This document shows, in pieces, positions 1 to 64,000 of a stretch of DNA of 64,000 nt (the first letter of the stretch is position 1; every line of letters starts with the position of its first letter). Below the pieces are notes generated by a model. The model was not told the origin of the DNA and ran no database searches. It saw only the letters and a list, made by a program, of their open reading frames with translations. The DNA comes from Plantactinospora sp. BC1 (GTDB lineage: Bacteria > Actinomycetota > Actinomycetes > Mycobacteriales > Micromonosporaceae). The stretch covers positions 2,976,001-3,040,000 of the forward strand of contig NZ_CP028158.1 of the NCBI RefSeq assembly GCF_003030345.1. Reading direction: 5' to 3'. Position numbers and translations under genes: made by a program.

Positions 1-58
1 TGCGAGTCACCCGTGCGGCTGCCGATGATTCGGCTTCGACCTCCGACGTGGGAGCAAA

Positions 59-1402
59 ATGCGTAACTCGTTGATGGACCGTGCATCGGGCAATCAGATC
101 GACGTAATCCTTACCCATCCGCGTCATCAGCAGGGCCTGCGGACCATGATCGAATTGATTGCTGACCTGCGTCGTTGTCGATTGGCTGCCGACCTGTACG
201 AGTTCCAGGAGCGACTGTTCGGGTTAGTGCTGGAGATCGAGCAGCGCCGCAGCGAGATCAGCCGCGTCATGAAACGACTCAGGAAGCCAGGCGGCACCCT
301 CCCTAGAGGCGCGCCCGACCTCGGCACCGACTTGGACCCGTCGGGCCTCGACTCGTGGATGCTGGAGGACGAGGTCTACGAACGGATCTGGCGGCAGCTG
401 AAGTCGATCGGCGATGCCCTCGCGTGGCGATCGTTCGGGTACGACCGGCAGGTCATCATGGCCCTGTCCCGCAACGCCTCTCCAGGGATCATGCACGGCA
501 AGGACGGTCTGACCAAAGAACGTGAGGTCATCGCGTCGGCCTGGCGCGACAACGGCGAGTTCGTGCTACACCACGACCTCACCGCCGCATTGCGGGTAGG
601 CGACCTCAGCGTGTTCCGCGCCGACGGCAGCGTCCTACTGCACGAGGTCAAGATCAACAGCAAGCGCCGAATTAGGAAACAGGATCAGCTTCTGATCGAC
701 ACCTCGACGGTTCTGGCCGATGAGGGGACACTGCCCAGCGGCATCACCCCCGTCCGCACCGAGATCCCACTTCTCACCAACCTGCGCGGGCTACGCGAGG
801 TGCTTGGGCTGGCACACGAACGCAGCGGCATCCAGGCGGGTGTCGTGTCCCCCGGCCGGGCCGTCGTCGCCGCGAGCCAGTACACCGCCGCCCAGCACTA
901 CCGCGAGGACACCTTCGGTGCCCGTTTCTCAATCGACCTTGCTCGCTACCAACGCAGAATCGGCATACGGTCACCCGAACACACCCTCAAGATAACCAGT
1001 CTCGATTCGGCTGCGCGCTGGCCCGCTCGACCCCCGTGGGCGATCTACCCGCTTGCGCCAGACGTCGCCGCCAGCCTCATCGCCGACGCAATGTTCTTCT
1101 TCGTCTGCATGTCCCCAGACGCGATCATCCGTCAGCTCGCCGACGTCGGCGTACTCGCGGAGTGGATGCAGCCGCTCAACGGCACTGAGGATTGGACCAA
1201 GCCGCTGCTACGCGTCGCGGCCACCGCCAGGAACCGCCTGTGGTTCACATCGTTGAACCCAGAGGCCATCGCAAGCCTGATGCTGGAGTTCATCGACCTG
1301 CGCAGCTGGTCCCGCCAAGTAGCCCTGATGCTCAGCGGCGACGTACCGGCCGGTACCCGACCGTGGCCCTGCTTCTCCGACGAGTACAAGACATGGGTAT
1401 GA
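59..1402 (+). CDS. PD-(D/E)XK nuclease-like protein, defence-island associated
   Basis: Protein of 447 aa that I cannot assign to a named family. The N-terminal third is helical and charged. The middle holds a pattern compatible with a PD-(D/E)XK nuclease core: Asp182 in GDLSVF, then Glu196-Val-Lys198 in LLHEVK, followed by basic and Gln residues (KRRIRKQDQ). This is the expected D-x(n)-E-x-K order, but motif-level evidence alone is weak. The ATG is preceded at 5 nt by GGGAG, which supports this start. It precedes the Cas4-like nuclease gene by about 245 bp, so it may be a separate transcript. By context it may be a nuclease or sensor of the same defence locus (inference). Confidence 0.6.
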   Translation: MRNSLMDRASGNQIDVILTHPRHQQGLRTMIELIADLRRCRLAADLYEFQERLFGLVLEIEQRRSEISRVMKRLRKPGGTLPRGAPDLGTDLDPSGLDSWMLEDEVYERIWRQLKSIGDALAWRSFGYDRQVIMALSRNASPGIMHGKDGLTKEREVIASAWRDNGEFVLHHDLTAALRVGDLSVFRADGSVLLHEVKINSKRRIRKQDQLLIDTSTVLADEGTLPSGITPVRTEIPLLTNLRGLREVLGLAHERSGIQAGVVSPGRAVVAASQYTAAQHYREDTFGARFSIDLARYQRRIGIRSPEHTLKITSLDSAARWPARPPWAIYPLAPDVAASLIADAMFFFVCMSPDAIIRQLADVGVLAEWMQPLNGTEDWTKPLLRVAATARNRLWFTSLNPEAIASLMLEFIDLRSWSRQVALMLSGDVPAGTRPWPCFSDEYKTWV

Positions 1403-1647
1403 CCGGCCTTGGGCCACTGGCGCGGCCATTCGAGTCGAAGCTACAAGAGGACCTCACGACACAGCATCTGCGTGCTGCGGAAACTCACAATGTGGACGGA
1501 GCCACGCCCTGCCCTGGCTCAAAGCGGCGACTGACCTCATCGCTGGCTTCCTCGCCCAGACCGGCATGACTCTCAAGCCAAACCGCCATGATGATGCAGA
1601 CGTCAGCCCTTCAACCTCTGTAGCTAGCTTGCGGCAGAATCGAGGCC

Positions 1648-4380
1648 ATGCCAGGCAGCGTGTCCGGAGGGGCCAGCAGCGCAGTGGCGGCGTCCGCGCA
1701 CGCCTCGTGCGCCCGATTCCGCGGGACAGACCCGCTGGTCACGGGCGTCACCCGCCGGAAGCTCGCTCAGGACATCGGCCACTCGAAGGGCCAGGAGAGC
1801 GCCATCCCGCTGCTGCGCTGGATGCGTGCGATGACGTTCGAAGGGCTTATTCAGGACAAACGATTCGCCTCCGAAGTTGTCACGATCGCCGTTGGCGGCC
1901 TCGGCCTAGCTCGCCCGACCGGCGTCGTCATCAGGGACGCCGGTGTCAACGTCATCAAGACCGCCGCCGTGCTCGACGCCGCTCACAAGGACGCTATCGT
2001 CCACGGCCGCGCCACTCTGATCTACCACCTCGCTGTCCCGTTCGTCGGGCTCGATGGCGTGGACGCCACCACCACCCGACCGGATTTCGCTGTCGTCGCC
2101 CCGCGCCACCCGAACGTCGATGGCGAGGTCGACTCTTCGTGGTTGATCGTCGGAGACGCGAAGGACTACCAGCGCGTGCGCGCAAAGATCGACGACGCGA
2201 AGCTTATGAAGGGATTCCTGCAGGTCGCCCTCGGCGCCGAATCCGCCGCCCAGTGGTCGCAGTTGCCGGCCGGTATGGAGGTCCACACCTCCGGCGTGCT
2301 CGCGGTGCCACGCAACACGTCCCTGAATCCGACCGCCGTCATCGAAGACCTCACCGACTACCGCGACGAAGTCCGTATGCGCGTCGTCGAACGGCAGAAC
2401 GAGGTAGCGCGGTTCCCAGACCCGACGACGATTGACCCGCTCGAGCACCTCGCCCACCTCACGGCTCACTTCGACCCTGCCTCGTGCGCCGGATGTGACC
2501 TCTTCATCTTCTGCCGAAAGGAACTCCAGTCGTCGAAAGACCCCGCCGACCTGCTCATCGAACTTGGCGTGAAGCCGGAAATGCGTCAGCAGGCGATAGG
2601 CTTGATCGACAAGAGCACCCCTCTCGGCCCGATCTCGTCCTCCGCCCGGTCGATGATCGAGGCCACGCTTTCCGGCGTCGGCGTGAAGTCGCGGCAGCGG
2701 CGCCTCGACCCGATCGGGCAGTCCGGCACCGTCAACGTCGTTATGGCAAAGTCGGACGGTGCGACGCTCGGTGTGTACGGCATTGCTTTACAGTGCATCA
2801 CCGCCCAGGGCGCCGGGGCGTGGGACGTCACCGTCTTCGACAACCCCGACTCCGATGCCACTCGCCGCCAGATCATGAAGCTGCTTGGCAAGCAGCTTTT
2901 CGACGCCCTGTCTGGTGCCATGAAAGCGAATACGACCAGCCCCGAACCGATCCACGTCGTCGTCCCCGACTCCGGCACCGCCGACCTGCTCGTCGGCATC
3001 GCGGACTCCATCGCCGGCTCCGAACTGTCCCGGCTGCGCTGGCAGCGCGACAAAGACCAAGACCGTCCGGCGCTGACCTTCGGCGGCGAGCCCGCCGTCA
3101 TCCCGCCGCGGCTGCCGGAGAAAGATCGGACGGCCGTGTCGTTCCTGCTCGAACAGGACCGGGCCCGGACGATGAAGTGCCGAATCCCGATCGTCGACCT
3201 GCGCGCCACGCTGGCTGCCCTCGTCACCGCCGGCGGACCGTCCGTGAACTCGCTGCGTGTCGACTACCTGTACCCGTGGGCGACCTCCGGAAGAGCGCCG
3301 ATCGACTTCCGCGCCCACAGCTCCCTGATCGAGAAGTCTCCGCACACCGTCGGCGCCCAACTGACCACCCCCCAGTCGAACGCGATCCACGAGGCGTTCA
3401 CCGGCGACAAGCCCGGTCTGCCCCGCCCGGCCAACCCCGCCGCTTACGACTCACTCGTGCGCGACGAACTGGCGTACAAGACGGACGTGTTCGACAAGTG
3501 CGTGGCCACGCTCGAGTCGGAGTTTGCTGCATCCAAGCTGCGGTCCGCCGTCCGCCAGGTTGAGGGCGACTCGCAGATCGTGTGGCGCCGCCGTCTCGAC
3601 CTGCACGCGTTCGACCTCGTACGGTTCTCTCGCACGTCGCGCTTCTGGCGCAACGACAACGTCCCGGTCCTAGAGGCGGACAAGCTGTTCGTCGACCAGC
3701 TCACGATCCTCACCAGCCCGCTCACTGCCCACGACGCCGCGGTCGACGCCGGTAACCAACGCGTCGCCATCGCCCGCGTGGTCGGCACCGCCCCGTACGT
3801 CCTCGAAGTTGACTCGCGGCGCATCGGGGACCAGTCGCGAGTCGTCGCGCTGCACGTCAACGGCGAACCGTGCGTGGAAGAGCCTGCCGTCACCGTGAAG
3901 ATCCAGAAGGGCTCATTCAAGATCTCAAACATGGCGATCGGTCCGCTCGCCGAAGTCTCGGCCGACCCACGTCAGTTCCAGTGGGACCCGCACCACGACC
4001 CGGGCGTAGCCGTCGGCGACGAACTCATCGTCGCCGACTTCGCATGGTTCTCCACGAACACCGGCGACGCATTCCTGAACGTCCCACGGCCGAGCGTCGA
4101 CCAGCGCTCCGCCCCGAAGCCGGACTGCACCCCCGATTCGTACGGCGACGACCCAGCGAGCCACCAGTACTGCTGCAAGCCGCACGAAGTCTCGGAAGCC
4201 GAGTGGTCAGACGAACTCGCCGCCCGACGAGCGTCCGGTCGGCTCAATCCACAAACCTGGCCGCCGATCGTCGACCCGGACGCCTTTGACGTCGCCGTCG
4301 TCGGCGACAACTTGCCCGACCCCGCAGCCGAACCGGCCGTCGCACCGCCGGAAGACCTCTCGATGGACGACGTGGAGTAG
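1648..4380 (+). CDS. Cas4/RecB-like PD-(D/E)XK nuclease with Fe-S type cysteines
   Basis: Large protein (910 aa). Residues about 140-195 show a RecB/Cas4-type core: Asp146 in RPDFAVV, Asp170-Ala-Lys172 in VGDAKDY, then a Gln at 192. A Cys-x2-Cys-x5-Cys set follows (Cys280, 283, 289), and a lone Cys21 lies near the N-terminus. One N-terminal plus three clustered cysteines is the 4Fe-4S arrangement known from Cas4 and AddB nucleases. The remaining 600 residues have no motif I recognise. The next gene, an SF1 helicase, starts 2 nt after the stop, so the pair looks like a split DNA2/TM0106-type nuclease-helicase. CAGAAT seven bases before the ATG could be a -10 element for a leaderless transcript; a GTG lies 15 nt further in. 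Confidence 0.75.
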   Translation: MPGSVSGGASSAVAASAHASCARFRGTDPLVTGVTRRKLAQDIGHSKGQESAIPLLRWMRAMTFEGLIQDKRFASEVVTIAVGGLGLARPTGVVIRDAGVNVIKTAAVLDAAHKDAIVHGRATLIYHLAVPFVGLDGVDATTTRPDFAVVAPRHPNVDGEVDSSWLIVGDAKDYQRVRAKIDDAKLMKGFLQVALGAESAAQWSQLPAGMEVHTSGVLAVPRNTSLNPTAVIEDLTDYRDEVRMRVVERQNEVARFPDPTTIDPLEHLAHLTAHFDPASCAGCDLFIFCRKELQSSKDPADLLIELGVKPEMRQQAIGLIDKSTPLGPISSSARSMIEATLSGVGVKSRQRRLDPIGQSGTVNVVMAKSDGATLGVYGIALQCITAQGAGAWDVTVFDNPDSDATRRQIMKLLGKQLFDALSGAMKANTTSPEPIHVVVPDSGTADLLVGIADSIAGSELSRLRWQRDKDQDRPALTFGGEPAVIPPRLPEKDRTAVSFLLEQDRARTMKCRIPIVDLRATLAALVTAGGPSVNSLRVDYLYPWATSGRAPIDFRAHSSLIEKSPHTVGAQLTTPQSNAIHEAFTGDKPGLPRPANPAAYDSLVRDELAYKTDVFDKCVATLESEFAASKLRSAVRQVEGDSQIVWRRRLDLHAFDLVRFSRTSRFWRNDNVPVLEADKLFVDQLTILTSPLTAHDAAVDAGNQRVAIARVVGTAPYVLEVDSRRIGDQSRVVALHVNGEPCVEEPAVTVKIQKGSFKISNMAIGPLAEVSADPRQFQWDPHHDPGVAVGDELIVADFAWFSTNTGDAFLNVPRPSVDQRSAPKPDCTPDSYGDDPASHQYCCKPHEVSEAEWSDELAARRASGRLNPQTWPPIVDPDAFDVAVVGDNLPDPAAEPAVAPPEDLSMDDVE

Positions 4381-4382
4381 CC

Positions 4383-5873
4383 GTGACCATCGTCTTCACC
4401 CCGCCAAACGCTGTCGCCACGAGCGCTTACCACCACTCACGGGCCGCCGCCGAGAACGAAGCCGCCGCCAAGATCGCCAAAGGCCAGCTGCTCGACGCGC
4501 TCAACGGCTCGTCCGACATCACGACGATCCTGCTCAAGGCGGCCGCCGGGGCCGGCAAGTCGTACGTCCTCAAGCAACTCGTTCAGGACGCAACCGTCCA
4601 GCCGCAGTGCCTGCGGGTCGCCGTCACGGCGTTCCAGAACCGCCAGTTGTGGCCGCTCGCCGAGTCGCTCGGCACCGCCATCGGCAAAGACAAGGTCTAC
4701 CTCTGGTCGTCGAAGGGCCGCTTCAACGACGTTCCCGACTCGGTGAAGGCGGCCGCCACCGTCGTCGACTCCGGCAACGCCATCCCGACCGACGCTCCCG
4801 TCGTGATCGCCACGTCGCACATGTTCGGCGAGATCGGGCCGCGCAAGATCGTCAGAGACCACTTCACCCCGTCGTTTCACGGCGACTACCGGTTCGACGT
4901 CCTATTCGTCGACGAAGCCTGGCAGCTGGCCAGCCATCGGTTCGACAAGCTGAACTACGTCGCCCCGATCCGCGTCGGCGTCGGCGACGTCGGGCAGCTG
5001 CCCCCGATCGAGATCGGCGAGAACCCCTGGCGAGGCGACTCCGGGTACAACCCGTACCGCGCATGGCCGAACAACCACTCTTCTGACGAGCACGCGTGGG
5101 CCACCGAACTGCCCGCCGTATGGCGCCCGACGGGAGAGCAGCTCGGGCTGTGGCGCGCCTTCTACCCCGAGTGGCGCTCCCTCAACTGCGTCGCCGCGCC
5201 CGGCGACCGGTCGATCAAGCTCGGCAAACTGACCGGCGTCGCGAAGGACGTGTGGGAGAGCGTCGCCTCTGGCGTCCCGACGCTGTTGGAAGTCGACGGG
5301 CTGCCGCCCGCCGAAGCACCGGACGTCGACTTCCCCCTCGTCCAGTTCGTCGAGCAACTTCTCGACGAACTGTTCTCCGCCCGATTCTCCCTCGCCGCCG
5401 CCGAGTACAACGGCGACGGCACACCGAGCGGGAAGACGATCACTACCGAACCCGGGGACGAGCCAGCCGATCCGCTCGTCGCCGTGCTCGCCACCCGCAA
5501 CGCCACGGTGGACGACGCCGCCGACGCTGTCGAGCGGCTGCGCAAACGGCACGGTCTCACCGAAGCTGACCTGCTCACCTCCACCGTCGACTCGTGGCAA
5601 GGGCAGACCAATGGCATCACGGTCGCGGTCCATCCCCTCACCGGGGCCTCGAAACTCGACGAGTTCAACTCGTCGTTCGGTCGTCTGGCCGTCACGTGCA
5701 CCCGCGCCACCCACGGGCTACTGATCGTCTCGCGTGTCGGGCTGGACCGTATGCTGCAGGAGGCGCCGGCCATGCCTGGCACTCCGTTCGGAGAGCCGGG
5801 CAACCGCACGCTGCCGCGGCAAACCCACCAACGTATCCTCGCCACGTTTGCCCGGGGCACCTACACCCTCTGA
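4383..5873 (+). CDS. Superfamily 1 DNA helicase/ATPase
   Basis: A 496-aa P-loop helicase. Walker A is AAGAGKS (Lys59), Walker B is LFVDEAW (Asp177-Glu178), motif III is GDVGQLPP (201-208), a motif V-like DSWQGQ is at 403-408 and a motif VI-like TCTRAT at 438-443. These are the ordered hallmarks of SF1 helicases of the UvrD/Upf1-DNA2 group. Its GTG start lies 2 nt behind the stop of the Cas4-like nuclease gene, with GTGGAG as a possible ribosome site inside that gene, so the two are translationally linked. Likely role: unwinding or translocation that feeds DNA to the partner nuclease. It is small for DNA2-type proteins, consistent with a split system. Confidence 0.85.
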   Translation: MTIVFTPPNAVATSAYHHSRAAAENEAAAKIAKGQLLDALNGSSDITTILLKAAAGAGKSYVLKQLVQDATVQPQCLRVAVTAFQNRQLWPLAESLGTAIGKDKVYLWSSKGRFNDVPDSVKAAATVVDSGNAIPTDAPVVIATSHMFGEIGPRKIVRDHFTPSFHGDYRFDVLFVDEAWQLASHRFDKLNYVAPIRVGVGDVGQLPPIEIGENPWRGDSGYNPYRAWPNNHSSDEHAWATELPAVWRPTGEQLGLWRAFYPEWRSLNCVAAPGDRSIKLGKLTGVAKDVWESVASGVPTLLEVDGLPPAEAPDVDFPLVQFVEQLLDELFSARFSLAAAEYNGDGTPSGKTITTEPGDEPADPLVAVLATRNATVDDAADAVERLRKRHGLTEADLLTSTVDSWQGQTNGITVAVHPLTGASKLDEFNSSFGRLAVTCTRATHGLLIVSRVGLDRMLQEAPAMPGTPFGEPGNRTLPRQTHQRILATFARGTYTL

Positions 5874-5899
5874 TCCCTGACCTGAAAGCCTCGACTGAC

Positions 5900-8056
5900 A
5901 TGTCTCGCCTCTCCGAACTCCTGCGCCAAGTCGCGCTGAGGGACACGCGTCTCGCCGCAGACCTCAAGCGCGAGACGGATGCCCTCGCCGAACGGCGCTC
6001 CTTCGGCCTGAACTTCGAGCGGCATGTCCCCGAGGCCGTTGAACTGCCCGGTAGGCCGGTGCGCAAGAACGACAAGGTGCGGATTCTCCCGCCCCGCGGC
6101 GAGATGCCCACGGCCAAGAACGAGATCCTGTGGCGTGTCGCCGTCCTAGACCGGAAAGCCGGTACAGCGTCGCTCACCCGATCGGTGGTTAAAGGGGGCG
6201 AAGCCCGTCTCGAAGGCACTGAGGCCGCGATCGATGATCTCGTCGTCGTCGCCGAGTTCCGCGACCCGATCTACCCGGGTCTCGTGTCCACCGGCAAGGT
6301 CGGACGCGGCGGGCCGGACAAGCCTTACCACGCGGTGATCAACGCCGAGAACTACCACGCCCTCCAAGCGCTGCTGTTCACCCACCGCGGCAAGGTCGAC
6401 GCCATCTACATCGACCCGCCGTACAACACCGGAGACAAGGACTGGAAGTACAACAACGACTACGTAGAGGGAGACGACCTCTATCGGCACTCGAAGTGGC
6501 TGGCGTTCATGGAACGGCGGCTGCTCCTGGCGCGCGAGTTGCTGAATCCTGATGACTCCGTGCTGATCGTCACGATTGACGAGAAAGAGTACTTGCGGTT
6601 GGGGCTGCTGCTAGCGCAGGTGTTTCCTGAAGGGGATATCCAGATGGTGAGCGCCGTCACAAACCGGGCCGGGACGCCGCGGGCGGGGCGATTCTCTAGG
6701 GTTGACGAATACCTCTTCTACGTGTTCATCGGCAGCGGGCGCGTGGTGCCGTGGACAGCGACGATGCTAGGCGATAACGAGATTTCTACTACCATGCCAA
6801 CCGTCTGGTTTACCGCGATTAGGCGGGGCAGTGGCTCCGCCAGGGAGGACAAGAAGGCGGGTAAGGCGAGTTTCTATCCGGTCGTCATTGACGCAGTCAC
6901 GGGTACGTTCATCCGCGTTGGTGACCCCCTTCCGCTTGGCATGCCTCGGTCCGACTTTCCCCTAGCCCCAGGCGAGACTGCTATCTGGCCACTGGCTAGC
7001 GATGGTCGCGAGAACCGGTGGCGGTTTTCGGCCGAGCAGATGCGGCGCCGCTTCGCGGAGGGCACGGTGCGCCTCGGACGCCGCGACCCTGTATCCGGCT
7101 TGCGCCCAGTCACCTACCTGCAGCCCGGGACGATCGCGAATATCGAGAATGGAACCTTCGTCGTTACCGGCAAGACGCCTGAGGGTGCGCTCGAACTTGC
7201 CTTGGGCGACGTAGCCAAACGGGTTGTGCCAAGGACCGTTTGGAGCAGATCCGGCCATTTCGCGCGTGATCATGGTTCTCACATGATCTCGGCCCTCCTT
7301 CCGGGTCGTCGCTTCCCATTTCCAAAGGCGCTCTACGCAGTTGAGGACGCCCTACGTTTCGTAGTGGCTGACAAGCGAGACGCTGTTGTCGTCGACTTCT
7401 TCGCCGGGTCCGGCACGACGGCTCACGCCGTCATGCGGCTCAACAAGCAAGACGGCGGGCGCCGGCACACCATCAGCGTCACCAATAACGAGGTGAGCGC
7501 GGAGGAGCAGAAGGAACTACAGGCCAAAGCCCTTCGACCTGGTGATGCCGAGTGGGAGAGGTCGGGTATCTGCGAATACGTGACGAAGCCACGCATCCGT
7601 TCTGCCATCACGGGGATCACGCCGGAGGGAAGGCCAATCAAGGGCGAGTACAAGATTACGGACGAGTTCCCGATGGCCGACGGCTTCGCCGAGAGCGTCG
7701 AGTTCTTTACGTTGACGTACGAGGCGCCCCTGCGGGTGTCCACGAACCGCGAGTTCGGGAAGATTGCTCCCTTCCTGTGGCTGAGGGCAGGCTCACGAGG
7801 GAGGCGGATCGACGAAATCTCGACTGGATGGGACGTGGCGGAGGCGTACGGCGTGATCGCTGACCTTGATCAGTCGGAGCAGTTCCTGAAGGCGATGGAC
7901 GAAGCACCGAGCGTCGGCCACGCATTCATCGTCACCGACGAGGACCGGCTCTTTGAAGCGATGGTGCGCCGGCTTCCCGAGCACGTCGAGCCGGTTCGCT
8001 TGTACGAGGCGTACTTGCGCAATTTCGAGATCGAAGCGGGGCGGGCCGCGCGATGA
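5900..8056 (+). CDS. Type III-like site-specific DNA methyltransferase (Mod-like)
   Basis: A 718-aa beta-class DNA amino-methyltransferase. The catalytic DPPYNT (residues 172-177) comes before the SAM-binding motif FFAGSGTT (near residue 500), the circular order typical of type III Mod and related N6-adenine or N4-cytosine enzymes. The segment between them is probably the target-recognition region. I chose the ATG at 5900; the frame is open further upstream but overlaps the helicase gene. The stop overlaps the start of the Res-like gene (ATGA), so methyltransferase and translocase are coupled as in type III restriction-modification. Expected role: marks host DNA so the locus spares self. Base specificity cannot be read from sequence. 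Confidence 0.9.
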   Translation: MSRLSELLRQVALRDTRLAADLKRETDALAERRSFGLNFERHVPEAVELPGRPVRKNDKVRILPPRGEMPTAKNEILWRVAVLDRKAGTASLTRSVVKGGEARLEGTEAAIDDLVVVAEFRDPIYPGLVSTGKVGRGGPDKPYHAVINAENYHALQALLFTHRGKVDAIYIDPPYNTGDKDWKYNNDYVEGDDLYRHSKWLAFMERRLLLARELLNPDDSVLIVTIDEKEYLRLGLLLAQVFPEGDIQMVSAVTNRAGTPRAGRFSRVDEYLFYVFIGSGRVVPWTATMLGDNEISTTMPTVWFTAIRRGSGSAREDKKAGKASFYPVVIDAVTGTFIRVGDPLPLGMPRSDFPLAPGETAIWPLASDGRENRWRFSAEQMRRRFAEGTVRLGRRDPVSGLRPVTYLQPGTIANIENGTFVVTGKTPEGALELALGDVAKRVVPRTVWSRSGHFARDHGSHMISALLPGRRFPFPKALYAVEDALRFVVADKRDAVVVDFFAGSGTTAHAVMRLNKQDGGRRHTISVTNNEVSAEEQKELQAKALRPGDAEWERSGICEYVTKPRIRSAITGITPEGRPIKGEYKITDEFPMADGFAESVEFFTLTYEAPLRVSTNREFGKIAPFLWLRAGSRGRRIDEISTGWDVAEAYGVIADLDQSEQFLKAMDEAPSVGHAFIVTDEDRLFEAMVRRLPEHVEPVRLYEAYLRNFEIEAGRAAR

Positions 8057-10650
8057 AATTCACCCTCAAGCCGTACCAAGCCGACGCCGTCGCGGCGATG
8101 CTCAGCTCGCTGGAGCGGGCGAAGAACGTGTACGAGCGCGAGAACGTTCCGACGTCCGTGTCCCTGTCCGCGACGACCGGTGCTGGCAAAACCGTGATGG
8201 CCGCCGCGGTGATCGAAGCTCTGTTCTATGGCAACGAGACGTTCGATTTCGAGGCCGACCCGGGCGCCGTCGTCATCTGGTTCTCCTACAGCCCGGACCT
8301 GAACGAGCAGTCGCGGTTCCGGTTGATGGAGGCGTCCGACAAGATCGAGTCGTCCGATCTCGTCGTCATCGAACCGCCGTTCGCCAAGCCGCGGCTCGAC
8401 CCGGGCAAGGTGTACTTCCTCAACACCGGCAAGCTGACGAAGAACTCGCTGCTCACCCGCGGTCACGTCGAGGTGGAGGAGGGTGAAGTTCTTCCCGGTC
8501 TGCATGACGCAGCCCAGCCGGACATGCAGGGGTGGACGATCTGGGAGACGATCGCCAACACGATCAGCGACCCGGACATGACCGTGTACATGATCCTTGA
8601 CGAGGCGCACCGTGGGTTCCGCGCCGACCGCAGTGCGTCCGACAAACCGACCACCGTACGCAAGCTCGTCAACGGCCACTCCGGCTACCCACCGATCCCG
8701 ATCGTCTGGGGCATCTCGGCGACGATCGAGCAATTCCGTAACGCGATGACTGAAGCGGACTCGTCCGACGCGCGCCGGGCGCTGCCGCCGATCGAGGTGG
8801 ACGGGTTCCAAGTGCAGGAGTCCGGCCTCGTCAAAGACACGGTCGTCTTGGAGATCCCCGCCGAGGCTCAAGCGATCGACCTCGTCCTCGTGCGCCGAGC
8901 GGCGAAGAAGTTCCGCGAGGCGAGCGAGCGGTGGGAGAGGTACTGCACCGACCAGGGTCTGCCGGACATAGTTCGGCCGCTGCTGGTCCTGCAAGCGCCG
9001 GCCACGCCGGACCACGACAAGATCGGCGAGGCGATCGACGTCATCTTCGACGAGTTCCCGACACTGCCAGCCGGGTGTATCCGGCACGTGTTCGGCGAGC
9101 ACACTCCCCAGCGGTTCGGTGCGCACGACGTCGACTGGGTCGAGCCCCAGACGGTCGAGGACAAGACGCATATTCGGATCCTGATCGCCAAGGACGCCAT
9201 CTCGACCGGGTGGGACTGCCCGCGGGCCGAGGTGCTCGTGTCCTTCCGCCCGGCGCGCGAGCACACGCACATCACACAGTTGCTCGGCCGGATGGTACGC
9301 AACCCGCTCGCCCGCCGCGTGCCCGGCGATGAGGTGCTCAACTCGGTCGACTGCATCCTGCCGTTCTTCGACCGGACGATGGCCGGCAACGTCGTGAAGT
9401 ACCTGACCGGCAAGATCGACGGAGTCCCGGACGGATCGGGCCGAAAGGCGATCATCGAAGAGTGCAAGCTGCTGCCGAACGCTTCGGTGGACTTCGTCTG
9501 GCCCGTGTGGGATTCGATCCCTACGATGACCGTCCCGCAGCGGGGTGCTGCCCCGGTGAAGCGGCTCGCCTCGCTCGCCCACGCGCTGGCCACCGACGGT
9601 GTGCGTCCCGGGGCGGTGAAGGAAGTCGCCGGGCTAATCCACGCGGCGCTCGATGGGGCGAACGTCGAGTTTGCGTCCAAGGTGAAGGCATCGATGGCGG
9701 AGGTGCTCGCTGTTCGGCTGCAGCAAATTTCCGGCCGACTCGGTAAAGGCAACATCGCGTACGCGGACATCTTCGAACAGGCCGACGAGCGGGCGATCCG
9801 AGCCGCGTTCCAGGACGCCCGCAAGGCGTTCGGCTCGGACATCGCGTCGATGTATGTGGACCACCTGGTGGGCGAAGACGGCGAGGACGACGACCTGCGC
9901 GACGCGTTCATCCGAGCCGCAGCGCTGGCGACCGTCCCGGAGATCCGCGAACGGATCGACGCGCGGGCGAACGAGATCGCGAACACGTTGTTCGCCGAGC
10001 ACCGCGTGGACATCAAGAGCCTGCGTGACGACCGGCAATCCGAGTACGAGGACATCCGGGCGCTGGCGGTCGAGCCGCAAGTGACGTCGCTCGGGCGGCC
10101 GAAGACACGGATCGAGGACTACGTCGAGGTGGACGAAAAGACCGGGCAGTTGGCGCGGGCGCCGTTGGCGCCCAAGCACCTGATGTCCGACGAGCACGGG
10201 CAGGTGCCGATAACGAAGCTGAACGACTGGGAGCGCGAAGTGGTCTTCGCCGAGCTGAAGCGATCTGTCGCGTGGTACCGCAACCCGCCGCGTCAGGCGA
10301 CGGACTCGCTTGGGATCGCGTACCGAGACGGCAGCGGCGACTGGCATTCGATGCACCCGGACTTCATCTTCTTCAGCGAAGTGAACGGCAAGGTCGTCCC
10401 GTCGATCGTCGACCCGCACGGTCACCACCTGGGCGACTCGACGGAGAAGCTGCAAGGGCTCGCGAAGTTCGCCGAGGACCACGGTGCGTCGTTCCACCGG
10501 ATCGAAGCGCTGAGCAGAGTCAGCGGCAACATGCGCGTGCTCGACCTGACGAAGCCCGCCGTTCGCGAGGCGATCTACGCCGGAGGCAAGACGCCGATCG
10601 ATTTCTACGAGTCCCCCATCGCCGACGACTACGACGGACCGGGCTTGTGA
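8053..10650 (+). CDS. Type III Res-like DEAD/DEAH translocase with variant C-terminal nuclease
   Basis: An 865-aa SF2 protein. Walker A is TTGAGKT (41-47), the DEAH box is MILDEAH near residue 184, a motif III-like GISAT follows, and a motif VI-like QLLGRMVRNP is present. This is the layout of type III restriction Res subunits. The C-terminus has a PD pair (HPDF, near 768), but where Res nucleases normally carry E-x-K this protein has VDPHGHH (near 785). The nuclease site is therefore non-canonical, being either an Asp/His variant or catalytically altered. The start overlaps the methyltransferase stop by 4 nt. With the Mod-like partner it probably forms the translocating restriction core of the locus. 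Confidence 0.85.
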   Translation: MKFTLKPYQADAVAAMLSSLERAKNVYERENVPTSVSLSATTGAGKTVMAAAVIEALFYGNETFDFEADPGAVVIWFSYSPDLNEQSRFRLMEASDKIESSDLVVIEPPFAKPRLDPGKVYFLNTGKLTKNSLLTRGHVEVEEGEVLPGLHDAAQPDMQGWTIWETIANTISDPDMTVYMILDEAHRGFRADRSASDKPTTVRKLVNGHSGYPPIPIVWGISATIEQFRNAMTEADSSDARRALPPIEVDGFQVQESGLVKDTVVLEIPAEAQAIDLVLVRRAAKKFREASERWERYCTDQGLPDIVRPLLVLQAPATPDHDKIGEAIDVIFDEFPTLPAGCIRHVFGEHTPQRFGAHDVDWVEPQTVEDKTHIRILIAKDAISTGWDCPRAEVLVSFRPAREHTHITQLLGRMVRNPLARRVPGDEVLNSVDCILPFFDRTMAGNVVKYLTGKIDGVPDGSGRKAIIEECKLLPNASVDFVWPVWDSIPTMTVPQRGAAPVKRLASLAHALATDGVRPGAVKEVAGLIHAALDGANVEFASKVKASMAEVLAVRLQQISGRLGKGNIAYADIFEQADERAIRAAFQDARKAFGSDIASMYVDHLVGEDGEDDDLRDAFIRAAALATVPEIRERIDARANEIANTLFAEHRVDIKSLRDDRQSEYEDIRALAVEPQVTSLGRPKTRIEDYVEVDEKTGQLARAPLAPKHLMSDEHGQVPITKLNDWEREVVFAELKRSVAWYRNPPRQATDSLGIAYRDGSGDWHSMHPDFIFFSEVNGKVVPSIVDPHGHHLGDSTEKLQGLAKFAEDHGASFHRIEALSRVSGNMRVLDLTKPAVREAIYAGGKTPIDFYESPIADDYDGPGL

Positions 10651-10904
10651 CGGCGAGTTGACCTGGGAGGAAGCCGGCGTGCCCAAGCCCGGCCTTGCAC
10701 GACTTGACGGCGCGGCCCTGGCCGGCGCGTCGTGGCAGCGCTGCCGGACCGGCGACCTGCACAACCTGGCTGACGAAGATGCCCAAGTCGGCGTAGTTGA
10801 GGATCGTCACCGTGGTACGCACGAGCGCGCCGCACACTGTGACGCCGCCCTTCGAGAGAGCCTGGAGAATCTGGATGATGAGCACATGCACGGGTCGTAC
10901 CGGT
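10651..10904. other. Junction between defence block and integrase
   Basis: This stretch separates two convergent genes, the Res-like translocase and the integrase. A minus-strand frame runs from GTG at 10891 to 10520, but it would overlap the translocase gene by 130 bp and matches no family I know. An attachment site would be expected near here because it is just downstream of the integrase 3' end. I see no tRNA fragment or obvious direct repeat by eye. Confidence 0.4.
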
Positions 10905-12380
10905 CTACGCCGGCCTTGTCGTCGAGCCACCCCGTCGCGGGACGACTGACGCCGTTGCTTCAGCGGCGGCGTGAGATAGCTCGGGTAGGACATCGCCGTA
11001 AAACTTGGCGGTGAAGTGTGGGCTGGAGTGGCGGAGCCGGTTGGAGATGATCTTCATCTGGACGCCTGCGGCGAGGCCCATGATAGCGGCGCCGTGGCGG
11101 AGGTCGTGGAGCCGGATGGGTGGTAGCCCGGCCCGAGTGGCAAGGTGGTGGAAGTGGTCGGTGACGTCGGCCGGGTGGAGTCGATTACCGCTGGGCGTGG
11201 TGAACACGAGACCGGTAGCGGTCCAGGCGGCACCGGCGGCGAGGCGTTCGCGGTGCTGCCGGGCACGGTGGGCGCGTAGGACGGCGACGGTTTCGGTGTC
11301 GAGGGCGACGGCGGCTTCGCTGTCGGTGGTTTTGGGTGTGTCGATGGCGGTGGCCCAGCCGTGTTGGACGAGTTGCCAACGGACGGTGAGGGTGGCTGCG
11401 TCGAGGTCGAGGTCGTCCCAGTGCAGTCCGCAGGCTTCGCCTCGGCGTAGGCCGGTGAAGGTGATGAGGTGGTAGAGGGCGTAGAGCCGGTCGTTGGCGT
11501 CGTGGGTGTGGTCGAGGAATCGTCCGGTTTGTTCGGGAGTCAAGATCATGACGGGGCTGGGAATTTTGCCAGTGTCGCGCCAGGTCTTGACGCGCTGGTC
11601 GGTCCAGATGGTCGGCCTCGGTGGGCGGGCCGGGGGTAGTTCGACCATGAGGGCGGCGTTGGTGTCGATGAGCCGGTGGCGGCGCATCGCGTCGTTGAGG
11701 GCCTTGCGCAGCGTGGCGTGGATGCGGTGCTGAGTCGCCGGGCCGACGAGGCGCTGACCCTTGACCTGGTCTCGCTTGGCCTGGTCTCGACTGGCGCGAA
11801 GAGTGCCGATGGTGATGTTGCGTTCGCCGATGGCGTCGTACAGGGCGTCGATGTGGCCGGGGCGCAACCGGTCGATGCGCAGGTGCCCGAGGTACGGGAT
11901 CAGGTACAGCCGAACATGGCCTTCGTAGGAACGCAGGGTGCCCTTCTTGATGTTCTTGCGTCCGGCAAGCCAGTCGGCCAGGTACTCCCCCACGGTGGGC
12001 AGTTCGGTCGGGGTGATGTCCAGGTGCAGCGCCCGGCGGATCTGGTCCGGCGTGGGTATGGGTGCGCCGGTCTTGGCGGCGGTTTCGATGAGGTCGCCGG
12101 TCTTGACGGTGGCGTGTGGGTCGGTGGGGTCGGGGACGGCGAGCGCGGCGCGGATGTGGTCCAGGACCGCGTCGGCGTCTACCTGGGTCGGGTACGGGCC
12201 GTGACGCAGCGGCCGACGGCTCCCGTCAGCCCGGGCGGGGACCTCGATCTGCCAGTGCCACTGGCCGTGGCTGCGGGACCAGCCACCGCCGGGCCGGCGA
12301 AGCTGGGGGCAGGAACGCCCCAGTCGCCGGCCCGACGTGGTGTCGCGGCAACCGCAGCGTTTGAAGGTGGATCCCTTCAC
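10905..12380 (-). CDS. Tyrosine site-specific integrase
   Basis: A 491-aa phage/ICE-type tyrosine recombinase. The N-terminal part resembles the Arm-binding plus SAM-like region of actinomycete integrases. The catalytic domain shows the Arg in TGLRRGEA, the HxxR in LHDLRHG, the His in LRHSSPH, and the nucleophile Tyr in AKFYGDV near the C-terminus, so all key residues are present. The start is GTG, overlapping the excisionase stop (GTGA), the usual xis-int coupling in actinomycete integrative elements. It mediates integration and, with the excisionase, excision of the surrounding element. Confidence 0.95.
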   Translation of the reverse strand: MKGSTFKRCGCRDTTSGRRLGRSCPQLRRPGGGWSRSHGQWHWQIEVPARADGSRRPLRHGPYPTQVDADAVLDHIRAALAVPDPTDPHATVKTGDLIETAAKTGAPIPTPDQIRRALHLDITPTELPTVGEYLADWLAGRKNIKKGTLRSYEGHVRLYLIPYLGHLRIDRLRPGHIDALYDAIGERNITIGTLRASRDQAKRDQVKGQRLVGPATQHRIHATLRKALNDAMRRHRLIDTNAALMVELPPARPPRPTIWTDQRVKTWRDTGKIPSPVMILTPEQTGRFLDHTHDANDRLYALYHLITFTGLRRGEACGLHWDDLDLDAATLTVRWQLVQHGWATAIDTPKTTDSEAAVALDTETVAVLRAHRARQHRERLAAGAAWTATGLVFTTPSGNRLHPADVTDHFHHLATRAGLPPIRLHDLRHGAAIMGLAAGVQMKIISNRLRHSSPHFTAKFYGDVLPELSHAAAEATASVVPRRGGSTTRPA

Positions 12381-12808
12381 TCATCGTCTCCTTGGTGCTC
12401 GACGCGGTGCCGCCAGCGGTGGCGGGCGGAGTCCGCTGGTGGCCTGGTCGTTGCATCCACGCTCGCCTCGCCGACGGGATCAAGTCGCCGATCGTCGGCG
12501 GCCAGGGCGGGGCTTTCGAGCAGCAGGAGCTGGAGCAGGCCGGCGACCGGGACGATGATGCGGGTGCCGGCCCGGATCAGTGGTATGGGGAAGGTGTCAG
12601 TGGCGGCGAGCCGGTACGCCTGGGATCGACTGATCCCAAGTACGGAGGCGGCGGTCGCGAGAGTGGTGGTCACGCCCAGGGCACGGAGGCGTTCCTCGGT
12701 CCACACCTCCGCAGCAGTAGACGCGGGTCCGGCGGCGGGGATGGTGGACGTGGCGGTGTTTGCCGTGGCGCGGTAAGGCTGCTCAGTTGGGTTTACGCGG
12801 GTGCTCAT
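12377..12808 (-). CDS. Excisionase / MerR-like helix-turn-helix DNA-binding protein
   Basis: A 143-aa protein. Its centre holds a helix-turn-helix of the excisionase (HTH_17) type: AASVLGISRSQAYRLA followed by FPIPLIRAGTRIIVP, the wing commonly seen in actinomycete Xis proteins. The frame stays open for about 740 nt upstream, but the ATG at 12808 gives the expected size and overlaps the end of the DUF2637 gene. It lies directly upstream of the integrase and overlaps its start. Role: directionality factor for excision, possibly also a repressor. Confidence 0.85.
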   Translation of the reverse strand: MSTRVNPTEQPYRATANTATSTIPAAGPASTAAEVWTEERLRALGVTTTLATAASVLGISRSQAYRLAATDTFPIPLIRAGTRIIVPVAGLLQLLLLESPALAADDRRLDPVGEASVDATTRPPADSARHRWRHRVEHQGDDE

Positions 12809-13715
12809 GATCGAGATGCTCCTGATCGTCTTGGGATGTTTCGGCCTCGCCGGATCGATGGCTGTCGTCCGTTTCGGGTAGATCGGTGGTGCCGGTCGCA
12901 CGGTCGAGTGGGCTGGTGCCCGCCGACCACTGATCGGCTTTCCGCAGCGTCCCTGCCGGTAAAGTTCGGCTGCGCTTGGACCCAGTCGCTGGCAGGGACG
13001 ACTCGGCTTTGAGGGTCTTGAGGAGATCGGAAGCCCGGGTGTTGGAGACGGTGTGCCCGCCGGACCGGAGAGCATCGGCGAGCGCTGCCCGGGTGAGCGG
13101 CTCCCCGTCCGCGGCGAGCCGGTCCCGGACGTGTCGTGCTGCAGGCAGCAGTCCGTCCGCGTCCGGTGAACGATGCGTGGACCACTCGCGATGTTTTGTG
13201 TTGCGGCGGCGGGTCCGTCCGTCCCGTCGATGGCTGGCGCCGGACGAGCGGACGGTCCGAGCGGTGGACCGCTCCCCCACCGGTCTGGCGGGCGGGGCTG
13301 TGTCGATCGGTCCGCAGGACGGCTCAACTTCTGAGGTCCGGTCCGGCTGGTGTGGTGCGGACGGGGTTGTGTTGGTCTGGGTCGCCGTGCCGGCGTAGCC
13401 GAGGGCGACCTTGACCATGACGAGGAACCCAAGCGCCGGCACAGCCGCGGCGATCCAGCCGATCGGCGAGGGCTCAGCCTCGACGACCTGCGCCGCGAGC
13501 GACAGTGTGACCGCACAGCCCAGTACGACCGCTGGGAATCTGGTCGAGACACGGGCGCGTTTGCGGCGGCGCAGTTCGAGTCCGGCTGCGATGGACATCA
13601 GTTCCAGGACGATGGCGTCCGCCCAGGCGAGCCATCCTGGTTGACCGTGTGCTGCGGCGACGTTGTGGACGTGGGTGAAGCTCGCCGCACCGGCGGCCCC
13701 GCCGATCGCGAGCAT
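12783..13715 (-). CDS. DUF2637 / SpdA-like membrane protein
   Basis: A 310-aa protein whose N-terminal half has about three or four hydrophobic segments separated by a short Arg/Lys loop (ELRRRKRAR). This matches DUF2637 proteins, which are common in Streptomyces and Micromonospora integrative plasmids and are often called Spd (spread) proteins. The C-terminal half is polar, with a possible winged-helix-like stretch (LTRAALADALRSGG) near residues 205-240. No start codon exists between the upstream in-frame stop and the ATG at 13715, although the ribosome site GAGGGAG is unusually far (about 18 nt). Its stop overlaps the excisionase start. Role in intramycelial plasmid spread is inferred from the family. 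Confidence 0.75.
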   Translation of the reverse strand: MLAIGGAAGAASFTHVHNVAAAHGQPGWLAWADAIVLELMSIAAGLELRRRKRARVSTRFPAVVLGCAVTLSLAAQVVEAEPSPIGWIAAAVPALGFLVMVKVALGYAGTATQTNTTPSAPHQPDRTSEVEPSCGPIDTAPPARPVGERSTARTVRSSGASHRRDGRTRRRNTKHREWSTHRSPDADGLLPAARHVRDRLAADGEPLTRAALADALRSGGHTVSNTRASDLLKTLKAESSLPATGSKRSRTLPAGTLRKADQWSAGTSPLDRATGTTDLPETDDSHRSGEAETSQDDQEHLDHEHPRKPN

Positions 13716-13737
13716 GATCAGAACCTGGACGGCTCCC

Positions 13738-13878
13738 TCAGCCCGGTCCGTCCGCCGGGGACCGTCCGCATCTTTCTGCGGCGTAGTCGTAGCGAATCAC
13801 CTCCTCCGTCCGGGCCGCAGCGGCGTCGGCACCAAGGGGTGCCGAGATGGTCCGCATTGGGACGGGGATCATTTCCAT
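13738..13878 (-). CDS. Small hypothetical protein
   Basis: A possible 46-aa protein starting MEMIPVPMRT. The ATG at 13878 has GAGAGG just upstream. It ends 22 nt before the DUF2637 gene and lies in the same direction, as small regulatory genes of such elements do. No family is recognised. The frame extends upstream, but the longer form (124 aa) is proline-rich and less protein-like. Low certainty. Confidence 0.35.
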   Translation of the reverse strand: MEMIPVPMRTISAPLGADAAAARTEEVIRYDYAAERCGRSPADGPG

Positions 13879-14108
13879 ACCTCTCAATCTGGTGATCACC
13901 GGGACGGTCGCGCATAGACGCGGGTACCGCCCGGGCGAAGACGCGGGACGATAACTCGGGAAGGGTGGTGTTGGAAGGGATCCGGATCTGTCACGGGACT
14001 GTCCGCGCTGGCAAGTCTCGCCGTGACAGCCGGGTGACAGATCCCCTCTCTTGCTGTCAGCGGAGCCCGCAAGGTATAGGCCGCCTCTTGGTAATCGGCC
14101 GGCACTGC

Positions 14109-14993
14109 TCATGCCGCCTCCGACAATTCGTGTCGCAGGTCGACGACGTACACGGCGAGGTCAACCAGCCGGTACCGCTGGCCGTCTCCGTGCGCGATGG
14201 CCCAGACTGCGTCAGCCGGAGAAAGCCCGGCCGAGGCGGCGTGATCGCGGGCGCCGGTGGCGATCGGCAGCGGCGGCGCCTCGGCGAGCAGACGTCGCAG
14301 GTTGCGTTCCCGGGCGGCGGAGTGCAACCAGCACAGCACCGGCCATGCCCGCCTGATCGTGGCGAACAGTTTCTGGTACCCGATCAGCTTGCCGAGCAGG
14401 ACCGACAGCTGCTCACCGCCCGAGTCGTACTCGACGAAGATCGGCACCTCGGTGCCGTCCTCGGCCCACAGGCCGTATCCGTCCGGTCGTATTCGGGGTT
14501 GGTAGGCGCGCATCAGCCCTGGATCCTCGGGGCTGGTGAAGGCTCCGGCTCGGTCGCACGCCGACTCCGGCAACCAGCGGTGCAGCTCCGCTCCCGGATG
14601 GGTACGGGCGTAACCGGCCAGGTCAGTGAAGAAGCCGTTGATCCCGAGCCGGTGAGCCAGGCTGCGGCTGGAGGTCCAGCGCCGCCGCTCGACACGGGCG
14701 TGATCGCGCCGTGGTGGCCGCTCGTCGCGGGCTGCGGCGACAACCTCGGCGCCGAGCTGGTCGATGACGTAGTGGTACGGGTACGAGCCGCCGTCGGCGC
14801 GTTGGGGCCGGAACCGGGCTACGAGCCGTAGCCGGTGCAGCGTGCGCAGCCGGCGTTGGCAGAAGTCCAACGAGGGGAACAGGGCGTGGGCGATCTGGAA
14901 CGAGGTCAGCACTCCGTGGTCGTACAACCAGCTCAGCAGCACCTGGTCGCGGTTGGTTAGCTGGGACTGGACGCGAAGGACGGGGTCATCCAC
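14109..14993 (-). CDS. Replication-relaxation family protein
   Basis: A 294-aa protein matching the Replic_Relax family of actinomycete integrative plasmids. It has an N-terminal winged-helix region (RDQVLLSWLYDHGVLTSFQI, residues about 15-50, a typical start for the family), then a central region ending in the conserved VEYDSGGEQ-like segment and basic C-terminal helices. Members are thought to take part in replication or relaxation of plasmid DNA. It lies in the same orientation as the DUF2637, excisionase and integrase genes and supports an integrated plasmid-like element. The ATG at 14993 gives a normal family length. Confidence 0.8.
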   Translation of the reverse strand: MDDPVLRVQSQLTNRDQVLLSWLYDHGVLTSFQIAHALFPSLDFCQRRLRTLHRLRLVARFRPQRADGGSYPYHYVIDQLGAEVVAAARDERPPRRDHARVERRRWTSSRSLAHRLGINGFFTDLAGYARTHPGAELHRWLPESACDRAGAFTSPEDPGLMRAYQPRIRPDGYGLWAEDGTEVPIFVEYDSGGEQLSVLLGKLIGYQKLFATIRRAWPVLCWLHSAARERNLRRLLAEAPPLPIATGARDHAASAGLSPADAVWAIAHGDGQRYRLVDLAVYVVDLRHELSEAA

Positions 14994-15373
14994 CGGATCT
15001 CACCTCCGCGTCGGTCCTCATGAAGCGGGTCCCTGGGGAGAGACCCGAGACCATGCAGGGTCTCTCGCAGGACAAGCAGCAGGCGCTGACAGACGCCGTG
15101 ACCTGCGGTGTGAGCGATAGTCGGGGGTCAGTTCGGGGGTCCGGCTGAAGACTGACCCCAACCCGGACGTCAACACGGACGCCCGGACCGAGGTCAAGCC
15201 GGAATCTGTCACCGCCATCGGCCGTAGGCCGAAGCGGCGGAATGAAGAAGTGGGAGAACAACGCAACTCCTTGGTTGAAGGTCTGGACGGCGCCGACAGC
15301 CACGACGTCGTCGTGAGATCGCCGGCCGTACTTCCCGCACGGCCTGATCGAGGCGTGCGGCAGGTAGCCGGCA

Positions 15374-15398
15374 CCCTGCCGGGTCACGCCCGGCAGGG
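15374..15398 (-). terminator. Perfect 10-bp stem hairpin
   Basis: CCCTGCCGGG pairs perfectly with CCCGGCAGGG around a five-base loop. It lies 9 nt past the stop of the small minus-strand membrane frame, the place expected of its terminator. No T-run follows, as is common in high-GC actinomycetes. Confidence 0.55.
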
Positions 15399-15407
15399 CG
15401 GGCCGCG

Positions 15408-15548
15408 CTATCGGCGGCCGAGAAGTGTCACTGTGGAGGTGTCAACGAACAGGTAGGCCGGGATACCGGCCAGCATGAAGCGGATAAGGGCAGCAGCGGT
15501 CAGCACGACCGCGAGCAGCACAGTCGCGCAGACGAAGATGGACAGCAA
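15408..15548 (-). CDS. Small membrane protein, possibly frameshifted
   Basis: A 46-aa frame with one clear transmembrane stretch (FVCATVLLAVVLTAAALI) and a polar tail ending TLLGRR. The only in-frame start is TTG at 15548 with no good ribosome site. A GTG in another frame just upstream would fuse naturally if one base were shifted, suggesting a frameshift or an upstream start I cannot see. A hairpin follows the stop. It may be a small membrane gene of the integrative element. Confidence 0.3.
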   Translation of the reverse strand: MLSIFVCATVLLAVVLTAAALIRFMLAGIPAYLFVDTSTVTLLGRR

Positions 15549-16122
15549 TGGACAGGGCGGTTGACGGTCGCACCGGTGCCCGAATTCGTCACAGCCCGTG
15601 ACAGGAGACTCCTACAGCCGCGCAACATCGCGGCGGCAGGGTAGGGCTTCGGTTCAACCCGCCGGGAGAAGATCCTTCATCTCAGCCCTCCTGTAGCTCG
15701 CTCGACACCCGTCGCCGACCTGCTCGCACGGACTCAGCACGAAAGCAAGCGCTCCCACGGAGCGCCCACCCATCGACCTCTGAAGCCCGGCGATCAAGGC
15801 CGTCGCACGGGGAACGTCCATCCAGTACCTCTCGGCCGAGCTTCCTTGTCAAGGCCATTCAGCTGCTGCGATACAGCTCACGAGCCTCGTCGGCAACGTT
15901 GATCGTGCAGGGCCGCATCGATCCGTCCGGGCGAGTACGCGATGGTCCGACGGCGGTGCCCAGAATCCGGGGAAACCAGATGTGCCAACTATTCCGCGAT
16001 GCTCCGTCCGCTTGTCCTTCCGTCGTCGCGGGACGCCCGGCCATCTCGTCTGCGAACCGGTAACCTTCGCGCACCCCAGACCCCCGTAGATCACTCTGCG
16101 TGTCCAGGGGCACAATCGAGAT

Positions 16123-16779
16123 GTGATCGCGAGCGTGTTCTTCGATGTGGGCGAGACGATCGTCGACGAGTCCCGGGAGTACGGGACCTGGGCGGACTGG
16201 CTCGGTGTACCGCGCCACACCTTCTCCGCTGTCTTCGGGGCGGTGATCGCTCGGGGCCTCGACTACCGGGAGACGTTCCAGGTGTTCCGGCCAGGGTTCG
16301 ACCTGGCCGTGGAGCGGGAGCGCCGCACGGCGGCGGGACAGCCGGAGTCGTTCACCGAGGAGGACCTGTACCCGGATGCCCGACCCTGCCTCGCCGCGCT
16401 GGGCGAGTCGGGGCTGCGCGTCGGCCTGGCCGGCAACCAGACCGCACGAGCGGAGACGATCCTGCGTGCCCTGGGCCTGCCGGTCGACGTCATCGGCACC
16501 TCGGACGGGTGGGGTGTGGAGAAGCCGTCCGCTGCGTTCTTCGAACGGGTGGTGGCCGAGGCGGGCTGCCCGGCGGGTCAGGTGCTCTACGTCGGCGACC
16601 GGTTGGACAACGACATCCGACCGGCGCAGGAGGCGGGGATCGCGACCGCCCTGGTCCGTCGCGGCCCGTGGGGGTACATCCTCGACGACAGGGCGGTCAG
16701 CGACCGCTGCCTGTTCCAGCTCGACTCGCTGGCCGAGCTGCCCGACCTCGTTCGCAAGCACAATGAGTCGGCCGGCTAA
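16123..16779 (+). CDS. HAD-superfamily hydrolase
   Basis: A 218-aa haloacid-dehalogenase-like hydrolase. Motif I is FFDVGETI (the first Asp is the nucleophile; the second Asp of the usual DxD is replaced by Gly, and DVGET is common in this subfamily). The motif II-like GNQT, motif III Lys in VEKPS, and motif IV GDRLDND are all present. The insertion after motif I fits a C1 cap. It is probably a small-molecule phosphatase, perhaps acting on a nucleotide or sugar phosphate. The start is GTG. It converges on the XRE regulator gene with a 4-nt overlap of the stops and may belong functionally to the downstream biosynthetic cluster (inference). Confidence 0.85.
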   Translation: MIASVFFDVGETIVDESREYGTWADWLGVPRHTFSAVFGAVIARGLDYRETFQVFRPGFDLAVERERRTAAGQPESFTEEDLYPDARPCLAALGESGLRVGLAGNQTARAETILRALGLPVDVIGTSDGWGVEKPSAAFFERVVAEAGCPAGQVLYVGDRLDNDIRPAQEAGIATALVRRGPWGYILDDRAVSDRCLFQLDSLAELPDLVRKHNESAG

Positions 16780-18110
16780 CTACCCGGAAGAGCCGCTCGA
16801 CCGACGGTGAGAGCGGCGATGCGTTCGTCAAGCTGAGCACCGTGTCGGCTGTCGCCGAGTAGTGGCCGGACGGCGCGGACCCGGTCGAGCCCGGTGCCGT
16901 ACCAGTCGATGTGCAGGGCGTCGACAGCCTGGTTGAGGTAGTCGGCGGCCCGGTCGCCATCACTGCCGTTAGCGGTGGCGAGGTCGGCAAGGACGACGCT
17001 GCGCTGCTTCGCGCTGGTGCCGGTGAGCCCGACGAGCGCCTGGTCGAGTTGGCCGGCGGCTTCGCGGTGGTCGCCGCTGGCGAGAGCGGCGTAGCCGGCG
17101 AAGGAGTGCAGGCGGCCGTTGTCGTAGAAGTCGAGCCATTCGGGCGGGGTGGAGTCGCCGTCGATCGCCCCTGCCGCCAGATCGATGTGACGACGGCTCG
17201 CGGCTGCCGCTCCGACCCGCGCCTCCACCTCCGAGGCGACGCAGTGCAGCCAGGAGCGGACCATGGGGCTGACACCGTGCCAGGTGTGTTGAATGGCTGC
17301 GTCGATCAGCGGGCGAGCGCTGGCTGGGTCGTGACCGAAGGCGGGAATGAAGGCGGTGTGGCCGAGAACAGCCACAGCCAGGGCGTGGTCGCCGGCCTCG
17401 CGGGTGGCGGCGAGGGCGACGTCGTAGCAGCGTTCGGCGATGGCGGGTTGGCTCAGATCGAAGAAGGCGAGCCGGGCGGTGAGCAGAGCGGATTCCGCGA
17501 GGGCGCTGGCGAGGCTGGCGCGGCTGGTGCCGGTGGCGGCGCGTAGGAGCCCGATGCCGAGCTGGGTGTGGGCGTAGGCGGCCTCGTAGAGCGGCCGGGC
17601 CGGGCTGGTCCAGTACAGCTCCCGCTGGCAGCGCACGATCTGCCGGTACGCGTCCGGGTCGACAGTCTTGCCGTCGGCGTGCGCGGCGTCGGGGTCGAGG
17701 GACAGCAGTGGCGCGACCAGGGGCAGCATGCTGGCGCCGACGAGCGCGCGTAGTACGGACGCGCGATCCCAACCGTTGCCGTTGTCGTCTCCGGTGAGCA
17801 TGTCCCACAACCTCCTGAACTCGTGCAGTGTTTCCGCCTCCGGGCGTACGGCCAGCTCGTCGGGAGTGAGCAGGCCGAGGTCGCTCGCTGGCTTGCCGAG
17901 GATCGCGACGAGGTGTTTGCGGTAGCGCGGGTCCGGCCACCGCTCGCCGATCTCCCAGCGTCGGACAGTGTTGGCGTTCAGCCCAGTATCGGTCTCGCCG
18001 GCGCGGCTCATCTCACTACGGATTCGTTCAGTGATCTCCTCGTACGACCACCCGCGTTGGAGTCTCTCCCACGCGAGCCGCCGGTTCGGGGGATAGCGCC
18101 GCTCCGCCAT
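16776..18110 (-). CDS. XRE-family HTH regulator with TPR-like helical domain
   Basis: A 444-aa regulator. Residues about 8-75 are a helix-turn-helix (SYEEITERIRSEM ... NANTVRRWEIGERWPDPRYR), followed by a long Ala-rich helical region of tetratricopeptide type, a common build for actinomycete cluster-linked regulators. It is divergent from the operon starting at 18315, and the 204-bp gap between them probably holds both promoters. It likely controls that operon and its own gene; the ligand is unknown. The ATG at 18110 has a GAGGTG ribosome site upstream. Confidence 0.8.
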   Translation of the reverse strand: MAERRYPPNRRLAWERLQRGWSYEEITERIRSEMSRAGETDTGLNANTVRRWEIGERWPDPRYRKHLVAILGKPASDLGLLTPDELAVRPEAETLHEFRRLWDMLTGDDNGNGWDRASVLRALVGASMLPLVAPLLSLDPDAAHADGKTVDPDAYRQIVRCQRELYWTSPARPLYEAAYAHTQLGIGLLRAATGTSRASLASALAESALLTARLAFFDLSQPAIAERCYDVALAATREAGDHALAVAVLGHTAFIPAFGHDPASARPLIDAAIQHTWHGVSPMVRSWLHCVASEVEARVGAAAASRRHIDLAAGAIDGDSTPPEWLDFYDNGRLHSFAGYAALASGDHREAAGQLDQALVGLTGTSAKQRSVVLADLATANGSDGDRAADYLNQAVDALHIDWYGTGLDRVRAVRPLLGDSRHGAQLDERIAALTVGRAALPGS

Positions 18111-18314
18111 CGGACACCTCCGGGCATCGCCAATCGACGTAGATCACGCTAGCCAGTCCGGCTACGGGTCGTCACTACCTGGTTGCGATTGGACGGGCAG
18201 TGGACGGTACCGGCCATTGGCCCAAGACGGTTCGCTATTGCCGAGCCTCGAACGGTGCCGCCCGACGGCGGCTACGCGGCCAGCCCGAATCGCCTACAGC
18301 TCAGGGGGTAGATC
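18111..18314. promoter_or_regulatory. Divergent intergenic control region
   Basis: This gap lies between the divergently transcribed XRE/TPR regulator and the first small gene of the epimerase-hydroxymethylase operon. By position it should contain both promoters and the regulator's operator. I see no clear palindrome or strong -35/-10 pair by eye. AGGGGG just before the GTG at 18315 is a usable ribosome site. Confidence 0.4.
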
Positions 18315-18596
18315 GTGGACACGTTGATCAACCTCGACAAGACGATCTCGGGCCCGCGCCTGGTTGCGGCGGTGATTCGTGGCTCCAATGTCGTGAGGCT
18401 GTCTCCTCGCCTGCGTACTGCCATGAGGGCTGCGCGGGCGGGTGACCGGCGGGTTGCTCCCACCCGCAGCCTTGCGGTGGCGGACCCGCTGTCCCCCCGG
18501 CGGGTCCGCCACATCGGCCGCGAGCGGATCGCCTCCGGCACGCACCGCCGGCACACCCCCTACCACCGAGCCGGCATGCAGGCGGCACGGCGATGA
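18315..18596 (+). CDS. Small basic protein at head of biosynthetic operon
   Basis: A 93-aa protein, strongly basic in its C-terminal half (many Arg and His), starting at GTG with AGGGGG seven bases upstream. No family is recognised. Its stop overlaps the ATG of the next small gene (ATGA), so both are likely translated, and they form the start of the operon divergent from the XRE/TPR regulator. The basic tail could bind nucleic acid; a peptide precursor role is also possible. No function is assigned. Confidence 0.5.
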   Translation: MDTLINLDKTISGPRLVAAVIRGSNVVRLSPRLRTAMRAARAGDRRVAPTRSLAVADPLSPRRVRHIGRERIASGTHRRHTPYHRAGMQAARR

Positions 18597-18769
18597 CCGT
18601 CTACCTCTCCCGCAACGCCGCCATGACGGCTGCCAACGGCGCCGACGGACAGGAACGCAGGAGCCGCCGGACCGCGATCGGTCGGGCATGCGCTCCGACG
18701 GTCGACCCTCCCCTGCTCACCCACGCCTGGCGGCTGATCTTCGAACGCAGCACACGAAAGGAGGCGTGA
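18593..18769 (+). CDS. Small basic protein, translationally coupled
   Basis: A 58-aa protein (MTVYLSRNAA ... ERSTRKEA). Its ATG overlaps the stop of the preceding small gene, and its 3' end contains AAAGGAGG, which is the ribosome site of the epimerase gene starting 7 nt later. This arrangement strongly suggests it is translated as part of the operon. The residue pattern LLTHAWRLIFE near the C-terminus could form a helix. No family is recognised. Confidence 0.55.
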   Translation: MTVYLSRNAAMTAANGADGQERRSRRTAIGRACAPTVDPPLLTHAWRLIFERSTRKEA

Positions 18770-18775
18770 GGATCC

Positions 18776-19744
18776 ATGTTCCGAGTCCTGGTGACCGGGG
18801 CGGCTGGGTTCATCGGCTCGCATCTGGTCGACGCGCTACTAGCCCGAGGCTTGACGGTGATCGGCCTGGACCGTCGCCGGCTCGGCGAGCACGCCCTCGC
18901 GGACGAGAACCTCGCCGCCGCAATCTCCAACCCGTCGTTCACGCCATGCCACCTGGACCTGGCCACCGATCAACTCGATGACGTGGTGAAGGGCTGTGAC
19001 ACCGTCTTCCACCTCGCCGCCCGGCCCGGCGTCCGTCAATCCTGGGGCAGCGACTTCCTCGACTACGCCCAGACCAACGTCCTCGGCACCCATCGACTCC
19101 TCGACACGTGCGTCCGGCAGGGCGTACGACGGCTGGTCTTCGCATCGTCGTCCAGCGTCTACGGCCCGACGAACCGGCCGAGTCGGGAGGGCGACCCGAC
19201 CTGTCCGATATCCCCGTACGGCGTGAGCAAGCTCGCCGCCGAACACCTCTGCCTGGCCTACGCCCGCCGTCCCGACAGCCAACTCAGCGTCGTCGCACTC
19301 CGCTACTTCACCGTGTACGGGCCTCGGCAGCGACCCGACATGGTGATCGGTCGGATTTTGTTCTCCGCATACACCGGTTTTCCGATGACCCTATTCGGCG
19401 ACGGCAGTCAGCACCGTGAGTTCACCTATATCAGCGACGTCGTCACCGCGACCATCGCCGCGGCTCATCTCGACGTCCGGGCCGCCGTCGTCAACGTCGG
19501 CGGCGGCGCGAGCGTGTCCATGCGGGGCGTCATCGACGAAGCGTCAGCGGTCACCGGCCGGCAGGTACCGATCAAGGTGGTACCCGCGCAGCCGGGCGAT
19601 GTTCCGGCGACCGCAGCCGACCTGACCCGCGCCGGCCGGCTGCTCGGCTACTGGCCCACCGTCGGCCTGCACGAGGGACTCGCCCGGCAGGCCGCCTGGC
19701 TGGTCGACCTGTCCCGCGACCGGCTCGCCACCTTCACCTCCTGA
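18776..19744 (+). CDS. NAD-dependent epimerase/dehydratase (nucleotide-sugar type)
   Basis: A 322-aa extended short-chain dehydrogenase. The N-terminal NAD-binding motif is GAAGFIGSH (residues 8-16). The catalytic SSSVYG segment and Tyr-x3-Lys (PYGVSKLAAE) follow at the usual spacing, and a substrate-loop PRQRPDMVIGRILF lies downstream. This is the UDP-glucose 4-epimerase/UDP-glucuronate decarboxylase-like group acting on nucleotide sugars in the cytoplasm. A strong AAAGGAGG ribosome site precedes the ATG. The gene is first of the enzyme set in the operon and may supply a sugar for the glycosyltransferase four genes on (inference). Confidence 0.9.
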   Translation: MFRVLVTGAAGFIGSHLVDALLARGLTVIGLDRRRLGEHALADENLAAAISNPSFTPCHLDLATDQLDDVVKGCDTVFHLAARPGVRQSWGSDFLDYAQTNVLGTHRLLDTCVRQGVRRLVFASSSSVYGPTNRPSREGDPTCPISPYGVSKLAAEHLCLAYARRPDSQLSVVALRYFTVYGPRQRPDMVIGRILFSAYTGFPMTLFGDGSQHREFTYISDVVTATIAAAHLDVRAAVVNVGGGASVSMRGVIDEASAVTGRQVPIKVVPAQPGDVPATAADLTRAGRLLGYWPTVGLHEGLARQAAWLVDLSRDRLATFTS

Positions 19745-19764
19745 ACCCCGCAACGGAGCCATTC

Positions 19765-20745
19765 ATGATCGTTCTTACCGCCGACTCGGCCAGCGAACTC
19801 TTCACCGCCGCCTGCCAGGCCGTACTACTCAACGGTCGCGCCGCATCCCCACGCGACCACGCCACCACCGAGGTCATCGGCGCCCACCTCTGCCTGACGA
19901 ATCCCCGACGACGCATCGTCCACGTACCACCAGCCCGCGTGATCAACCCGGCCTTCACCGTTGCCGAGGCGCTGTGGATCCTCTCCGGCTCCGACGACCC
20001 ATGGATCTTCGACTACAACGACAACCTCCGCCAGTACGCAGACGACGGCGTGCTCCGCGGCGCCTACGGCCCACGACTGCGCCGGTGGGGCGGCCGGATC
20101 GACCAGCTCGACGCCACGATCGACCAACTCGACGCCGTACGACGCCAACTGCACGCCGACCGGAACTCCCGGCGAGCGGTCATCCAGCTCTACGACCCGT
20201 CCCGCGACCACCGGGGATACCGCGACGTGCCCTGCACCCTCGGCTACCGCTTCTTCATCCGCCAGGGCCGGCTCGCAATGCACACCAGCATGCGCAGCCA
20301 GGACCTGTGGCTCGGCTTCCCCTACGACATCTTCACCACGACCTTGATTCACGAGTTGATGGCCGGCTGGCTCGGCGTCGACCTGGGCGAATACCACCAC
20401 CACGTCGACTCCCTGCACCTCTATGCCAACAACACCGAAGCGGCCGCCGCATGCCTGCACGGTCTGCCCGGCGACGCCGAACTGCCGCCGGTCACCGTGT
20501 CGTGGCCGGACCTGGACACCCTTCTCCAACGCGTGATCTCCGGCGCCACCGCCTCAACCGACGGGCCGACCTGGGACGCCTTCGGCCGGACCCTCAGCAG
20601 CTACCGATCCTGGAAGGCAGGCGACCGGGACCAGGCGCGGAAGCTGGCCGCCGCCACCCCCGACCCACTCGGCCACGCGCTCTCAAGCTGGTACGACCGC
20701 CTCGCCCCGACCGTCGCCACAGCCACGCAGGACGCACGAGGATGA
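19765..20745 (+). CDS. Thymidylate-synthase-fold (d)CMP hydroxymethylase-like enzyme
   Basis: A 326-aa thymidylate synthase homologue. Residues that align with E. coli ThyA: Glu68 (E58), Cys157 in DVPCTLG (catalytic C146), Arg177-Ser178-x-Asp180 in MRSQDLWLG (R166, S167, D169), and His218/Tyr220 in SLHLY (H207, Y209). The Asn that selects uracil in ThyA (N177, LPFN) is Asp188 here (GFPYD), the change known from T4 dCMP hydroxymethylase (Asp179) and linked to cytosine recognition. His147 of ThyA is Thr158. I therefore favour 5-hydroxymethylation of CMP or dCMP using methylene-tetrahydrofolate over thymidylate synthesis. Its stop overlaps the start of the carbamoyltransferase gene (ATGA). Confidence 0.85.
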   Translation: MIVLTADSASELFTAACQAVLLNGRAASPRDHATTEVIGAHLCLTNPRRRIVHVPPARVINPAFTVAEALWILSGSDDPWIFDYNDNLRQYADDGVLRGAYGPRLRRWGGRIDQLDATIDQLDAVRRQLHADRNSRRAVIQLYDPSRDHRGYRDVPCTLGYRFFIRQGRLAMHTSMRSQDLWLGFPYDIFTTTLIHELMAGWLGVDLGEYHHHVDSLHLYANNTEAAAACLHGLPGDAELPPVTVSWPDLDTLLQRVISGATASTDGPTWDAFGRTLSSYRSWKAGDRDQARKLAAATPDPLGHALSSWYDRLAPTVATATQDARG

Positions 20746-22478
20746 GGGCGCGACCGGACAGCCGCCACGCCGACGTCGTGCTGGGCCTGTGCGCGTACAC
20801 GCACGACTCGGCCGCCGCGCTCCTGGTCAACGGACACTTGATCGGCTTCGCCGAAGAGGAGCGACTCGACGGGGTCAAGCACAGCAAGGCATACCCAGCC
20901 AACGCCGTCGCCTGGCTTCTGGCCGAGGCTGGGCTGACCGCGGACCAGGTGACGACAGTCGCGTACAACTTCGACGGCCGCCGCTACCTGCCCGCTCTCG
21001 GTCAACTGCCCGCACATCTGGCCGCCTCCGTGACTCGCGCCCGGGCGGTGCCCCGTGCTCGCAGCTTCCTCACCGTCCGCCGCCGCTACCAGGCCAGGAT
21101 GCGGGACCTGTCCCGACGGTTCCCGCACGCCCGGCTCCGCCCGATACAGCACCACCGCGCGCACGCCCTCTACGCCTTCCTCTCCGCCGGGGTGGACGAC
21201 GCGGCCGTTCTGATCGTGGACAGCCTCGGCGAACTCCAGACCACCACCAGCTGGCACGCCGCACAGCACGACGCCCGACCCTTCCGACTCGCCCTGCACG
21301 ATGCGGTCGACGACCCCGCATCGCTCGGCTACGCCTACGGCGCCGTCACCGAGCACCTGGGCTGGCGTCGGGGTGACGAGGAAGGCACAGTGATGGCACT
21401 GGCCGCGCTCGGCAACCCGGAACGCTTCCACGACCTGATGAGCCGAGCGATCCGCCTCACCGAGAACGCCTTCACCCTCGACCCGACCCTGCTGCCGCTG
21501 CGGGTGCTCTCCAGCCGGTACGGCCGGATCACACCGGCGTTTGCCGCCGCCACCTGCCCGCCCCGCCTGCCGGGCGCACCGGTCGAACTCGTGCACGCCG
21601 ACCTGGCCGCCGCACTCCAGGAACGGACCGAGCAGGTGATGCTGCACCTGGCCCAGCGAGCCGCCCGGCTGACCGGGTCCGGCCTGCTCTGCCTCGGTGG
21701 CGGCGTGGCGATGAACTGCGTCGCCGCCGGACTCATCGCCCAGGCCGGCATCGTCGACGAGGTGCACGTACCGCCCGCGCCCGGAGACTCCGGCACCGCC
21801 ATCGGCGCGGCAGCAGCCGCCTGGCTCGACACCACCGGCCGGCCACCCACCGGCGTCGAACAGCGCTGCTACCTCGGCCCGGCGTACCCGAAGCTGACCC
21901 TGCACACCGAACCGCGCCCCGGCCTGGCCGCCGAACGCCTGGACGATCCGGTCCACCACCTTGCCCAGCGGCTCGCCAGTGGGGCGATCGTCGGGCTCTT
22001 CGCCGGCCCGCTGGAGGCCGGGCCACGCGCGCTGGGCAACCGGTCCATCCTCGCCTCACCCCTCTCACCCGGCGTCGTGGACCGGCTCAACGCCACCGTG
22101 AAGTTCCGCGAACCGTTCCGGCCGTTCGCCCCGGTCATCCTCGCTGACAAGGCGGCCGACTACGTCCAGCTGCGTCAACCCTCGCCGTACATGTCCATCG
22201 CAGCCCCCGTCACCGACCTGACCCGCACCTACCTACCCGCGATCGTCCACGCCAACGGCACCGCCCGGGCGCAGACCGTCACCCACGCACAGCATCCGTT
22301 CCTCGCCGACGTCCTGACCGCGTTCGGCCAGATCACCGGACACCCCGTCCTGATCAACACGTCGCTGAACGTCAAGGGCAAACCAATCTGCGGTACTCCG
22401 GACATGGCGCTCGCCTGCCTCACCGCAACCGGCCTGGACGCTCTGCTCATCGAAGGCTGGTGGGTGACCAAGTGCTGA
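20742..22478 (+). CDS. NodU/TobZ-family O-carbamoyltransferase
   Basis: A 578-aa carbamoyltransferase. The N-terminal Kae1-like domain opens with GLCAYTHDSAAALL and EEERLDGVKHSKAYP, hallmark segments of the NodU/CmcH/TobZ family. Further marks are HHRAHALYAF, LCLGGGVAMNC (a nucleotide-binding glycine loop near 300), and a C-terminal YrdC-like region with GPRALGNRSIL and INTSLNVKGKPI. Members use carbamoyl phosphate and ATP to place a carbamoyl group on a hydroxyl of a natural product. Directly following a hydroxymethylase, its acceptor could be the new 5-hydroxymethyl group or a sugar hydroxyl (inference). Start and stop both overlap neighbouring genes. Confidence 0.92.
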   Translation: MRARPDSRHADVVLGLCAYTHDSAAALLVNGHLIGFAEEERLDGVKHSKAYPANAVAWLLAEAGLTADQVTTVAYNFDGRRYLPALGQLPAHLAASVTRARAVPRARSFLTVRRRYQARMRDLSRRFPHARLRPIQHHRAHALYAFLSAGVDDAAVLIVDSLGELQTTTSWHAAQHDARPFRLALHDAVDDPASLGYAYGAVTEHLGWRRGDEEGTVMALAALGNPERFHDLMSRAIRLTENAFTLDPTLLPLRVLSSRYGRITPAFAAATCPPRLPGAPVELVHADLAAALQERTEQVMLHLAQRAARLTGSGLLCLGGGVAMNCVAAGLIAQAGIVDEVHVPPAPGDSGTAIGAAAAAWLDTTGRPPTGVEQRCYLGPAYPKLTLHTEPRPGLAAERLDDPVHHLAQRLASGAIVGLFAGPLEAGPRALGNRSILASPLSPGVVDRLNATVKFREPFRPFAPVILADKAADYVQLRQPSPYMSIAAPVTDLTRTYLPAIVHANGTARAQTVTHAQHPFLADVLTAFGQITGHPVLINTSLNVKGKPICGTPDMALACLTATGLDALLIEGWWVTKC

Positions 22479-23506
22479 TCGGCTACAGCTGCTGGGGATT
22501 CCTCGGCCCCGGCATCCTCGACACCCCCGACGGCGGACGCAGCCACCGCCGCACACTCATCGACGGCCTACGCCACACCGGCCACGAGATCCTGTTCCTC
22601 CAGCGCAACCGCGACCTGGACGAAGCCAGGAACGACCTCACCGAGCACTATCGGTGGAACATCGACCTGCCCGACATCGACGTCCTGTTCCTCGAATGGC
22701 GCTGGCCCATCCCCGGCCGCAACACCACCCCCTGCGGTCGGCCCGGCCACACCTGCGACCTACACCGGCAAGCCGAACTCCTCACCCACTACACCCACAA
22801 ACTCGGCATCCCGACGATCATCTGGGACAAGGACCGACAGCTCGACCCGCACGACCCACTCCGCCAGCTCAACCACGTCACGGTCTGCGAGCCCGCGCTG
22901 CACCCGAGCCCAGGGGCGGTGCCGCTGCTCTTCCCCGTCGCCGACGCTGCCATCGACACCGCCAGTCCCGCCGCACTCGCAGCCCACCCCCGGCCGACCT
23001 CACTCGTATACGTCGGCAACCAGTACGACCGCGACGACGCCTTCGACACCTTCTTCGCGCCCGCCGCCGCGCAGCTACCCCACCTGATCGCCGGCAAGTG
23101 GCCCGAGACCAACCGCTGGCCCGGCCTCAACTTCATCGACCGGGTCCCGTTCCCGCAGGTCACCGAGATCCACACCAACGCCCTCGCCACCGTGCTGCTA
23201 CTACCCGACCGCTACGCCCGTGTCGGCCAGATCACCCAACGAATCTTCGAAGCGATCCTCGCCGGCTGCGCCACACTCCTGCCCACCACCATCCGAAGCG
23301 CCGCCGGACTCGTACCGGCGAGCCTGCACGTCACCGACGCCACCGACGTACGGGACCGGGTCGGCTGGCTCGCCGAGATCGCCGGCACCAGCAACCACGC
23401 CGACCTGATCGCCGACTGCCTGCGCCGTCTCGCCCCGTTCCGGCTCTCCGCCCAACTCGACGTACTCAATCGTCTTCTGCACCGATCGGACCGGGTGCCG
23501 TCATGA
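22472..23506 (+). CDS. GT-B-type glycosyltransferase-like protein
   Basis: A protein of about 344 aa. The GTG at 22472 overlaps the carbamoyltransferase stop (GTGCTGA) and gives a compact N-terminal beta strand (LIGYSCWGFLGPGI); a GTG 12 nt upstream is also possible. The C-terminal half resembles the nucleotide-sugar-binding domain of GT-B enzymes of the CgeB/Glyco_trans_1_2 type (VYVGNQYDRDDAF ... QRIFEAILAGCATLLPT). A cysteine pair in TPCGRPGHTC (near 90) is unusual. It probably transfers a sugar to the product of the cluster; donor and acceptor cannot be read from sequence. Confidence 0.65.
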   Translation: MLIGYSCWGFLGPGILDTPDGGRSHRRTLIDGLRHTGHEILFLQRNRDLDEARNDLTEHYRWNIDLPDIDVLFLEWRWPIPGRNTTPCGRPGHTCDLHRQAELLTHYTHKLGIPTIIWDKDRQLDPHDPLRQLNHVTVCEPALHPSPGAVPLLFPVADAAIDTASPAALAAHPRPTSLVYVGNQYDRDDAFDTFFAPAAAQLPHLIAGKWPETNRWPGLNFIDRVPFPQVTEIHTNALATVLLLPDRYARVGQITQRIFEAILAGCATLLPTTIRSAAGLVPASLHVTDATDVRDRVGWLAEIAGTSNHADLIADCLRRLAPFRLSAQLDVLNRLLHRSDRVPS

Positions 23507-23557
23507 CCCGCCGTGTCCACCCGACCTCACCCCGTCCCGCCCCTACTCTGGAGGACC

Positions 23558-24079
23558 ATGGACAGGATCGCCATCATCGGCTGCGGCGGCAGCGGCAAAT
23601 CCACCGTCGCCCGGCAATTGGCCCACATCCTCGACGCGCCGCTGACCCACCTCGACTCGATCTACTACGACGAGCAGTGGAACCCGCTGCCCCAGGACGA
23701 GTTCGCTGCCCAGCAGGAGAAACTCGTGGCCAGCGAGCGGTGGGTCATCGAGGGCAACTACGCCGGCACCCTACCCATCCGGCTGGCCGCCGCCGACACC
23801 GTGATCTTCCTCGACCTACCCGCCCTGACCTGCCTCTGGGGCATCGCCCAACGACACTGGCGCTACCGAGGCGGCCAGCACCAGGCCGACGGCGTATACG
23901 ACCGAATCACCTGGAACTTCGTCCGCTACATCCTCGGCTACCGACGCACCATGCGGCCCCGGGTCGAGACCCTCATCTGGGAACACGGGCCGCACGTCCG
24001 ACTGATCTCACTGCGCAACCGCCGGCAAGCCAACCGACTGCTCGACCGGCTACGACAACAGGCCCAGCCGATGACGTAA
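23558..24079 (+). CDS. P-loop small-molecule kinase (adenylate-kinase/FlaR-like)
   Basis: A 173-aa kinase. Walker A is GCGGSGKST (residues 8-16), followed by the LDSIYYDEQW substrate loop, WVIEGNY, and the lid-like RHWRYRG. This pattern matches the 'DNA topology modulation'/FlaR-like AAA kinases related to adenylate kinase, many of uncharacterised substrate. I chose the ATG at 23558 because GGAGG precedes it at 5 nt and Walker A then falls at the usual position. A TACTCT element lies just before the ribosome site and may be an internal promoter. In a nucleotide-modifying cluster, an NMP-kinase role is attractive but unproven. Confidence 0.8.
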   Translation: MDRIAIIGCGGSGKSTVARQLAHILDAPLTHLDSIYYDEQWNPLPQDEFAAQQEKLVASERWVIEGNYAGTLPIRLAAADTVIFLDLPALTCLWGIAQRHWRYRGGQHQADGVYDRITWNFVRYILGYRRTMRPRVETLIWEHGPHVRLISLRNRRQANRLLDRLRQQAQPMT

Positions 24080-24103
24080 CCGGGCCGGGACGGGAGGCGA
24101 CCG

Positions 24104-24919
24104 ATGTCGGCTAACCCGTTCCTCGACCCCGCGCTGGTCCACGGCGACCTGTACTGCACCGACGACCGGCTCGCAGAACGCACCCGCGCGCTACGCCAAG
24201 CCAAGATCGCTGGGCGAAACGTCGCCCAAGTCGTCGTCGACCTACTCGCCCAGCGGACCTCGCCCGGTGCGGTCGTGCTCGACATCGGCTGCGGGCGAGG
24301 CACCACCACGCTCCGGATCGCTGCCAGTCTCCGCCCTCGACGGCTTATCGCGGTCGACGCCTCGGCCGCACTGCTGGACACCGTCCGTACCCGGCTGGCC
24401 CAGGCCGACGAGGTCGGCTCGGCGGTCTGCGCCGACTTCCACCACCTACCGTTGCCCGATTCGATGGCCGACGCGGCGGTAGCCGCGTTCTGTCTCTATC
24501 ACTCGACCACGCCGGCCGCCGGAGTCGCGGAGATCGCCCGCTGCCTCCGTCCCGGGGGTGTCGCCGTCCTGGTGACCAAGTCGCTGGACAGTTACGCCGA
24601 GCTCGATCATCTCGTCCAAGCAGCGAACCTCGACCCCGACGCTGTCAGCCAGCCGAGCCTCTACGAGAGCTTCCACAGCGGCAACCTGGTCAACATCGCC
24701 GCCACTCATCTCGCCGTGCTCGATGTCCTGCACGAGCAGCACGTCTTCGAGTTCGCGGACGCCACGCACCTCGCCCGATACCTCGCCACGACCCCGAAAT
24801 ACCGAATCCACCCTGTGGGCGGGCCAGCCGACCTGGCCGCGATCCTCCGGAAACGGCTGCCCGTACCGCCGTATCCGACCCGGTCCACCGTCAGCTACGC
24901 CCTGGCGGCACGGCCATGA
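24104..24919 (+). CDS. Class I SAM-dependent methyltransferase
   Basis: A 271-aa methyltransferase. Motif I is VLDIGCGRGTTT, motif II the acidic IAVDAS, and the post-motif LRPGGVAVLVTKS is typical of UbiE/MenG-like small-molecule methyltransferases (Methyltransf_11/25). GGAGG lies 7 nt before the ATG. The stop overlaps the next gene's ATG. It probably O-, N- or C-methylates the cluster product; the acceptor is unknown. Confidence 0.85.
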   Translation: MSANPFLDPALVHGDLYCTDDRLAERTRALRQAKIAGRNVAQVVVDLLAQRTSPGAVVLDIGCGRGTTTLRIAASLRPRRLIAVDASAALLDTVRTRLAQADEVGSAVCADFHHLPLPDSMADAAVAAFCLYHSTTPAAGVAEIARCLRPGGVAVLVTKSLDSYAELDHLVQAANLDPDAVSQPSLYESFHSGNLVNIAATHLAVLDVLHEQHVFEFADATHLARYLATTPKYRIHPVGGPADLAAILRKRLPVPPYPTRSTVSYALAARP

Positions 24920-25653
24920 CCAGCAACCTCTTCCTCAAGCGGTATGACGACCCACAACGTTGCTCGGCAGCGGCGGCCCATTACGCCTGGCTCACGTCGT
25001 TGGAGTCCGGGGTCCGCCTCCCGCACCTGGTCACACGGACGAGTCGTCACCTGGCCTTCGAGCGACTGCCGGGCCGGACACCCGAGGTGCCCGACCTGCC
25101 TCGCGTGGCGTCCGCGCTCGGTCGGCTGCACGACGGCGCGTACCGGAGAGAGCTGCACTCCGCACGCCTCGATCAACCGCACGCCACGCCGACCGGGCTG
25201 GTGCTTTCCGACTTCACCGGGCCGCGTCGGGAGGCGCTGCATCGGGCCGCCCGTGTCACCGGCGTAGACCTAGCCGCGCTGGACGCTCTTCTCGACCGGA
25301 CTGGCCGGCCTGCGGCCTTCTACAAGGACCCGAACGTTCGCAACTACCTCGTTGAGGGAGAGAGCGTCGCCGTCGTCGACTTCGACGATCTCACCCTCGC
25401 CCCCTTCGGCTACGACCTGGCCGGCCTGCTAGTTACCGCCTCGATGACATTCGGCCGACTCCGCCAGCAGACCATCATGAACTGCGTCGATGCCTACCGA
25501 GCCGCAATCACGCCGAACGTCTGCGACCTTGACGAATTGCGGCAGTACGCCGAACTGCACCACCTCTTGACCCTCCGTTACCTCGGCACCAACGGATACC
25601 GGCACCCGTGGCCCACCGTCCGCCCGTGGCCCGATGCCTTCACGCCGACCTGA
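24916..25653 (+). CDS. Aminoglycoside-phosphotransferase-fold kinase (1)
   Basis: A 245-aa protein of the APH/choline-kinase fold. The catalytic loop is KDPNVRNYL (Asp and two Asn in the positions of HxDxxxxN), and the metal-binding DFG equivalent is VVDFDD. The first catalytic-loop His is replaced by Lys, and the N-lobe is short, so it is a divergent small kinase. It starts with an ATGA overlap on the methyltransferase gene. It may phosphorylate a sugar, nucleoside or amino group in the pathway, or serve in self-protection (inference). Confidence 0.75.
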   Translation: MTSNLFLKRYDDPQRCSAAAAHYAWLTSLESGVRLPHLVTRTSRHLAFERLPGRTPEVPDLPRVASALGRLHDGAYRRELHSARLDQPHATPTGLVLSDFTGPRREALHRAARVTGVDLAALDALLDRTGRPAAFYKDPNVRNYLVEGESVAVVDFDDLTLAPFGYDLAGLLVTASMTFGRLRQQTIMNCVDAYRAAITPNVCDLDELRQYAELHHLLTLRYLGTNGYRHPWPTVRPWPDAFTPT

Positions 25654-25675
25654 CCGCCCTGAAGGAGCCCGGCCG

Positions 25676-26326
25676 ATGGCCCCAACCACCGAACTCGTCA
25701 TCGCCCGCCACGGCGAAGCCGCCTGCAACGTCGCCGGAATCGTCGGCGGCGAACGCGGCTGCACCGGACTGACCGACCGGGGGCGCCACCAGGTCACACG
25801 GCTCGCTGCCCGGCTGGCTGCCGAGCACGCAACCCGCCCGTATGCGGTCTTCTACTCCACCCCCCGACTCCGGGTAGTCCAGACCGCCGAGATCATCACG
25901 AAGGCTCTCCACCTACCGCCCACCGTTGAGGCGAAACTTCGCGGGCCTCACCACGGCGACGCCGATGGCCGCCCGTGGGCGGACGTCAAGACCACCTTTC
26001 AGGGCCCGCCCCAACACGCCCCCGACGCCCCATACGCCGACGGGTCCGAAACGTGGAACCAATACCTCGACCGGTCAACCAAAGCCCTACAGGAGATCCT
26101 CGCCCGGCACGAGGGCCAGCGAATCCTCATCGCCGCCCACGGCGAGACCATCGAGGCCGCCAACAACCTACTCTTCACACTCCCCCAGGACGCCTGCCTG
26201 CGGCTCGGCTTCGTCACCGACCACGCCTCGGTCACCCGGTGGCAGCGACCGACCAACCGGTTCGGCCGCACCATTTGGCAACTCGTCGCCCACAACGACA
26301 CCCGCCACCTCGAACCCGGGCGATGA
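25676..26326 (+). CDS. Histidine phosphatase family protein
   Basis: A 216-aa histidine phosphatase (phosphoglycerate-mutase-like). The catalytic RHGEAACN is at residues 10-17, a second Arg is in YSTPRLRVVQT, and the second His is in LIAAHGETIEA. The N-terminal ATG at 25676 has GAAGGAG upstream and places RHG at the normal position; a start 42 nt earlier is less likely. Members include alpha-ribazole phosphatase and broad phosphatases. Together with kinases on both sides it suggests stepwise phosphorylation and dephosphorylation of an intermediate. Confidence 0.85.
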   Translation: MAPTTELVIARHGEAACNVAGIVGGERGCTGLTDRGRHQVTRLAARLAAEHATRPYAVFYSTPRLRVVQTAEIITKALHLPPTVEAKLRGPHHGDADGRPWADVKTTFQGPPQHAPDAPYADGSETWNQYLDRSTKALQEILARHEGQRILIAAHGETIEAANNLLFTLPQDACLRLGFVTDHASVTRWQRPTNRFGRTIWQLVAHNDTRHLEPGR

Positions 26327-27093
26327 GCAGCACCGACCTCCTCCAACTCTGCCGGCGTCTTCTCGACACCGACGCGGTGCCCGTGACGTGGCACCCGGGC
26401 CATGCAGGTACTCAGTTGCTCCGCGCCTCGACCGCCGAGCACGGGGAGGTGATAGTCAAACCACACCGCAGCCAAGAACGGCACACGCAGGAGGTACATG
26501 CCTACCGGGCCTGGGTTCTGGCCCTCGGTGACCAAGCCCCCCGCCTACTCGCGACAGCCGACGATCCGCCCGCGATCATCATCACGGTCGTGCCAGGTGT
26601 ACCGCTGAACCAGCGAAGACTTTGCCCCGAGGCCGAGCAGGATGCATACCGCCAAGCCGGGCGGCTACTCAAGACGCTTCACGCCGCCGGACCGCCGAGG
26701 CTGGAGCCGGATTGGACAGCCTGGCTCGCCGATCGATCCGAGTATTGGATTCACCGAGCCGGAGACCGGATAACGCCTAGCGACCGGGCCGAGGTACGCG
26801 CCCACATGCGAGCCCTCCAAGACCTCGCCCCGCTACCGGCCCTGCCGTGCCACCTCGACTTCATGCCCCGCAACATGATCTACGGTAACGACGGCATTGT
26901 TCGCCTGATCGACTTCGAGCACAGCCGGTACGACCTGCCCGCCCGCAACCTCGTACGCCTCGCCACCCGCGCCTGGCCCCTCCGCCCCGACCTACGCGAC
27001 ACCTTCCTCGACGAGTACGGCCACCTCACCGCAACGGACCACGAGGTGCTGGAACACTGTGCCTACCTCGACGCTATAACCTGCACTAGATAG
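26323..27093 (+). CDS. Aminoglycoside-phosphotransferase-fold kinase (2)
   Basis: A 256-aa APH-fold kinase with a full catalytic loop CHLDFMPRNMI and the metal-binding LIDFEHS, more canonical than the first kinase of the operon. The Lys of the N-lobe is probably in VIVKPHR. It overlaps the histidine phosphatase stop by ATGA and ends the operon; a short inverted repeat follows at 27121. Two APH-fold enzymes in one small cluster suggest one for biosynthesis and one for protection, but nothing in the sequence decides this. Confidence 0.8.
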   Translation: MSSTDLLQLCRRLLDTDAVPVTWHPGHAGTQLLRASTAEHGEVIVKPHRSQERHTQEVHAYRAWVLALGDQAPRLLATADDPPAIIITVVPGVPLNQRRLCPEAEQDAYRQAGRLLKTLHAAGPPRLEPDWTAWLADRSEYWIHRAGDRITPSDRAEVRAHMRALQDLAPLPALPCHLDFMPRNMIYGNDGIVRLIDFEHSRYDLPARNLVRLATRAWPLRPDLRDTFLDEYGHLTATDHEVLEHCAYLDAITCTR

Positions 27094-27120
27094 AGTATCG
27101 CCGATAGGGCATCCGGCTCC

Positions 27121-27143
27121 ACTTCGCCAAACCCTAGCGAAGT
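27121..27143 (+). terminator. Weak hairpin after the operon
   Basis: ACTTCGC pairs with GCGAAGT across nine bases. It lies 28 nt after the last gene of the biosynthetic operon and before the convergent hypothetical gene. The stem is short and lacks a T-run, so termination is only plausible. Confidence 0.35.
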
Positions 27144-27229
27144 GAGCAGCACTCAACTCGCGGCAGCCGCGCCCTCGGCTCTTTCGGTCTGCCGATAGGC
27201 ACAGCTGTTCTGCAACGCCAGGCCTCTGG

Positions 27230-27931
27230 TTAGCCTGCGTTTTCCGGGTCAGTGATGAAGGTTAAAAACTCGGTACCGAGCGGCGTGGTCGCTACTCCCC
27301 ACAACCCCCCTTGGGTCATAATTCCCGACAGCGATTGACCGACTAGACCGGCGTTGGTTAGTGCTGCCGCGTACCGGTCTATCAAGTCCTGACGACCACC
27401 GAGCTCGGGCATGCCTGCCTCAATGATCGCCTTCTTCGACCCCATGGTGATGTTCGGTCGTGCGACTTGGTGGCGGTCGAACCAGCCTGGCGGATCAGAG
27501 AGCAGCTTCAACAGCCGCACATGCGTCGGGGTGAACTGATCGATCATGCCGAAGAAAAGCTGTTGAGTGTCGCCATCCGGAGCATCGGGAAGCACCGCGT
27601 TAACAACCGCGTTACGGAGTAGTGCCAGTTTCTCGGTTCGCGAGGTCCGGTCGGCGATCTGTGAGGCTGTAGTTAGCGCATCCATAAATGCATCGTTGCT
27701 CATGAGTTGTTCGAAGTCGCCCAACTTGTCGCCGAGACGGTGCACCTTCTCGGCGAGACCATTGAGCCACCGGCTACGCCGATCCGCGAGGCGCCGGCCG
27801 GCGGCTTCAGTGAATGCGATCTGCAGAGGCCCGCCGACGCCCGGCACGGCCGATATTGCCATCTCGGTGACTCTCGTCAGCCCCTGTCGACGGTCTGTGT
27901 CCTCAGGATACGGCTCCACGCACAGCATCAT
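27230..27931 (-). CDS. Conserved-looking hypothetical protein
   Basis: A 233-aa soluble protein with no signal peptide or membrane segment. The N-terminal half is helical (AISAVPGVGGPLQIAFTEAA then a long amphipathic helix). The C-terminal half (LLKLLSDPPGWFDRHQ ... LSGIMTQGGLWG) resembles unnamed actinomycete and phage-neighbourhood proteins, but I cannot name a family. It is convergent with the biosynthetic operon and lies beside the DUF4238 gene in the same orientation. These two genes fill the space before tRNA-Lys and may be island cargo. Confidence 0.6.
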   Translation of the reverse strand: MMLCVEPYPEDTDRRQGLTRVTEMAISAVPGVGGPLQIAFTEAAGRRLADRRSRWLNGLAEKVHRLGDKLGDFEQLMSNDAFMDALTTASQIADRTSRTEKLALLRNAVVNAVLPDAPDGDTQQLFFGMIDQFTPTHVRLLKLLSDPPGWFDRHQVARPNITMGSKKAIIEAGMPELGGRQDLIDRYAAALTNAGLVGQSLSGIMTQGGLWGVATTPLGTEFLTFITDPENAG

Positions 27932-27998
27932 GCCTTACGGATAACAACTACGGCCTCCTGCGTTTGGACCAGTCCATATGTCATTTGGTCCGCTCCCG

Positions 27999-28997
27999 CT
28001 ACTTGTACGACCACATGTTCGGCGCGGGGAGGTGAAGCCCCTGGTCGCAGAGGGCGACATCCGGGCCAACCGCAAATGCCTCGGACTGCTCTACACAGCA
28101 GCCAGGAGGGTCCACGTGTTCGCCCTGGGGCGTCCACTGGGAGCAATGAAGCCGCACCTGTGGCCGTCGCCGGAACTTCTTGGCCCGAGGCAGCCGGTCA
28201 CGCTGCTCTCCGCTCGAGAAGATCATGCGCTCCCGGCCCTGCTCCACGCCGTCGCGCACGATGCCTACCAGCTTGCCGGTCGCTTCACGTATGACGGCTT
28301 TCTCGCCCAGGAGGTCGTTACTGAGAGCAATGACGCGGTGTGGACTAACCGGCCAGATAACGTATGGAGTGGCGACGAGGCTTGGGCGCAAGTTGTGTCG
28401 GTACGGGACCACCACCGGAGCATCACATGTCATGAACCGGCCCTTGACGTCGTGCCACACCTCGATCTGCCGAGTCGTAAGCACATCGGCGGCGTCCCAC
28501 ATTGCCGAGAACAACAACTCGGTGTGGATACCTGCTGCCGAGTACGGATTCTCGGGATCGTTCATCTCCTTGAACTCGTGCGGATTCTGCGCGACGAGCC
28601 ATGCGTTATGCTGTTGACGAAGTCTTCGCTGTTGAGGCGTGCGCATGCGCTGGATAGCCATCGAGACTCCGAGCGCGATTAGATCATCGAACTCCAGCTC
28701 GTCCGGGTCTTGGAGCTGGCTGAACAAGGTCTGCACCCGTCGTAGCTCGGCGTCCGCGACGCCAAAAAGCAGCTCCACCCGATTGTGGGCAGCACCGTCG
28801 GGGCCGACGACGCGGTAGAAGTTCTCCTCGACGCAAATGTCAGCAAGACCGAGTGACCTCACCACACCTGTGACTGTATCGAGAGCCCGCACCCGTTTGC
28901 CATCAAATGACCACTCTCGAAGGTACGCCCTCGGGACGTAGTGGTGTCGGCGGCTGACTGGGTCCTCCGCCGTCTGCAGGCGCAGCAACTTGTCCAT
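27999..28997 (-). CDS. DUF4238 domain protein
   Basis: A protein of about 332 aa from the ATG at 28997. It carries the DUF4238 signature RRHHYVPRAYLREW near the N-terminus, then a long helical domain with metal-ligand-like residues (MTCDAPVVVP). The family is widespread in bacteria and often found in accessory regions, but its function is unknown. The frame continues upstream to 29261, but that extension is not protein-like and the signature should lie near the start. It is adjacent to tRNA-Lys. Confidence 0.7.
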   Translation of the reverse strand: MDKLLRLQTAEDPVSRRHHYVPRAYLREWSFDGKRVRALDTVTGVVRSLGLADICVEENFYRVVGPDGAAHNRVELLFGVADAELRRVQTLFSQLQDPDELEFDDLIALGVSMAIQRMRTPQQRRLRQQHNAWLVAQNPHEFKEMNDPENPYSAAGIHTELLFSAMWDAADVLTTRQIEVWHDVKGRFMTCDAPVVVPYRHNLRPSLVATPYVIWPVSPHRVIALSNDLLGEKAVIREATGKLVGIVRDGVEQGRERMIFSSGEQRDRLPRAKKFRRRPQVRLHCSQWTPQGEHVDPPGCCVEQSEAFAVGPDVALCDQGLHLPAPNMWSYK

Positions 28998-29459
28998 GTA
29001 GTCACGTGCACGTCCGCGCAGGGACCGGCCCCCCGCGGTGAGGGGCACCTGCCCCCAGGGGTTCCGAACTTGCTTGACGATTGCCCAATCGCCGAGGCCG
29101 GGAGGAGCCGAGTCAATTGCCACGTCGCCAGGGTAATCAGTTGCACCGACAGGTCGGTCGACCCATGGCGTGGATGAAACCGTAGCTATCAATGGATCAA
29201 CGGGGGTGGGCACGCCGCAGCGGGATATGCAGTCTGTCGCTCTCAGTCGCCATCTGCACATCTACCTGCGATGACACGGCGCCAATGCCCGCCCCCCGAC
29301 CCTCCCCCAGCCCAGGAGATGTCCACTGGCATAGCACCTGTCCCTGCAGACGCGGAGCGGTCCGACCGCTCCCGATCACCCGCCGAGCACCCATCCACCG
29401 ACACGAACATGAAGAAGGCCCCGATCCGGCGTGAAGTGCCAGGTCAGGGCCTTGATCGT
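28998..29459. other. Gap upstream of DUF4238 gene, next to tRNA-Lys
   Basis: No convincing gene. The minus-strand DUF4238 frame runs through part of it without protein character. Its right end holds the tRNA-Lys terminator. Because integrative elements commonly insert at tRNA 3' ends, and the tRNA's 3' end faces this stretch, an att core could lie here; no repeat copy is visible to me. Confidence 0.4.
29415..29453 (-). terminator. tRNA-Lys terminator hairpin
   Basis: Read on the minus strand just behind the tRNA, AAGGCCCTGACCTGGC pairs with GCCGGATCGGGGCCTT. This 16-bp stem has one mismatch and two G-T wobbles around a seven-base loop, and a pyrimidine-rich tail follows. It is a clear intrinsic-type terminator. 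Confidence 0.75.
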
Positions 29460-29535
29460 TGGTGCGCCGCCAGGGACTCGAACCCCGAACCCGCGGATTA
29501 AGAGTCCGCTGCTCTGCCAGTTGAGCTAGCGGCGC
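29460..29535 (-). tRNA. tRNA-Lys (anticodon CTT)
   Basis: Minus-strand cloverleaf with acceptor GCGCCGC/GCGGCGC, anticodon stem GCGGA/TCCGC, loop CTCTTAA with anticodon CTT, and T-loop GTTCGAG. The CCA end is encoded in the genome. Its 3' end faces the accessory region to the left. Confidence 0.95.
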
Positions 29536-29723
29536 TCGCTGACAACGGGAGAAACCCTAACACGGCTGCGGGAGGAGCTTCCAACCAGTTCCCCTTCCTG
29601 CGACGAGGAGCCGGCCCGAGCCGGCAAAACGGGCATTCCTCCCATAGGTTTGGCGTCCGGGGTCAAAACTGTGGCCCCGATAGTGCACGATGTCTCCCGG
29701 GATTCGAGTGGACCGAGGTGGGG

Positions 29724-30962
29724 ATGGGCAGGAGCACGCGCACCTGGGCGATGATCATCGCTCTGGTGGTCGGCGCGCCGCTGGGTTTGGCGGCGTGTGG
29801 CGGCGACGGAGACGAGAAGCCGCAGTTCGTGAGCGGTGACGGCGGGGCGGCCGGAGCGTCTGCGACCCCGACACCACCCGCCGAGCCGCTCGAGTTCGCG
29901 ATCACCCCGGCCAGCGGCGCCAAGAAGCAGCCGGTGAGCATCGAGATCGGCACCAGCGTCAAGGGCGGGAAGATCAGCAACGTCAGCCTGACCCTCGCCG
30001 GAGGCGGCGCGGTCCGGGGCGCGATGCGGCCGGACGGCTCGTCCTGGGTGCCGGCGGCGCCGCTGAAGTACGCCAAGACCTACACCGCGCAGGTCACCGC
30101 GACCTCTCCCTCCGGCCAGACGGAGACCAAGACCACCTCGTTCACCACCATGGCCAAGCCGAGGTCGGTGATCGGCTCCGGCCTCTACCTCTTCGACGAC
30201 AAGACCTACGGCGTCGCCATGCCGGTGGTGGTGGAGTTCTCCCCCGGCATCGCCAAGAAGGACCGGGCCAAGGTGCAGCAGCGGATGTTCGTCGACTCCG
30301 ACCCGCCGCAGCCCGGCGCCTGGCACTGGGTCTCCAACGGGACCCAGGCCTACTACCGCGCGCCGGAGTACTGGCAGCCGGGGACGACGCTGAGCGTACG
30401 GATCGGGCTGGAGGGCATCCCGCTAAGCAACGGCCGGTACGGCAACGTCGACCGCAAGGCGACCGCCAAGATCGGCAACAGGTTCGAGATGAAGGTCGAC
30501 AACAAGACCAAGAAGATGACCGTCATCGAGGACGGCAAGGTGGTCCGGACCATCCCGGTGAGCCTCGGGAAGAAGAGCACCCCGTCGTCGAGCGGCACCA
30601 TGGTGGTGATGGAGAAGAAGGAGTCCACGGTCTTCGACACCCGCGACGACCCGGACCCGGCGAACCGGTACGTGACGGACATCGACTTCGCCCAGCGACT
30701 GACCTGGGGCGGGGAGTACATCCACGCCGCTCCGTGGTCGGTCGGCGACCAGGGGCGACGCAACGTCTCGCACGGCTGCGTCAACGTCTCCACCGCGAAC
30801 GCCCGCTGGCTCTTCGAGAAGACCAAGACCGGCGACCCGGTGACGATCACCGGTACCGAGCGGAAGCTGGTCTCCGGGAACGGCTGGACCGCCTGGAACC
30901 TGCCCTGGCAGGAGTACGTCAAGGGCAGCGCCCTGCCGGTCCCCGCCGACCTGGGCGCCTGA
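29724..30962 (+). CDS. Lipoprotein L,D-transpeptidase (paralogue 1)
   Basis: A 412-aa cell-wall enzyme. The N-terminus has a signal peptide ending in the lipobox LAAC, then an acidic linker, two Ig-like beta domains (about residues 45-250), and a YkuD catalytic domain. The active-site pattern is HAAPWSV...NVSHGCVNVS, with the nucleophile Cys in HGC. This is the domain order of mycobacterial LdtMt2-type enzymes, which make 3-3 cross-links in peptidoglycan. I prefer the ATG at 29724 with GAGG upstream over the GTG 6 nt earlier. A close paralogue follows 250 bp downstream. Confidence 0.92.
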   Translation: MGRSTRTWAMIIALVVGAPLGLAACGGDGDEKPQFVSGDGGAAGASATPTPPAEPLEFAITPASGAKKQPVSIEIGTSVKGGKISNVSLTLAGGGAVRGAMRPDGSSWVPAAPLKYAKTYTAQVTATSPSGQTETKTTSFTTMAKPRSVIGSGLYLFDDKTYGVAMPVVVEFSPGIAKKDRAKVQQRMFVDSDPPQPGAWHWVSNGTQAYYRAPEYWQPGTTLSVRIGLEGIPLSNGRYGNVDRKATAKIGNRFEMKVDNKTKKMTVIEDGKVVRTIPVSLGKKSTPSSSGTMVVMEKKESTVFDTRDDPDPANRYVTDIDFAQRLTWGGEYIHAAPWSVGDQGRRNVSHGCVNVSTANARWLFEKTKTGDPVTITGTERKLVSGNGWTAWNLPWQEYVKGSALPVPADLGA

Positions 30963-30982
30963 CCTGGGCCAGCACGGCGACG

Positions 30983-31020
30983 GACCGACGACCGACCGAC
31001 GACCGACCGACGACCGACCG
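30983..31020. repeat. 11-bp tandem repeat between two ldt genes
   Basis: The unit GACCGACGACC occurs three times head to tail plus a partial copy. Another short duplication (GGATCGAGGAC twice) follows at about 31025-31047. They lie in the gap between the paralogous L,D-transpeptidase genes. Confidence 0.85.
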
Positions 31021-31209
31021 GCGACGGATCGAGGACGGATCGAGGACGACTTCGGTCGACATTGAGGTACCAACCGGTTGAATCGACCTGATCCGATGGT
31101 GTTCTACGGCACGGGAGGAAACGAAAACTTGCTCACGGACGTCTTTGGGAGAGGATGACCGTGGGGACCGAGTGGGTACAGCTGTGGAAAACAGCAGTGT
31201 GAGGGGATC

Positions 31210-32523
31210 ATGCGACCAGGCCGGAATCAGATGACCCGTGGTACCTCCGACCGGGGTCCGGCGACGCGGGTACGACGACCCGCGCCGCTGCGTGCCCTCG
31301 CCTCGGTCCTGATCGCCGGGGCCCTGGCGGTCACCGCGACCGCCTGCACCGGCGACGGCGACAAGGGCGCCGGGCCCTCGTTCCAGGGCGGCAGCGAGGC
31401 CGAGCAGCAGCCGAAGGCCTCCGCGACGATCACCGCGCCGGCGGCCGACGCCAAGGACGTACCCGCCTCGGCGGAGATCGCCTTCAGCAGCAAGGACGCC
31501 GTCGAGACGACCGTCGAGGTCAAGAACGCGGCCGGTGAGGCCGTCAAGGGTGCGCTCACCGCCACCGGGACGTGGCTGCCGGAGAAGGCGCTCGAATACG
31601 GTACGACGTACACCGCGACCGTGACCGCGACCGGCGACGACGGCAAGCCGGCGACGACGACCAGCACCTTCACCACCATGGCCAAGCCCGGCAAGCAGAT
31701 CCGGGTGACCAGTTTCCTCGGCGACGGCCAGACGGTCGGGGTCGGCATGCCGTTGATCGTCAAGTTCAGCCGGGCCGTACCGGAGGACTACCGGGACGAC
31801 GTGCAGCGTCGGATGACCGTGCAGGCCACTCCGGCCCAGGAGGGGATCTGGCACTGGGTCAGCCCGACCGAGGTGCGCTACCGCCCGAAGACGTACTGGA
31901 AGGCCAACACCAAGATCTTTTACAAGATCCAGGCCGGCGGGCTGCCGATGGGCGACGGCTGGTACGGCCGGTCCGACCTCACCGTCGACATCAAGACCGG
32001 GCCTGCGGTGGTGATGACCGTCGACAACAAGACCAAGAAGATGACGGTCAAGAAGGACGGGAAGGTCATCAAGACCATCCCGGTCAGCCTCGGCAAGAAG
32101 AGCACCCCCTCCTCGAGCGGCACGATGGTGGTCATCGAGAAGCTGAAGAAGACCGTCTTCAACACCATGGACGATCCGAACCCGGCCAACCGCTACATCA
32201 CCGACATCGAGTACGCCCAGCGGCTCACCTGGGGTGGCGAGTTCATCCACGCGGCGCCCTGGTCCGTCGCCTCGCAGGGGCGTACGAACGTGTCGCACGG
32301 CTGCGTCAACATGTCCACCGCCAACGCGAGCTGGCTGTTCAACCAGACCCGGGTCGGCGACCCGATCGTGGTGAAGGGCACCGAGCGCAAGCTGCAGAAC
32401 GGCAACGGCTGGACCGACTGGAACATGAGCTGGGACGAGTACGTCAAGGGCAGCGCGATCCCGGTCGGCGAGACGGCGACCGCGCCGACCACCGAGCCGA
32501 CCACCGGCACCGTCACGGGCTGA
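31210..32523 (+). CDS. Lipoprotein L,D-transpeptidase (paralogue 2)
   Basis: A 437-aa paralogue of the preceding enzyme with the same order: signal peptide with a slightly atypical lipobox (TATAC), Ig-like domains, and a YkuD domain with VSHGCVNMS. The segment around KTKKMTVKKDGKV and the active site is nearly identical between the two, indicating tandem duplication. It is an exported cell-wall cross-linking enzyme. A strong hairpin follows the stop (32564-32610). The C-terminal tail is Thr/Pro-rich. Confidence 0.92.
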   Translation: MRPGRNQMTRGTSDRGPATRVRRPAPLRALASVLIAGALAVTATACTGDGDKGAGPSFQGGSEAEQQPKASATITAPAADAKDVPASAEIAFSSKDAVETTVEVKNAAGEAVKGALTATGTWLPEKALEYGTTYTATVTATGDDGKPATTTSTFTTMAKPGKQIRVTSFLGDGQTVGVGMPLIVKFSRAVPEDYRDDVQRRMTVQATPAQEGIWHWVSPTEVRYRPKTYWKANTKIFYKIQAGGLPMGDGWYGRSDLTVDIKTGPAVVMTVDNKTKKMTVKKDGKVIKTIPVSLGKKSTPSSSGTMVVIEKLKKTVFNTMDDPNPANRYITDIEYAQRLTWGGEFIHAAPWSVASQGRTNVSHGCVNMSTANASWLFNQTRVGDPIVVKGTERKLQNGNGWTDWNMSWDEYVKGSAIPVGETATAPTTEPTTGTVTG

Positions 32524-32563
32524 ACCGGCGACAAGCCCGCCCCCACCGCCCACCGCCCACCGA

Positions 32564-32610
32564 AGACGCCCTAGCCCTCCCGGAACCGTCCGGAGCGGGC
32601 GAGGGCGTCT
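32564..32610 (+). terminator. Terminator of ldt paralogue 2
   Basis: AGACGCCCT pairs with AGGGCGTCT, extended inward by GCCC/GGGC after one unpaired base. It begins 41 nt past the L,D-transpeptidase stop. Confidence 0.65.
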
Positions 32611-32676
32611 CGCGGAAGCAGGAGCGGGAGCGGGAGCGGGCCTCGGATCGATCGCGGTTACCTGCCCCAGAACGAT

Positions 32677-32704
32677 CAAGACCCCCTCGGAGGAGGGGGT
32701 CTTG
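32677..32704 (-). terminator. tRNA-His terminator
   Basis: A perfect 12-bp stem (CAAGACCCCCTC / GAGGGGGTCTTG) with a four-base loop, lying 33 nt behind the 3' end of tRNA-His on the minus strand. Confidence 0.75.
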
Positions 32705-32737
32705 TCTCGACCTGCCGATCGCGAGATCCGGCATGAG

Positions 32738-32811
32738 GGTGACTGATGGGATTTGAACCCACGACACCCGGGACCACAACCCGGTGCTCTGCCAACTGAG
32801 CTACAGCCACC
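32738..32811 (-). tRNA. tRNA-His (anticodon GTG)
   Basis: Minus-strand cloverleaf. It has the histidine-specific eight-base-pair acceptor stem (GGTGGCTG with CAGTCACC, including G-1 with C73), anticodon loop TTGTGGT with anticodon GTG, and T-loop GTTCAAA. CCA is not encoded. Confidence 0.95.
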
Positions 32812-32956
32812 ATGTTCAGTTTGATCAGGAACATCCGCCACAACCGGATCAGCGGATCCGGCAGGGCGACGACCAATGATAGCCACACCCCTCCCCCCGC
32901 CGTCGACCGGGTTGCACCCTGTCCGAGACGACGGCGGGAACGCCGGGCCGAGGCCC

Positions 32957-33547
32957 TCAGAGCTCGGCGGCGATGGCCTTGGCGGCGTCGACGTCCGGGC
33001 CGGGCAGCGGTACGAAGATCGTCCGGCGGTAGTACTCGAGCTCCCGGATGCTCTCCCGGACGTCGGCCAGGGCCCGGTGGGCCAGCCCCTTGGCCGGCTG
33101 CCCGAAGTAGACCCGGGGGTACCAGCGACGGCACAACTCCTTGATCGACGAGACGTCGATCATGCGGTAGTGCAGGTGCGCGTCGAGTCGCGGCATGTCG
33201 CGGGCCAGGAAGCCACGGTCGGTGGCGATCGAGTTGCCGCAGAGCGGTGCCGTACGCGGGTCCTTGACCAACGAGGTGACGTACTCCAGCACCAGGTCCT
33301 CGGCCTCGCGCAGGCTCACCGTCGAGCGGCGGGCCTCCTCGGTCAGGCCGGAGCGTTCGTGCATCGCCTGCACGATCTCCGGCATGCCGGCCAGCGCCTG
33401 CTCGTCGGCGTGGATCACCACGTCCACACCCTCACCGAGCACGTTGAGGTCACGGTCCGTGACCAGCGCGGCAACCTCGATCAAGGCATCCTTGCCGAGG
33501 TCGAGCCCGGTCATCTCACAGTCGACCCAGACGAGAAGATCAGCCAC
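32957..33547 (-). CDS. orn: Oligoribonuclease
   Basis: A 196-aa DEDDh 3'-5' exonuclease that degrades two- to five-nucleotide RNAs and the pGpG from c-di-GMP turnover. DEDD residues are visible: the Asp/Glu in [10 protein letters not shown] near the N-terminus, a later Asp in [11 protein letters not shown], and the final [10 protein letters not shown]. The length is normal for Orn. It sits beside tRNA-His in an arrangement common in actinomycetes. Confidence 0.95.
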
Positions 33548-33609
33548 GACGATCAGACTACGCGTAGCCTCGGCAACCGCGCCTCAACGCTGTGGACAGA
33601 ACGGACCGC

Positions 33610-33615
33610 TAGGGT
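33610..33615 (+). promoter_or_regulatory. -10 element of a likely leaderless promoter
   Basis: TAGGGT fits the actinobacterial TANNNT -10 consensus and ends exactly six bases before the GTG of the GT87 gene, which has no ribosome site. Transcription would then begin at or next to the start codon. Confidence 0.45.
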
Positions 33616-33621
33616 TTTCCC

Positions 33622-34932
33622 GTGCCAGCCGATCCCCCCGTGCCATCCGCCACCGACGAGGACGATCCCGGCGGCCGCACCGCACGCCAGATCATCGTCG
33701 TGGTGCTGGTCGCCGCGGCGGTGCCGCTGCTCTATCTGCTCAGCACCCCGCACAACTTCTACGATCTCAAGATCTATATGAGCGCGATGCGGTGGTGGGC
33801 GGACGGGAACCCGCTGTACGACTACGTGCAGGCAGACGATCTGCAGGGCCAGCTGTACTTCACCTACCCGCCCTTCACGGCCCTGCTGCTGCGTCCCTTC
33901 GCCGGGCTGCGGATCGGGGCCACCGCCGCCATCTTCACCGTGTTGACCGTACTGGCCCTGCTGGTGACCACCTGGTGGCTCGTCTCGGCGGTCGCCGATC
34001 GGCGCGGGGTGTCCCGGTGGTTCGCGGCCGGACTCGCCGTACCACTCGCCTTCGCCGTGGAGAGCACCCGGGAGACCATCATCTTCGGGCAGATCAACAT
34101 GCTGCTCGTGGTGCTGGTCCTGGCCGACCTGCTCTTCGCCGTACCCCGGAACTCGCGCTGGGCCGGCGTCGGGATCGGGCTGGCGACGGCGCTCAAGCTC
34201 TATCCGGGAATCTTCATCGTCTATCTGCTGGTCACCCGGCGGTGGCGGGCGGCGCTGGTCTCGTCCGCGACGGCGGCCGTCGCGACGCTGCTGGCGGCGG
34301 CCATCGCCCCGAGCGACTCCTGGCGGTTCTGGACCCACGAGCTCTGGCTGACCGACCGGGTGGGCCGGCCCGACTACACCGGCAACCAGTCGCTCTTCGG
34401 GCTGCTCAGCCGCTTCACCACGCCCGGAGAACCCAACCAGGTGCTCTGGCTGGTGCTGGTGGTCGCCGTCGCGGCGTACGGGCTGTGGCGGGCCGCCCGG
34501 GCTGCCCGGGCCGGTGACGAACTCGCCGGGTTGACCCTGACCGGTCTGGTCGCCGTCCTGGTGAGCCCGATCACCTGGACCCATCACGCGTACTGGTTCA
34601 TTCCCGCCGTGGTGGTGCTGGTCGACGCCGGACTACGGTCCAGCGGAGCACAGCCGCCCGATCCGCCCGACGGCCGGGCCGGCCGCCGCCGCAGGTTCGC
34701 GCTGCTGGCGCTCGCCGCGCTGCTCACCGCCGCGATCGTGTACGGCGTGGTCTCGTACTACGACTGGGGACGCGCCTTCGACCGGACGGACGCGCCCGGC
34801 GAGTTCCTGCTGCGCAACCTCTACGTGCTCTTCGCGCTGCTGCTGCTCTTCGTGCTGCCGATCCGCCGGGCGTCACCGGGTACGGGCACGGAAGCCGACA
34901 CCCCGAAACATGAACCAAGTAGCCGGCAGTAG
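33622..34932 (+). CDS. GT87-family (DUF2029) membrane mannosyltransferase
   Basis: A 436-aa polytopic membrane protein with about ten hydrophobic segments. It has the GT87 marks: an early Asp in FYDLKIYMSAMRWW, then GNPLYDY and FTYPPF in the first periplasmic loop. The family uses polyprenyl-phospho-mannose to add alpha-1,2 mannose to lipids such as PIM and lipoarabinomannan. The start is GTG with a -10-like element six bases upstream and no ribosome site. A strong hairpin follows at 35035. Confidence 0.85.
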   Translation: MPADPPVPSATDEDDPGGRTARQIIVVVLVAAAVPLLYLLSTPHNFYDLKIYMSAMRWWADGNPLYDYVQADDLQGQLYFTYPPFTALLLRPFAGLRIGATAAIFTVLTVLALLVTTWWLVSAVADRRGVSRWFAAGLAVPLAFAVESTRETIIFGQINMLLVVLVLADLLFAVPRNSRWAGVGIGLATALKLYPGIFIVYLLVTRRWRAALVSSATAAVATLLAAAIAPSDSWRFWTHELWLTDRVGRPDYTGNQSLFGLLSRFTTPGEPNQVLWLVLVVAVAAYGLWRAARAARAGDELAGLTLTGLVAVLVSPITWTHHAYWFIPAVVVLVDAGLRSSGAQPPDPPDGRAGRRRRFALLALAALLTAAIVYGVVSYYDWGRAFDRTDAPGEFLLRNLYVLFALLLLFVLPIRRASPGTGTEADTPKHEPSSRQ

Positions 34933-35034
34933 CAGAAGTTGCGCCAAATGGACAGATCTATCTAGTACGCCTCGATGCGGTTAATCTAGGGACACATCTG
35001 AAACGTCCCTTCGGTACACCGATCCCCCGGTGAA

Positions 35035-35069
35035 GGTGGCCCCCCGTGTCGGCAGCGCGGGGGGCCACC
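35035..35069 (+). terminator. Terminator after GT87 gene
   Basis: A perfect 12-bp stem, GGTGGCCCCCCG with CGGGGGGCCACC, around an 11-base loop, 102 nt after the mannosyltransferase stop. The rest of the gap to 35366 has no gene I can support. Confidence 0.6.
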
Positions 35070-35217
35070 CGCCGTTCGTTCCCTCGCGTCCCCTCGCGTT
35101 CCCTCGACAGGGTCACCCGGTCGGAGACACGCCAGCGGCGAAACCCACCTCGCGGTCGGCACAGCCCAACCCCCAGCCGACCCGCGATCAGTGAAGCCGA
35201 CTCGCGACCAGCGTCCT

Positions 35218-35255
35218 CGGCCCTCAGCCCTCAGCCCTCGGCCCTCAGCCCTCGG
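35218..35255. repeat. Heptamer tandem repeat
   Basis: Five consecutive copies of CCCTCAG or CCCTCGG in a non-coding stretch between the GT87 gene and the convergent proline/serine-rich gene. Confidence 0.8.
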
Positions 35256-35366
35256 CTCGCGACGAGCACCCGCAGCTCGCGATCGGCGCCCTCGGGATCG
35301 TGGGCAGCGCGCTCGGTCAGCCCGGCCCAGGCCCGCACAAGGTGGAACAGGGCCGCGGACTTGGGG

Positions 35367-37106
35367 TCAGCGGGGCGCCGGATTCGGACTGGACCGCCTG
35401 ATGTCGTGCCCCAGGCCGGCCGGCTCGTTCTCCCGGACCGGATCCTGCGGGTAGGCCGGGGCGGCGTTGCCACCGTTCCGCCCTGTCGGGGCGTCCATCG
35501 CGGCCGATCTGGTCGCCGGCTCGTAGCCCCTCGGCCGGTTCAGCCCGGTACGCCCCGTACGCGGCTGGTCGGCATCGTAGGCTGCCGCTCCCGGGGTCGC
35601 CGGACGCAGCGCGACCCGCCGGACACGCTCCTCCTCGCCGGAGAGCAGCCCGGACAGGTCCTCAGCCTCCGGTACGGGCTGCACCGGAACCGGCCGGTCG
35701 TCCCGCGATCCCGCACGTACCGTGGTCGGCGCGCCGGCCTGTCTCGGGGCGACGCTGGCCGCTGGGACGGGGGCCGGCCTGGGCGGTGCCGGCATCGGCG
35801 GCGCCGGGGCCGGCAACGGCGGCGTCGGCGAGGGTGCCGGCACCGGTGCGGGCGGTGGCGTGGGTACCGGCGCGGGGGCCGGTGCCGGTGCTGGCGCGCG
35901 GGCGGACTGCGCCGCCACCACCGAGCCTGGCGACCCAACCGGCCCAGACGACCCAGCAGAATCCGAACACCCAGCCAGGCCCGACGACCGCACAGGTTCC
36001 GACAACTCCACACGGGCCGACGACTCCACACGGGCCGACGACTCCACAGAATCCGACGACCGCACAGGATCCGACGACGCCACACGGGCCGACGACGCCA
36101 CACGGGCCGACGACGCCACAGGGGCCGACGACGCCACAGAATCCGACGACCGCACAGGGTCCGGCGGGTTCATCGGCGGCCAGACCAGGCGCGACGAGGC
36201 CCCTGGACCCGGCCACGCCACCGTGACGCCGCCGGCCGGCGTCACCACGTCCGCCAGCGTCGCGGGTCGCCTCGACGGCACCGGACGGCTCCGCGCCTCT
36301 TCCGGCCCACTGCCGACCTGGGCCGGCACTTCCGCTGGACGCTCCACTCTCCTCCGCTCGCTGCGGTGTCCGATCTCGTTAAGGGCGGCGATGCCGAGCC
36401 GGGCGGTGAGCGCCGGTATCTGGCTCGGTTCGACGACGAAGACCACCTCGCGGGGACGGATCGGCCGGGCCAGCAGGGCGATCCCGAAGAGCACCAGCAG
36501 GCCGCCGACGGCCAGGGAACTCCAGGCGACCGGGTCGAGCCAGCCGGGGCGTACCTCGGCGCGCAGGTCGGCGACGACGCCGGCTCCCGCGTCCGGGCGC
36601 ATGACGACGAGGCTGAGCCGGGGTGCGCGTACGTCGTCGACGGTCAGGTCCAGTGTGCCCAGGCCGCTGCGGAGCCAGAGTCCCTGCTCGCCGGGGAGAG
36701 CGGGGGCGGCTGCCGTAGCCGGCTCGTCGGCCGGACCGACGCGTACCGGCAGGCTGCCCCGGGTCACGCTGACCCGGTCGAGCCGGGCGTACGGCGACTT
36801 GGCGAGGTAGGTGGCGACCTCGGCGGTGGGCGCGAGGCCGAGGAAGGCCGGCTCCGCCCCGGTACGCGCCACGACCCGCAGCCCCGTCCGGCCGGCGCGT
36901 ACGAAGGGTGCGTCCCGGCGCAGCATCGCGGCCAGGTCGGGTACGACGACGGCGTGCCCGCCGGTCTCGATCCGGTCCAGGGTGCCGGCGAAGGCCCCGT
37001 CGCCGCCCCGCTGTTCAGAGAGTGTCCACAGTGCACCGCCGACGAGGAGCACCGGCAGTCCGATCGTGAGCAGGAGTATCCCGGCGATCAGCCGCACGAA
37101 GCGCAT
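35367..37106 (-). CDS. Membrane protein with long serine/proline low-complexity region
   Basis: A 579-aa protein from the ATG at 37106. One N-terminal transmembrane segment (LIAGILLLTIGLPVLLVGGALW) is followed by an extracytoplasmic-looking beta region of about 160 residues, a second membrane segment near 190-215 (SLAVGGLLVLFGIALLARP), and a long cytoplasmic tail. The tail holds about 80 residues of SSARVASS-type repeats and a proline/alanine run. No family is recognised with confidence. The DNA coding for the tail is itself tandemly repeated, so length variation between strains is likely. Confidence 0.7.
   Translation of the reverse strand: MRFVRLIAGILLLTIGLPVLLVGGALWTLSEQRGGDGAFAGTLDRIETGGHAVVVPDLAAMLRRDAPFVRAGRTGLRVVARTGAEPAFLGLAPTAEVATYLAKSPYARLDRVSVTRGSLPVRVGPADEPATAAAPALPGEQGLWLRSGLGTLDLTVDDVRAPRLSLVVMRPDAGAGVVADLRAEVRPGWLDPVAWSSLAVGGLLVLFGIALLARPIRPREVVFVVEPSQIPALTARLGIAALNEIGHRSERRRVERPAEVPAQVGSGPEEARSRPVPSRRPATLADVVTPAGGVTVAWPGPGASSRLVWPPMNPPDPVRSSDSVASSAPVASSARVASSARVASSDPVRSSDSVESSARVESSARVELSEPVRSSGLAGCSDSAGSSGPVGSPGSVVAAQSARAPAPAPAPAPVPTPPPAPVPAPSPTPPLPAPAPPMPAPPRPAPVPAASVAPRQAGAPTTVRAGSRDDRPVPVQPVPEAEDLSGLLSGEEERVRRVALRPATPGAAAYDADQPRTGRTGLNRPRGYEPATRSAAMDAPTGRNGGNAAPAYPQDPVRENEPAGLGHDIRRSSPNPAPR
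35955..36170. repeat. 18-bp-type coding repeat array
   Basis: Variants of CCACACGGGCCGACGACT and related 18-bp units recur throughout, encoding the Ser-Ser-Ala/Asp-Arg/Pro-Val repeats of the minus-strand membrane protein. Some neighbouring units are identical, a sign of recent expansion. Confidence 0.75.
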
Positions 37107-37230
37107 ACCGTCTCGTTCCCTCCGGTCGCGGTACCGCCGATGACGTCGCACGACCGGCGGCAGGGGTCGCAGTACCCGACGACCATACCGAGCGAAATCG
37201 CTTCAACCCGGATTATTGACTTAAAACGCC

Positions 37231-37264
37231 GCTGGCCCGTCGGCAGTTCTGCCGACGGGCCAGC
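37231..37264 (-). terminator. Terminator after YcnI gene
   Basis: A perfect 15-bp stem, GCTGGCCCGTCGGCA with TGCCGACGGGCCAGC, around a four-base loop, 34 nt beyond the YcnI-like stop. On the minus strand it is followed by GGCGTTTTAA, giving a T-run typical of an intrinsic terminator. Confidence 0.8.
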
Positions 37265-37297
37265 GAGGACACCGGTGGGTGCGGAGGTGCCGTGCGA

Positions 37298-38041
37298 TCA
37301 GGCGGCGGGCGGCGTGGCCTCCCGTCGGGTACGCACGAATGCCAGCCCGCCCAGCGCCAGGCCGGCGAGGCCGGCGACCAGGCCCGCGATCGCCAGGCCC
37401 AGGGCGGCCCCGTCTCCGTCGTCCTCGTTCGACGATGCCGGCTGCTGCTGCACCACGGCCGGGCCGGCGCTCGCCGGAGTGCCGTTCCCGGCCGCCGGAA
37501 GCAGCTTCAGAACCGGGGCGGGGTCGTTCTCCGGCTCCGTACCGTCGGCGGCCGGCGGCTCGATCCAGCGCGCCGTGTTGCCGTCCGAGTAGTGCTGGAC
37601 GACCCGGAACACGAGCTGCTTGACCTCGGGCAGCGGCCCCATCGAGACCGGGAACTCGTGGAACTCTCCCGGCTTGATCCCGGCGTTCGCCGCCGCCGTC
37701 CAGGTGATCTTCGAGACCACCTCGCTGACCTGGCTGCCGTGCACCTCCACCGGCGGGTCCACCTTGCGCTTCTCGACCGCCACGGTCCAGCCGGGCACCG
37801 GCATGGTGGAGACCGAGGCGAGCGGCGCGTCCTCGGGGAACGTCACCTCCAGCTTGACGGTCGACGCGGTGTCGCTCTCGGTCGGTACCCGGAACGCCAC
37901 GCGACCGTAACCGCCCTGGGTCGCCTCTCTCGGGTTCACCGTGACGTGCGCGGAGGCCGACGAGGCCACCCCGAACACGCCGATCACGGCTGCTCCGAGG
38001 ACGAGGGCGGCGGCGCGCGCGGCCCGACGGTGACGGATCAT
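37298..38041 (-). CDS. YcnI-family copper-associated membrane protein (DUF1775)
   Basis: A 247-aa exported protein. A signal peptide ends at SASAHV, which makes the mature N-terminus begin with His, the copper ligand position known from YcnI. The DUF1775 beta domain follows (VTVNPREA ... VPGWTVAVEK), then a C-terminal transmembrane helix and RTRRE anchor. GAGAGG lies 8 nt before the ATG. It starts 11 nt after the CopC-CopD fusion gene, the normal partner for copper handling at the membrane. Confidence 0.9.
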   Translation of the reverse strand: MIRHRRAARAAALVLGAAVIGVFGVASSASAHVTVNPREATQGGYGRVAFRVPTESDTASTVKLEVTFPEDAPLASVSTMPVPGWTVAVEKRKVDPPVEVHGSQVSEVVSKITWTAAANAGIKPGEFHEFPVSMGPLPEVKQLVFRVVQHYSDGNTARWIEPPAADGTEPENDPAPVLKLLPAAGNGTPASAGPAVVQQQPASSNEDDGDGAALGLAIAGLVAGLAGLALGGLAFVRTRREATPPAA

Positions 38042-38052
38042 GATGTACCTCT

Positions 38053-40032
38053 CTAGGTGATGGGCACGGTGCTGGTCACCGTGGCCTGGTCGATGTCCGA
38101 AAGCCGGACCGTGAAGCTGAGCTGCCAGTTGCCCGCCGTCGGCAGGCTGATCTCGCCGGTGGCGTGGTTGTCGGTGAGCGGCAGCAGTGGGATCTCGATG
38201 GGTTCCACGCCCTGCTCCGGCAGTGCGGCCGTCGCCCTCCACTCGACCACCGGCAGCGGCTTGTTGTCCGGCGTGTACGCGTAGAGGTGCACCGAGTTGC
38301 TGCCGACCCCGGCCGGGTCCACCTCGACCTGCAACGAGTAGAGCGAACTGGTCAGCGTGGTGGTGTAGTAGCCGGGGCCACCGGCGTCGCCGTACTCGCC
38401 CGCGGTCCTGGCCGGCGGAGTCTGCACCAGTACGGCGGAGAGGGCCAGCACCACCGCGGTGATCGCGAGTTCGACCCAGACCGCCCGACGGATCCGTCTG
38501 GCCGACGCGGCGGGCCGGGGTGGGTCGGCGACGACCGTTCTGGCGGCGGTCGCCAGGAGGGCGCCCCGGGTCGCCCGCTCTGCGGCGGCCGATTCCTCGC
38601 CGCCGTCCGGGCCGGCCGGCTCGTCCCGGCCGTGGCCCGGGCCCTCCGGTGCGGAGTCCTCCGACGACCCCTGGCCGTCCCGCCCGGCCCCGTCCTCCCG
38701 CTCGGCGTCCCACTGGTCCGTCCCGCCGTCGGTCCGCCGATCCGGCGCGACGGCGTCGTCCACCTCGTCCACCTCGTCGGACGGGTCGGACGGGTCGGCT
38801 GGATAGGCCGGTCCGGTCGCTTCGGTCGGGTCGTCGGCCAGCAGGCGGCGCCGGACGAGTTGCCGCGAGTACGCGGCCACCGCGATCACCGCCGCGAAGA
38901 GCACCACCTTGGCGATGATCAGTCGGCCGTACGTGGTGGAGACGAGCGCGGACGGCGTACCCACCTCGATCAGGGCCTGGACGATCCCGGCGAGCAGCAG
39001 CGCGGAGACGGCGACGGTCGCCCAGCGGGACCAGACCGGCAGGATCGCGTCGAGTTCCCGGTCGTTCGCGCGGCGGAGCAGGAACCCGCCGAGCATGACC
39101 AGTCCACCGAGCCAGACCGCCATGCCGGCCAGGTGGACCGCGTCGACCACGACCGAGACCGCCGGCACCGGCGAGGCCGCCGCGTGCCCGGCGATCGGCC
39201 AGGTACCCAGACCTGCCACGCCGAGCACGGTGAGCAGGATGTGGTCGCCCCGGCCGGCCCGACCGCTGATCAACGGACGGAGCAGGATCGCCGCCGCGGC
39301 CAGGATGCCGAGCCTCACCAGGTGGGCCGCCCCGAAGGTGCTGCCGAGTACGTCGCCGAGCGCGGTGCCGTCGACCGCGAACGGCCCGCCACCGGTGGTG
39401 TACGGCACCTGGAGCCAGAGCCCGGCGAGGGTGGAGAGCACGATCAGCCCGATGCCGGTCCAGATCAGCCGGGCCGGGCCGCGCCGGTCGAGCCGACGGG
39501 GCCAGAGCAGGCTGAGCACCATCACCGGACCGATCAGCAGCAGCAGGCCGACGTAGCCGACGGCCTTGAAGATTCGTACCGCCGCGCCCACCGCCGGGTG
39601 GATGTCGTCGGCGTCGCTGTCGGACGGCGGCGTCGACGGGGCGCCGACGGAATAGGTGTACGCACCGGCCACCGGGTGGTTGTCCGCCGAGATCACCCGG
39701 TAGCTGACCAGGTAGCTGCCCTGGGCCCCGGACGCGTCGACCGGGACGGTGATCACGGCACCGTTGAAGGTCGGGTCGCCCCGGTCCACCCGGCTACCGT
39801 CCGGGCCGAGCACCCGGATCTTGTCCGGTACCTCGCGGACGCTCTCGCTGAAGGTGAGCACCACCTCGGCGGGCGAGTTGGAGAGCACCGCGTCGGCGGC
39901 CGGACTGCTGCTCACCAGTACCGCGTGCGCGCTGGCCGGGACGGCCGGACCCAGCAGCAGGGCGAGGGCGGCCAGCAGCAGGCCGAGACTGGCGCCGGCG
40001 CGGGCCAACCATCGACGATTCGCAGCAATCAT
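38053..40032 (-). CDS. CopC-CopD fusion copper resistance/import protein
   Basis: About 659 aa from the ATG at 40032. The signal peptide ends SAHAVLVSSSPA, so His becomes the N-terminus of the mature CopC domain (about residues 36-130), including VISADNHPVAG with the second His ligand. A CopD-type domain with about eight membrane spans follows. An acidic cytoplasmic insert (about 400-490) and a C-terminal YtkA-like beta domain complete the protein. Together with YcnI it forms a copper-handling pair. A start 48 nt upstream is possible but would lengthen the signal peptide. Confidence 0.88.
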   Translation of the reverse strand: MIAANRRWLARAGASLGLLLAALALLLGPAVPASAHAVLVSSSPAADAVLSNSPAEVVLTFSESVREVPDKIRVLGPDGSRVDRGDPTFNGAVITVPVDASGAQGSYLVSYRVISADNHPVAGAYTYSVGAPSTPPSDSDADDIHPAVGAAVRIFKAVGYVGLLLLIGPVMVLSLLWPRRLDRRGPARLIWTGIGLIVLSTLAGLWLQVPYTTGGGPFAVDGTALGDVLGSTFGAAHLVRLGILAAAAILLRPLISGRAGRGDHILLTVLGVAGLGTWPIAGHAAASPVPAVSVVVDAVHLAGMAVWLGGLVMLGGFLLRRANDRELDAILPVWSRWATVAVSALLLAGIVQALIEVGTPSALVSTTYGRLIIAKVVLFAAVIAVAAYSRQLVRRRLLADDPTEATGPAYPADPSDPSDEVDEVDDAVAPDRRTDGGTDQWDAEREDGAGRDGQGSSEDSAPEGPGHGRDEPAGPDGGEESAAAERATRGALLATAARTVVADPPRPAASARRIRRAVWVELAITAVVLALSAVLVQTPPARTAGEYGDAGGPGYYTTTLTSSLYSLQVEVDPAGVGSNSVHLYAYTPDNKPLPVVEWRATAALPEQGVEPIEIPLLPLTDNHATGEISLPTAGNWQLSFTVRLSDIDQATVTSTVPIT

Positions 40033-40076
40033 GCCCGATATCGTGACCGACCACCCCGGCTGCGCGCGACCTCGGG

Positions 40077-40472
40077 TCACGCCGGGTCCGCCTCGATCAC
40101 ACCGTCCGACGACGGACGATCACCGACCGCCGGCCCCGGACCGCGACCGACCGCCGCCGGGTTCGACCCACGACCACCCGCCGCCGGCTCCGACCCACGA
40201 CCACCCGCCGCCGGCTCCGACCCACGACCGACTGCGGCCGGCTCCGACCCACGCCCGACCGCCGCCGGGTCGCGCAGGGCCGCCCCATCCAGGAGAGCGG
40301 CCACGCCGAGCCGACGGTCATCGGCGGACGGCCGGCGACCGGCGGACGGCCGGCGACCGGCGCGCGGAACGGCGCACAGGTTTTCGGCTGCCCGGCGCGC
40401 GAGCCCGGTCCCGTCAGGTATCACGACCGATAGTCGGCGGCGGACCCGAAAAAGTTCCCGAACCCGCGACAT
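40077..40472 (-). CDS. Hypothetical repeat-bearing protein
   Basis: A possible 131-aa protein beginning MSRVRELFRVRRRL and ending in about five copies of the nonapeptide AAVGRGSEP. The first half (VVIPDGTGLARRAAENL, then RRLGVAALLDGAALRDP) looks protein-like. The second half simply translates the DNA tandem array. It lies 44 nt upstream of the CopC-CopD gene in the same direction. No family is recognised; it may be spurious. Confidence 0.3.
   Translation of the reverse strand: MSRVRELFRVRRRLSVVIPDGTGLARRAAENLCAVPRAGRRPSAGRRPSADDRRLGVAALLDGAALRDPAAVGRGSEPAAVGRGSEPAAGGRGSEPAAGGRGSNPAAVGRGPGPAVGDRPSSDGVIEADPA
40148..40269. repeat. 27-bp tandem repeat array
   Basis: Four full copies of a 27-bp unit (core CCGCCGCCGGCTCCGACCCA) and a partial fifth, upstream of the copper genes. 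Two middle copies are identical. Confidence 0.85.
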
Positions 40473-40702
40473 CGGTCCCAGATTTGTGCAGCGGCCGGGA
40501 TCGATCAGGGGCGGAGACCCCGCGAATCGGCTCGACCAACGAGCCAGAGCCGGGTGCCGGTCGGACGACGTTCTGCCCGGTAATGCCCACCTCTCACCGT
40601 AATGCCCCCTACCGTTGGTGAGCGTGATCTCACCCGGTACGGCGGCTCGGATGACCGACGCCACACCGGGGCCGGAAACCCGCACACCGACCAAGACGAC
40701 TA

Positions 40703-41248
40703 ATGACTGTGACTGAGCGGACCACAGCAAGCGCCCCGGCGCCCGGCCACCGCCGCTGGCGGGCCGCCCGGCCGTGGCTCGGCACGGCCGCCCGGCTAGG
40801 CCTCGCCGCCGTGTGGCTGGCCGCCGGCGCTACCAAGGTCGGTGACCTCGCCGGCTCCGGCCGGGCGGTCAGCGCATACAAGATCTTCCCGTACGACCTG
40901 GCGGTGGTGATCGGGGCGGCCCTGCCCTTCGTGGAGTTGGCCCTCGGGCTGATCCTGCTGGTCGGGCTCGCCACCCGGCTCGCGGCCGGGATCTCGGCGG
41001 CACTCCTGGTGATCTTCATCGCCGGGATCGCCTCGGCCTGGACCCGTGGCCTCTCCATCGACTGCGGATGTTTCGGCAGCGGCGGCGACCTCGCCGCCGG
41101 CCAGGACCCGACGTACGGGACGGAGGTCCTGCGCGACGTGGGCTTCCTGGTGCTCGCCGGCTTCCTGCTGGTCTGGCCGCGTACCCGGTTCTCGGTGGAC
41201 GCGGCGCTGGGTCGGGACACCCGCGACGAGGAGAGCGACGATGAGTGA
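40703..41248 (+). CDS. MauE/DoxX-family redox membrane protein
   Basis: A 181-aa protein with four membrane spans in the MauE pattern and a conserved cysteine pair in SIDCGCFGSGG, between spans two and three. MauE proteins supply reducing power or assist disulfide formation for exported proteins. The DsbA-like thioredoxin gene starts 8 nt inside its 3' end, so the two act together in extracytoplasmic thiol chemistry. Confidence 0.88.
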   Translation: MTVTERTTASAPAPGHRRWRAARPWLGTAARLGLAAVWLAAGATKVGDLAGSGRAVSAYKIFPYDLAVVIGAALPFVELALGLILLVGLATRLAAGISAALLVIFIAGIASAWTRGLSIDCGCFGSGGDLAAGQDPTYGTEVLRDVGFLVLAGFLLVWPRTRFSVDAALGRDTRDEESDDE

Positions 41249-41956
41249 CCGGAACCGCAAGGGGCAACGCCGACCCGCCCGGGTCGTACGCGAGCAGATG
41301 GCCCGGGAACGACGTCGCAAGCGCACCCTGTGGACCTCGGTCGGCGTGGTCGTCGTGCTGGTCATCGCCGGATTGATCGGCTGGGGCGTCTCGGCAAGCC
41401 AGGACTCGGGCGACTTCACCCCGCCGGGCGGGGCCAACCCGGAGGGCACCGGCATCGTGCTCGGCTCCGGACCGGTCAACGTCGACGTCTACGAGGACTT
41501 CATCTGCCCGATCTGCCGCACCTTCGAGCAGCAGGCCGGCGGCACGATCGACCAGCTCGTCGCCGAGGGCAAGATCCGGGTCACCTACCACCCGGTGGCC
41601 TTCCTCAACCGCTTCTCCAGCACCGAATATTCGACCCGGTCGTCCGCCGCCTCCGGATGCGCGGCGCAGAGCGGCAAGTTCCGGGAGTACGCGAGGGCGC
41701 TCTTCGACCGTCAGCCACCCGAGGGCGGCGCCGGACTCAGTGACGAACAACTCGTCGAGGTCGCCACCAGCATCGGGCTGGCCGGGGACAGTTTCCGCAA
41801 CTGCGTCCGGGAGAATACCTTCGAGAAGTGGACCGAGCACGTGACCGACGAGGCTGCCCGGGCCGGAGTGACCGGCACCCCGACCGTGCTCGTCAACGGC
41901 AAGCAGGTGCAGGCCAGCGCCGAGGCGATCAGCGCGGCGGTGGCGGCGGCCGGCAG

Positions 41957-41960
<4 letters not shown>
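41241..41960 (+). CDS. DsbA-family membrane-anchored thiol oxidoreductase
   Basis: A 239-aa protein with a basic cytoplasmic N-terminus, one transmembrane anchor (VGVVVVLVIAGLIGWGV), and a DsbA/Thioredoxin_4 domain. The active site is FICPICRTF (CxxC, near residue 88), and the cis-Pro is in GTPTVLVNG. It catalyses disulfide exchange outside the membrane. It overlaps the MauE gene by 8 nt and the next membrane gene by GTGA, so the three form one operon. Confidence 0.92.
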
Positions 41961-43218
<1,258 letters not shown>

Positions 43219-43222
<4 letters not shown>

Positions 43223-44019
43223 CCGTTGGCGGCGAGTTGCCGGGCGGCCACCGCCGGGTCGAAGCCGTACGGCAGTTCCAGGCGGTGCCGGGCGAGCAGC
43301 TCGGCGTCGGCGAGGATCTCGGCGGTCGGCCCGTCCGCGACGATCCGGCCGGTGTCCAGGATCACCGACCGGTCACAGAGTTCCAGCGCGTACGGCAGGT
43401 CGTGGGTGACCATCAGCAGCGTCACCGGCAGCCGGCGCAGGATGCCGGCCAGTTCGCGACGGGCGGCCGGGTCGAGGTTGGAGGAGGGCTCGTCCAGGAC
43501 GAGGATCTCCGGGCGCATCGCCAGTACGGTCGCGACCGCCACCCGACGGCGCTGCCCGAAGGAGAGGTGCTGGGGCGCCCGGTCCCGGTGCTCGGCCATC
43601 CCGACCGCGTCCAGCGCCTCGGTCACCCGCTCGGCCAGCTCGGCGCCGCGCAGGCCGAGGTTGGCCGGGCCGAACGCCACGTCCTCGGCGACGGTGGGCA
43701 GGAAGAGCTGGTCGTCGGGGTCCTGGAAGACGATGCCGACCCGGCGGCGGATCTCGGCCAGGGTGGCCCGGTCCCGGTCCACGGTCAGCCCGCCGACGGT
43801 GACCGTGCCGGCACCGCCGCCGAGGATCCCGTTCAGGTGCAGCACCAGGGTGGTCTTGCCGGCGCCGTTCGGGCCGAGCAGGGCGATCCGTTCGCCGCGC
43901 GGGACGGTCAGGTCGACGCCGCGCAGCGCGACCTGACCGTCGGGATAGCTGAACCGCACGCCGCGGACGTCCAGGGACGGCGGGTCGGCGGCGGGAGTGC
44001 TGTGCACGTACCCGATCAT
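43219..44019 (-). CDS. cbiO: Ni/Co ECF-type transporter ATPase (CbiO/NikO)
   Basis: A 266-aa ABC ATPase. Walker A is GPNGAGKTT, the Q-loop FQDPDDQLF, the signature LSFGQRRR (a variation of LSGGQ, as in ECF transporters), Walker B ILVLDEP, and the H-loop His in VTHDLP. It energises metal uptake with the CbiM/N/Q proteins encoded upstream. Its start overlaps the CbiQ stop by ATGA. Operon context and the operator at 46090 favour nickel as substrate. Confidence 0.93.
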
Positions 44020-44786
44020 CGCAGCACGACCGCGGCGGCGGCGATGCCGGTCGCGGCGAGCGGCACCGTCGCCGCGACCAGCCAGTGCCGGGTGCTGGCC
44101 GCACCCGTGCCGAGCCAGGCGGCCGGCATCCGCCCCTGGTAGCCCCGGGAGACCATCGCCAGATAGACCCGCTCGCCCCGCTCGAAGGCGCGCAGGAAGA
44201 GTGCGCCCACCCCCGCGCCGAAGCCGCGCAACTGCCAGAGGAACCGGGGGTCGTCACCCCGGGAGATCCGGGCGACCCGCATCCGCCGCGCCTCGCCGAC
44301 CAGTACGTCCAGGTAGCGCAGCATGAAGGTGGCGATCTGGGTGAGGATCTGCGGGCAGTGCAGCCGGTCCAGCCCGAGGATCAGGTCCCGCATCGTGGTG
44401 GTGCCGGCGAGCAGCAGCGAGGCGAGCACCCCGAGGGTGCCCTTGGCCAGGATGTTCCAGCCGCCGTAGAGCCCGTCGACGGAGAGCTCCAGCCCCAGCC
44501 AGTTCACCCGCTCCCCGGTGCCGAGGAACGGCAGCGCGAACGCGAACACCACGAACGGCAGCTCGATCAGCGACCGGCTGGCCAGCCAGCGCAGCCCGAC
44601 CCGGGACACTCCGGCGACCAGCAGTACGAGCGCGAGATAGCCGCCGAACGCCCAGAACGCCTCCCGGGGAGTCGCGACGACGGCGAGGGTGAAGACCACC
44701 ATCGCCACGATCTTGACCTCGGGTGGCAGCCGGTGCACGGCCGACGTCCGCTCCCGGTAGAGCACGTGCGCGTGCCCGGCTCCCAT
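44016..44786 (-). CDS. cbiQ: Ni/Co ECF-type transporter transmembrane subunit (CbiQ/NikQ)
   Basis: A 256-aa membrane protein with about five spans. It carries the coupling-helix motifs of the family, seen as ARRMRVARISRG and ARG-like FERGERVYLAMVSRG, which contact the ATPase. The ATG at 44786 was chosen since MGAGHAHVLYRE gives the usual CbiQ start. It follows the PDGLE gene by 11 nt. It transmits ATP hydrolysis to the CbiM substrate-binding subunit. Confidence 0.92.
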   Translation of the reverse strand: MGAGHAHVLYRERTSAVHRLPPEVKIVAMVVFTLAVVATPREAFWAFGGYLALVLLVAGVSRVGLRWLASRSLIELPFVVFAFALPFLGTGERVNWLGLELSVDGLYGGWNILAKGTLGVLASLLLAGTTTMRDLILGLDRLHCPQILTQIATFMLRYLDVLVGEARRMRVARISRGDDPRFLWQLRGFGAGVGALFLRAFERGERVYLAMVSRGYQGRMPAAWLGTGAASTRHWLVAATVPLAATGIAAAAVVLR

Positions 44787-44797
44787 CTGTGGCGCTC

Positions 44798-45304
44798 CTA
44801 CTCGGTGCCGTCGGTACCGGTCCGACCGGCGGCGGGAGTCACGGTCGACCCGTCGCCGCCGCGCGGTGCCGGGGTACCCGTGCCGCGCGGTGCCGGCGTA
44901 CCGCTCCCGGTGCCCGCTCCGGCGGCGGTGGCTGCCGCCGGGGCGGCGGTCGGGCGGCGCCGGGTCAGCCAGAACAGGCCACCGCCGACGGCGAAGGTGA
45001 TCAGCACCCCGAGCACCCCGGAGAGCCCGGTGGAGAGGAACGTGTTGTCGATGCCCCGGACCCCGTAGTCGGCCAGCGGCGAGTCGGCCAGCTCGTGCTC
45101 CTCGGCCTCCTGGGCGGGACAACTGCCGCCGGTGATGTTGTCGTCCGCGTCGAAGGTGCAGCCCTCGCGCAGCGACGAGTCGAGCCCGTCCGGGTGGGCC
45201 GAGGCGAAGTTGCTGACCACCCCGGCGAGGAGGAGCGCGACCAGCAGGCCGCCGAGGATGAACGCGCCGGAGCGCTTCGAGATCCGGGTGCCTCCGGTCG
45301 TCAT
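44798..45304 (-). CDS. cbiN: PDGLE/CbiN-like transporter subunit
   Basis: A 168-aa protein with an N-terminal span, the PDGLE motif (ASAHPDGLDSS near residue 38), an extracytoplasmic loop containing two Cys (GCTFD and GSCPA), a second span, and a Gly/Thr/Pro-rich tail. It fills the CbiN role of opening the CbiM metal pocket. The ATG overlaps the CbiM stop. The C-terminal low-complexity tail is an unusual addition. Confidence 0.88.
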   Translation of the reverse strand: MTTGGTRISKRSGAFILGGLLVALLLAGVVSNFASAHPDGLDSSLREGCTFDADDNITGGSCPAQEAEEHELADSPLADYGVRGIDNTFLSTGLSGVLGVLITFAVGGGLFWLTRRRPTAAPAAATAAGAGTGSGTPAPRGTGTPAPRGGDGSTVTPAAGRTGTDGTE

Positions 45305-46020
45305 CGGGTACCTCCGGTCAGCGGCAGGTGGTCGGCGGTCGGGAGCGGACGCAGCGAGCGCAGCGCGTAGACCAGGTCGGGCCGGACCTTCGCCACGGTG
45401 ACCACTGTGGTCGCGGTGATCAGACCCTCGCCGACGCCGATCAGCAGGTGCACCCCGGCCATCGTGCCGGCCAGCCCGCCGAGGCTGCTGCCGACGTCGG
45501 TGGTGCCGCCGAGCCAGTACTGGAGGACGAAGCCCTGCGAGGCGACCAGCACGCTCAGCACCGAGGCGACGAACGCGGTCACGCCCAGTCCGGTCACGGT
45601 ACGGGGGAGGATCCGCAGCAGGAGCGCGATCAGCAGGTACGCGACCGCGACACCGATCAGCGCCATGTTGGTGATGTTGAGGCCGAGCATCGCCACCCCG
45701 CCGTCGCCGAAGATCAGCGACTGGACGATCAGCACCACCGCCACGCAGAGCGCCCCGACCCAGGGTCCGACCAGGACGGCGGCGAGTGCCCCGCCGAGCA
45801 GGTGGCCGCTGACCGCGCCGGTGAAGATCGGAAAGTTGAGCATCTGGACGGCGAAGATGAACGCGGCGACCAGCCCGGCCATCGGGGCGAGCCGGTCGTC
45901 GAGGTCCTGCCGACCGCGGAGCACGCACAGCGCGAGCGCCGCCAGGGCCAGCGCCCCGAACGCCGCCGCCACGGGACCGTTGATGATTCCGTTCGAGATG
46001 TGCATTGCCAGGCTGTCCAC
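45301..46020 (-). CDS. cbiM: Ni/Co ECF-type transporter substrate-specific subunit (CbiM/NikM)
   Basis: A 239-aa integral membrane protein of CbiM type. The MHISNG motif, in which Met1-His2 bind the metal in known NikM/CbiM proteins, lies at residues 6-11 when the GTG at 46020 is used. An ATG exactly at MHISNG (46005) would give the expected free N-terminus. The GGGAGG ribosome site, however, lies 4 nt before the GTG, so the start is uncertain or the protein is processed. Seven spans follow. It is the first gene of the transporter operon. Confidence 0.92.
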   Translation of the reverse strand: MDSLAMHISNGIINGPVAAAFGALALAALALCVLRGRQDLDDRLAPMAGLVAAFIFAVQMLNFPIFTGAVSGHLLGGALAAVLVGPWVGALCVAVVLIVQSLIFGDGGVAMLGLNITNMALIGVAVAYLLIALLLRILPRTVTGLGVTAFVASVLSVLVASQGFVLQYWLGGTTDVGSSLGGLAGTMAGVHLLIGVGEGLITATTVVTVAKVRPDLVYALRSLRPLPTADHLPLTGGTR

Positions 46021-46089
46021 GCCACCTCCCAGGTGCCGGTGCGGGATCCGTCCCGCCGGCCGGCTCAGCCTAGGACTCGGCCGTCGCTA

Positions 46090-46106
46090 TTGCCAAGATT
46101 TTGCAA
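46090..46106. promoter_or_regulatory. Nur-box-like operator
   Basis: TTGCCA-AGATT-TTGCAA matches the known Streptomyces Nur operator (tTGCaa-N5-ttGCAa) with one difference. It lies 70 bp upstream of the metal transporter operon and 53 bp upstream of the divergent peroxiredoxin gene. Nur is the nickel-responsive Fur-family repressor, so the transporter is probably a nickel importer repressed when nickel is plentiful. Confidence 0.65.
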
Positions 46107-46145
46107 GAGCTGTACACCAACCGCAATCTCCGGTCCACCTGGCGA

Positions 46146-46151
46146 TAGAGT
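46146..46151 (+). promoter_or_regulatory. -10 element of a likely leaderless promoter
   Basis: TAGAGT fits TANNNT and is seven bases before the ATG of the peroxiredoxin gene, which lacks a ribosome site. Confidence 0.4.
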
Positions 46152-46158
46152 CGTGGCC

Positions 46159-46635
46159 ATGACCTCGCCGATCCGCCTCGCCCCCGGGGACGCCGCGCCC
46201 GACTTCGCGCTGCCCACCGACACCGGAGAGACGCTCTCGCTCAAGGAACTGCGTGGCCGCAAGGTGGTGCTCTACGCCTACCCGAGGGCGATGACCCCGG
46301 GCTGCACCACGCAGGCCTGCGACTTCCGGGACTCGCTCGCCTCCCTCCAGGCCGCCGGCTACGAGGTGGTGGGCATCTCACCGGACACCCCCGCCGAGCT
46401 GGCGAAGTTCCGGGAGCGGGACGCCATCACCTTCCCGCTGGTCTCCGACCGGGACAGGGAGGTGCTCGTCGCGTACGGGGCGTACGGCGAGAAGCAGTCG
46501 TACGGGCGGACGATCACCGGCGTGATCCGGTCGACCTTCGTCATCGACGAGGAGGGCCGGATCGAGCGGGCGCTCTACAACGTCAAGGCCACCGGGCACG
46601 TCGCCAAACTCCGCCGGGACCTCGGCCTGGACTGA
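46159..46635 (+). CDS. Bcp/PrxQ-type peroxiredoxin
   Basis: A 158-aa thioredoxin-fold peroxidase. The peroxidatic Cys is in TPGCTTQACDFRD with a second Cys five residues on, the PrxQ/Bcp arrangement for an intramolecular disulfide. Later segments VVGISPDTP and RSTFVIDEEG fit the family. It reduces hydrogen and organic peroxides in the cytoplasm. It is divergent from the metal transporter and shares the Nur-like intergenic region, so nickel-linked control is possible. It probably has a leaderless transcript. Confidence 0.92.
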   Translation: MTSPIRLAPGDAAPDFALPTDTGETLSLKELRGRKVVLYAYPRAMTPGCTTQACDFRDSLASLQAAGYEVVGISPDTPAELAKFRERDAITFPLVSDRDREVLVAYGAYGEKQSYGRTITGVIRSTFVIDEEGRIERALYNVKATGHVAKLRRDLGLD

Positions 46636-46665
46636 GCCCGCCAGCGGTCTAGACTTTGAGCGCGA

Positions 46666-46746
46666 GCGGGAGTGGTGTAATGGCAGCCACGCAGGATTTA
46701 GGTTCCTGTGCCTTCGGGCGTAGGGGTTCGACTCCCCTCTCCCGCA
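46666..46746 (+). tRNA. tRNA-Leu (anticodon TAG)
   Basis: Plus-strand class II tRNA of 81 bases with a long variable arm (GTGCCTTCGGGCGT). The acceptor is GCGGGAG/CTCCCGC, the anticodon loop is TTTAGGT with anticodon TAG, and the T-loop is GTTCGAC. CCA is not encoded. Confidence 0.95.
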
Positions 46747-46807
46747 CTTGTTAGCACCGTCACGCCCGGCGCGCGGGCCGGCGGGGCCTCCCGACGGGCC
46801 GGCGAGG

Positions 46808-47335
46808 ATGACCCGGGTGGGCATCCGTTTCGTACTCGATCCGCCGCCGACCCCCGACCTGCGCGACGAGATAGTCCGACTCTGGACGGCGGTGACCAAC
46901 GCCGGCGGGGCGGTCGGCTTCGTCGGCCCGGTCTCCGAGGACGACGTCCGGCCGTTCGCGCTGGCCACCCTCGGGGCGGCGGCCGAGGGGCCGGACCAGC
47001 TGCTCGTCGGCTACCGGGGCGACGAGTTGGTCGCGCTGCTCTTCCTCACCGACAACCGGTTCCACCTCAAGGCGCACTGGTGCGTGCTGAAGCGGGTGAT
47101 GGTGCACCCCGACCACCAGGGGTACGGCTACGGCCAGGCCCTGCTGCGCGAGGCCGAGCAGGTGGCCCGGAACGCGGGCTGGGAGGCGCTGCACCTGACC
47201 GTCCGGGACGGCCGGGGCGTGGAGGAGTTCTACCGGCGGCTCGGCTACCGGGAGGTCGGCCGGCTGCCCGGGGCGCTCCGGGTCGGGCCGGGCGACGACC
47301 GCGACGAGATCCAGATGTGGCTGCCGCTGGACTGA
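46808..47335 (+). CDS. GNAT-family N-acetyltransferase
   Basis: About 175 aa. The GNAT acetyl-CoA-binding pattern is visible as VMVHPDHQGYGYGQALL (the Q/RxxGxG/A signature), followed by EEFYRRLGYREVG, a typical C-terminal beta-alpha unit. The substrate is unknown. The ATG at 46808 is close to GCGAGG; a GTG 9 nt later would have a better ribosome-site spacing. Confidence 0.85.
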   Translation: MTRVGIRFVLDPPPTPDLRDEIVRLWTAVTNAGGAVGFVGPVSEDDVRPFALATLGAAAEGPDQLLVGYRGDELVALLFLTDNRFHLKAHWCVLKRVMVHPDHQGYGYGQALLREAEQVARNAGWEALHLTVRDGRGVEEFYRRLGYREVGRLPGALRVGPGDDRDEIQMWLPLD

Positions 47336-47419
47336 CCGTCCGGCGCCTTCCCGTCGGCGACGGGGAGAGGCCGGGGGCGGTTCTCCTGGCCGACCGCACG
47401 GTGGGGCTGAGGTGTCGGG

Positions 47420-48475
47420 TCAGCCGCAGGCGACCGGTGCCGGACCGCCGGCAGCGCCGGCCACCGCCTGTCCGGCCGGGTCGGCACCGGTCGGCGTACC
47501 CGGGGCGGGCGTCGGCGACGCGGTCGGGGCGGGGCTGGCGGGGGCGGGCGGGGCCGACGGGCTCGCCGAGCCGGCAGCGGCCGGGGTGGCCGGGTACATC
47601 CGTACCGTGCTGCGCTGCACCTGTCGGGGTGCCAGCCGGATTCCGGTGCCGACCGCCTCGTGGCCGTAGACGTCGACCACCCGGATCGAGTACGGCCCCG
47701 GGCCCATTCCGCCGTCGATCACCCAGTAGTTGTCGGAGCCGCGCTTCGCCGCCCGCCAACTCGACCCGGCGCGCTGCACCGCGACCGACTTCACCGGGTT
47801 CCCGTGGTTGCCCACCTGCACGGCGAACCAGTATCGCGACACGCCGCTCTTGAGCCGGAAGGTGAGCGGGCCGGGCAGCGGCGGGTCGACCACCGCCCGG
47901 TAACGCACCGGGACGATGCCTGCGGAGAGGTCGGCGATCTTCGCGAACGCCTGCCTGGACAGGTCGATCTTGTTGTTGGTGCAGCCCGCGCAGCGGTCCA
48001 GCACCATCACCCGGACGGTGCCCTTCGGGCCGGTGACGTCGAGGAAGCTGCCGCAGGCGGCCGAGCCGGCGTACTGGCTGGAGCCGAGCGCCGCGTAGAG
48101 CCGGTTGGCCGGCGGGCCGGGCAGCGAGCAGTTGCCGCCCGAGCTGCCCCCGTCGTAGTGCGACGCCTTTCCCTTGTAGACCGTCGCGCCGGACGGCGGC
48201 GCCGCACGGTCCAGCGGCGGCGCGGCCAGCGCGGCGGCACAGGCGGCCGAGTCGGAGAACTGCCAGACGAGCACCAGCCCGAGGACGGCGGCGAGCAGCG
48301 CGGCGGACCAGCCGGCCAGCCAGCGCCGGGACATCCTCCGCCGGACCGGCCGAGCGGGCGGAGCGGGATCGCCGCCGGGCGGCACGGCGGCTCCGGCGAT
48401 TCCGGCGGGGCCGGTGGCGGTCCGGTCCGTACCGTTCGGATTGTCGGGAAGCTCCGGCTCGATCATCCGGGGCAT
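47420..48475 (-). CDS. Expansin-like exported protein (EXLX1 type)
   Basis: A 351-aa protein with a cytoplasmic N-terminus, one transmembrane or signal-anchor segment (GWSAALLAAVLGLVLVWQF), then a double-psi beta-barrel domain (GKASHYDGGSSGGNCS ... VMVLDRCAGC) and a carbohydrate-binding beta domain, the two-domain layout of bacterial expansins. The catalytic-like Asp in VMVLDRC is retained. The C-terminus is a Pro/Ala/Ser linker. Bacterial expansins loosen cellulose or cell-wall polymers and help plant colonisation. Confidence 0.9.
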   Translation of the reverse strand: MPRMIEPELPDNPNGTDRTATGPAGIAGAAVPPGGDPAPPARPVRRRMSRRWLAGWSAALLAAVLGLVLVWQFSDSAACAAALAAPPLDRAAPPSGATVYKGKASHYDGGSSGGNCSLPGPPANRLYAALGSSQYAGSAACGSFLDVTGPKGTVRVMVLDRCAGCTNNKIDLSRQAFAKIADLSAGIVPVRYRAVVDPPLPGPLTFRLKSGVSRYWFAVQVGNHGNPVKSVAVQRAGSSWRAAKRGSDNYWVIDGGMGPGPYSIRVVDVYGHEAVGTGIRLAPRQVQRSTVRMYPATPAAAGSASPSAPPAPASPAPTASPTPAPGTPTGADPAGQAVAGAAGGPAPVACG

Positions 48476-48546
48476 GTTGCCCTAGCCGCCGCGCCTTTCG
48501 CAAGGCCCGGACCAGGGCGTTCGACCGATGCCGATGGCTACCGGAG

Positions 48547-49389
48547 TCAGCTCGCCAGTTCCACCGGGTCGCCGACGGTCAGCGTGCCGACCAACCCGTC
48601 CGGGCCGGGTGCCGAGACCGGGACCAGGTTCTGGCCGAAGACCAACTGCCGGTTGATCCGGCGGTACTTCGCCAGGGTGCGCAACGGTTCCCGGCCGCGT
48701 ACCCCGGTCTCCTGGTCGGTGGTGGTGACCAGGCAGCGGCCGCAGGGCTTGGCCACCAGGAACGTCACCGGGCCGATCCGCAGCCGGCGGCCGGTCCAGC
48801 CGTCCTCGGCCCACGGGTCGGTGCCGCCGACCACCACGTTGGGGCGGAACCGGTTCATCGGCAGCGGCGCCTCGGCGTTGCCGGATTCGAGCAGGGACTC
48901 GTTGAGTGCGTCCAGCGAGGCGCGGTTGGCCAGCAGCAGCGGGTAGCCGTCGGCGAAGCTGACCCGGTCGGCCGGATCGACCAGGTCGGCGTCCGGGATC
49001 GGGCGTACCGTCGGATCGCCGAGCCAGACCAGCCGGACCTTGCGGTCGAGCAGCCGGGAGAGCCAGTCGTCGGCCGCCGACTCCGCCCGCCGGGCCGGCA
49101 CGACCGGCATGTTCGAGAAGACGCGTACGGCGATCGGCTCGCCGTCGGTCGGCTCGGCGACCTCCAGGGCGGGCCGGCCGGCGGCGCGCAGCAGCAGGCC
49201 GCCGGGGCGGAGTTCCGGGCGGATGGCGACCAGCCCGGTCACCTGGCGCTGGGTGACCGCGGTGCCGTCGTCGCCCACGATCATCCAGCGTCGGTCGCCG
49301 GCCAGGCCCCACGGCTCGACCCGGGCCGCGTCGTGGTCGCGCCGGTAACAGCCCTTGACCGGGTACGTGTGCACGGAGACCAGCCGCAT
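48547..49389 (-). CDS. MOSC-domain protein (mARC-like)
   Basis: About 280 aa. The N-terminal MOSC_N beta-barrel (VHTYPVKGCYRRDHD, GLAGDRRWMIV) is followed by the MOSC domain with the cofactor Cys in KPCGRCLVTTTDQ, which binds molybdenum cofactor in relatives such as YcbX and mARC. These reduce N-hydroxylated compounds. I chose the ATG at 49389, with AGGGTG 8 nt before it, over a GTG 9 nt upstream. Confidence 0.92.
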   Translation of the reverse strand: MRLVSVHTYPVKGCYRRDHDAARVEPWGLAGDRRWMIVGDDGTAVTQRQVTGLVAIRPELRPGGLLLRAAGRPALEVAEPTDGEPIAVRVFSNMPVVPARRAESAADDWLSRLLDRKVRLVWLGDPTVRPIPDADLVDPADRVSFADGYPLLLANRASLDALNESLLESGNAEAPLPMNRFRPNVVVGGTDPWAEDGWTGRRLRIGPVTFLVAKPCGRCLVTTTDQETGVRGREPLRTLAKYRRINRQLVFGQNLVPVSAPGPDGLVGTLTVGDPVELAS

Positions 49390-49462
49390 GGCGTTCACCC
49401 TGCCACAGCGCTCCCGGCGGCCGGTGTCTCGGGCCGTCGCGCCCGGAGTGCGAGCCCGCCGG

Positions 49463-50296
49463 CTACCAGGCGATGCCGATCCCGTCGCCCGGGTACCAGT
49501 GCTGGGCCGGGGTCTCCCGGTAGGCGAGGAACCGGCGGCCGGTCTTCTCGGCGTGTTCGGCGAGCACGTTGGTGACCGTGACGTTGTCGGTGAGCAGCCG
49601 GGCCCCGGGGGCCAGCTTCGCGGAGACGGCCTGGAACTCCCGGCGTTCGTGCCCGGTGCTGTGGTTGCTGTCGTGCAGGAAGAGGTCGACCGGGCGGTCC
49701 AGGGCCCTGATCGAGGCGAGCGAGTCGCCGATCACCAGGTCGACCACGCTGGCCCACGGCTCGGCCCTGGCCAGGTAACCGGCCTCCGGGTTGATGTCCA
49801 GCGAGGTGACCCGGCCGGGCTCGCCGTCGGCGGCGTTGCGCAGCAGGGCCGAGGCGAGCACGCAGGTGCCGAGCCCCTTGTCGACCCCGGTCTCGACGAT
49901 GTGCCTCGGTCGGGTGGCCCGGACGATCGCGTACCAGCCGATCCGGCGGGCGTACCGGACGCGCCGGTCGGCCAGGCCGCGCCGGTCCGCGGCGGCGGTG
50001 GCCCGCTGGATGTGCTGCCGCAGCGGCTCGTCCTGTTCGATCTCGGTGAGGTACGTCCGCACCTGCTTGACCGGCACGTCACAGGTCACGCTGACGAACC
50101 AGGCGAGGTGTTCCCGGCTGAGCTTGGTCAGGTCGTAGGTGTAGTTGTGGTGCTCGCGGGAGGTGAGCAGCCACCTGGCCGAGACGCTGATCACCCGGGC
50201 GTCGTGCCTGGCCACCCGCATGAGCCGCTTGGGGAACGCCGCAACGGGCGCGAGGCGGGTGCGGGCGATCGCACGCCGGAAATTCGTACCGTCCAC
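49463..50296 (-). CDS. Class I SAM-dependent methyltransferase
   Basis: A 277-aa protein. A helical N-terminus precedes a Rossmann domain with RHIVETGVDKGLGTCVLA (motif I in variant form), SLDINPE (motif II) and LFLHDSNHS (motif IV-like). It fits the Methyltransf_24 O-methyltransferase-like group with unknown acceptor. It is divergent from the hut operon regulator; nothing links it to histidine use. Confidence 0.75.
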   Translation of the reverse strand: MDGTNFRRAIARTRLAPVAAFPKRLMRVARHDARVISVSARWLLTSREHHNYTYDLTKLSREHLAWFVSVTCDVPVKQVRTYLTEIEQDEPLRQHIQRATAAADRRGLADRRVRYARRIGWYAIVRATRPRHIVETGVDKGLGTCVLASALLRNAADGEPGRVTSLDINPEAGYLARAEPWASVVDLVIGDSLASIRALDRPVDLFLHDSNHSTGHERREFQAVSAKLAPGARLLTDNVTVTNVLAEHAEKTGRRFLAYRETPAQHWYPGDGIGIAW

Positions 50297-50351
50297 CCGG
50301 CGGGTTTCCCCACTTCGGGGTCTCCCATTGCCCTCTGAATTGTTTTATGCA

Positions 50352-50357
50352 TAGAGT
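50352..50357 (+). promoter_or_regulatory. -10 element of hut operon, likely leaderless
   Basis: TAGAGT (TANNNT) ends exactly six bases before the GTG of the RpiR regulator. TTGCCC 18 bases upstream of it (50328) could act as -35. The segment between, TGAATTGTTTTATGCA, is strikingly AT-rich for this genome and is the best place for the regulator's own operator. Confidence 0.5.
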
Positions 50358-50363
50358 CTTCCT

Positions 50364-51230
50364 GTGAATGACAGTGCTGTCATCGGGGCGTCGCCGACGG
50401 ACCGCGTGCTCGACCTCTTCCAGGGCATCCGGCTCACCCCGACGCAGCGCCGGATCGCGCACAGCCTGGTCCAGCACGCCGCCTCCGCCGCCTATCTCTC
50501 CGCAGCCGAGGTCGCCGAGCTGGCCAAGGTCAGCCAGCCCTCGGTGACCCGGTTCGCCATGGCGCTGGGCTACGACGGCTATCCGGCGCTGCGCCGCCGG
50601 CTCCGGGAGATCGCCGCCGTCGGCACCGGCCGGCTCGATCCCGGAGTCCCGGCCGGCAACGAGGCGCAGCGGGCGATCCGCGCCGAGGCCGACAACCTGG
50701 ACCGGCTCGCCGAACAGCTCGCCGACCGGGACGCGGTGACCGCCGCCGGTACGCTGCTGGCCGGCAGCCGCCCGCTGGTCGTACTCGGGCTGCGCGCCGC
50801 CGCCCCGCTCGCCGGCTACTTCGCGTACTTCGCGGCGAAGGTGCATCCGGACGTACGGGTCCTCGACTCCGGCGGGACGCTGCTCACCGACCGGCTGGAG
50901 CAGGCGCGGGCGGCCGGGGCGGGGGCACTGCTCGGCATCGTGCTGCCCCGCTACCCCCGGGAGTCGCTGGAGGCGCTCCGGGAGGCCCGCGCGGCCGGGA
51001 TGTCGGTGGTGGTGATCACCGACTCGGCGGTCAGCCCGGCCGCCGAGTACGCCGACATCGTGCTGCCGGCCGCGGTCGGCGCCCAGCTCGTCTTCGACCT
51101 GCACACCGCCCCGATGGCGCTGTCGATGGTGTTGCTCCAGGCGATCTGCGACGCCGCACCCGCCGACGCGCAGCGCCGGCTGGAGGAGTTCGAGCAGTCC
51201 GCCGCCCGCCGCCAGTTGTTCGTCGGATAG
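50364..51230 (+). CDS. MurR/RpiR-family regulator of histidine utilisation
   Basis: A 288-aa regulator. An N-terminal HTH_6 domain ([20 protein letters not shown], residues about 48-68) is followed by a SIS sugar-isomerase-like domain ([34 protein letters not shown]). It lies 82 bp upstream of hutU in the same direction, so it likely senses a histidine-pathway intermediate and controls the operon. RpiR regulators in hut operons are known in other actinobacteria. The start is GTG and apparently leaderless. Confidence 0.88.
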
Positions 51231-51312
51231 CCACCGACAGTTCACCGATCCGACCCCACCGCCCCGCACCGCAGAGCAGCATCGAACCGTTCCCACCGCA
51301 GGAGGAGTTGCC

Positions 51313-52962
51313 ATGCCCGAGCCGATCCGCGCCGCCCGCGGCACCACCCGGACCGCCGTCGGGTGGCCGCAGGAGGCGGCGCTGCGGATGCTGATGAACA
51401 ACCTCGACCCGGAGGTGGCCGAACGCCCCGACGACCTGGTCGTCTACGGCGGGACCGGCCGGGCGGCCCGGGACTGGCCGTCGTACCACGCGCTGGTCCG
51501 GACGCTCGGCTCGCTCGCCGACGACGAGACCATGCTGGTGCAGTCGGGCCGGCCGGTCGGGGTGCTCCGGACCCACGAGTGGGCGCCCCGGGTGCTGATC
51601 GCCAACTCGAACCTGGTCGGCGACTGGGCGAACTGGCCCGAGTTCCGCCGCCTCGAAGAGCTCGGCCTGACCATGTACGGCCAGATGACCGCCGGCTCCT
51701 GGATCTACATCGGCACCCAGGGCATCCTCCAGGGCACCTACGAGACCTTCGCCGCCGTGGCGACCAAGCGGTTCGGGGGCTCGCTGGCCGGCACCCTGAC
51801 CCTGACCGCCGGCTGTGGCGGGATGGGCGGCGCGCAGCCGCTCGCGGTCACCATGAACGGCGGTGCCTGCCTGGTCGTCGACGTCGACCCGGAGCGGCTG
51901 GCCCGCCGGGTCGCCACCCGCTATCTCGACACGGTGGCCGGCTCGCTCGACGAGGCGGTCGACCAGGTGCTCGCCGCCAAGCGGGAGCGGCGGGCGCTCT
52001 CGGTCGGGGTGGTCGGCAACGCCGCGACCGTCTTCCCCGAGCTGCTCCGCCGGGGCGTCGAGATCGACGTCGTCACCGACCAGACCAGCGCGCACGACCC
52101 GCTCTCGTACGTCCCGGACGGGGTGGAGCTGGCCGACGCCGCCGAACTGGCCCGGACGAAGCCGGCCGAGTACACCGAGCGGGCCCGGGCCGCCATGGTC
52201 AAACACGTCGCCGCGATGGTCGGCTTCCTCGACGGCGGTGCCGAGGTCTTCGACTACGGCAACTCGATCCGGGGCGAGGCACAGCTCGGCGGGTACGACC
52301 GGGCGTTCGCGTTCCCCGGCTTCGTGCCGGCGTACATCCGGCCGCTCTTCAGCGAGGGCAGGGGGCCGTTCCGCTGGGCGGCGCTCAGCGGCGACCCGGC
52401 CGACATCGCCGCCACCGACCGGGCGGTGCTCGACCTCTTCCCCGAGAACGAGTCGCTGGCCCGGTGGATCCGGCTGGCCGGCGAGCGGGTCGCCTTCCAG
52501 GGCCTGCCGGCCCGGATCTGCTGGCTCGGCCACGGCGAGCGGGACCGGGCCGGGGTCCGGTTCAACGAGATGGTCGCCAGCGGCGAGCTGACCGCCCCGG
52601 TGGTGATCGGCCGGGACCACCTGGACGCCGGCTCGGTCGCCTCCCCCTACCGGGAGACCGAGGCGATGGCCGACGGCTCCGACGCGATCGCCGACTGGCC
52701 GCTGCTGAACGCGCTGGTCAACACCGCCAGCGGGGCCTCCTGGGTGAGCATCCACCACGGCGGCGGGGTCGGCATCGGCCGATCCATCCACGCCGGGCAG
52801 GTCTGCGTCGCCGACGGCAGCCCGCTGGCCGGGCAGAAGATCGAGCGGGTGTTGCGCAACGACCCGGCGATGGGCGTACTCCGGCACGTCGACGCCGGCT
52901 ATCCGGAGGCGGCTGCGGCCGCCGCCCGGGGCGATCTGCGCATCCCGATGGCCGAAGGGTAG
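51313..52962 (+). CDS. hutU: Urocanate hydratase
   Basis: A 549-aa enzyme of normal family length that converts urocanate to imidazolone propionate using tightly bound NAD. Family marks include [29 protein letters not shown] and [17 protein letters not shown] precedes the ATG. It is the first enzyme gene of the hut operon and is followed closely (6 nt) by the M20 amidohydrolase gene. Confidence 0.97.
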
Positions 52963-52968
52963 GCGGCG

Positions 52969-54186
52969 TTGACGTCGAACCCGTTCCCCGTGCACACCTG
53001 GTTTCCCCGGCTCTGGGCGGAGATCGCCCCGATCGGCCGCGACCCGGGCACCGGCGGCTACCTCCGGTACGGCTTCACCGAGCCGGTACGCGAGCTGGAG
53101 CGGTGGTTCCGCGGCGTCGCCGAGGCCGACGGGGCGCACGCGGTCGAGCCGGACGGCAACGGCAACCTGATCGCCTGGTACGGGCCGCCGCCCGAGCGGG
53201 GCGACGCCGTCCTGCTCGGCAGCCACTTCGACTCCGTCCCGTACGGCGGTGGCTACGACGGCCCGCTCGGCATCGTCAGCGCCCTGCTGGCGGTCCGGGC
53301 ACTCCGACACGAGGGCCGGGAGTTCCGCCGGCCGGTCGGGGTGGTGGCGTTCGCCGAGGAGGAGGGGTCGCGGTTCGGCGTACCCTGTCTCGGCTCCCGG
53401 CTGCTCACCGGGGCGCTCGACCCGGCGCGGGCGGCGGCGCTGACCGACTCCGCCGGGGTCAGCCTGGCCGAGGCGATGGGCGGCCGGCCGGCGGGGGCCC
53501 GGCCGGAGCTGCTGGGCCGGATCGGCGCCTTCGTCGAGCTGCACGTCGAGCAGGGCCGGGCGCTGGTCGACCTCGGCGCGCCGGTCGGGGTGGCCAGCGG
53601 GATCTGGCCGCACGGCCGCTGGCGGCTCGACTTCGACGGCGAGGCCAACCACGCCGGCACCACCCGGATGGCGGACCGGCGCGACCCGATGCTCACCTAC
53701 GCCTTCGCGGTGCTGGCCGCCAACAAGGAGGCCCGGCTGCGCGGCGCGCACGCCACGATCGGCCGGGTCGAGGTGGAGCCGAACGCCACCAACGCGATCC
53801 CGGCCCGGGTCCGCGGCTGGCTGGACGCCCGGGCCGCCGACGCCGGCACCCTGGAGGCACTGGTCGAGGGGGTACGCGCCAAGGCCGCCGACCGGGCCAG
53901 CCGGGACGGTACGAGCCTGACGGTCACCCGGGAGTCGCTCAGCCCGCCGGTCGAGTTCGACGGCGGACTGGTCAAGGCGTTCCGGCTCGCCGAGGGCGTA
54001 CCGGTGCTGCCGACCGCCGCCGGGCACGACGCCGGAATCCTGGCCGAGCACGTGCCGACCGCGATGCTCTTCGTGCGGAACCCGACCGGGGTGTCGCACT
54101 CCCCCGCCGAGGCGGCCGAGGACGACGACTGCGCCGAGGGCGTACGCCGGCTGGCCGACCTGCTCGCCCAGCTGGCCGCCGGATGA
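52969..54186 (+). CDS. M20 amidohydrolase (allantoate-amidohydrolase-like), probable N-formylglutamate hydrolase
   Basis: A 405-aa metallohydrolase of the M20/Zn-peptidase family that includes allantoate amidohydrolase and hydantoinase/carbamoylase. Metal-ligand segments are [32 protein letters not shown] and, near the C-terminus, GHDAGI. The start is TTG, 6 nt after the hutU stop. It sits in the hut operon just before hutF, where N-formylglutamate deformylase (HutG) would be expected. Its likely job is release of formate from N-formylglutamate or a related step. Activity is inferred from position. Confidence 0.85.
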
Positions 54187-55526
54187 CCGGCACCGATCCG
54201 GCGCGCTACCACGCCGAGTACGCCTGGTTGCCGGACCGCCCCGAGCCCGACGCCGACGTGCTGATCGAGGTGCTCGACGGCCGGTTCGGCGCGGTCACGC
54301 CCGGGGTGCCGGTGCCGCCGCCGGACGCCCGCCGGCTGCCCGGGCTGACCCTGCCGGGGCTGGCCAACGCGCACTCGCACGCCTTCCACCGGGCGCTGCG
54401 CGGGCGCGGCCACGGCGGCCGGGGCGACTTCTGGACCTGGCGGGACACCATGTACGCGGTCGCCGACCGGCTCGACCCGGAGCGCTACCTCGCACTGGCC
54501 CGGGCCACGTACGCCGAGATGGCGCTCGCCGGGATCACCTGCGTCGGCGAGTTCCACTACCTGCACCACGCCCCGGGCGGCGTCCCGTACGCCGACCCGA
54601 ACGTGCTGGGCGCGGCGCTGGTCGAGGCCGCCGCCCAGGCGGGGGTCCGGCTCACCCTGCTGGACACCTGCTATCTGACCGCCACTGTGGACGGTCAGCC
54701 GCTGGCCGGGCCGCAACGGCGGTTCGGCGACGGCGACGCGGCGCGCTGGGCCGGGCGGGTCGCCGAGTTCACCCCGGCCGGCGGGCACGCCCGGCTCGGT
54801 GCGGCGATCCACTCGGTCCGGGCGGTCCCGGCCGACCAGCTCGCCGAGGTGGCCGGCTGGGCCCGGGACCGGGCCGCCCCGCTGCACCTGCACCTCTCGG
54901 AGCAGCCGGCCGAGAACGAGGCGTGCCTGGCGTACCACGGGAAGAGCCCGACCGCGCTGCTGGCCGAGGCCGGCGTGCTCGGCCCGGCCACCACGGCGGT
55001 GCACGCCACCCACCTGTCCGAACCGGACGTCGGGGTGCTCGGGTCCAGCGGTACCGGGGTCTGCGCCTGCCCGACCACCGAGCGGGAGCTGGCCGACGGG
55101 GTGGGACCGTTCCGGAGGCTGGCCGACGAGGGCGTCGCGATCAGCCTCGGCAGCGACAGCCACGCCGTGCTGGATCTCTTCGAGGAGGCCCGGGCGGTGG
55201 AGCTGAACCTGCGGCTGGCCACCCTGACCCGGGGCCACTTCACCCCGGCCGAGCTGCTGCGCGCCGCGACCGAGACCGGGCACGCCGCGCTGGGCTGGCC
55301 GGACGCCGGCACCCTGGCGACCGGCGACCGGGCCGACCTGGTCACCGTCCGGCTGGACAGTGCCCGGACCGCCGGGGTGCCGCCGGTCGGGGTCTTCTTC
55401 GCGGCCGGCACGGCCGACGTGACCGACGTGCTGACCGACGGCCGGCCGGTGGTGCGGGAGGGCCGGCACGTCCGGCTCGACGTGCCGGCCGAACTGTCGG
55501 CGGCGATCGCGGCGGTGACGCCGTGA
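54183..55526 (+). CDS. hutF: Formimidoylglutamate deiminase
   Basis: A 447-aa amidohydrolase-superfamily enzyme. The metal site [13 protein letters not shown] (near 63), [19 protein letters not shown] and the Asp in LGSDSHAV are all present in order. HutF converts N-formimidoyl-glutamate to N-formyl-glutamate and ammonia, defining the five-step pathway variant. ATGA overlap with the M20 gene and GTGA overlap with hutI show tight coupling. Confidence 0.95.
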
Positions 55527-56695
55527 ACCTGCTGATCGACAACATCGGGGAACTGGTCACCAACACCGGGATCGGCGAGGGTGGGCCGCTCGGCATCCGC
55601 CGCAAGGCGGCGCTGCTGGTCGAGGAGGGCGAGGTGGCCTGGATCGGCCCGGCCCGCTACGCCCCGGCCGCCGACCGGCGGATCGACGCCGACGGCCGCG
55701 CGGTGCTGCCGGGATTCGTGGACAGCCACGCCCACCTGGTCTTCGCCGGGGACCGGGCCACCGAGTTCGCCGCCCGGATGGCCGGCGAGCCGTACACCGG
55801 GGGCGGGATCCGGACCACCGTCGCCGCCACCCGCGCCGCCGACGACGACCGGCTCCGGGAGACCGTCGGGCGGCTGCGCGCCGAGGCGGTCCGGCAGGGC
55901 ACCACCACGATCGAGATCAAGAGCGGGTACGGCCTCACCGTCGCCGACGAGGCCCGCTCGCTGCGGATCGCCGCCGAGTTCACCGCCGAGACGACATTCC
56001 TCGGTGCGCACGTGGTGCCGCCGGAGTACGCCGACCGCCCGGACGACTACGTCGGACTGGTCTGTGGGCCGATGCTCCGGGCCGCGCTGCCGTACGCGAA
56101 GTGGATCGACGTCTTCTGCGAGCGGGGTGCCTTCGACGCCGACCACGCGCGGGCGATCCTCACCGTCGGGCAGGCCGCCGGGCTGGGTGTGCGGGTGCAC
56201 GCCAACCAGCTCGGTCCCGGGCCGGGGGTGCAGCTCGGGGTGGAGCTGGGCGCGGCCAGCGTCGACCACTGCACCCATCTCTCCGATGTGGACGTGGAGA
56301 TGCTGGCGATGTCGGAGACGGTGGCGACCCTGCTGCCCGGCGCCGAGTTCTCCACCCGGTCGCCGTACCCGGACGCGCGGCGGCTGCTCGACGCGGGGGT
56401 GACCGTGGCGCTGGCGACGGACTGCAACCCGGGGTCGTCGTACACCTCGTCGATGCCGTTCTGCGTGGCGCTCGCGGTCCGGGAGATGGGCATGACCCCG
56501 GCGGAGGCGGTCTGGGCGGCCACCGCCGGTGGCGCGCGGGCCCTGCGCCGCGCGGACGCCGGGGTGCTCCGGCCGGGGGTACCGGCCGACCTGAGCATCC
56601 TCGACGCGCCCTCCTGTCTGCACCTGGCCTACCGGCCCGGTGTTCCACTGATCAGCCAGGTCCTGCACAACGGAGTACCGCAATGTCAACAGTGA
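55523..56695 (+). CDS. hutI: Imidazolonepropionase
   Basis: A 390-aa amidohydrolase. Metal ligands in [25 protein letters not shown] and ATDCNPGSS are intact. It hydrolyses imidazolone propionate to N-formimidoyl-glutamate. The start is GTG overlapping the hutF stop, and its 3' end overlaps the hutH start by 13 nt. Confidence 0.97.
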
Positions 56696-58236
56696 CCCGA
56701 CCCGTCGTCACCGTCCAGCCCACCGGGATATCCCCGGCCGACGTGCTGGCGGTGGCCCGCGGGACCGCCACGGTCGTCCTCGATCCCTCCACACTGGACG
56801 CCATGGCGGCCAGCCGGGCGATCGTGGACCGGATCGAGCAGACCGGCCGCCCGGTCTACGGCGTCTCGACCGGGTTCGGGGCGCTCGCCAACACCTTCGT
56901 CACGCCGGATCGGCGGGCCGAGTTGCAGCACGCGCTGATCCGCTCGCACGCCGCCGGGGTGGGCGCCCCGATGCCCCGCGAGGTGGTCCGGGCGATGATG
57001 CTGCTCCGGATCCGCTCGCTCGCGCTCGGCCACTCCGGGGTACGCCCCGAGCTGGCGCAGGCGCTCGCGGACCTGCTCAACGCCGACATCACCCCGTGGG
57101 TGCCGGAACACGGCTCGCTCGGCGCCTCCGGCGACCTCGCCCCGCTGGCGCACTGCGCGCTGGTGCTGCTCGGCGAGGGCTGGGTGGTCGGCCCGGACGG
57201 CAGCCGGCAGGACGCGGCGGCGGCGCTGCGTGCCGCCGGGCTGCGCCCGGTGACGCTCGCCGCCAAGGAGGGGTTGGCGCTGGTCAACGGCACCGACGGA
57301 ATGCTCGGGATGCTGCTGCTGGCGGTCGCCGACGCCGGTCACCTCTTCACCATGGCGGACGTGACGGCGGCACTCGCCATCGAGGCGATGCTCGGCTCGG
57401 AGCGCCCGTTCCTGCCGGAGCTGCACGCGATCCGCCCGCATCCGGGGCAGGCGCTCTCGGCGGCCAACATCCACCGGCTGCTCCAGGGATCGTCCATCAT
57501 GGACTCGCACCGGGACGACCTGTCGCACGCCGTGCAGGACGCGTACTCGATGCGCTGTGCCCCGCAGGTCGCCGGGGCGGCCCGGGACACCCTCGCCTTC
57601 GTCGACCAGGTCGCCGGCCGGGAACTGCGCTCGGTGGTGGACAACCCGGTGGTACTGCCGGACGGCCGGGTCGAGTCGACCGGCAACTTCCACGGCGCCC
57701 CGCTCGGCTTCGCCGCCGACTTCCTGGCCATCGCCGCCGCCGAGGTCGGTGCGATCGCCGAACGCCGGGTCGACCGGCTGCTCGACGTCACCCGGTCCCG
57801 GGAACTGCCGGCGTTCCTCTCCCCCGACGCCGGGGTCAACTCCGGGCTGATGATCGCCCAGTACACCGCCGCCGGCATCGTCGCGGAGAACCGGCGGCTC
57901 GCCGCGCCCGCCTCGGTCGACTCGCTGCCGACCAGCGGCATGCAGGAGGACCACGTCTCGATGGGCTGGGCGGCGGCCAAGAAGCTGCGTACGGTGCTGG
58001 AGAACCTGACCAGCCTGCTCGCGGTGGAGCTGATCGCCGGGGTACGCGGATTGCAGTTGCGGGCCCCGCTCACCCCGTCCCCGGCCGGCCGGGCCGCGCT
58101 GGCGGCGTTGCGGGACGCCGTCGGCGAGCCGGGACCGGACATCTTCCTCGCCCCGGCGATGGAGGCGGCCCGTGCGGTGGTCGCCGGCCCCGAACTGCGG
58201 GCGGCGATCGAGGCGGAGGTCGGACCCCTGGGGTAG
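56683..58236 (+). CDS. hutH: Histidine ammonia-lyase
   Basis: A 517-aa lyase of normal length that removes ammonia from histidine to give urocanate, the first pathway step. The Ala-Ser-Gly that forms the MIO cofactor is in [13 protein letters not shown] (near residue 148). [11 protein letters not shown] and FHGAPLGF are also conserved. It is last in the operon, overlapping hutI. Confidence 0.97.
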
Positions 58237-58322
58237 AAGACCGGCATCCGCCCACCGCCGGGCGTTATCGATCGCACCGTCCTGGGTAAGTCCGGTGTGG
58301 ACATCCACATCGAGGAGGAGAG

Positions 58323-58598
58323 ATGGCAGCGCAAACCACGGGCGGGGCGGCCGAGCAGGCCGGCGGGGCGGTTCGCGGCACCAATGTGATGGCGATCCTC
58401 TCCCTGGTCTTCGCCTTCATCTTCGCACCACTGGGCATCGTCTTCGGCGTCGTCGCGAAGCGGCAGATCCAGCAGACCGGCGAGCAGGGCAGCGGACTCG
58501 CGAAGGCGGGCTTCTGGCTCGGCATCGTCTTCACCGCACTCACCGTGCTCTGGTTCGTCCTCATCGTCGTCGTCGCGGGAGCCTCGAACGGAAGTTGA
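58323..58598 (+). CDS. DUF4190 small membrane protein
   Basis: A 91-aa protein with two transmembrane helices (MAILSLVFAFIFAPLGIVFG and LGIVFTALTVLWFVLIVVV) flanking a short cytoplasmic KRQIQQTGEQGSGLAKAGF loop. This is the DUF4190 pattern common in actinomycetes. GAGGAGGAG precedes the ATG. Function unknown. A strong hairpin follows. Confidence 0.88.
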   Translation: MAAQTTGGAAEQAGGAVRGTNVMAILSLVFAFIFAPLGIVFGVVAKRQIQQTGEQGSGLAKAGFWLGIVFTALTVLWFVLIVVVAGASNGS

Positions 58599-58836
58599 GC
58601 ACAGCGCGGAGAACGCGGGGTGGTTCGTCCGGTCCGGTCGCGGGTCGGAGGACCACCCCGCTCCTTCGGCCCACCACGAAGGTACGGCCGGCTGCCCGGG
58701 TCGCCAGCGCCGACGGTCGTGCCGTCCCGGGCAGCAGGCGCCACATCCCGCAGTGGCACGACTGGTAGCTCACGATCCCGTCACTGGTCCGGTGACGTGA
58801 CCGGGTCTGCCAGTGGTGCCCGTTCTCGTCGCTCAT
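58561..58836 (-). CDS. Small Cys/His-containing protein
   Basis: About 91 aa from the ATG at 58836 (MSDENGHHWQTRSRHRTSDG ...). The first 40 residues, with SCHCGMW, look like a short zinc-ribbon-like unit; the rest is Arg-rich and translates across the hairpin that ends the opposite gene. Its 3' end overlaps the DUF4190 gene antisense. The true protein may be shorter if a frameshift has removed an earlier stop. Confidence 0.45.
   Translation of the reverse strand: MSDENGHHWQTRSRHRTSDGIVSYQSCHCGMWRLLPGTARPSALATRAAGRTFVVGRRSGVVLRPATGPDEPPRVLRAVLNFRSRLPRRRR
58615..58661 (+). terminator. Terminator after DUF4190 gene
   Basis: GCGGGGTGGT pairs with ACCACCCCGC, with further partial pairing inside, starting 16 nt after the DUF4190 stop. 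Confidence 0.6.
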
Positions 58837-58861
58837 GGTCCGAGCCTGCTGTAATGGCGTT

Positions 58862-59377
58862 GTGCATCTCAACCCTTACGGACAGGACGCGGTACGACTC
58901 GCCGCCGACCTGGCCAACCAGCGCCCCCACTCCCTGCCCGACCTGGTACGCCGGTGCGCCGCCGCCGGGCTGGTGCTCGACATGCCGGTCGGGGAAGCGG
59001 ACCTGTCCGTGGCGCTGGAACTGGTCGACCAGTGGACCGAGATCGTCGACGCCACCGATCCGACGCAGCGGGCCGCCCTGGTCAACCGGCTGCTGGCGGC
59101 CGCTTCGGCGTACCCCCGACTCACGGACCACGGCGGCACCGGATGGCACCTGCACTACCGCGACGACGGCGTACCGCTCGGCACGGTGCTGCGGGCCCTG
59201 GTCAGCGTCGGTACCGCCCTGCACCTCGCCGGGCGCGGCATGTCCCGGCTCGGCCGCTGCGCCGCCGACGACTGCCGGACCATCTACGTCGACACCTCCC
59301 GGGGTGGCCGGCAGCGCTACTGCTCGCCCCGCTGCGCCAACCGGGACGCCGTCCGCCGGCACCGGAGCAGCCGATAG
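58862..59377 (+). CDS. CGNR zinc-finger (ABATE-type) regulator-like protein
   Basis: About 171 aa from the GTG at 58862 (HLNPYGQDAVRLAADLAN, the usual family start). The C-terminal CGNR zinc finger has RCAADDCRTIYVD then QRYCSPRCANRDAV, with four Cys in the right positions (CGNR appears as CANR). These proteins are probable transcriptional regulators with a stress-linked N-terminal ABATE domain. A start 27 nt upstream is open but less family-like. Confidence 0.85.
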   Translation: MHLNPYGQDAVRLAADLANQRPHSLPDLVRRCAAAGLVLDMPVGEADLSVALELVDQWTEIVDATDPTQRAALVNRLLAAASAYPRLTDHGGTGWHLHYRDDGVPLGTVLRALVSVGTALHLAGRGMSRLGRCAADDCRTIYVDTSRGGRQRYCSPRCANRDAVRRHRSSR

Positions 59378-59447
59378 GTCGGGCCGCTCGGGAAGCACCG
59401 GCTCGACGCCGTCCGGGACCGCACGCTTGCGCTGGCGCTGCCGGGCG

Positions 59448-60473
59448 TCAGAGGAACGTCGAGAGCAGCCAGCACAGCCCGACATTGAGTGCGACCACCG
59501 CGAGCAGAAACCGCCAGCCGGACCTCGGGAACGAGTCCTCCGCCGCGTCGGTGCCGGCGGCATCCGCTGCCTCGGTCCGTAGCACGCCGGAGGCGGTGGC
59601 GTCGGCCGGGGCTTCGTACTCCACGACCGTCTCGATGCCGTCGAGTACGGTCACCGTCGCGGTGACCCCGCCGATCACGGCGCCGTCCGGGAGCAGAGCG
59701 GACACCGCCACCCGGTGCTGTCCCGGCGCGACCGGAAAGCGGTGGGTGGACCAGTTGAGGACGTCGAGGTCGGTGCCGTCGACCGACAGCCTCGGTCGGC
59801 TCTGTTCGTAGACCGGTGCGAGCGGATCCGGGTACCGGAAACGGATCAGCAGCGAACCGGTTCCCGGGGCCATCCTGGCCAACGGCTCGTACGGCGAGTC
59901 GGCGGGTGACGGTTCAGGCGGCGGCGACTGCGGAGTCTGCGACTGCGGAGTCCGCTCCACGCTGGGTGACCGCCTGCCGAACCAGCGCACGGCACGGGTC
60001 GGGCCGAGCAGACCGATCAACAGGGCGGTGCCGCCGACAAACGCGGTGATCGCCAGCACCGCCAGCGACAGCAGTGTGGCGGCCCAGGCGAGAAGGCCGA
60101 GGAGCAGGTTACGGCCCTGCTGGGTGAACGAGCAGTCGTCCGGCTCCGTCCGGGAGCAGTAACCGACCAGGGTGGGGGGCCGGTCCCGGTCCTCGGGGGT
60201 GACGATCGACGGGCCGACGACCGACGACACGGTACGCCCGTCCGGCAGGGTGACGGTGACCTCGCAGTTCCACCAGTAGCCGAGTCCAGCGGTGCTGACC
60301 GGACCGACCCGGTCGCACGCGCCGACCTGGGCGGTGCCGGTCACCCGCTCGCCGGAGACACGGGGAGGCTCCCCGGCGTACAGGTTTCGTACGCCGAGGA
60401 GCATCCCGCAGACGACCAGACCGACGACGTAGACGACGATCGCGGCGAGGAGCGCCTGCCCGCGTGTCCGCAC
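59448..60473 (-). CDS. Membrane protein downstream of RHS gene
   Basis: A 341-aa protein. It has a first span (AAIVVYVVGLVVCGMLLGV), an extracytoplasmic domain with paired Cys (GACDRVG, WWNCEV, GYCSRTEPDDCSF), two central spans, a cytoplasmic beta domain with a PEGA-like flavour (GQHRVAVSALLPDG), and a C-terminal span. I do not assign a family firmly. It starts 10 nt after the stop of the RHS gene in the same direction, so it could be the RHS immunity or accessory protein (inference). Confidence 0.7.
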   Translation of the reverse strand: MRTRGQALLAAIVVYVVGLVVCGMLLGVRNLYAGEPPRVSGERVTGTAQVGACDRVGPVSTAGLGYWWNCEVTVTLPDGRTVSSVVGPSIVTPEDRDRPPTLVGYCSRTEPDDCSFTQQGRNLLLGLLAWAATLLSLAVLAITAFVGGTALLIGLLGPTRAVRWFGRRSPSVERTPQSQTPQSPPPEPSPADSPYEPLARMAPGTGSLLIRFRYPDPLAPVYEQSRPRLSVDGTDLDVLNWSTHRFPVAPGQHRVAVSALLPDGAVIGGVTATVTVLDGIETVVEYEAPADATASGVLRTEAADAAGTDAAEDSFPRSGWRFLLAVVALNVGLCWLLSTFL

Positions 60474-60483
60474 CGGACCGACG

Positions 60484-63400
60484 CTACCCTCGGGCGTTTC
60501 CGAGGAACCCGTTCAGCCCGTTCCACGGATTGAACTCGCCCAACTTTCCGAAGTCGTCGGCGTTCCCGGGCAGATAGCCACCGACCACACCACCGACGAC
60601 CATGGAGTTCGGATCCGACGAGAGCACGTTCCTGGTGAACCCGGGAGACTTCCTGGTCGGAGCGAGCTTCGCCGATAGTTTGTTCAGGTCCCTCCGCATG
60701 GTGACAGCACGCTTCAGCTCGGACGGAGTGAACTGTTGCTTGACCTCCTTGAGCATCGCCCTCCCGGAAGGCAGGACCTTTCCTCGGCCGGCCTTCTCCC
60801 AACTACCGCTGACGACGCGTGACGCCCCGAGTTTGCCTGCCGTCTTGGCGACGCCCGCCTTCACGATTCCGCCTACCAGGCTGGTGGCTCCCGCACCGAC
60901 CGCGCCCATGATGGCCCCGACACCCGTGTTCAACAGAACCTTTCCGAGGCTGTCGCCCTTGAGATAGGAGGACAGGCCCGAGCCGACCGCACCCGCGGCG
61001 GCGCCGCAGGCCAGCGTCGCCGTTCCGAGCGTCACCGCCGTGCAGGTCAGGCCGACGGCGACACCGGCGATGACCCCGACGAGGTCCGGGTGCTTCTTGG
61101 CCCAGCGGACGCTTGCGTCCCAGCCGCCCTTGGCCTTGCAGAGAAGGTTGCACTTCTTCTTCTTCGGCGGCGAGCCCTTGTCGTCGCCACCGCCACCACC
61201 GCTCCGCTTCGGCGGGCGAGGCGGAGCCTTCCAACCGTTGGCGGCGTTGTTGGTGGCGTTCTTGGTGGCGGTCGGCGACCTGTCGATGTTCTTCGGACCG
61301 CAGTTGTACTTCGCACACGGCGTCTGGCTGTCGTACGCGTTGGTGCCGCCGGGATCGGACCGGTTCACCGGATCGTCGCCCGCGTACGTGTATCCGCCGA
61401 TCTGGTTCGGGTCCTCCGTGTTCAACAGCGGGTCGACGCTGACGAACCGCCCCGCCGCCGGATCGTAGTGCCGGGCGCCGAGCACGGTCAGCCCGGTCGT
61501 CGAGTCGGTCGGCTTGCCGAGGAAGCCCCGGCTGTTCGGCCAACTGGTCGGGGCCGTCCCGCGCGGTGCGCCGTACGGGGTGAACGCCCGCCACCTCGGG
61601 TTGGTGCCGTTGTTGTCCAGGGTCAGCGTGGCGGTACCCAGCCGGTCGTTGATCAGATAGCTGTACGCCCCGGCGGTCGTGCCGCTGCGGACGCAGGTGG
61701 TGCCGTCCGCTCCGGAGTAGTAGCGCCGGCCGCTGACCGTGCCGTTGGCCGTGTTGAGCGTCAGCTCCTGGCCGGGCAGGTAGAGGACGGCGTTCTTCTC
61801 CTTCAGGTTGCGCTGGATCAGCAGTTCGCCGTCGGCGTCGTAGACGTAGCTGGCATCGACGGTGCTCCCGGTGCGGACCTGGGCGAGCCGGCCGTCGATG
61901 CTCCAGTCGAGGGTCTGCGTGCCTCGCTCCGGAGTGGTCCGGCCGATGGTGTTGCCGAGGACGTCGTACTGGAAGGTCCGGGTGGTGGTGCCGGCCGGTC
62001 CGGTGGTCTGCTCGGAGCGGACGGCGTGCGGCTGGCTGCCGCCGGCCGCCGGGTAGCTGTACGTCGTGGTGGTGTCGCCACCGCCACCGGCCAGCCCGTG
62101 CTGGACCTGACCGGTCCGGTCACCGACGTCGTTGTACGTCCAGCTCGTCCAGTACGGGTTGATCCCGCCGACGGTGGCGTTGCTGCCGCCGCCGGAGAGG
62201 TCGACCGCGCAGGCGTCGGTCGCCGTCCACGCGGTGCTGAGCCGGCCGAGCAGGTCGTAGCGGAAGCACTGGGTCTCCTGCTGTGCCCCGGAGTTGCGGG
62301 CGTCGGTGACCCGGGTGACCTTGCCGGCCGCGTTGTGCTTGTAGACGACGTCGTTCATCCGCGAGTTGCCGGTGCCGTTGCGGTCGACGTACGTGTTGAC
62401 CAGGCGCTTGCTGTGCTCGTCGTAGACGTAGGTCGTCCAGGCGGTGTTGGTGGTGCCGAAGCCGAACTTGCTCTGCGACACCTGCCCGAACGCGTTGTAC
62501 CTGGTGGAGTCGACGTAGTTGCCGAGCGAGCTGCCGACTCCCGAGGGCAGGTCGAGGGCGGTGTAGGTGTGGTTCACCGTCTCCGCCGGCAGGCCACCAC
62601 CGGTCGGGAAGATCGACTTCTTCAGCAGCCCGTTGGTCGGGCTGTACTCCCGGCCGAAGCTGTAGGTGCCGGCCAGGGTGCCGTTGGCCGGGTCGGCCGG
62701 GATGGTGACGTTGACCCCGACCTCCTCGCCCCAGACGTTGTAGCCGGTCGGCGCGGTGACGTACGCCTTTCCGTTGTCGTAGCTGGTCGAGCTGGCCACC
62801 TCGCCGATGCCGTTGGTGATGGTGGTCGAGTCGTAGGTCCAGGTCGCTATGGGTGGGGCCGTCGCGCTGGTGCCGTCGTACTCGCCGGTCTGCCGGTCCA
62901 GCGCGTCGTAGGTGGTGGTGACGGTCCGGCCGAGCGGGTTCTTCGCCGAGGTGACGTTGCCGTTCGCGTCGTAGCCCAGCTCACTGGTGCCGGAGTCCGG
63001 GTCCGTCTTCCGTACCGCCCGGCCCCGCAGGTCGAAGGTCGTGGTCCAGGAGTTGCCGTCGTCGTCGGTTACCCGGTCCTGGTTGCCCCGGCGGTCGTAC
63101 CGGTAGCTGATCCTCACCGGGTTGCCGCCGCTGACCACCGAGCCGCTGACGGTGGGAACCGCCCGGTAGCTCAACCGCTCGACGGTGCGACCACGGCCGT
63201 CCGCCACCTCGGTCGTCGGGGTGCCACCCTCGGGCGGGATGGTGGTGATCCGGTCGCCGCCGTAGATCGACCGGGTCTGCCACTTCGTCTGGCCCTTCGA
63301 CCTCGACACGATCAGCGTCTTGCGGCCCACCCCGTCGTAGCTGATCAGATCCTGGTTCGGGATCTGCTGGTCCTTGCCGACCATGTTCAGCATGGTGGTG

Positions 63401-64000
63401 TTCGGCGTGCTGGCGCTGTCGTGGTACTCGTTGTTCGCCATCCGCAGCCAGCCACGCGAGTCGTAGAACGAGTCGGTGACCAGCCGACCCCCGACCGGGG
63501 TCGAGGTCTGCTTCTGCCTCGGCCGGGCCATCGCGTCGAAGAACTCCACCTCGACCCGGTAGGACCCGTCGTCGTTCAGCGCCGAGGTGGTGACGGTCGA
63601 CGGAACCGAGTTCGAGACCGCGTACGCGTACTTCTCGTTCGCGCCCTCGCTGAGGCTGCGACCGGGCAGCCACACCCCGACCAGCCGGCCCAGCGCGTCG
63701 TACCGCTGGGTCGTCTTCCGCTCGTTCTCGTCGACCTCCTCGACCTCCAGGCCACGGGTCGGTTCGAGGGTGGTCCGGGTGACGTGCCCCATCGGCCTGG
63801 TGGCCTTCACCCCCGTGGTCAGGCCGTTGGTCATCGTGTACTCGGTGATGGTCTTGTTGCCGTTCGCGTCGAACGACTCCACCGACCGGCCGTAGTCGTC
63901 GTTCTTCGTCCGGGCGGCGACGACGTAGCCGCCCTCGGTGTAGTGCTGGACGACGTTGACGGTTCCGACGGTCGGCGCCGGCTGCGGCCAGGTGGTGGCG
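60484..64000 (-). CDS. RHS/YD-repeat polymorphic-toxin-type protein (5' end outside window)
   Basis: At least 1,170 residues; the frame runs open to the window edge, so the N-terminus is missing. Many YD repeats (RYDALGRLVG, YDANGNVTSAKNPLGR, YNAFGQVSQS) build the RHS shell. The core-domain end is marked by GFLGKPTDSTTGLTVLGARHYDPAAGRFVSVDPL and NRSDPGG. After that comes a variable C-terminus of about 230 residues. It has a Cys pair (CAKYNCGP), a Lys-rich CNLLCKAKGG stretch, a hydrophobic Gly/Ala-rich helix pair (VIAGVAVGLTCTAVTLG), and a final basic globular part. I cannot match this toxin-like tip to a known domain. Confidence 0.93.
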   Translation of the reverse strand, partial: ATTWPQPAPTVGTVNVVQHYTEGGYVVAARTKNDDYGRSVESFDANGNKTITEYTMTNGLTTGVKATRPMGHVTRTTLEPTRGLEVEEVDENERKTTQRYDALGRLVGVWLPGRSLSEGANEKYAYAVSNSVPSTVTTSALNDDGSYRVEVEFFDAMARPRQKQTSTPVGGRLVTDSFYDSRGWLRMANNEYHDSASTPNTTMLNMVGKDQQIPNQDLISYDGVGRKTLIVSRSKGQTKWQTRSIYGGDRITTIPPEGGTPTTEVADGRGRTVERLSYRAVPTVSGSVVSGGNPVRISYRYDRRGNQDRVTDDDGNSWTTTFDLRGRAVRKTDPDSGTSELGYDANGNVTSAKNPLGRTVTTTYDALDRQTGEYDGTSATAPPIATWTYDSTTITNGIGEVASSTSYDNGKAYVTAPTGYNVWGEEVGVNVTIPADPANGTLAGTYSFGREYSPTNGLLKKSIFPTGGGLPAETVNHTYTALDLPSGVGSSLGNYVDSTRYNAFGQVSQSKFGFGTTNTAWTTYVYDEHSKRLVNTYVDRNGTGNSRMNDVVYKHNAAGKVTRVTDARNSGAQQETQCFRYDLLGRLSTAWTATDACAVDLSGGGSNATVGGINPYWTSWTYNDVGDRTGQVQHGLAGGGGDTTTTYSYPAAGGSQPHAVRSEQTTGPAGTTTRTFQYDVLGNTIGRTTPERGTQTLDWSIDGRLAQVRTGSTVDASYVYDADGELLIQRNLKEKNAVLYLPGQELTLNTANGTVSGRRYYSGADGTTCVRSGTTAGAYSYLINDRLGTATLTLDNNGTNPRWRAFTPYGAPRGTAPTSWPNSRGFLGKPTDSTTGLTVLGARHYDPAAGRFVSVDPLLNTEDPNQIGGYTYAGDDPVNRSDPGGTNAYDSQTPCAKYNCGPKNIDRSPTATKNATNNAANGWKAPPRPPKRSGGGGGDDKGSPPKKKKCNLLCKAKGGWDASVRWAKKHPDLVGVIAGVAVGLTCTAVTLGTATLACGAAAGAVGSGLSSYLKGDSLGKVLLNTGVGAIMGAVGAGATSLVGGIVKAGVAKTAGKLGASRVVSGSWEKAGRGKVLPSGRAMLKEVKQQFTPSELKRAVTMRRDLNKLSAKLAPTRKSPGFTRNVLSSDPNSMVVGGVVGGYLPGNADDFGKLGEFNPWNGLNGFLGNARG

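Follow-up and report, generated by a model that had tools for sequence, protein, structure and literature searches.

A horizontally moving nine-gene cassette in Plantactinospora sp. BC1 that may make a decorated 5-hydroxymethyl-deoxycytidine nucleotide or nucleoside

In the biosynthesis of moenomycin, a trio of MoeE5, a glycosyltransferase and a carbamoyltransferase places the carbamoyl group on a uronic-acid sugar. The MilA/bacimethrin-type CMP pathways combine a hydroxymethylase of the thymidylate-synthase (TS) superfamily, which carries a cytosine-specific Asp, with subsequent decorating enzymes. MilA and BcmA, the natural-product hydroxymethylases of this type covered by the paper on MilA, prefer ribonucleotides, while the dCMP hydroxymethylase treated in the same paper is a phage enzyme; according to that paper, the A176S/K133R substitutions switch MilA from CMP to dCMP. 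Two phage systems are also close: T4 gp42 with its beta-glucosyltransferase (BGT), and the MetaGPA system, whose report describes a carbamoyltransferase, adjoining a TS, that modifies 5-hydroxymethylcytosine (5hmC) in DNA and 5hmdCTP (PMC8670742). We analyzed a 64,000-nucleotide stretch of the Plantactinospora sp. BC1 genome (the window), which holds nine packed genes, all on the + strand (18776-27093; Table 1). Literature searches found no description of this operon, in agreement with the initial annotation, which had put it forward as a candidate new pathway.

The genes follow the order EPI, TS, CARB, GT, KIN, MT, APH1, HP and APH2. Pfam and fold matches recovered every enzyme that the initial annotation had named, packed on the + strand, and the repeated ATGA overlaps that it had described were seen at the TS/CARB, MT/APH1 and (from coordinates 26323-26326) HP/APH2 junctions. 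These include the overlap of the cytosine-type hydroxymethylase with the NodU/TobZ carbamoyltransferase, where TS ends at 20745 and CARB starts at 20742. Two other junctions are overlaps of 19 and 20 bases, the start of HP being uncertain, and the remaining three are gaps of 6, 20 and 24. The epimerase, which had been placed last, is the first of the nine (18776-19744), and 18315-18769, formerly counted with the enzyme set, holds two small ORFs instead. By inference, the divergent NsdA-family protein is the likely regulator of the operon. A promoter and terminator scan of 18000-28000 returned sites more rarely than in shuffles, and an Rfam scan of 15000-30000 returned nothing besides tRNA.

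Table 1. Features of the operon, its surroundings and its carrier element (window positions unless marked).
Feature	Position	Strand	Evidence or remark
Left copy of 57-bp repeat	G000:C1:2967551-2967607		outside window
Tyrosine integrase of carrier element	10905..12380	-	PF00589 E 4.8e-17
Replication-relaxation protein of carrier element	14109..14993	-	PF13814 E 6.2e-54
HAD hydrolase	16123..16779	+	PF00702 E 2.3e-14; adjoins regulator in several loci
Divergent NsdA-family XRE/TPR regulator (likely)	16776..18110	-	NCBIfam NF053720 188 bits, cut-off 75
Small ORF, 93 aa, GTG start	18315..18593	+	similar sequence upstream of EPI in several loci
Small ORF, 58 aa	18593..18769	+	similar sequence upstream of EPI in several loci
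EPI, NDP-sugar epimerase (SDR)	18776..19744	+	PF01370 E 8.6e-59
TS, thymidylate-synthase-superfamily cytidylate hydroxymethylase, predicted dCMP-type	19765..20745	+	PF00303 E 1.1e-26; residues
CARB, NodU/TobZ/GdmN-type O-carbamoyltransferase	20742..22478	+	PF16861 E 1e-59, PF02543 E 2.9e-36
GT, GT-B glycosyltransferase	22460..23506	+	predicted GT-B fold; weak PF13524 match
KIN, P-loop nucleotide-kinase-like protein	23513..24079	+	P-loop conserved
MT, class I SAM methyltransferase	24104..24919	+	PF08241 E 2.2e-19
APH1, APH-fold kinase	24916..25653	+	PF01636 E 1.2e-11
HP, histidine phosphatase	25634..26326	+	PF00300 E 1.9e-32
APH2, APH-fold kinase	26323..27093	+	PF01636 E 1.9e-20
attR, right copy of 57-bp repeat	29448..29504	-	reaches into tRNA-Lys(CTT) 29460-29535

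A search for the gene set in other genomes, which had been proposed as a check, showed the full set of nine in 20 of 30 distinct loci (the window and 19 of 29 homologous loci), and four more loci were complete except for MT. Two loci, L007 and L012, showed neither HP nor APH2, though some sequence continues there. The gene order of the operon recurs in homologous loci, so the arrangement is far beyond chance. Among 354 genomes of the family, the window-type TS (E below 1e-130) has a patchy spread, occurring in 23, and high-scoring CARB was confined to the same 23 genomes (at least 913 bits in 22 and a fragment of 565 bits in one; remaining over-threshold matches at most 430 bits). The nine-gene set is passed on as a unit.

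The operon belongs to the cargo of mobile DNA in soil actinobacteria; its carrier here spans 37.95 kb between 57-bp tRNA-Lys direct repeats, and the hallmarks of an integrative element that were found are the direct att repeats at the tRNA and the tyrosine integrase. The same element carries a gene for type III modification (825 bits) with an adjoining ResIII-domain gene, a candidate for PDC-S48 (560 bits) and, at 55 bits, a weak match to ZacB; this association of the operon with a tRNA-Lys element bearing defense-type genes is new beyond the initial annotation. It is consistent with an anti-phage role, in which a decorated deoxycytidine or its phosphate would act in the cell on phage DNA synthesis, with phosphatases and kinases switching it off and on. 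Defense models also match some flank genes of other loci, and a recent report places a thymidylate synthase domain in a validated anti-phage system whose figure labels include a dNMP kinase (PMC13092281). However, the flank matches are mostly single, nine enzymes are many for a defense system, and no sensor or effector was recognized. PADLOC, run on ten proteins, matched only MT, which hit mad2 along part of the chain (64 bits) as well as models of type II/III methyltransferases. We therefore consider this role quite unlikely.

The best PDB match of TS by sequence was MilA, the CMP 5-hydroxymethylase. Examination of the active site showed that C157, the cytosine-specific D188, the His and the Tyr are present in all 30 distinct loci, and the Glu in all 29 loci readable at that position. 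Where MilA has Lys, the TS has R136 (30 of 30), and where MilA has Ala, it has S178 (27 of 30, with Gly in the other three). The same Arg/Ser/Asp letters, together with the catalytic Cys, were found in T4 gp42, a dCMP hydroxymethylase, while the Lys/Ala pair was present in the controls MilA, L096 and L098. Because Arg/Ser matches the T4 enzyme and not MilA, the substrate of TS is probably dCMP rather than the ribonucleotide CMP. Thus, the cytosine-type assignment of the initial annotation was borne out by the Asp, whereas a MilA-like CMP type was not. Arg/Ser is also the commonest state in the TS alignment and so marks the absence of the MilA change rather than a special gain. The two positions are not always coupled, as L099 branches beside the MilA-like rows yet has Arg/Ala. 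In the TS tree, the 29 window-family rows formed one group (support 99/98) apart from MilA, L096 and L098. The call between dCMP and CMP hangs on two residues, in a clade without a characterized member.

We infer that TS hydroxymethylates rather than methylates. The genome has ThyX, and TS is its sole PF00303 protein, so the supply of dTMP probably does not depend on TS. A housekeeping thymidylate synthase was ruled out by the cytosine Asp, where uracil enzymes have Asn, and by ThyX.

The match to MilA raises the question of a nucleoside-antibiotic cluster along mildiomycin, polyoxin or bacimethrin lines, in which CMP or UMP would receive a hydroxymethyl group, a sugar and a carbamoyl would be attached to the base or nucleoside, and the APH kinases would protect the host. 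Epimerase, glycosyltransferase, methyltransferase and carbamoyltransferase genes are typical of such clusters, and APH-fold kinases often give self-protection; both points count for this reading. We nevertheless regard it as unlikely, given the Arg/Ser residues and separate clade of TS, the patchy spread and mobile carrier of the operon, and its gene content. Pfam recognized no transporter among the nine genes, and Pfam and NCBIfam recognized no N-glycosidase. In contrast, TS in L096 adjoins a nucleoside-deoxyribosyltransferase domain (with a phosphomethylpyrimidine-kinase domain and TenA nearby), and in L098 it adjoins a LOG-type gene. Compared with the MilA/bacimethrin pathways, the operon has in addition a carbamoyltransferase, two APH kinases and a predicted UDP-GlcA-type epimerase. 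The initial annotation had seen mildiomycin- or polyoxin-like logic without the signature genes: the mildiomycin-type base-releasing gene is indeed missing from the nine, which, with the dCMP-type residues of TS, weakens the analogy itself.

CARB has complete domains (PF02543 positions 2-345 of 346; PF16861 1-170 of 170) and is encoded beside an Asp-type TS, as is the phage 5hmC carbamoyltransferase of MetaGPA. Relative to that system (PMC8670742), the operon lies on a bacterial mobile element rather than in a phage and adds GT, an epimerase, kinases and MT. Phage carbamoyltransferases among the matches listed had 26-30% identity to CARB with at least 70% of the query matched, and a pattern search aimed at fairly close relatives confirmed none on viral contigs. 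An origin as ordinary prophage DNA-modification genes is not favored, in view of these distant relatives and because the recognized carrier genes are an integrase, Replication-relaxation and DUF2637.

GT matched PF13524 under the family cut-off (E 0.0076), and its AlphaFold model (mean pLDDT 87.2) had T4 BGT as the top Foldseek PDB match (E 3.6e-9, TM 0.60), with other GT-B folds scoring similarly. This likeness and the gp42-type residues of TS would fit a DNA hypermodification scheme, in which KIN phosphorylates 5-hydroxymethyl-dCMP and DNA takes it up, after which GT and CARB modify it within the DNA, the way T4 and the 5-carbamoyloxymethylcytosine phages do. The MetaGPA precedent for modification in DNA (PMC8670742) points the same way, as do matches of TS, EPI and CARB to the phage families phrog_5131, phrog_540 and phrog_1601 and the basic median pI of KIN (10.1) and CARB (8.8), which could reflect nucleic-acid binding. 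However, GT is acidic (median pI 6.2, n = 11) and T4 BGT basic (9.05), and a sequence relationship between them is unproven (profile E 0.035; hhalign 26%, then 0.1% in a second run with a format warning). Among the nine proteins, Pfam and NCBIfam recognized neither a dCTP-destroying enzyme nor a polymerase or DNA-binding domain, the viral-contig search gave no confirmed CARB relative, and the scheme leaves the APH, HP and MT proteins unexplained. We judge it improbable. The operon shares with the T4 pair a GT gene lying near TS, but the carrier genes recognized here are an integrase, Replication-relaxation and DUF2637.

Two different cassettes link GT with TS. In loci chosen by GT alone, a TS adjoins in 11 of 13 (20 of 22 when loci with an already-known TS are included), and this partner falls in another clade than the window TS (10 loci placed in the tree). 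Since the same GT family pairs elsewhere with a MilA-like TS, the probable substrate of GT is what TS makes. The initial annotation had proposed hydroxymethylation, then carbamoylation and glycosylation; TS, CARB and GT are conserved together, but the order may differ, as the linkage of GT and TS in 20 loci showing no carbamoyltransferase suggests that glycosylation may precede or replace carbamoylation at the CH2OH. GT and CARB would be mutually exclusive if both used the CH2OH.

The best PDB matches of the EPI profile were MoeE5 (372 bits) and 6zl6 (333 bits), both of which we take to be UDP-GlcA 4-epimerases, with the next different entry at 218 bits. From these nearest solved relatives, EPI is probably a UDP-glucuronate 4-epimerase. 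The locus thereby resembles the moenomycin trio, though its acceptor is probably a pyrimidine nucleotide and that of moenomycin is a prenyl phosphoglycerate. KIN matched NCBIfam PRK08118 at 157 bits, under the cut-off of 215, and MT is probably of small-molecule type. The APH1 model had a mean pLDDT of 92.2, and among the Foldseek matches listed all were APH-fold kinases. In HP, the RHG motif and a later H are conserved.

The sequence itself shows which genes make up the set, that they are conserved together, that they sit on a mobile element and which active-site residues TS has; from these we infer the reactions, their order and the product. On balance, we lean toward a horizontally moving cassette that makes a low-molecular-weight, decorated 5-hydroxymethyl-deoxycytidine nucleotide or nucleoside. 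TS would convert dCMP to 5-hydroxymethyl-dCMP, and this nucleotide or its nucleoside would then be decorated. EPI would supply a sugar, probably a uronic acid, which GT would transfer to the hydroxymethylcytosine unit, and CARB would carbamoylate either one of the hydroxyls on that sugar or the CH2OH directly. In loci that have it, MT would methylate, HP would take off a phosphate, and KIN and both APH-fold kinases would phosphorylate intermediates or the product, giving a low-molecular-weight modified deoxycytidine compound. Of the nucleoside product or modified nucleotide anticipated by the initial annotation, a deoxy type is thus favored through the TS residues over the ribonucleotide CMP type.

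The product could resemble an antibiotic or belong to an anti-virus defense. An operon of this kind, bacterial and mobile, whose TS has dCMP-type residues and lies beside CARB and GT, would join phage-style cytosine modification to bacterial small-molecule biosynthesis, and it predicts an undescribed modified deoxycytidine. That a glycosylated and carbamoylated 5-hydroxymethyl-deoxycytidine nucleotide, from transmissible elements amid restriction-modification genes and further defense genes, serves as an intracellular anti-phage compound or in bacterial DNA hypermodification seems doubtful to us; if true, bacteria would be taking over the chemistry with which phages shield their own DNA. The operon offers nine genes, two types of TS and a single GT family common to both, which can be tested one enzyme at a time.

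The surroundings of the other loci were scanned over 85 of 91 listed flank ORFs, from 14 loci. Domains of L,D-transpeptidase type led the list, with 7 and 6 of 85; these proved to be chromosomal neighbors of the tRNA-Lys site. The next most frequent matches among the 85 were regulators (5), NUDIX (4), HAD (4) and Replication-relaxation (4).

The host genome is a single contig of 8.33 Mb, in which the window occupies positions 2976001-3040000. The packed, co-directional gene set described in the initial annotation was found to be real: nine successive genes that either overlap or are separated by no more than 24 bases. Their order is EPI (epimerase), TS (TS-type enzyme), CARB (carbamoyltransferase), GT (glycosyltransferase), KIN (P-loop kinase), MT (methyltransferase), APH1 (APH-fold kinase), HP (histidine phosphatase), and APH2 (APH-fold kinase). 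Motif residues are kept across the alignments of EPI, KIN, MT, APH1, HP, and APH2. An NsdA-family regulator adjoining a HAD hydrolase is the divergent neighbor of the operon. Pfam-type annotation of the nine genes revealed no transporter among them, the other genes of the carrier element being partly annotated.

Features with coordinates (window positions unless a contig or retrieved locus, L, is named)
Feature	Coordinates	Strand	Remarks
Nine-gene operon	18776-27093	+	
Two small ORFs	18315-18769		relatives sit upstream of EPI in several loci
Left repeat copy, 57 bp	G000:C1:2967551-2967607		no tRNA there by ARAGORN
Right repeat copy, 57 bp	29448-29504 (contig 3005448-3005504)		extends into intact tRNA-Lys(CTT)
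AAA-domain protein, type III modification gene, ResIII-domain gene	4383-10650		all within element; modification gene 825 bits
PDC-S48 defense-candidate protein	L139:7018-8250		left of window, same element; exonuclease-like N-terminus
Second cassette (example)	L103:8689-13811		
Nocardiopsis radical-SAM gene	L009:8113-8967		Pfam match
Nocardiopsis radical-SAM gene	L012:5707-6564		99% identical to L009 copy

We assessed how widely the operon is conserved. TS matches at E 1e-40 or better were found in 40 of 354 host-family genomes, the window's own included; the window type, at E below 1e-130, accounted for 23 of these, with all other matches at 2e-54 or weaker. At the 1e-40 threshold, four of 396 genomes sampled from the phylum matched, two with the window type, one of which is the window's own. 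The CARB orthologue was found in the same 23 family genomes, with a wide score gap to the next carbamoyltransferases. After five duplicates judged by contig and position (L075, L076, L078-L080) were removed, 30 distinct loci remained, including the window, and 20 of these possessed the full nine-gene set. MT alone was missing in L004, L013, L077, and L095; L005, L008, and L009 reach contig ends; HP and APH2 were not found in L007 and L012; L094 retains TS, CARB, and a partial GT; and L013 carries a frameshift. EPI is the last gene in L010, L011, L013, and L095 and precedes TS in the other loci where it was found. Twelve operon loci derive from named genomes of Micromonospora, Pseudonocardia, Nocardiopsis, Streptomyces, Nonomuraea, and Streptacidiphilus. 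Both Nocardiopsis loci have an additional radical-SAM gene between GT and KIN.

The best solved relative of TS is MilA (E 2.1e-32). According to PMC5175136, Asp186 is common to cytosine-using enzymes, Lys133 and Ala176 are conserved in MilA and BcmA, and A176S/K133R reverses the MilA preference, to dCMP. With the frameshifted row L013_10001 left out, Asp and Arg occupied the MilA-numbered sites in 30 of 30 distinct loci, and the Ala176 position held Ser in 27 and Gly in three (L010, L094, L095). Among the controls, Lys/Ala was recorded in MilA and the MilA-like loci L096 and L098, and Arg/Ser/Asp in T4 gp42; L099, placed next to the MilA-like rows in the tree, carries Arg/Ala, and the usual pair across the alignment is Arg/Ser. 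The 29 window-type rows formed one group in the tree (99/98), some long branches elsewhere being unsure. The L096 TS adjoins a nucleoside-deoxyribosyltransferase domain, with a phosphomethylpyrimidine-kinase domain and TenA nearby, and the L098 TS adjoins a LOG-type gene, which indicates that the CMP type there accompanies likely base release. The cytosine hydroxymethylation first proposed appears right as judged from sequence. However, the ribonucleotide (MilA-type) analogy is probably wrong, since the operon has Arg/Ser rather than Lys/Ala and a base-release gene as in L096 and L098 is absent from it. The active-site Trp is replaced by Leu in the window TS; its loss fits access of water, but gp42 retains Trp, and the argument is weak. 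The position of E. coli His147 is Thr in the window TS, MilA, and gp42, and differs in modified phage contigs according to PMC8670742.

The GT profile matched 53 of 354 family genomes, with fragments only in G400, G492, G493, G542, G689, G714, and G739, as expected for decaying mobile cargo. We examined 22 GT loci outside the window type, 13 picked by GT alone and nine with TS already known. TS adjoined GT in 11 of the 13 and in 20 of 22 overall; L120 is cut off by the end of its contig, and L128 shows no TS. Neither CARB nor EPI was seen in any of the 22. These loci (L102, L103, L116-L135) form a second conserved cassette comprising the GT family, a MilA-like TS, a nucleoside-diphosphate-kinase domain protein (20/22), a 435-aa protein whose cysteine motif resembles that of radical-SAM proteins (20/22; our reading of the motif, no Pfam match), and a protein with an RNase_T-type exonuclease domain (21/22). 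L103 also has homologues of the carrier's DUF2637 and Replication-relaxation genes. The ten second-cassette TS placed in the tree grouped with MilA, and both loci checked (L102, L103) have Lys/Gly. One GT family accompanying two different cytidylate hydroxymethylases suggests that GT recognizes the hydroxymethylcytosine unit. T4 beta-glucosyltransferase was the best match to the predicted GT fold, with other GT-B enzymes scoring nearly the same; sequence support for this relationship was weak and unstable between comparisons, and GT is acidic whereas the T4 enzyme is basic.

The EPI profile was closest to MoeE5 and 6zl6, which we take to be UDP-glucuronate 4-epimerases, so galacturonate is the likely sugar donor. 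For CARB the closest match was GdmN, followed by the novobiocin enzyme and TobZ, a ranking that does not tell the acceptor. Two precedents compete here: in moenomycin a uronic-acid sugar is carbamoylated, while a 5hmC carbamoyltransferase is described on a phage-type contig (PMC8670742). If GT acts on the CH2OH, CARB must take another hydroxyl, for example that of the sugar. The translational overlap of TS and CARB argues against the sugar and for the CH2OH; we lean slightly toward the sugar, given that GT and TS occur together in loci where CARB is missing.

The operon lies within an element delimited by a perfect 57-bp direct repeat, consisting of the tRNA-Lys 3' half and the bases after it; the paired copies therefore give a size of 37,954 bp. 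G+C was 0.670 in the element portion inside the window compared to 0.724 right of the repeat. Genes for a tyrosine integrase, Replication-relaxation, and DUF2637 are present on the element, along with a type III modification gene that adjoins a ResIII-domain gene; further left lie the PDC-S48 candidate and, for ZacB, a weak match. tRNA-Lys(CTT) was within reach in five of 29 other operon loci (L074, L082-L085), most sequences being bounded by the 20-kb limit or contig ends. In four of the five (L074, L082, L083, L085), the window's chromosomal neighbors are present beyond it, and the same site has therefore been used repeatedly. Other tRNAs were tRNA-Lys(TTT) in L090 and tRNA-Asn and tRNA-Met in L004. 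Replication-relaxation homologues are close to the operon in several other loci; together with the repeats and the reused site, this shows that the operon cassette is mobile cargo.

One anti-phage system includes a validated thymidylate synthase domain (PMC13092281), and because of this precedent and the defense-type genes on the element, the product may have an intracellular role. A nucleoside antibiotic is possible, DNA hypermodification less so. Literature searches, mostly without subscription papers, returned no paper on the operon, and it is not described in the available portions of PMC11706625, on nucleases carried by such elements, or PMC10853773.

TS-type genes were also encountered on other replicons. 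Two similar operons on the Geobacillus plasmid pGeo12a (L014) and the Streptococcus salivarius plasmid pSaLI10 (L018) combine TS-type enzymes with phosphotransferase, AAA ATPase, QueA-like, PqqD-type, CYTH protein, and ABC transporter genes. Further plasmid TS genes (L015, L016, L017, L019) lie near ImmA/IrrE-type genes (L016, L017, L019) or nucleotide-kinase-domain genes (L015, L019), that of L015 also amid TIR-domain genes. In records H121-H123 (cyanophages Sf-CH3 and S-RIM44), a carbamoyltransferase match touches a gene annotated as thymidylate synthase, possibly a phage 5-carbamoyloxymethylcytosine pair.
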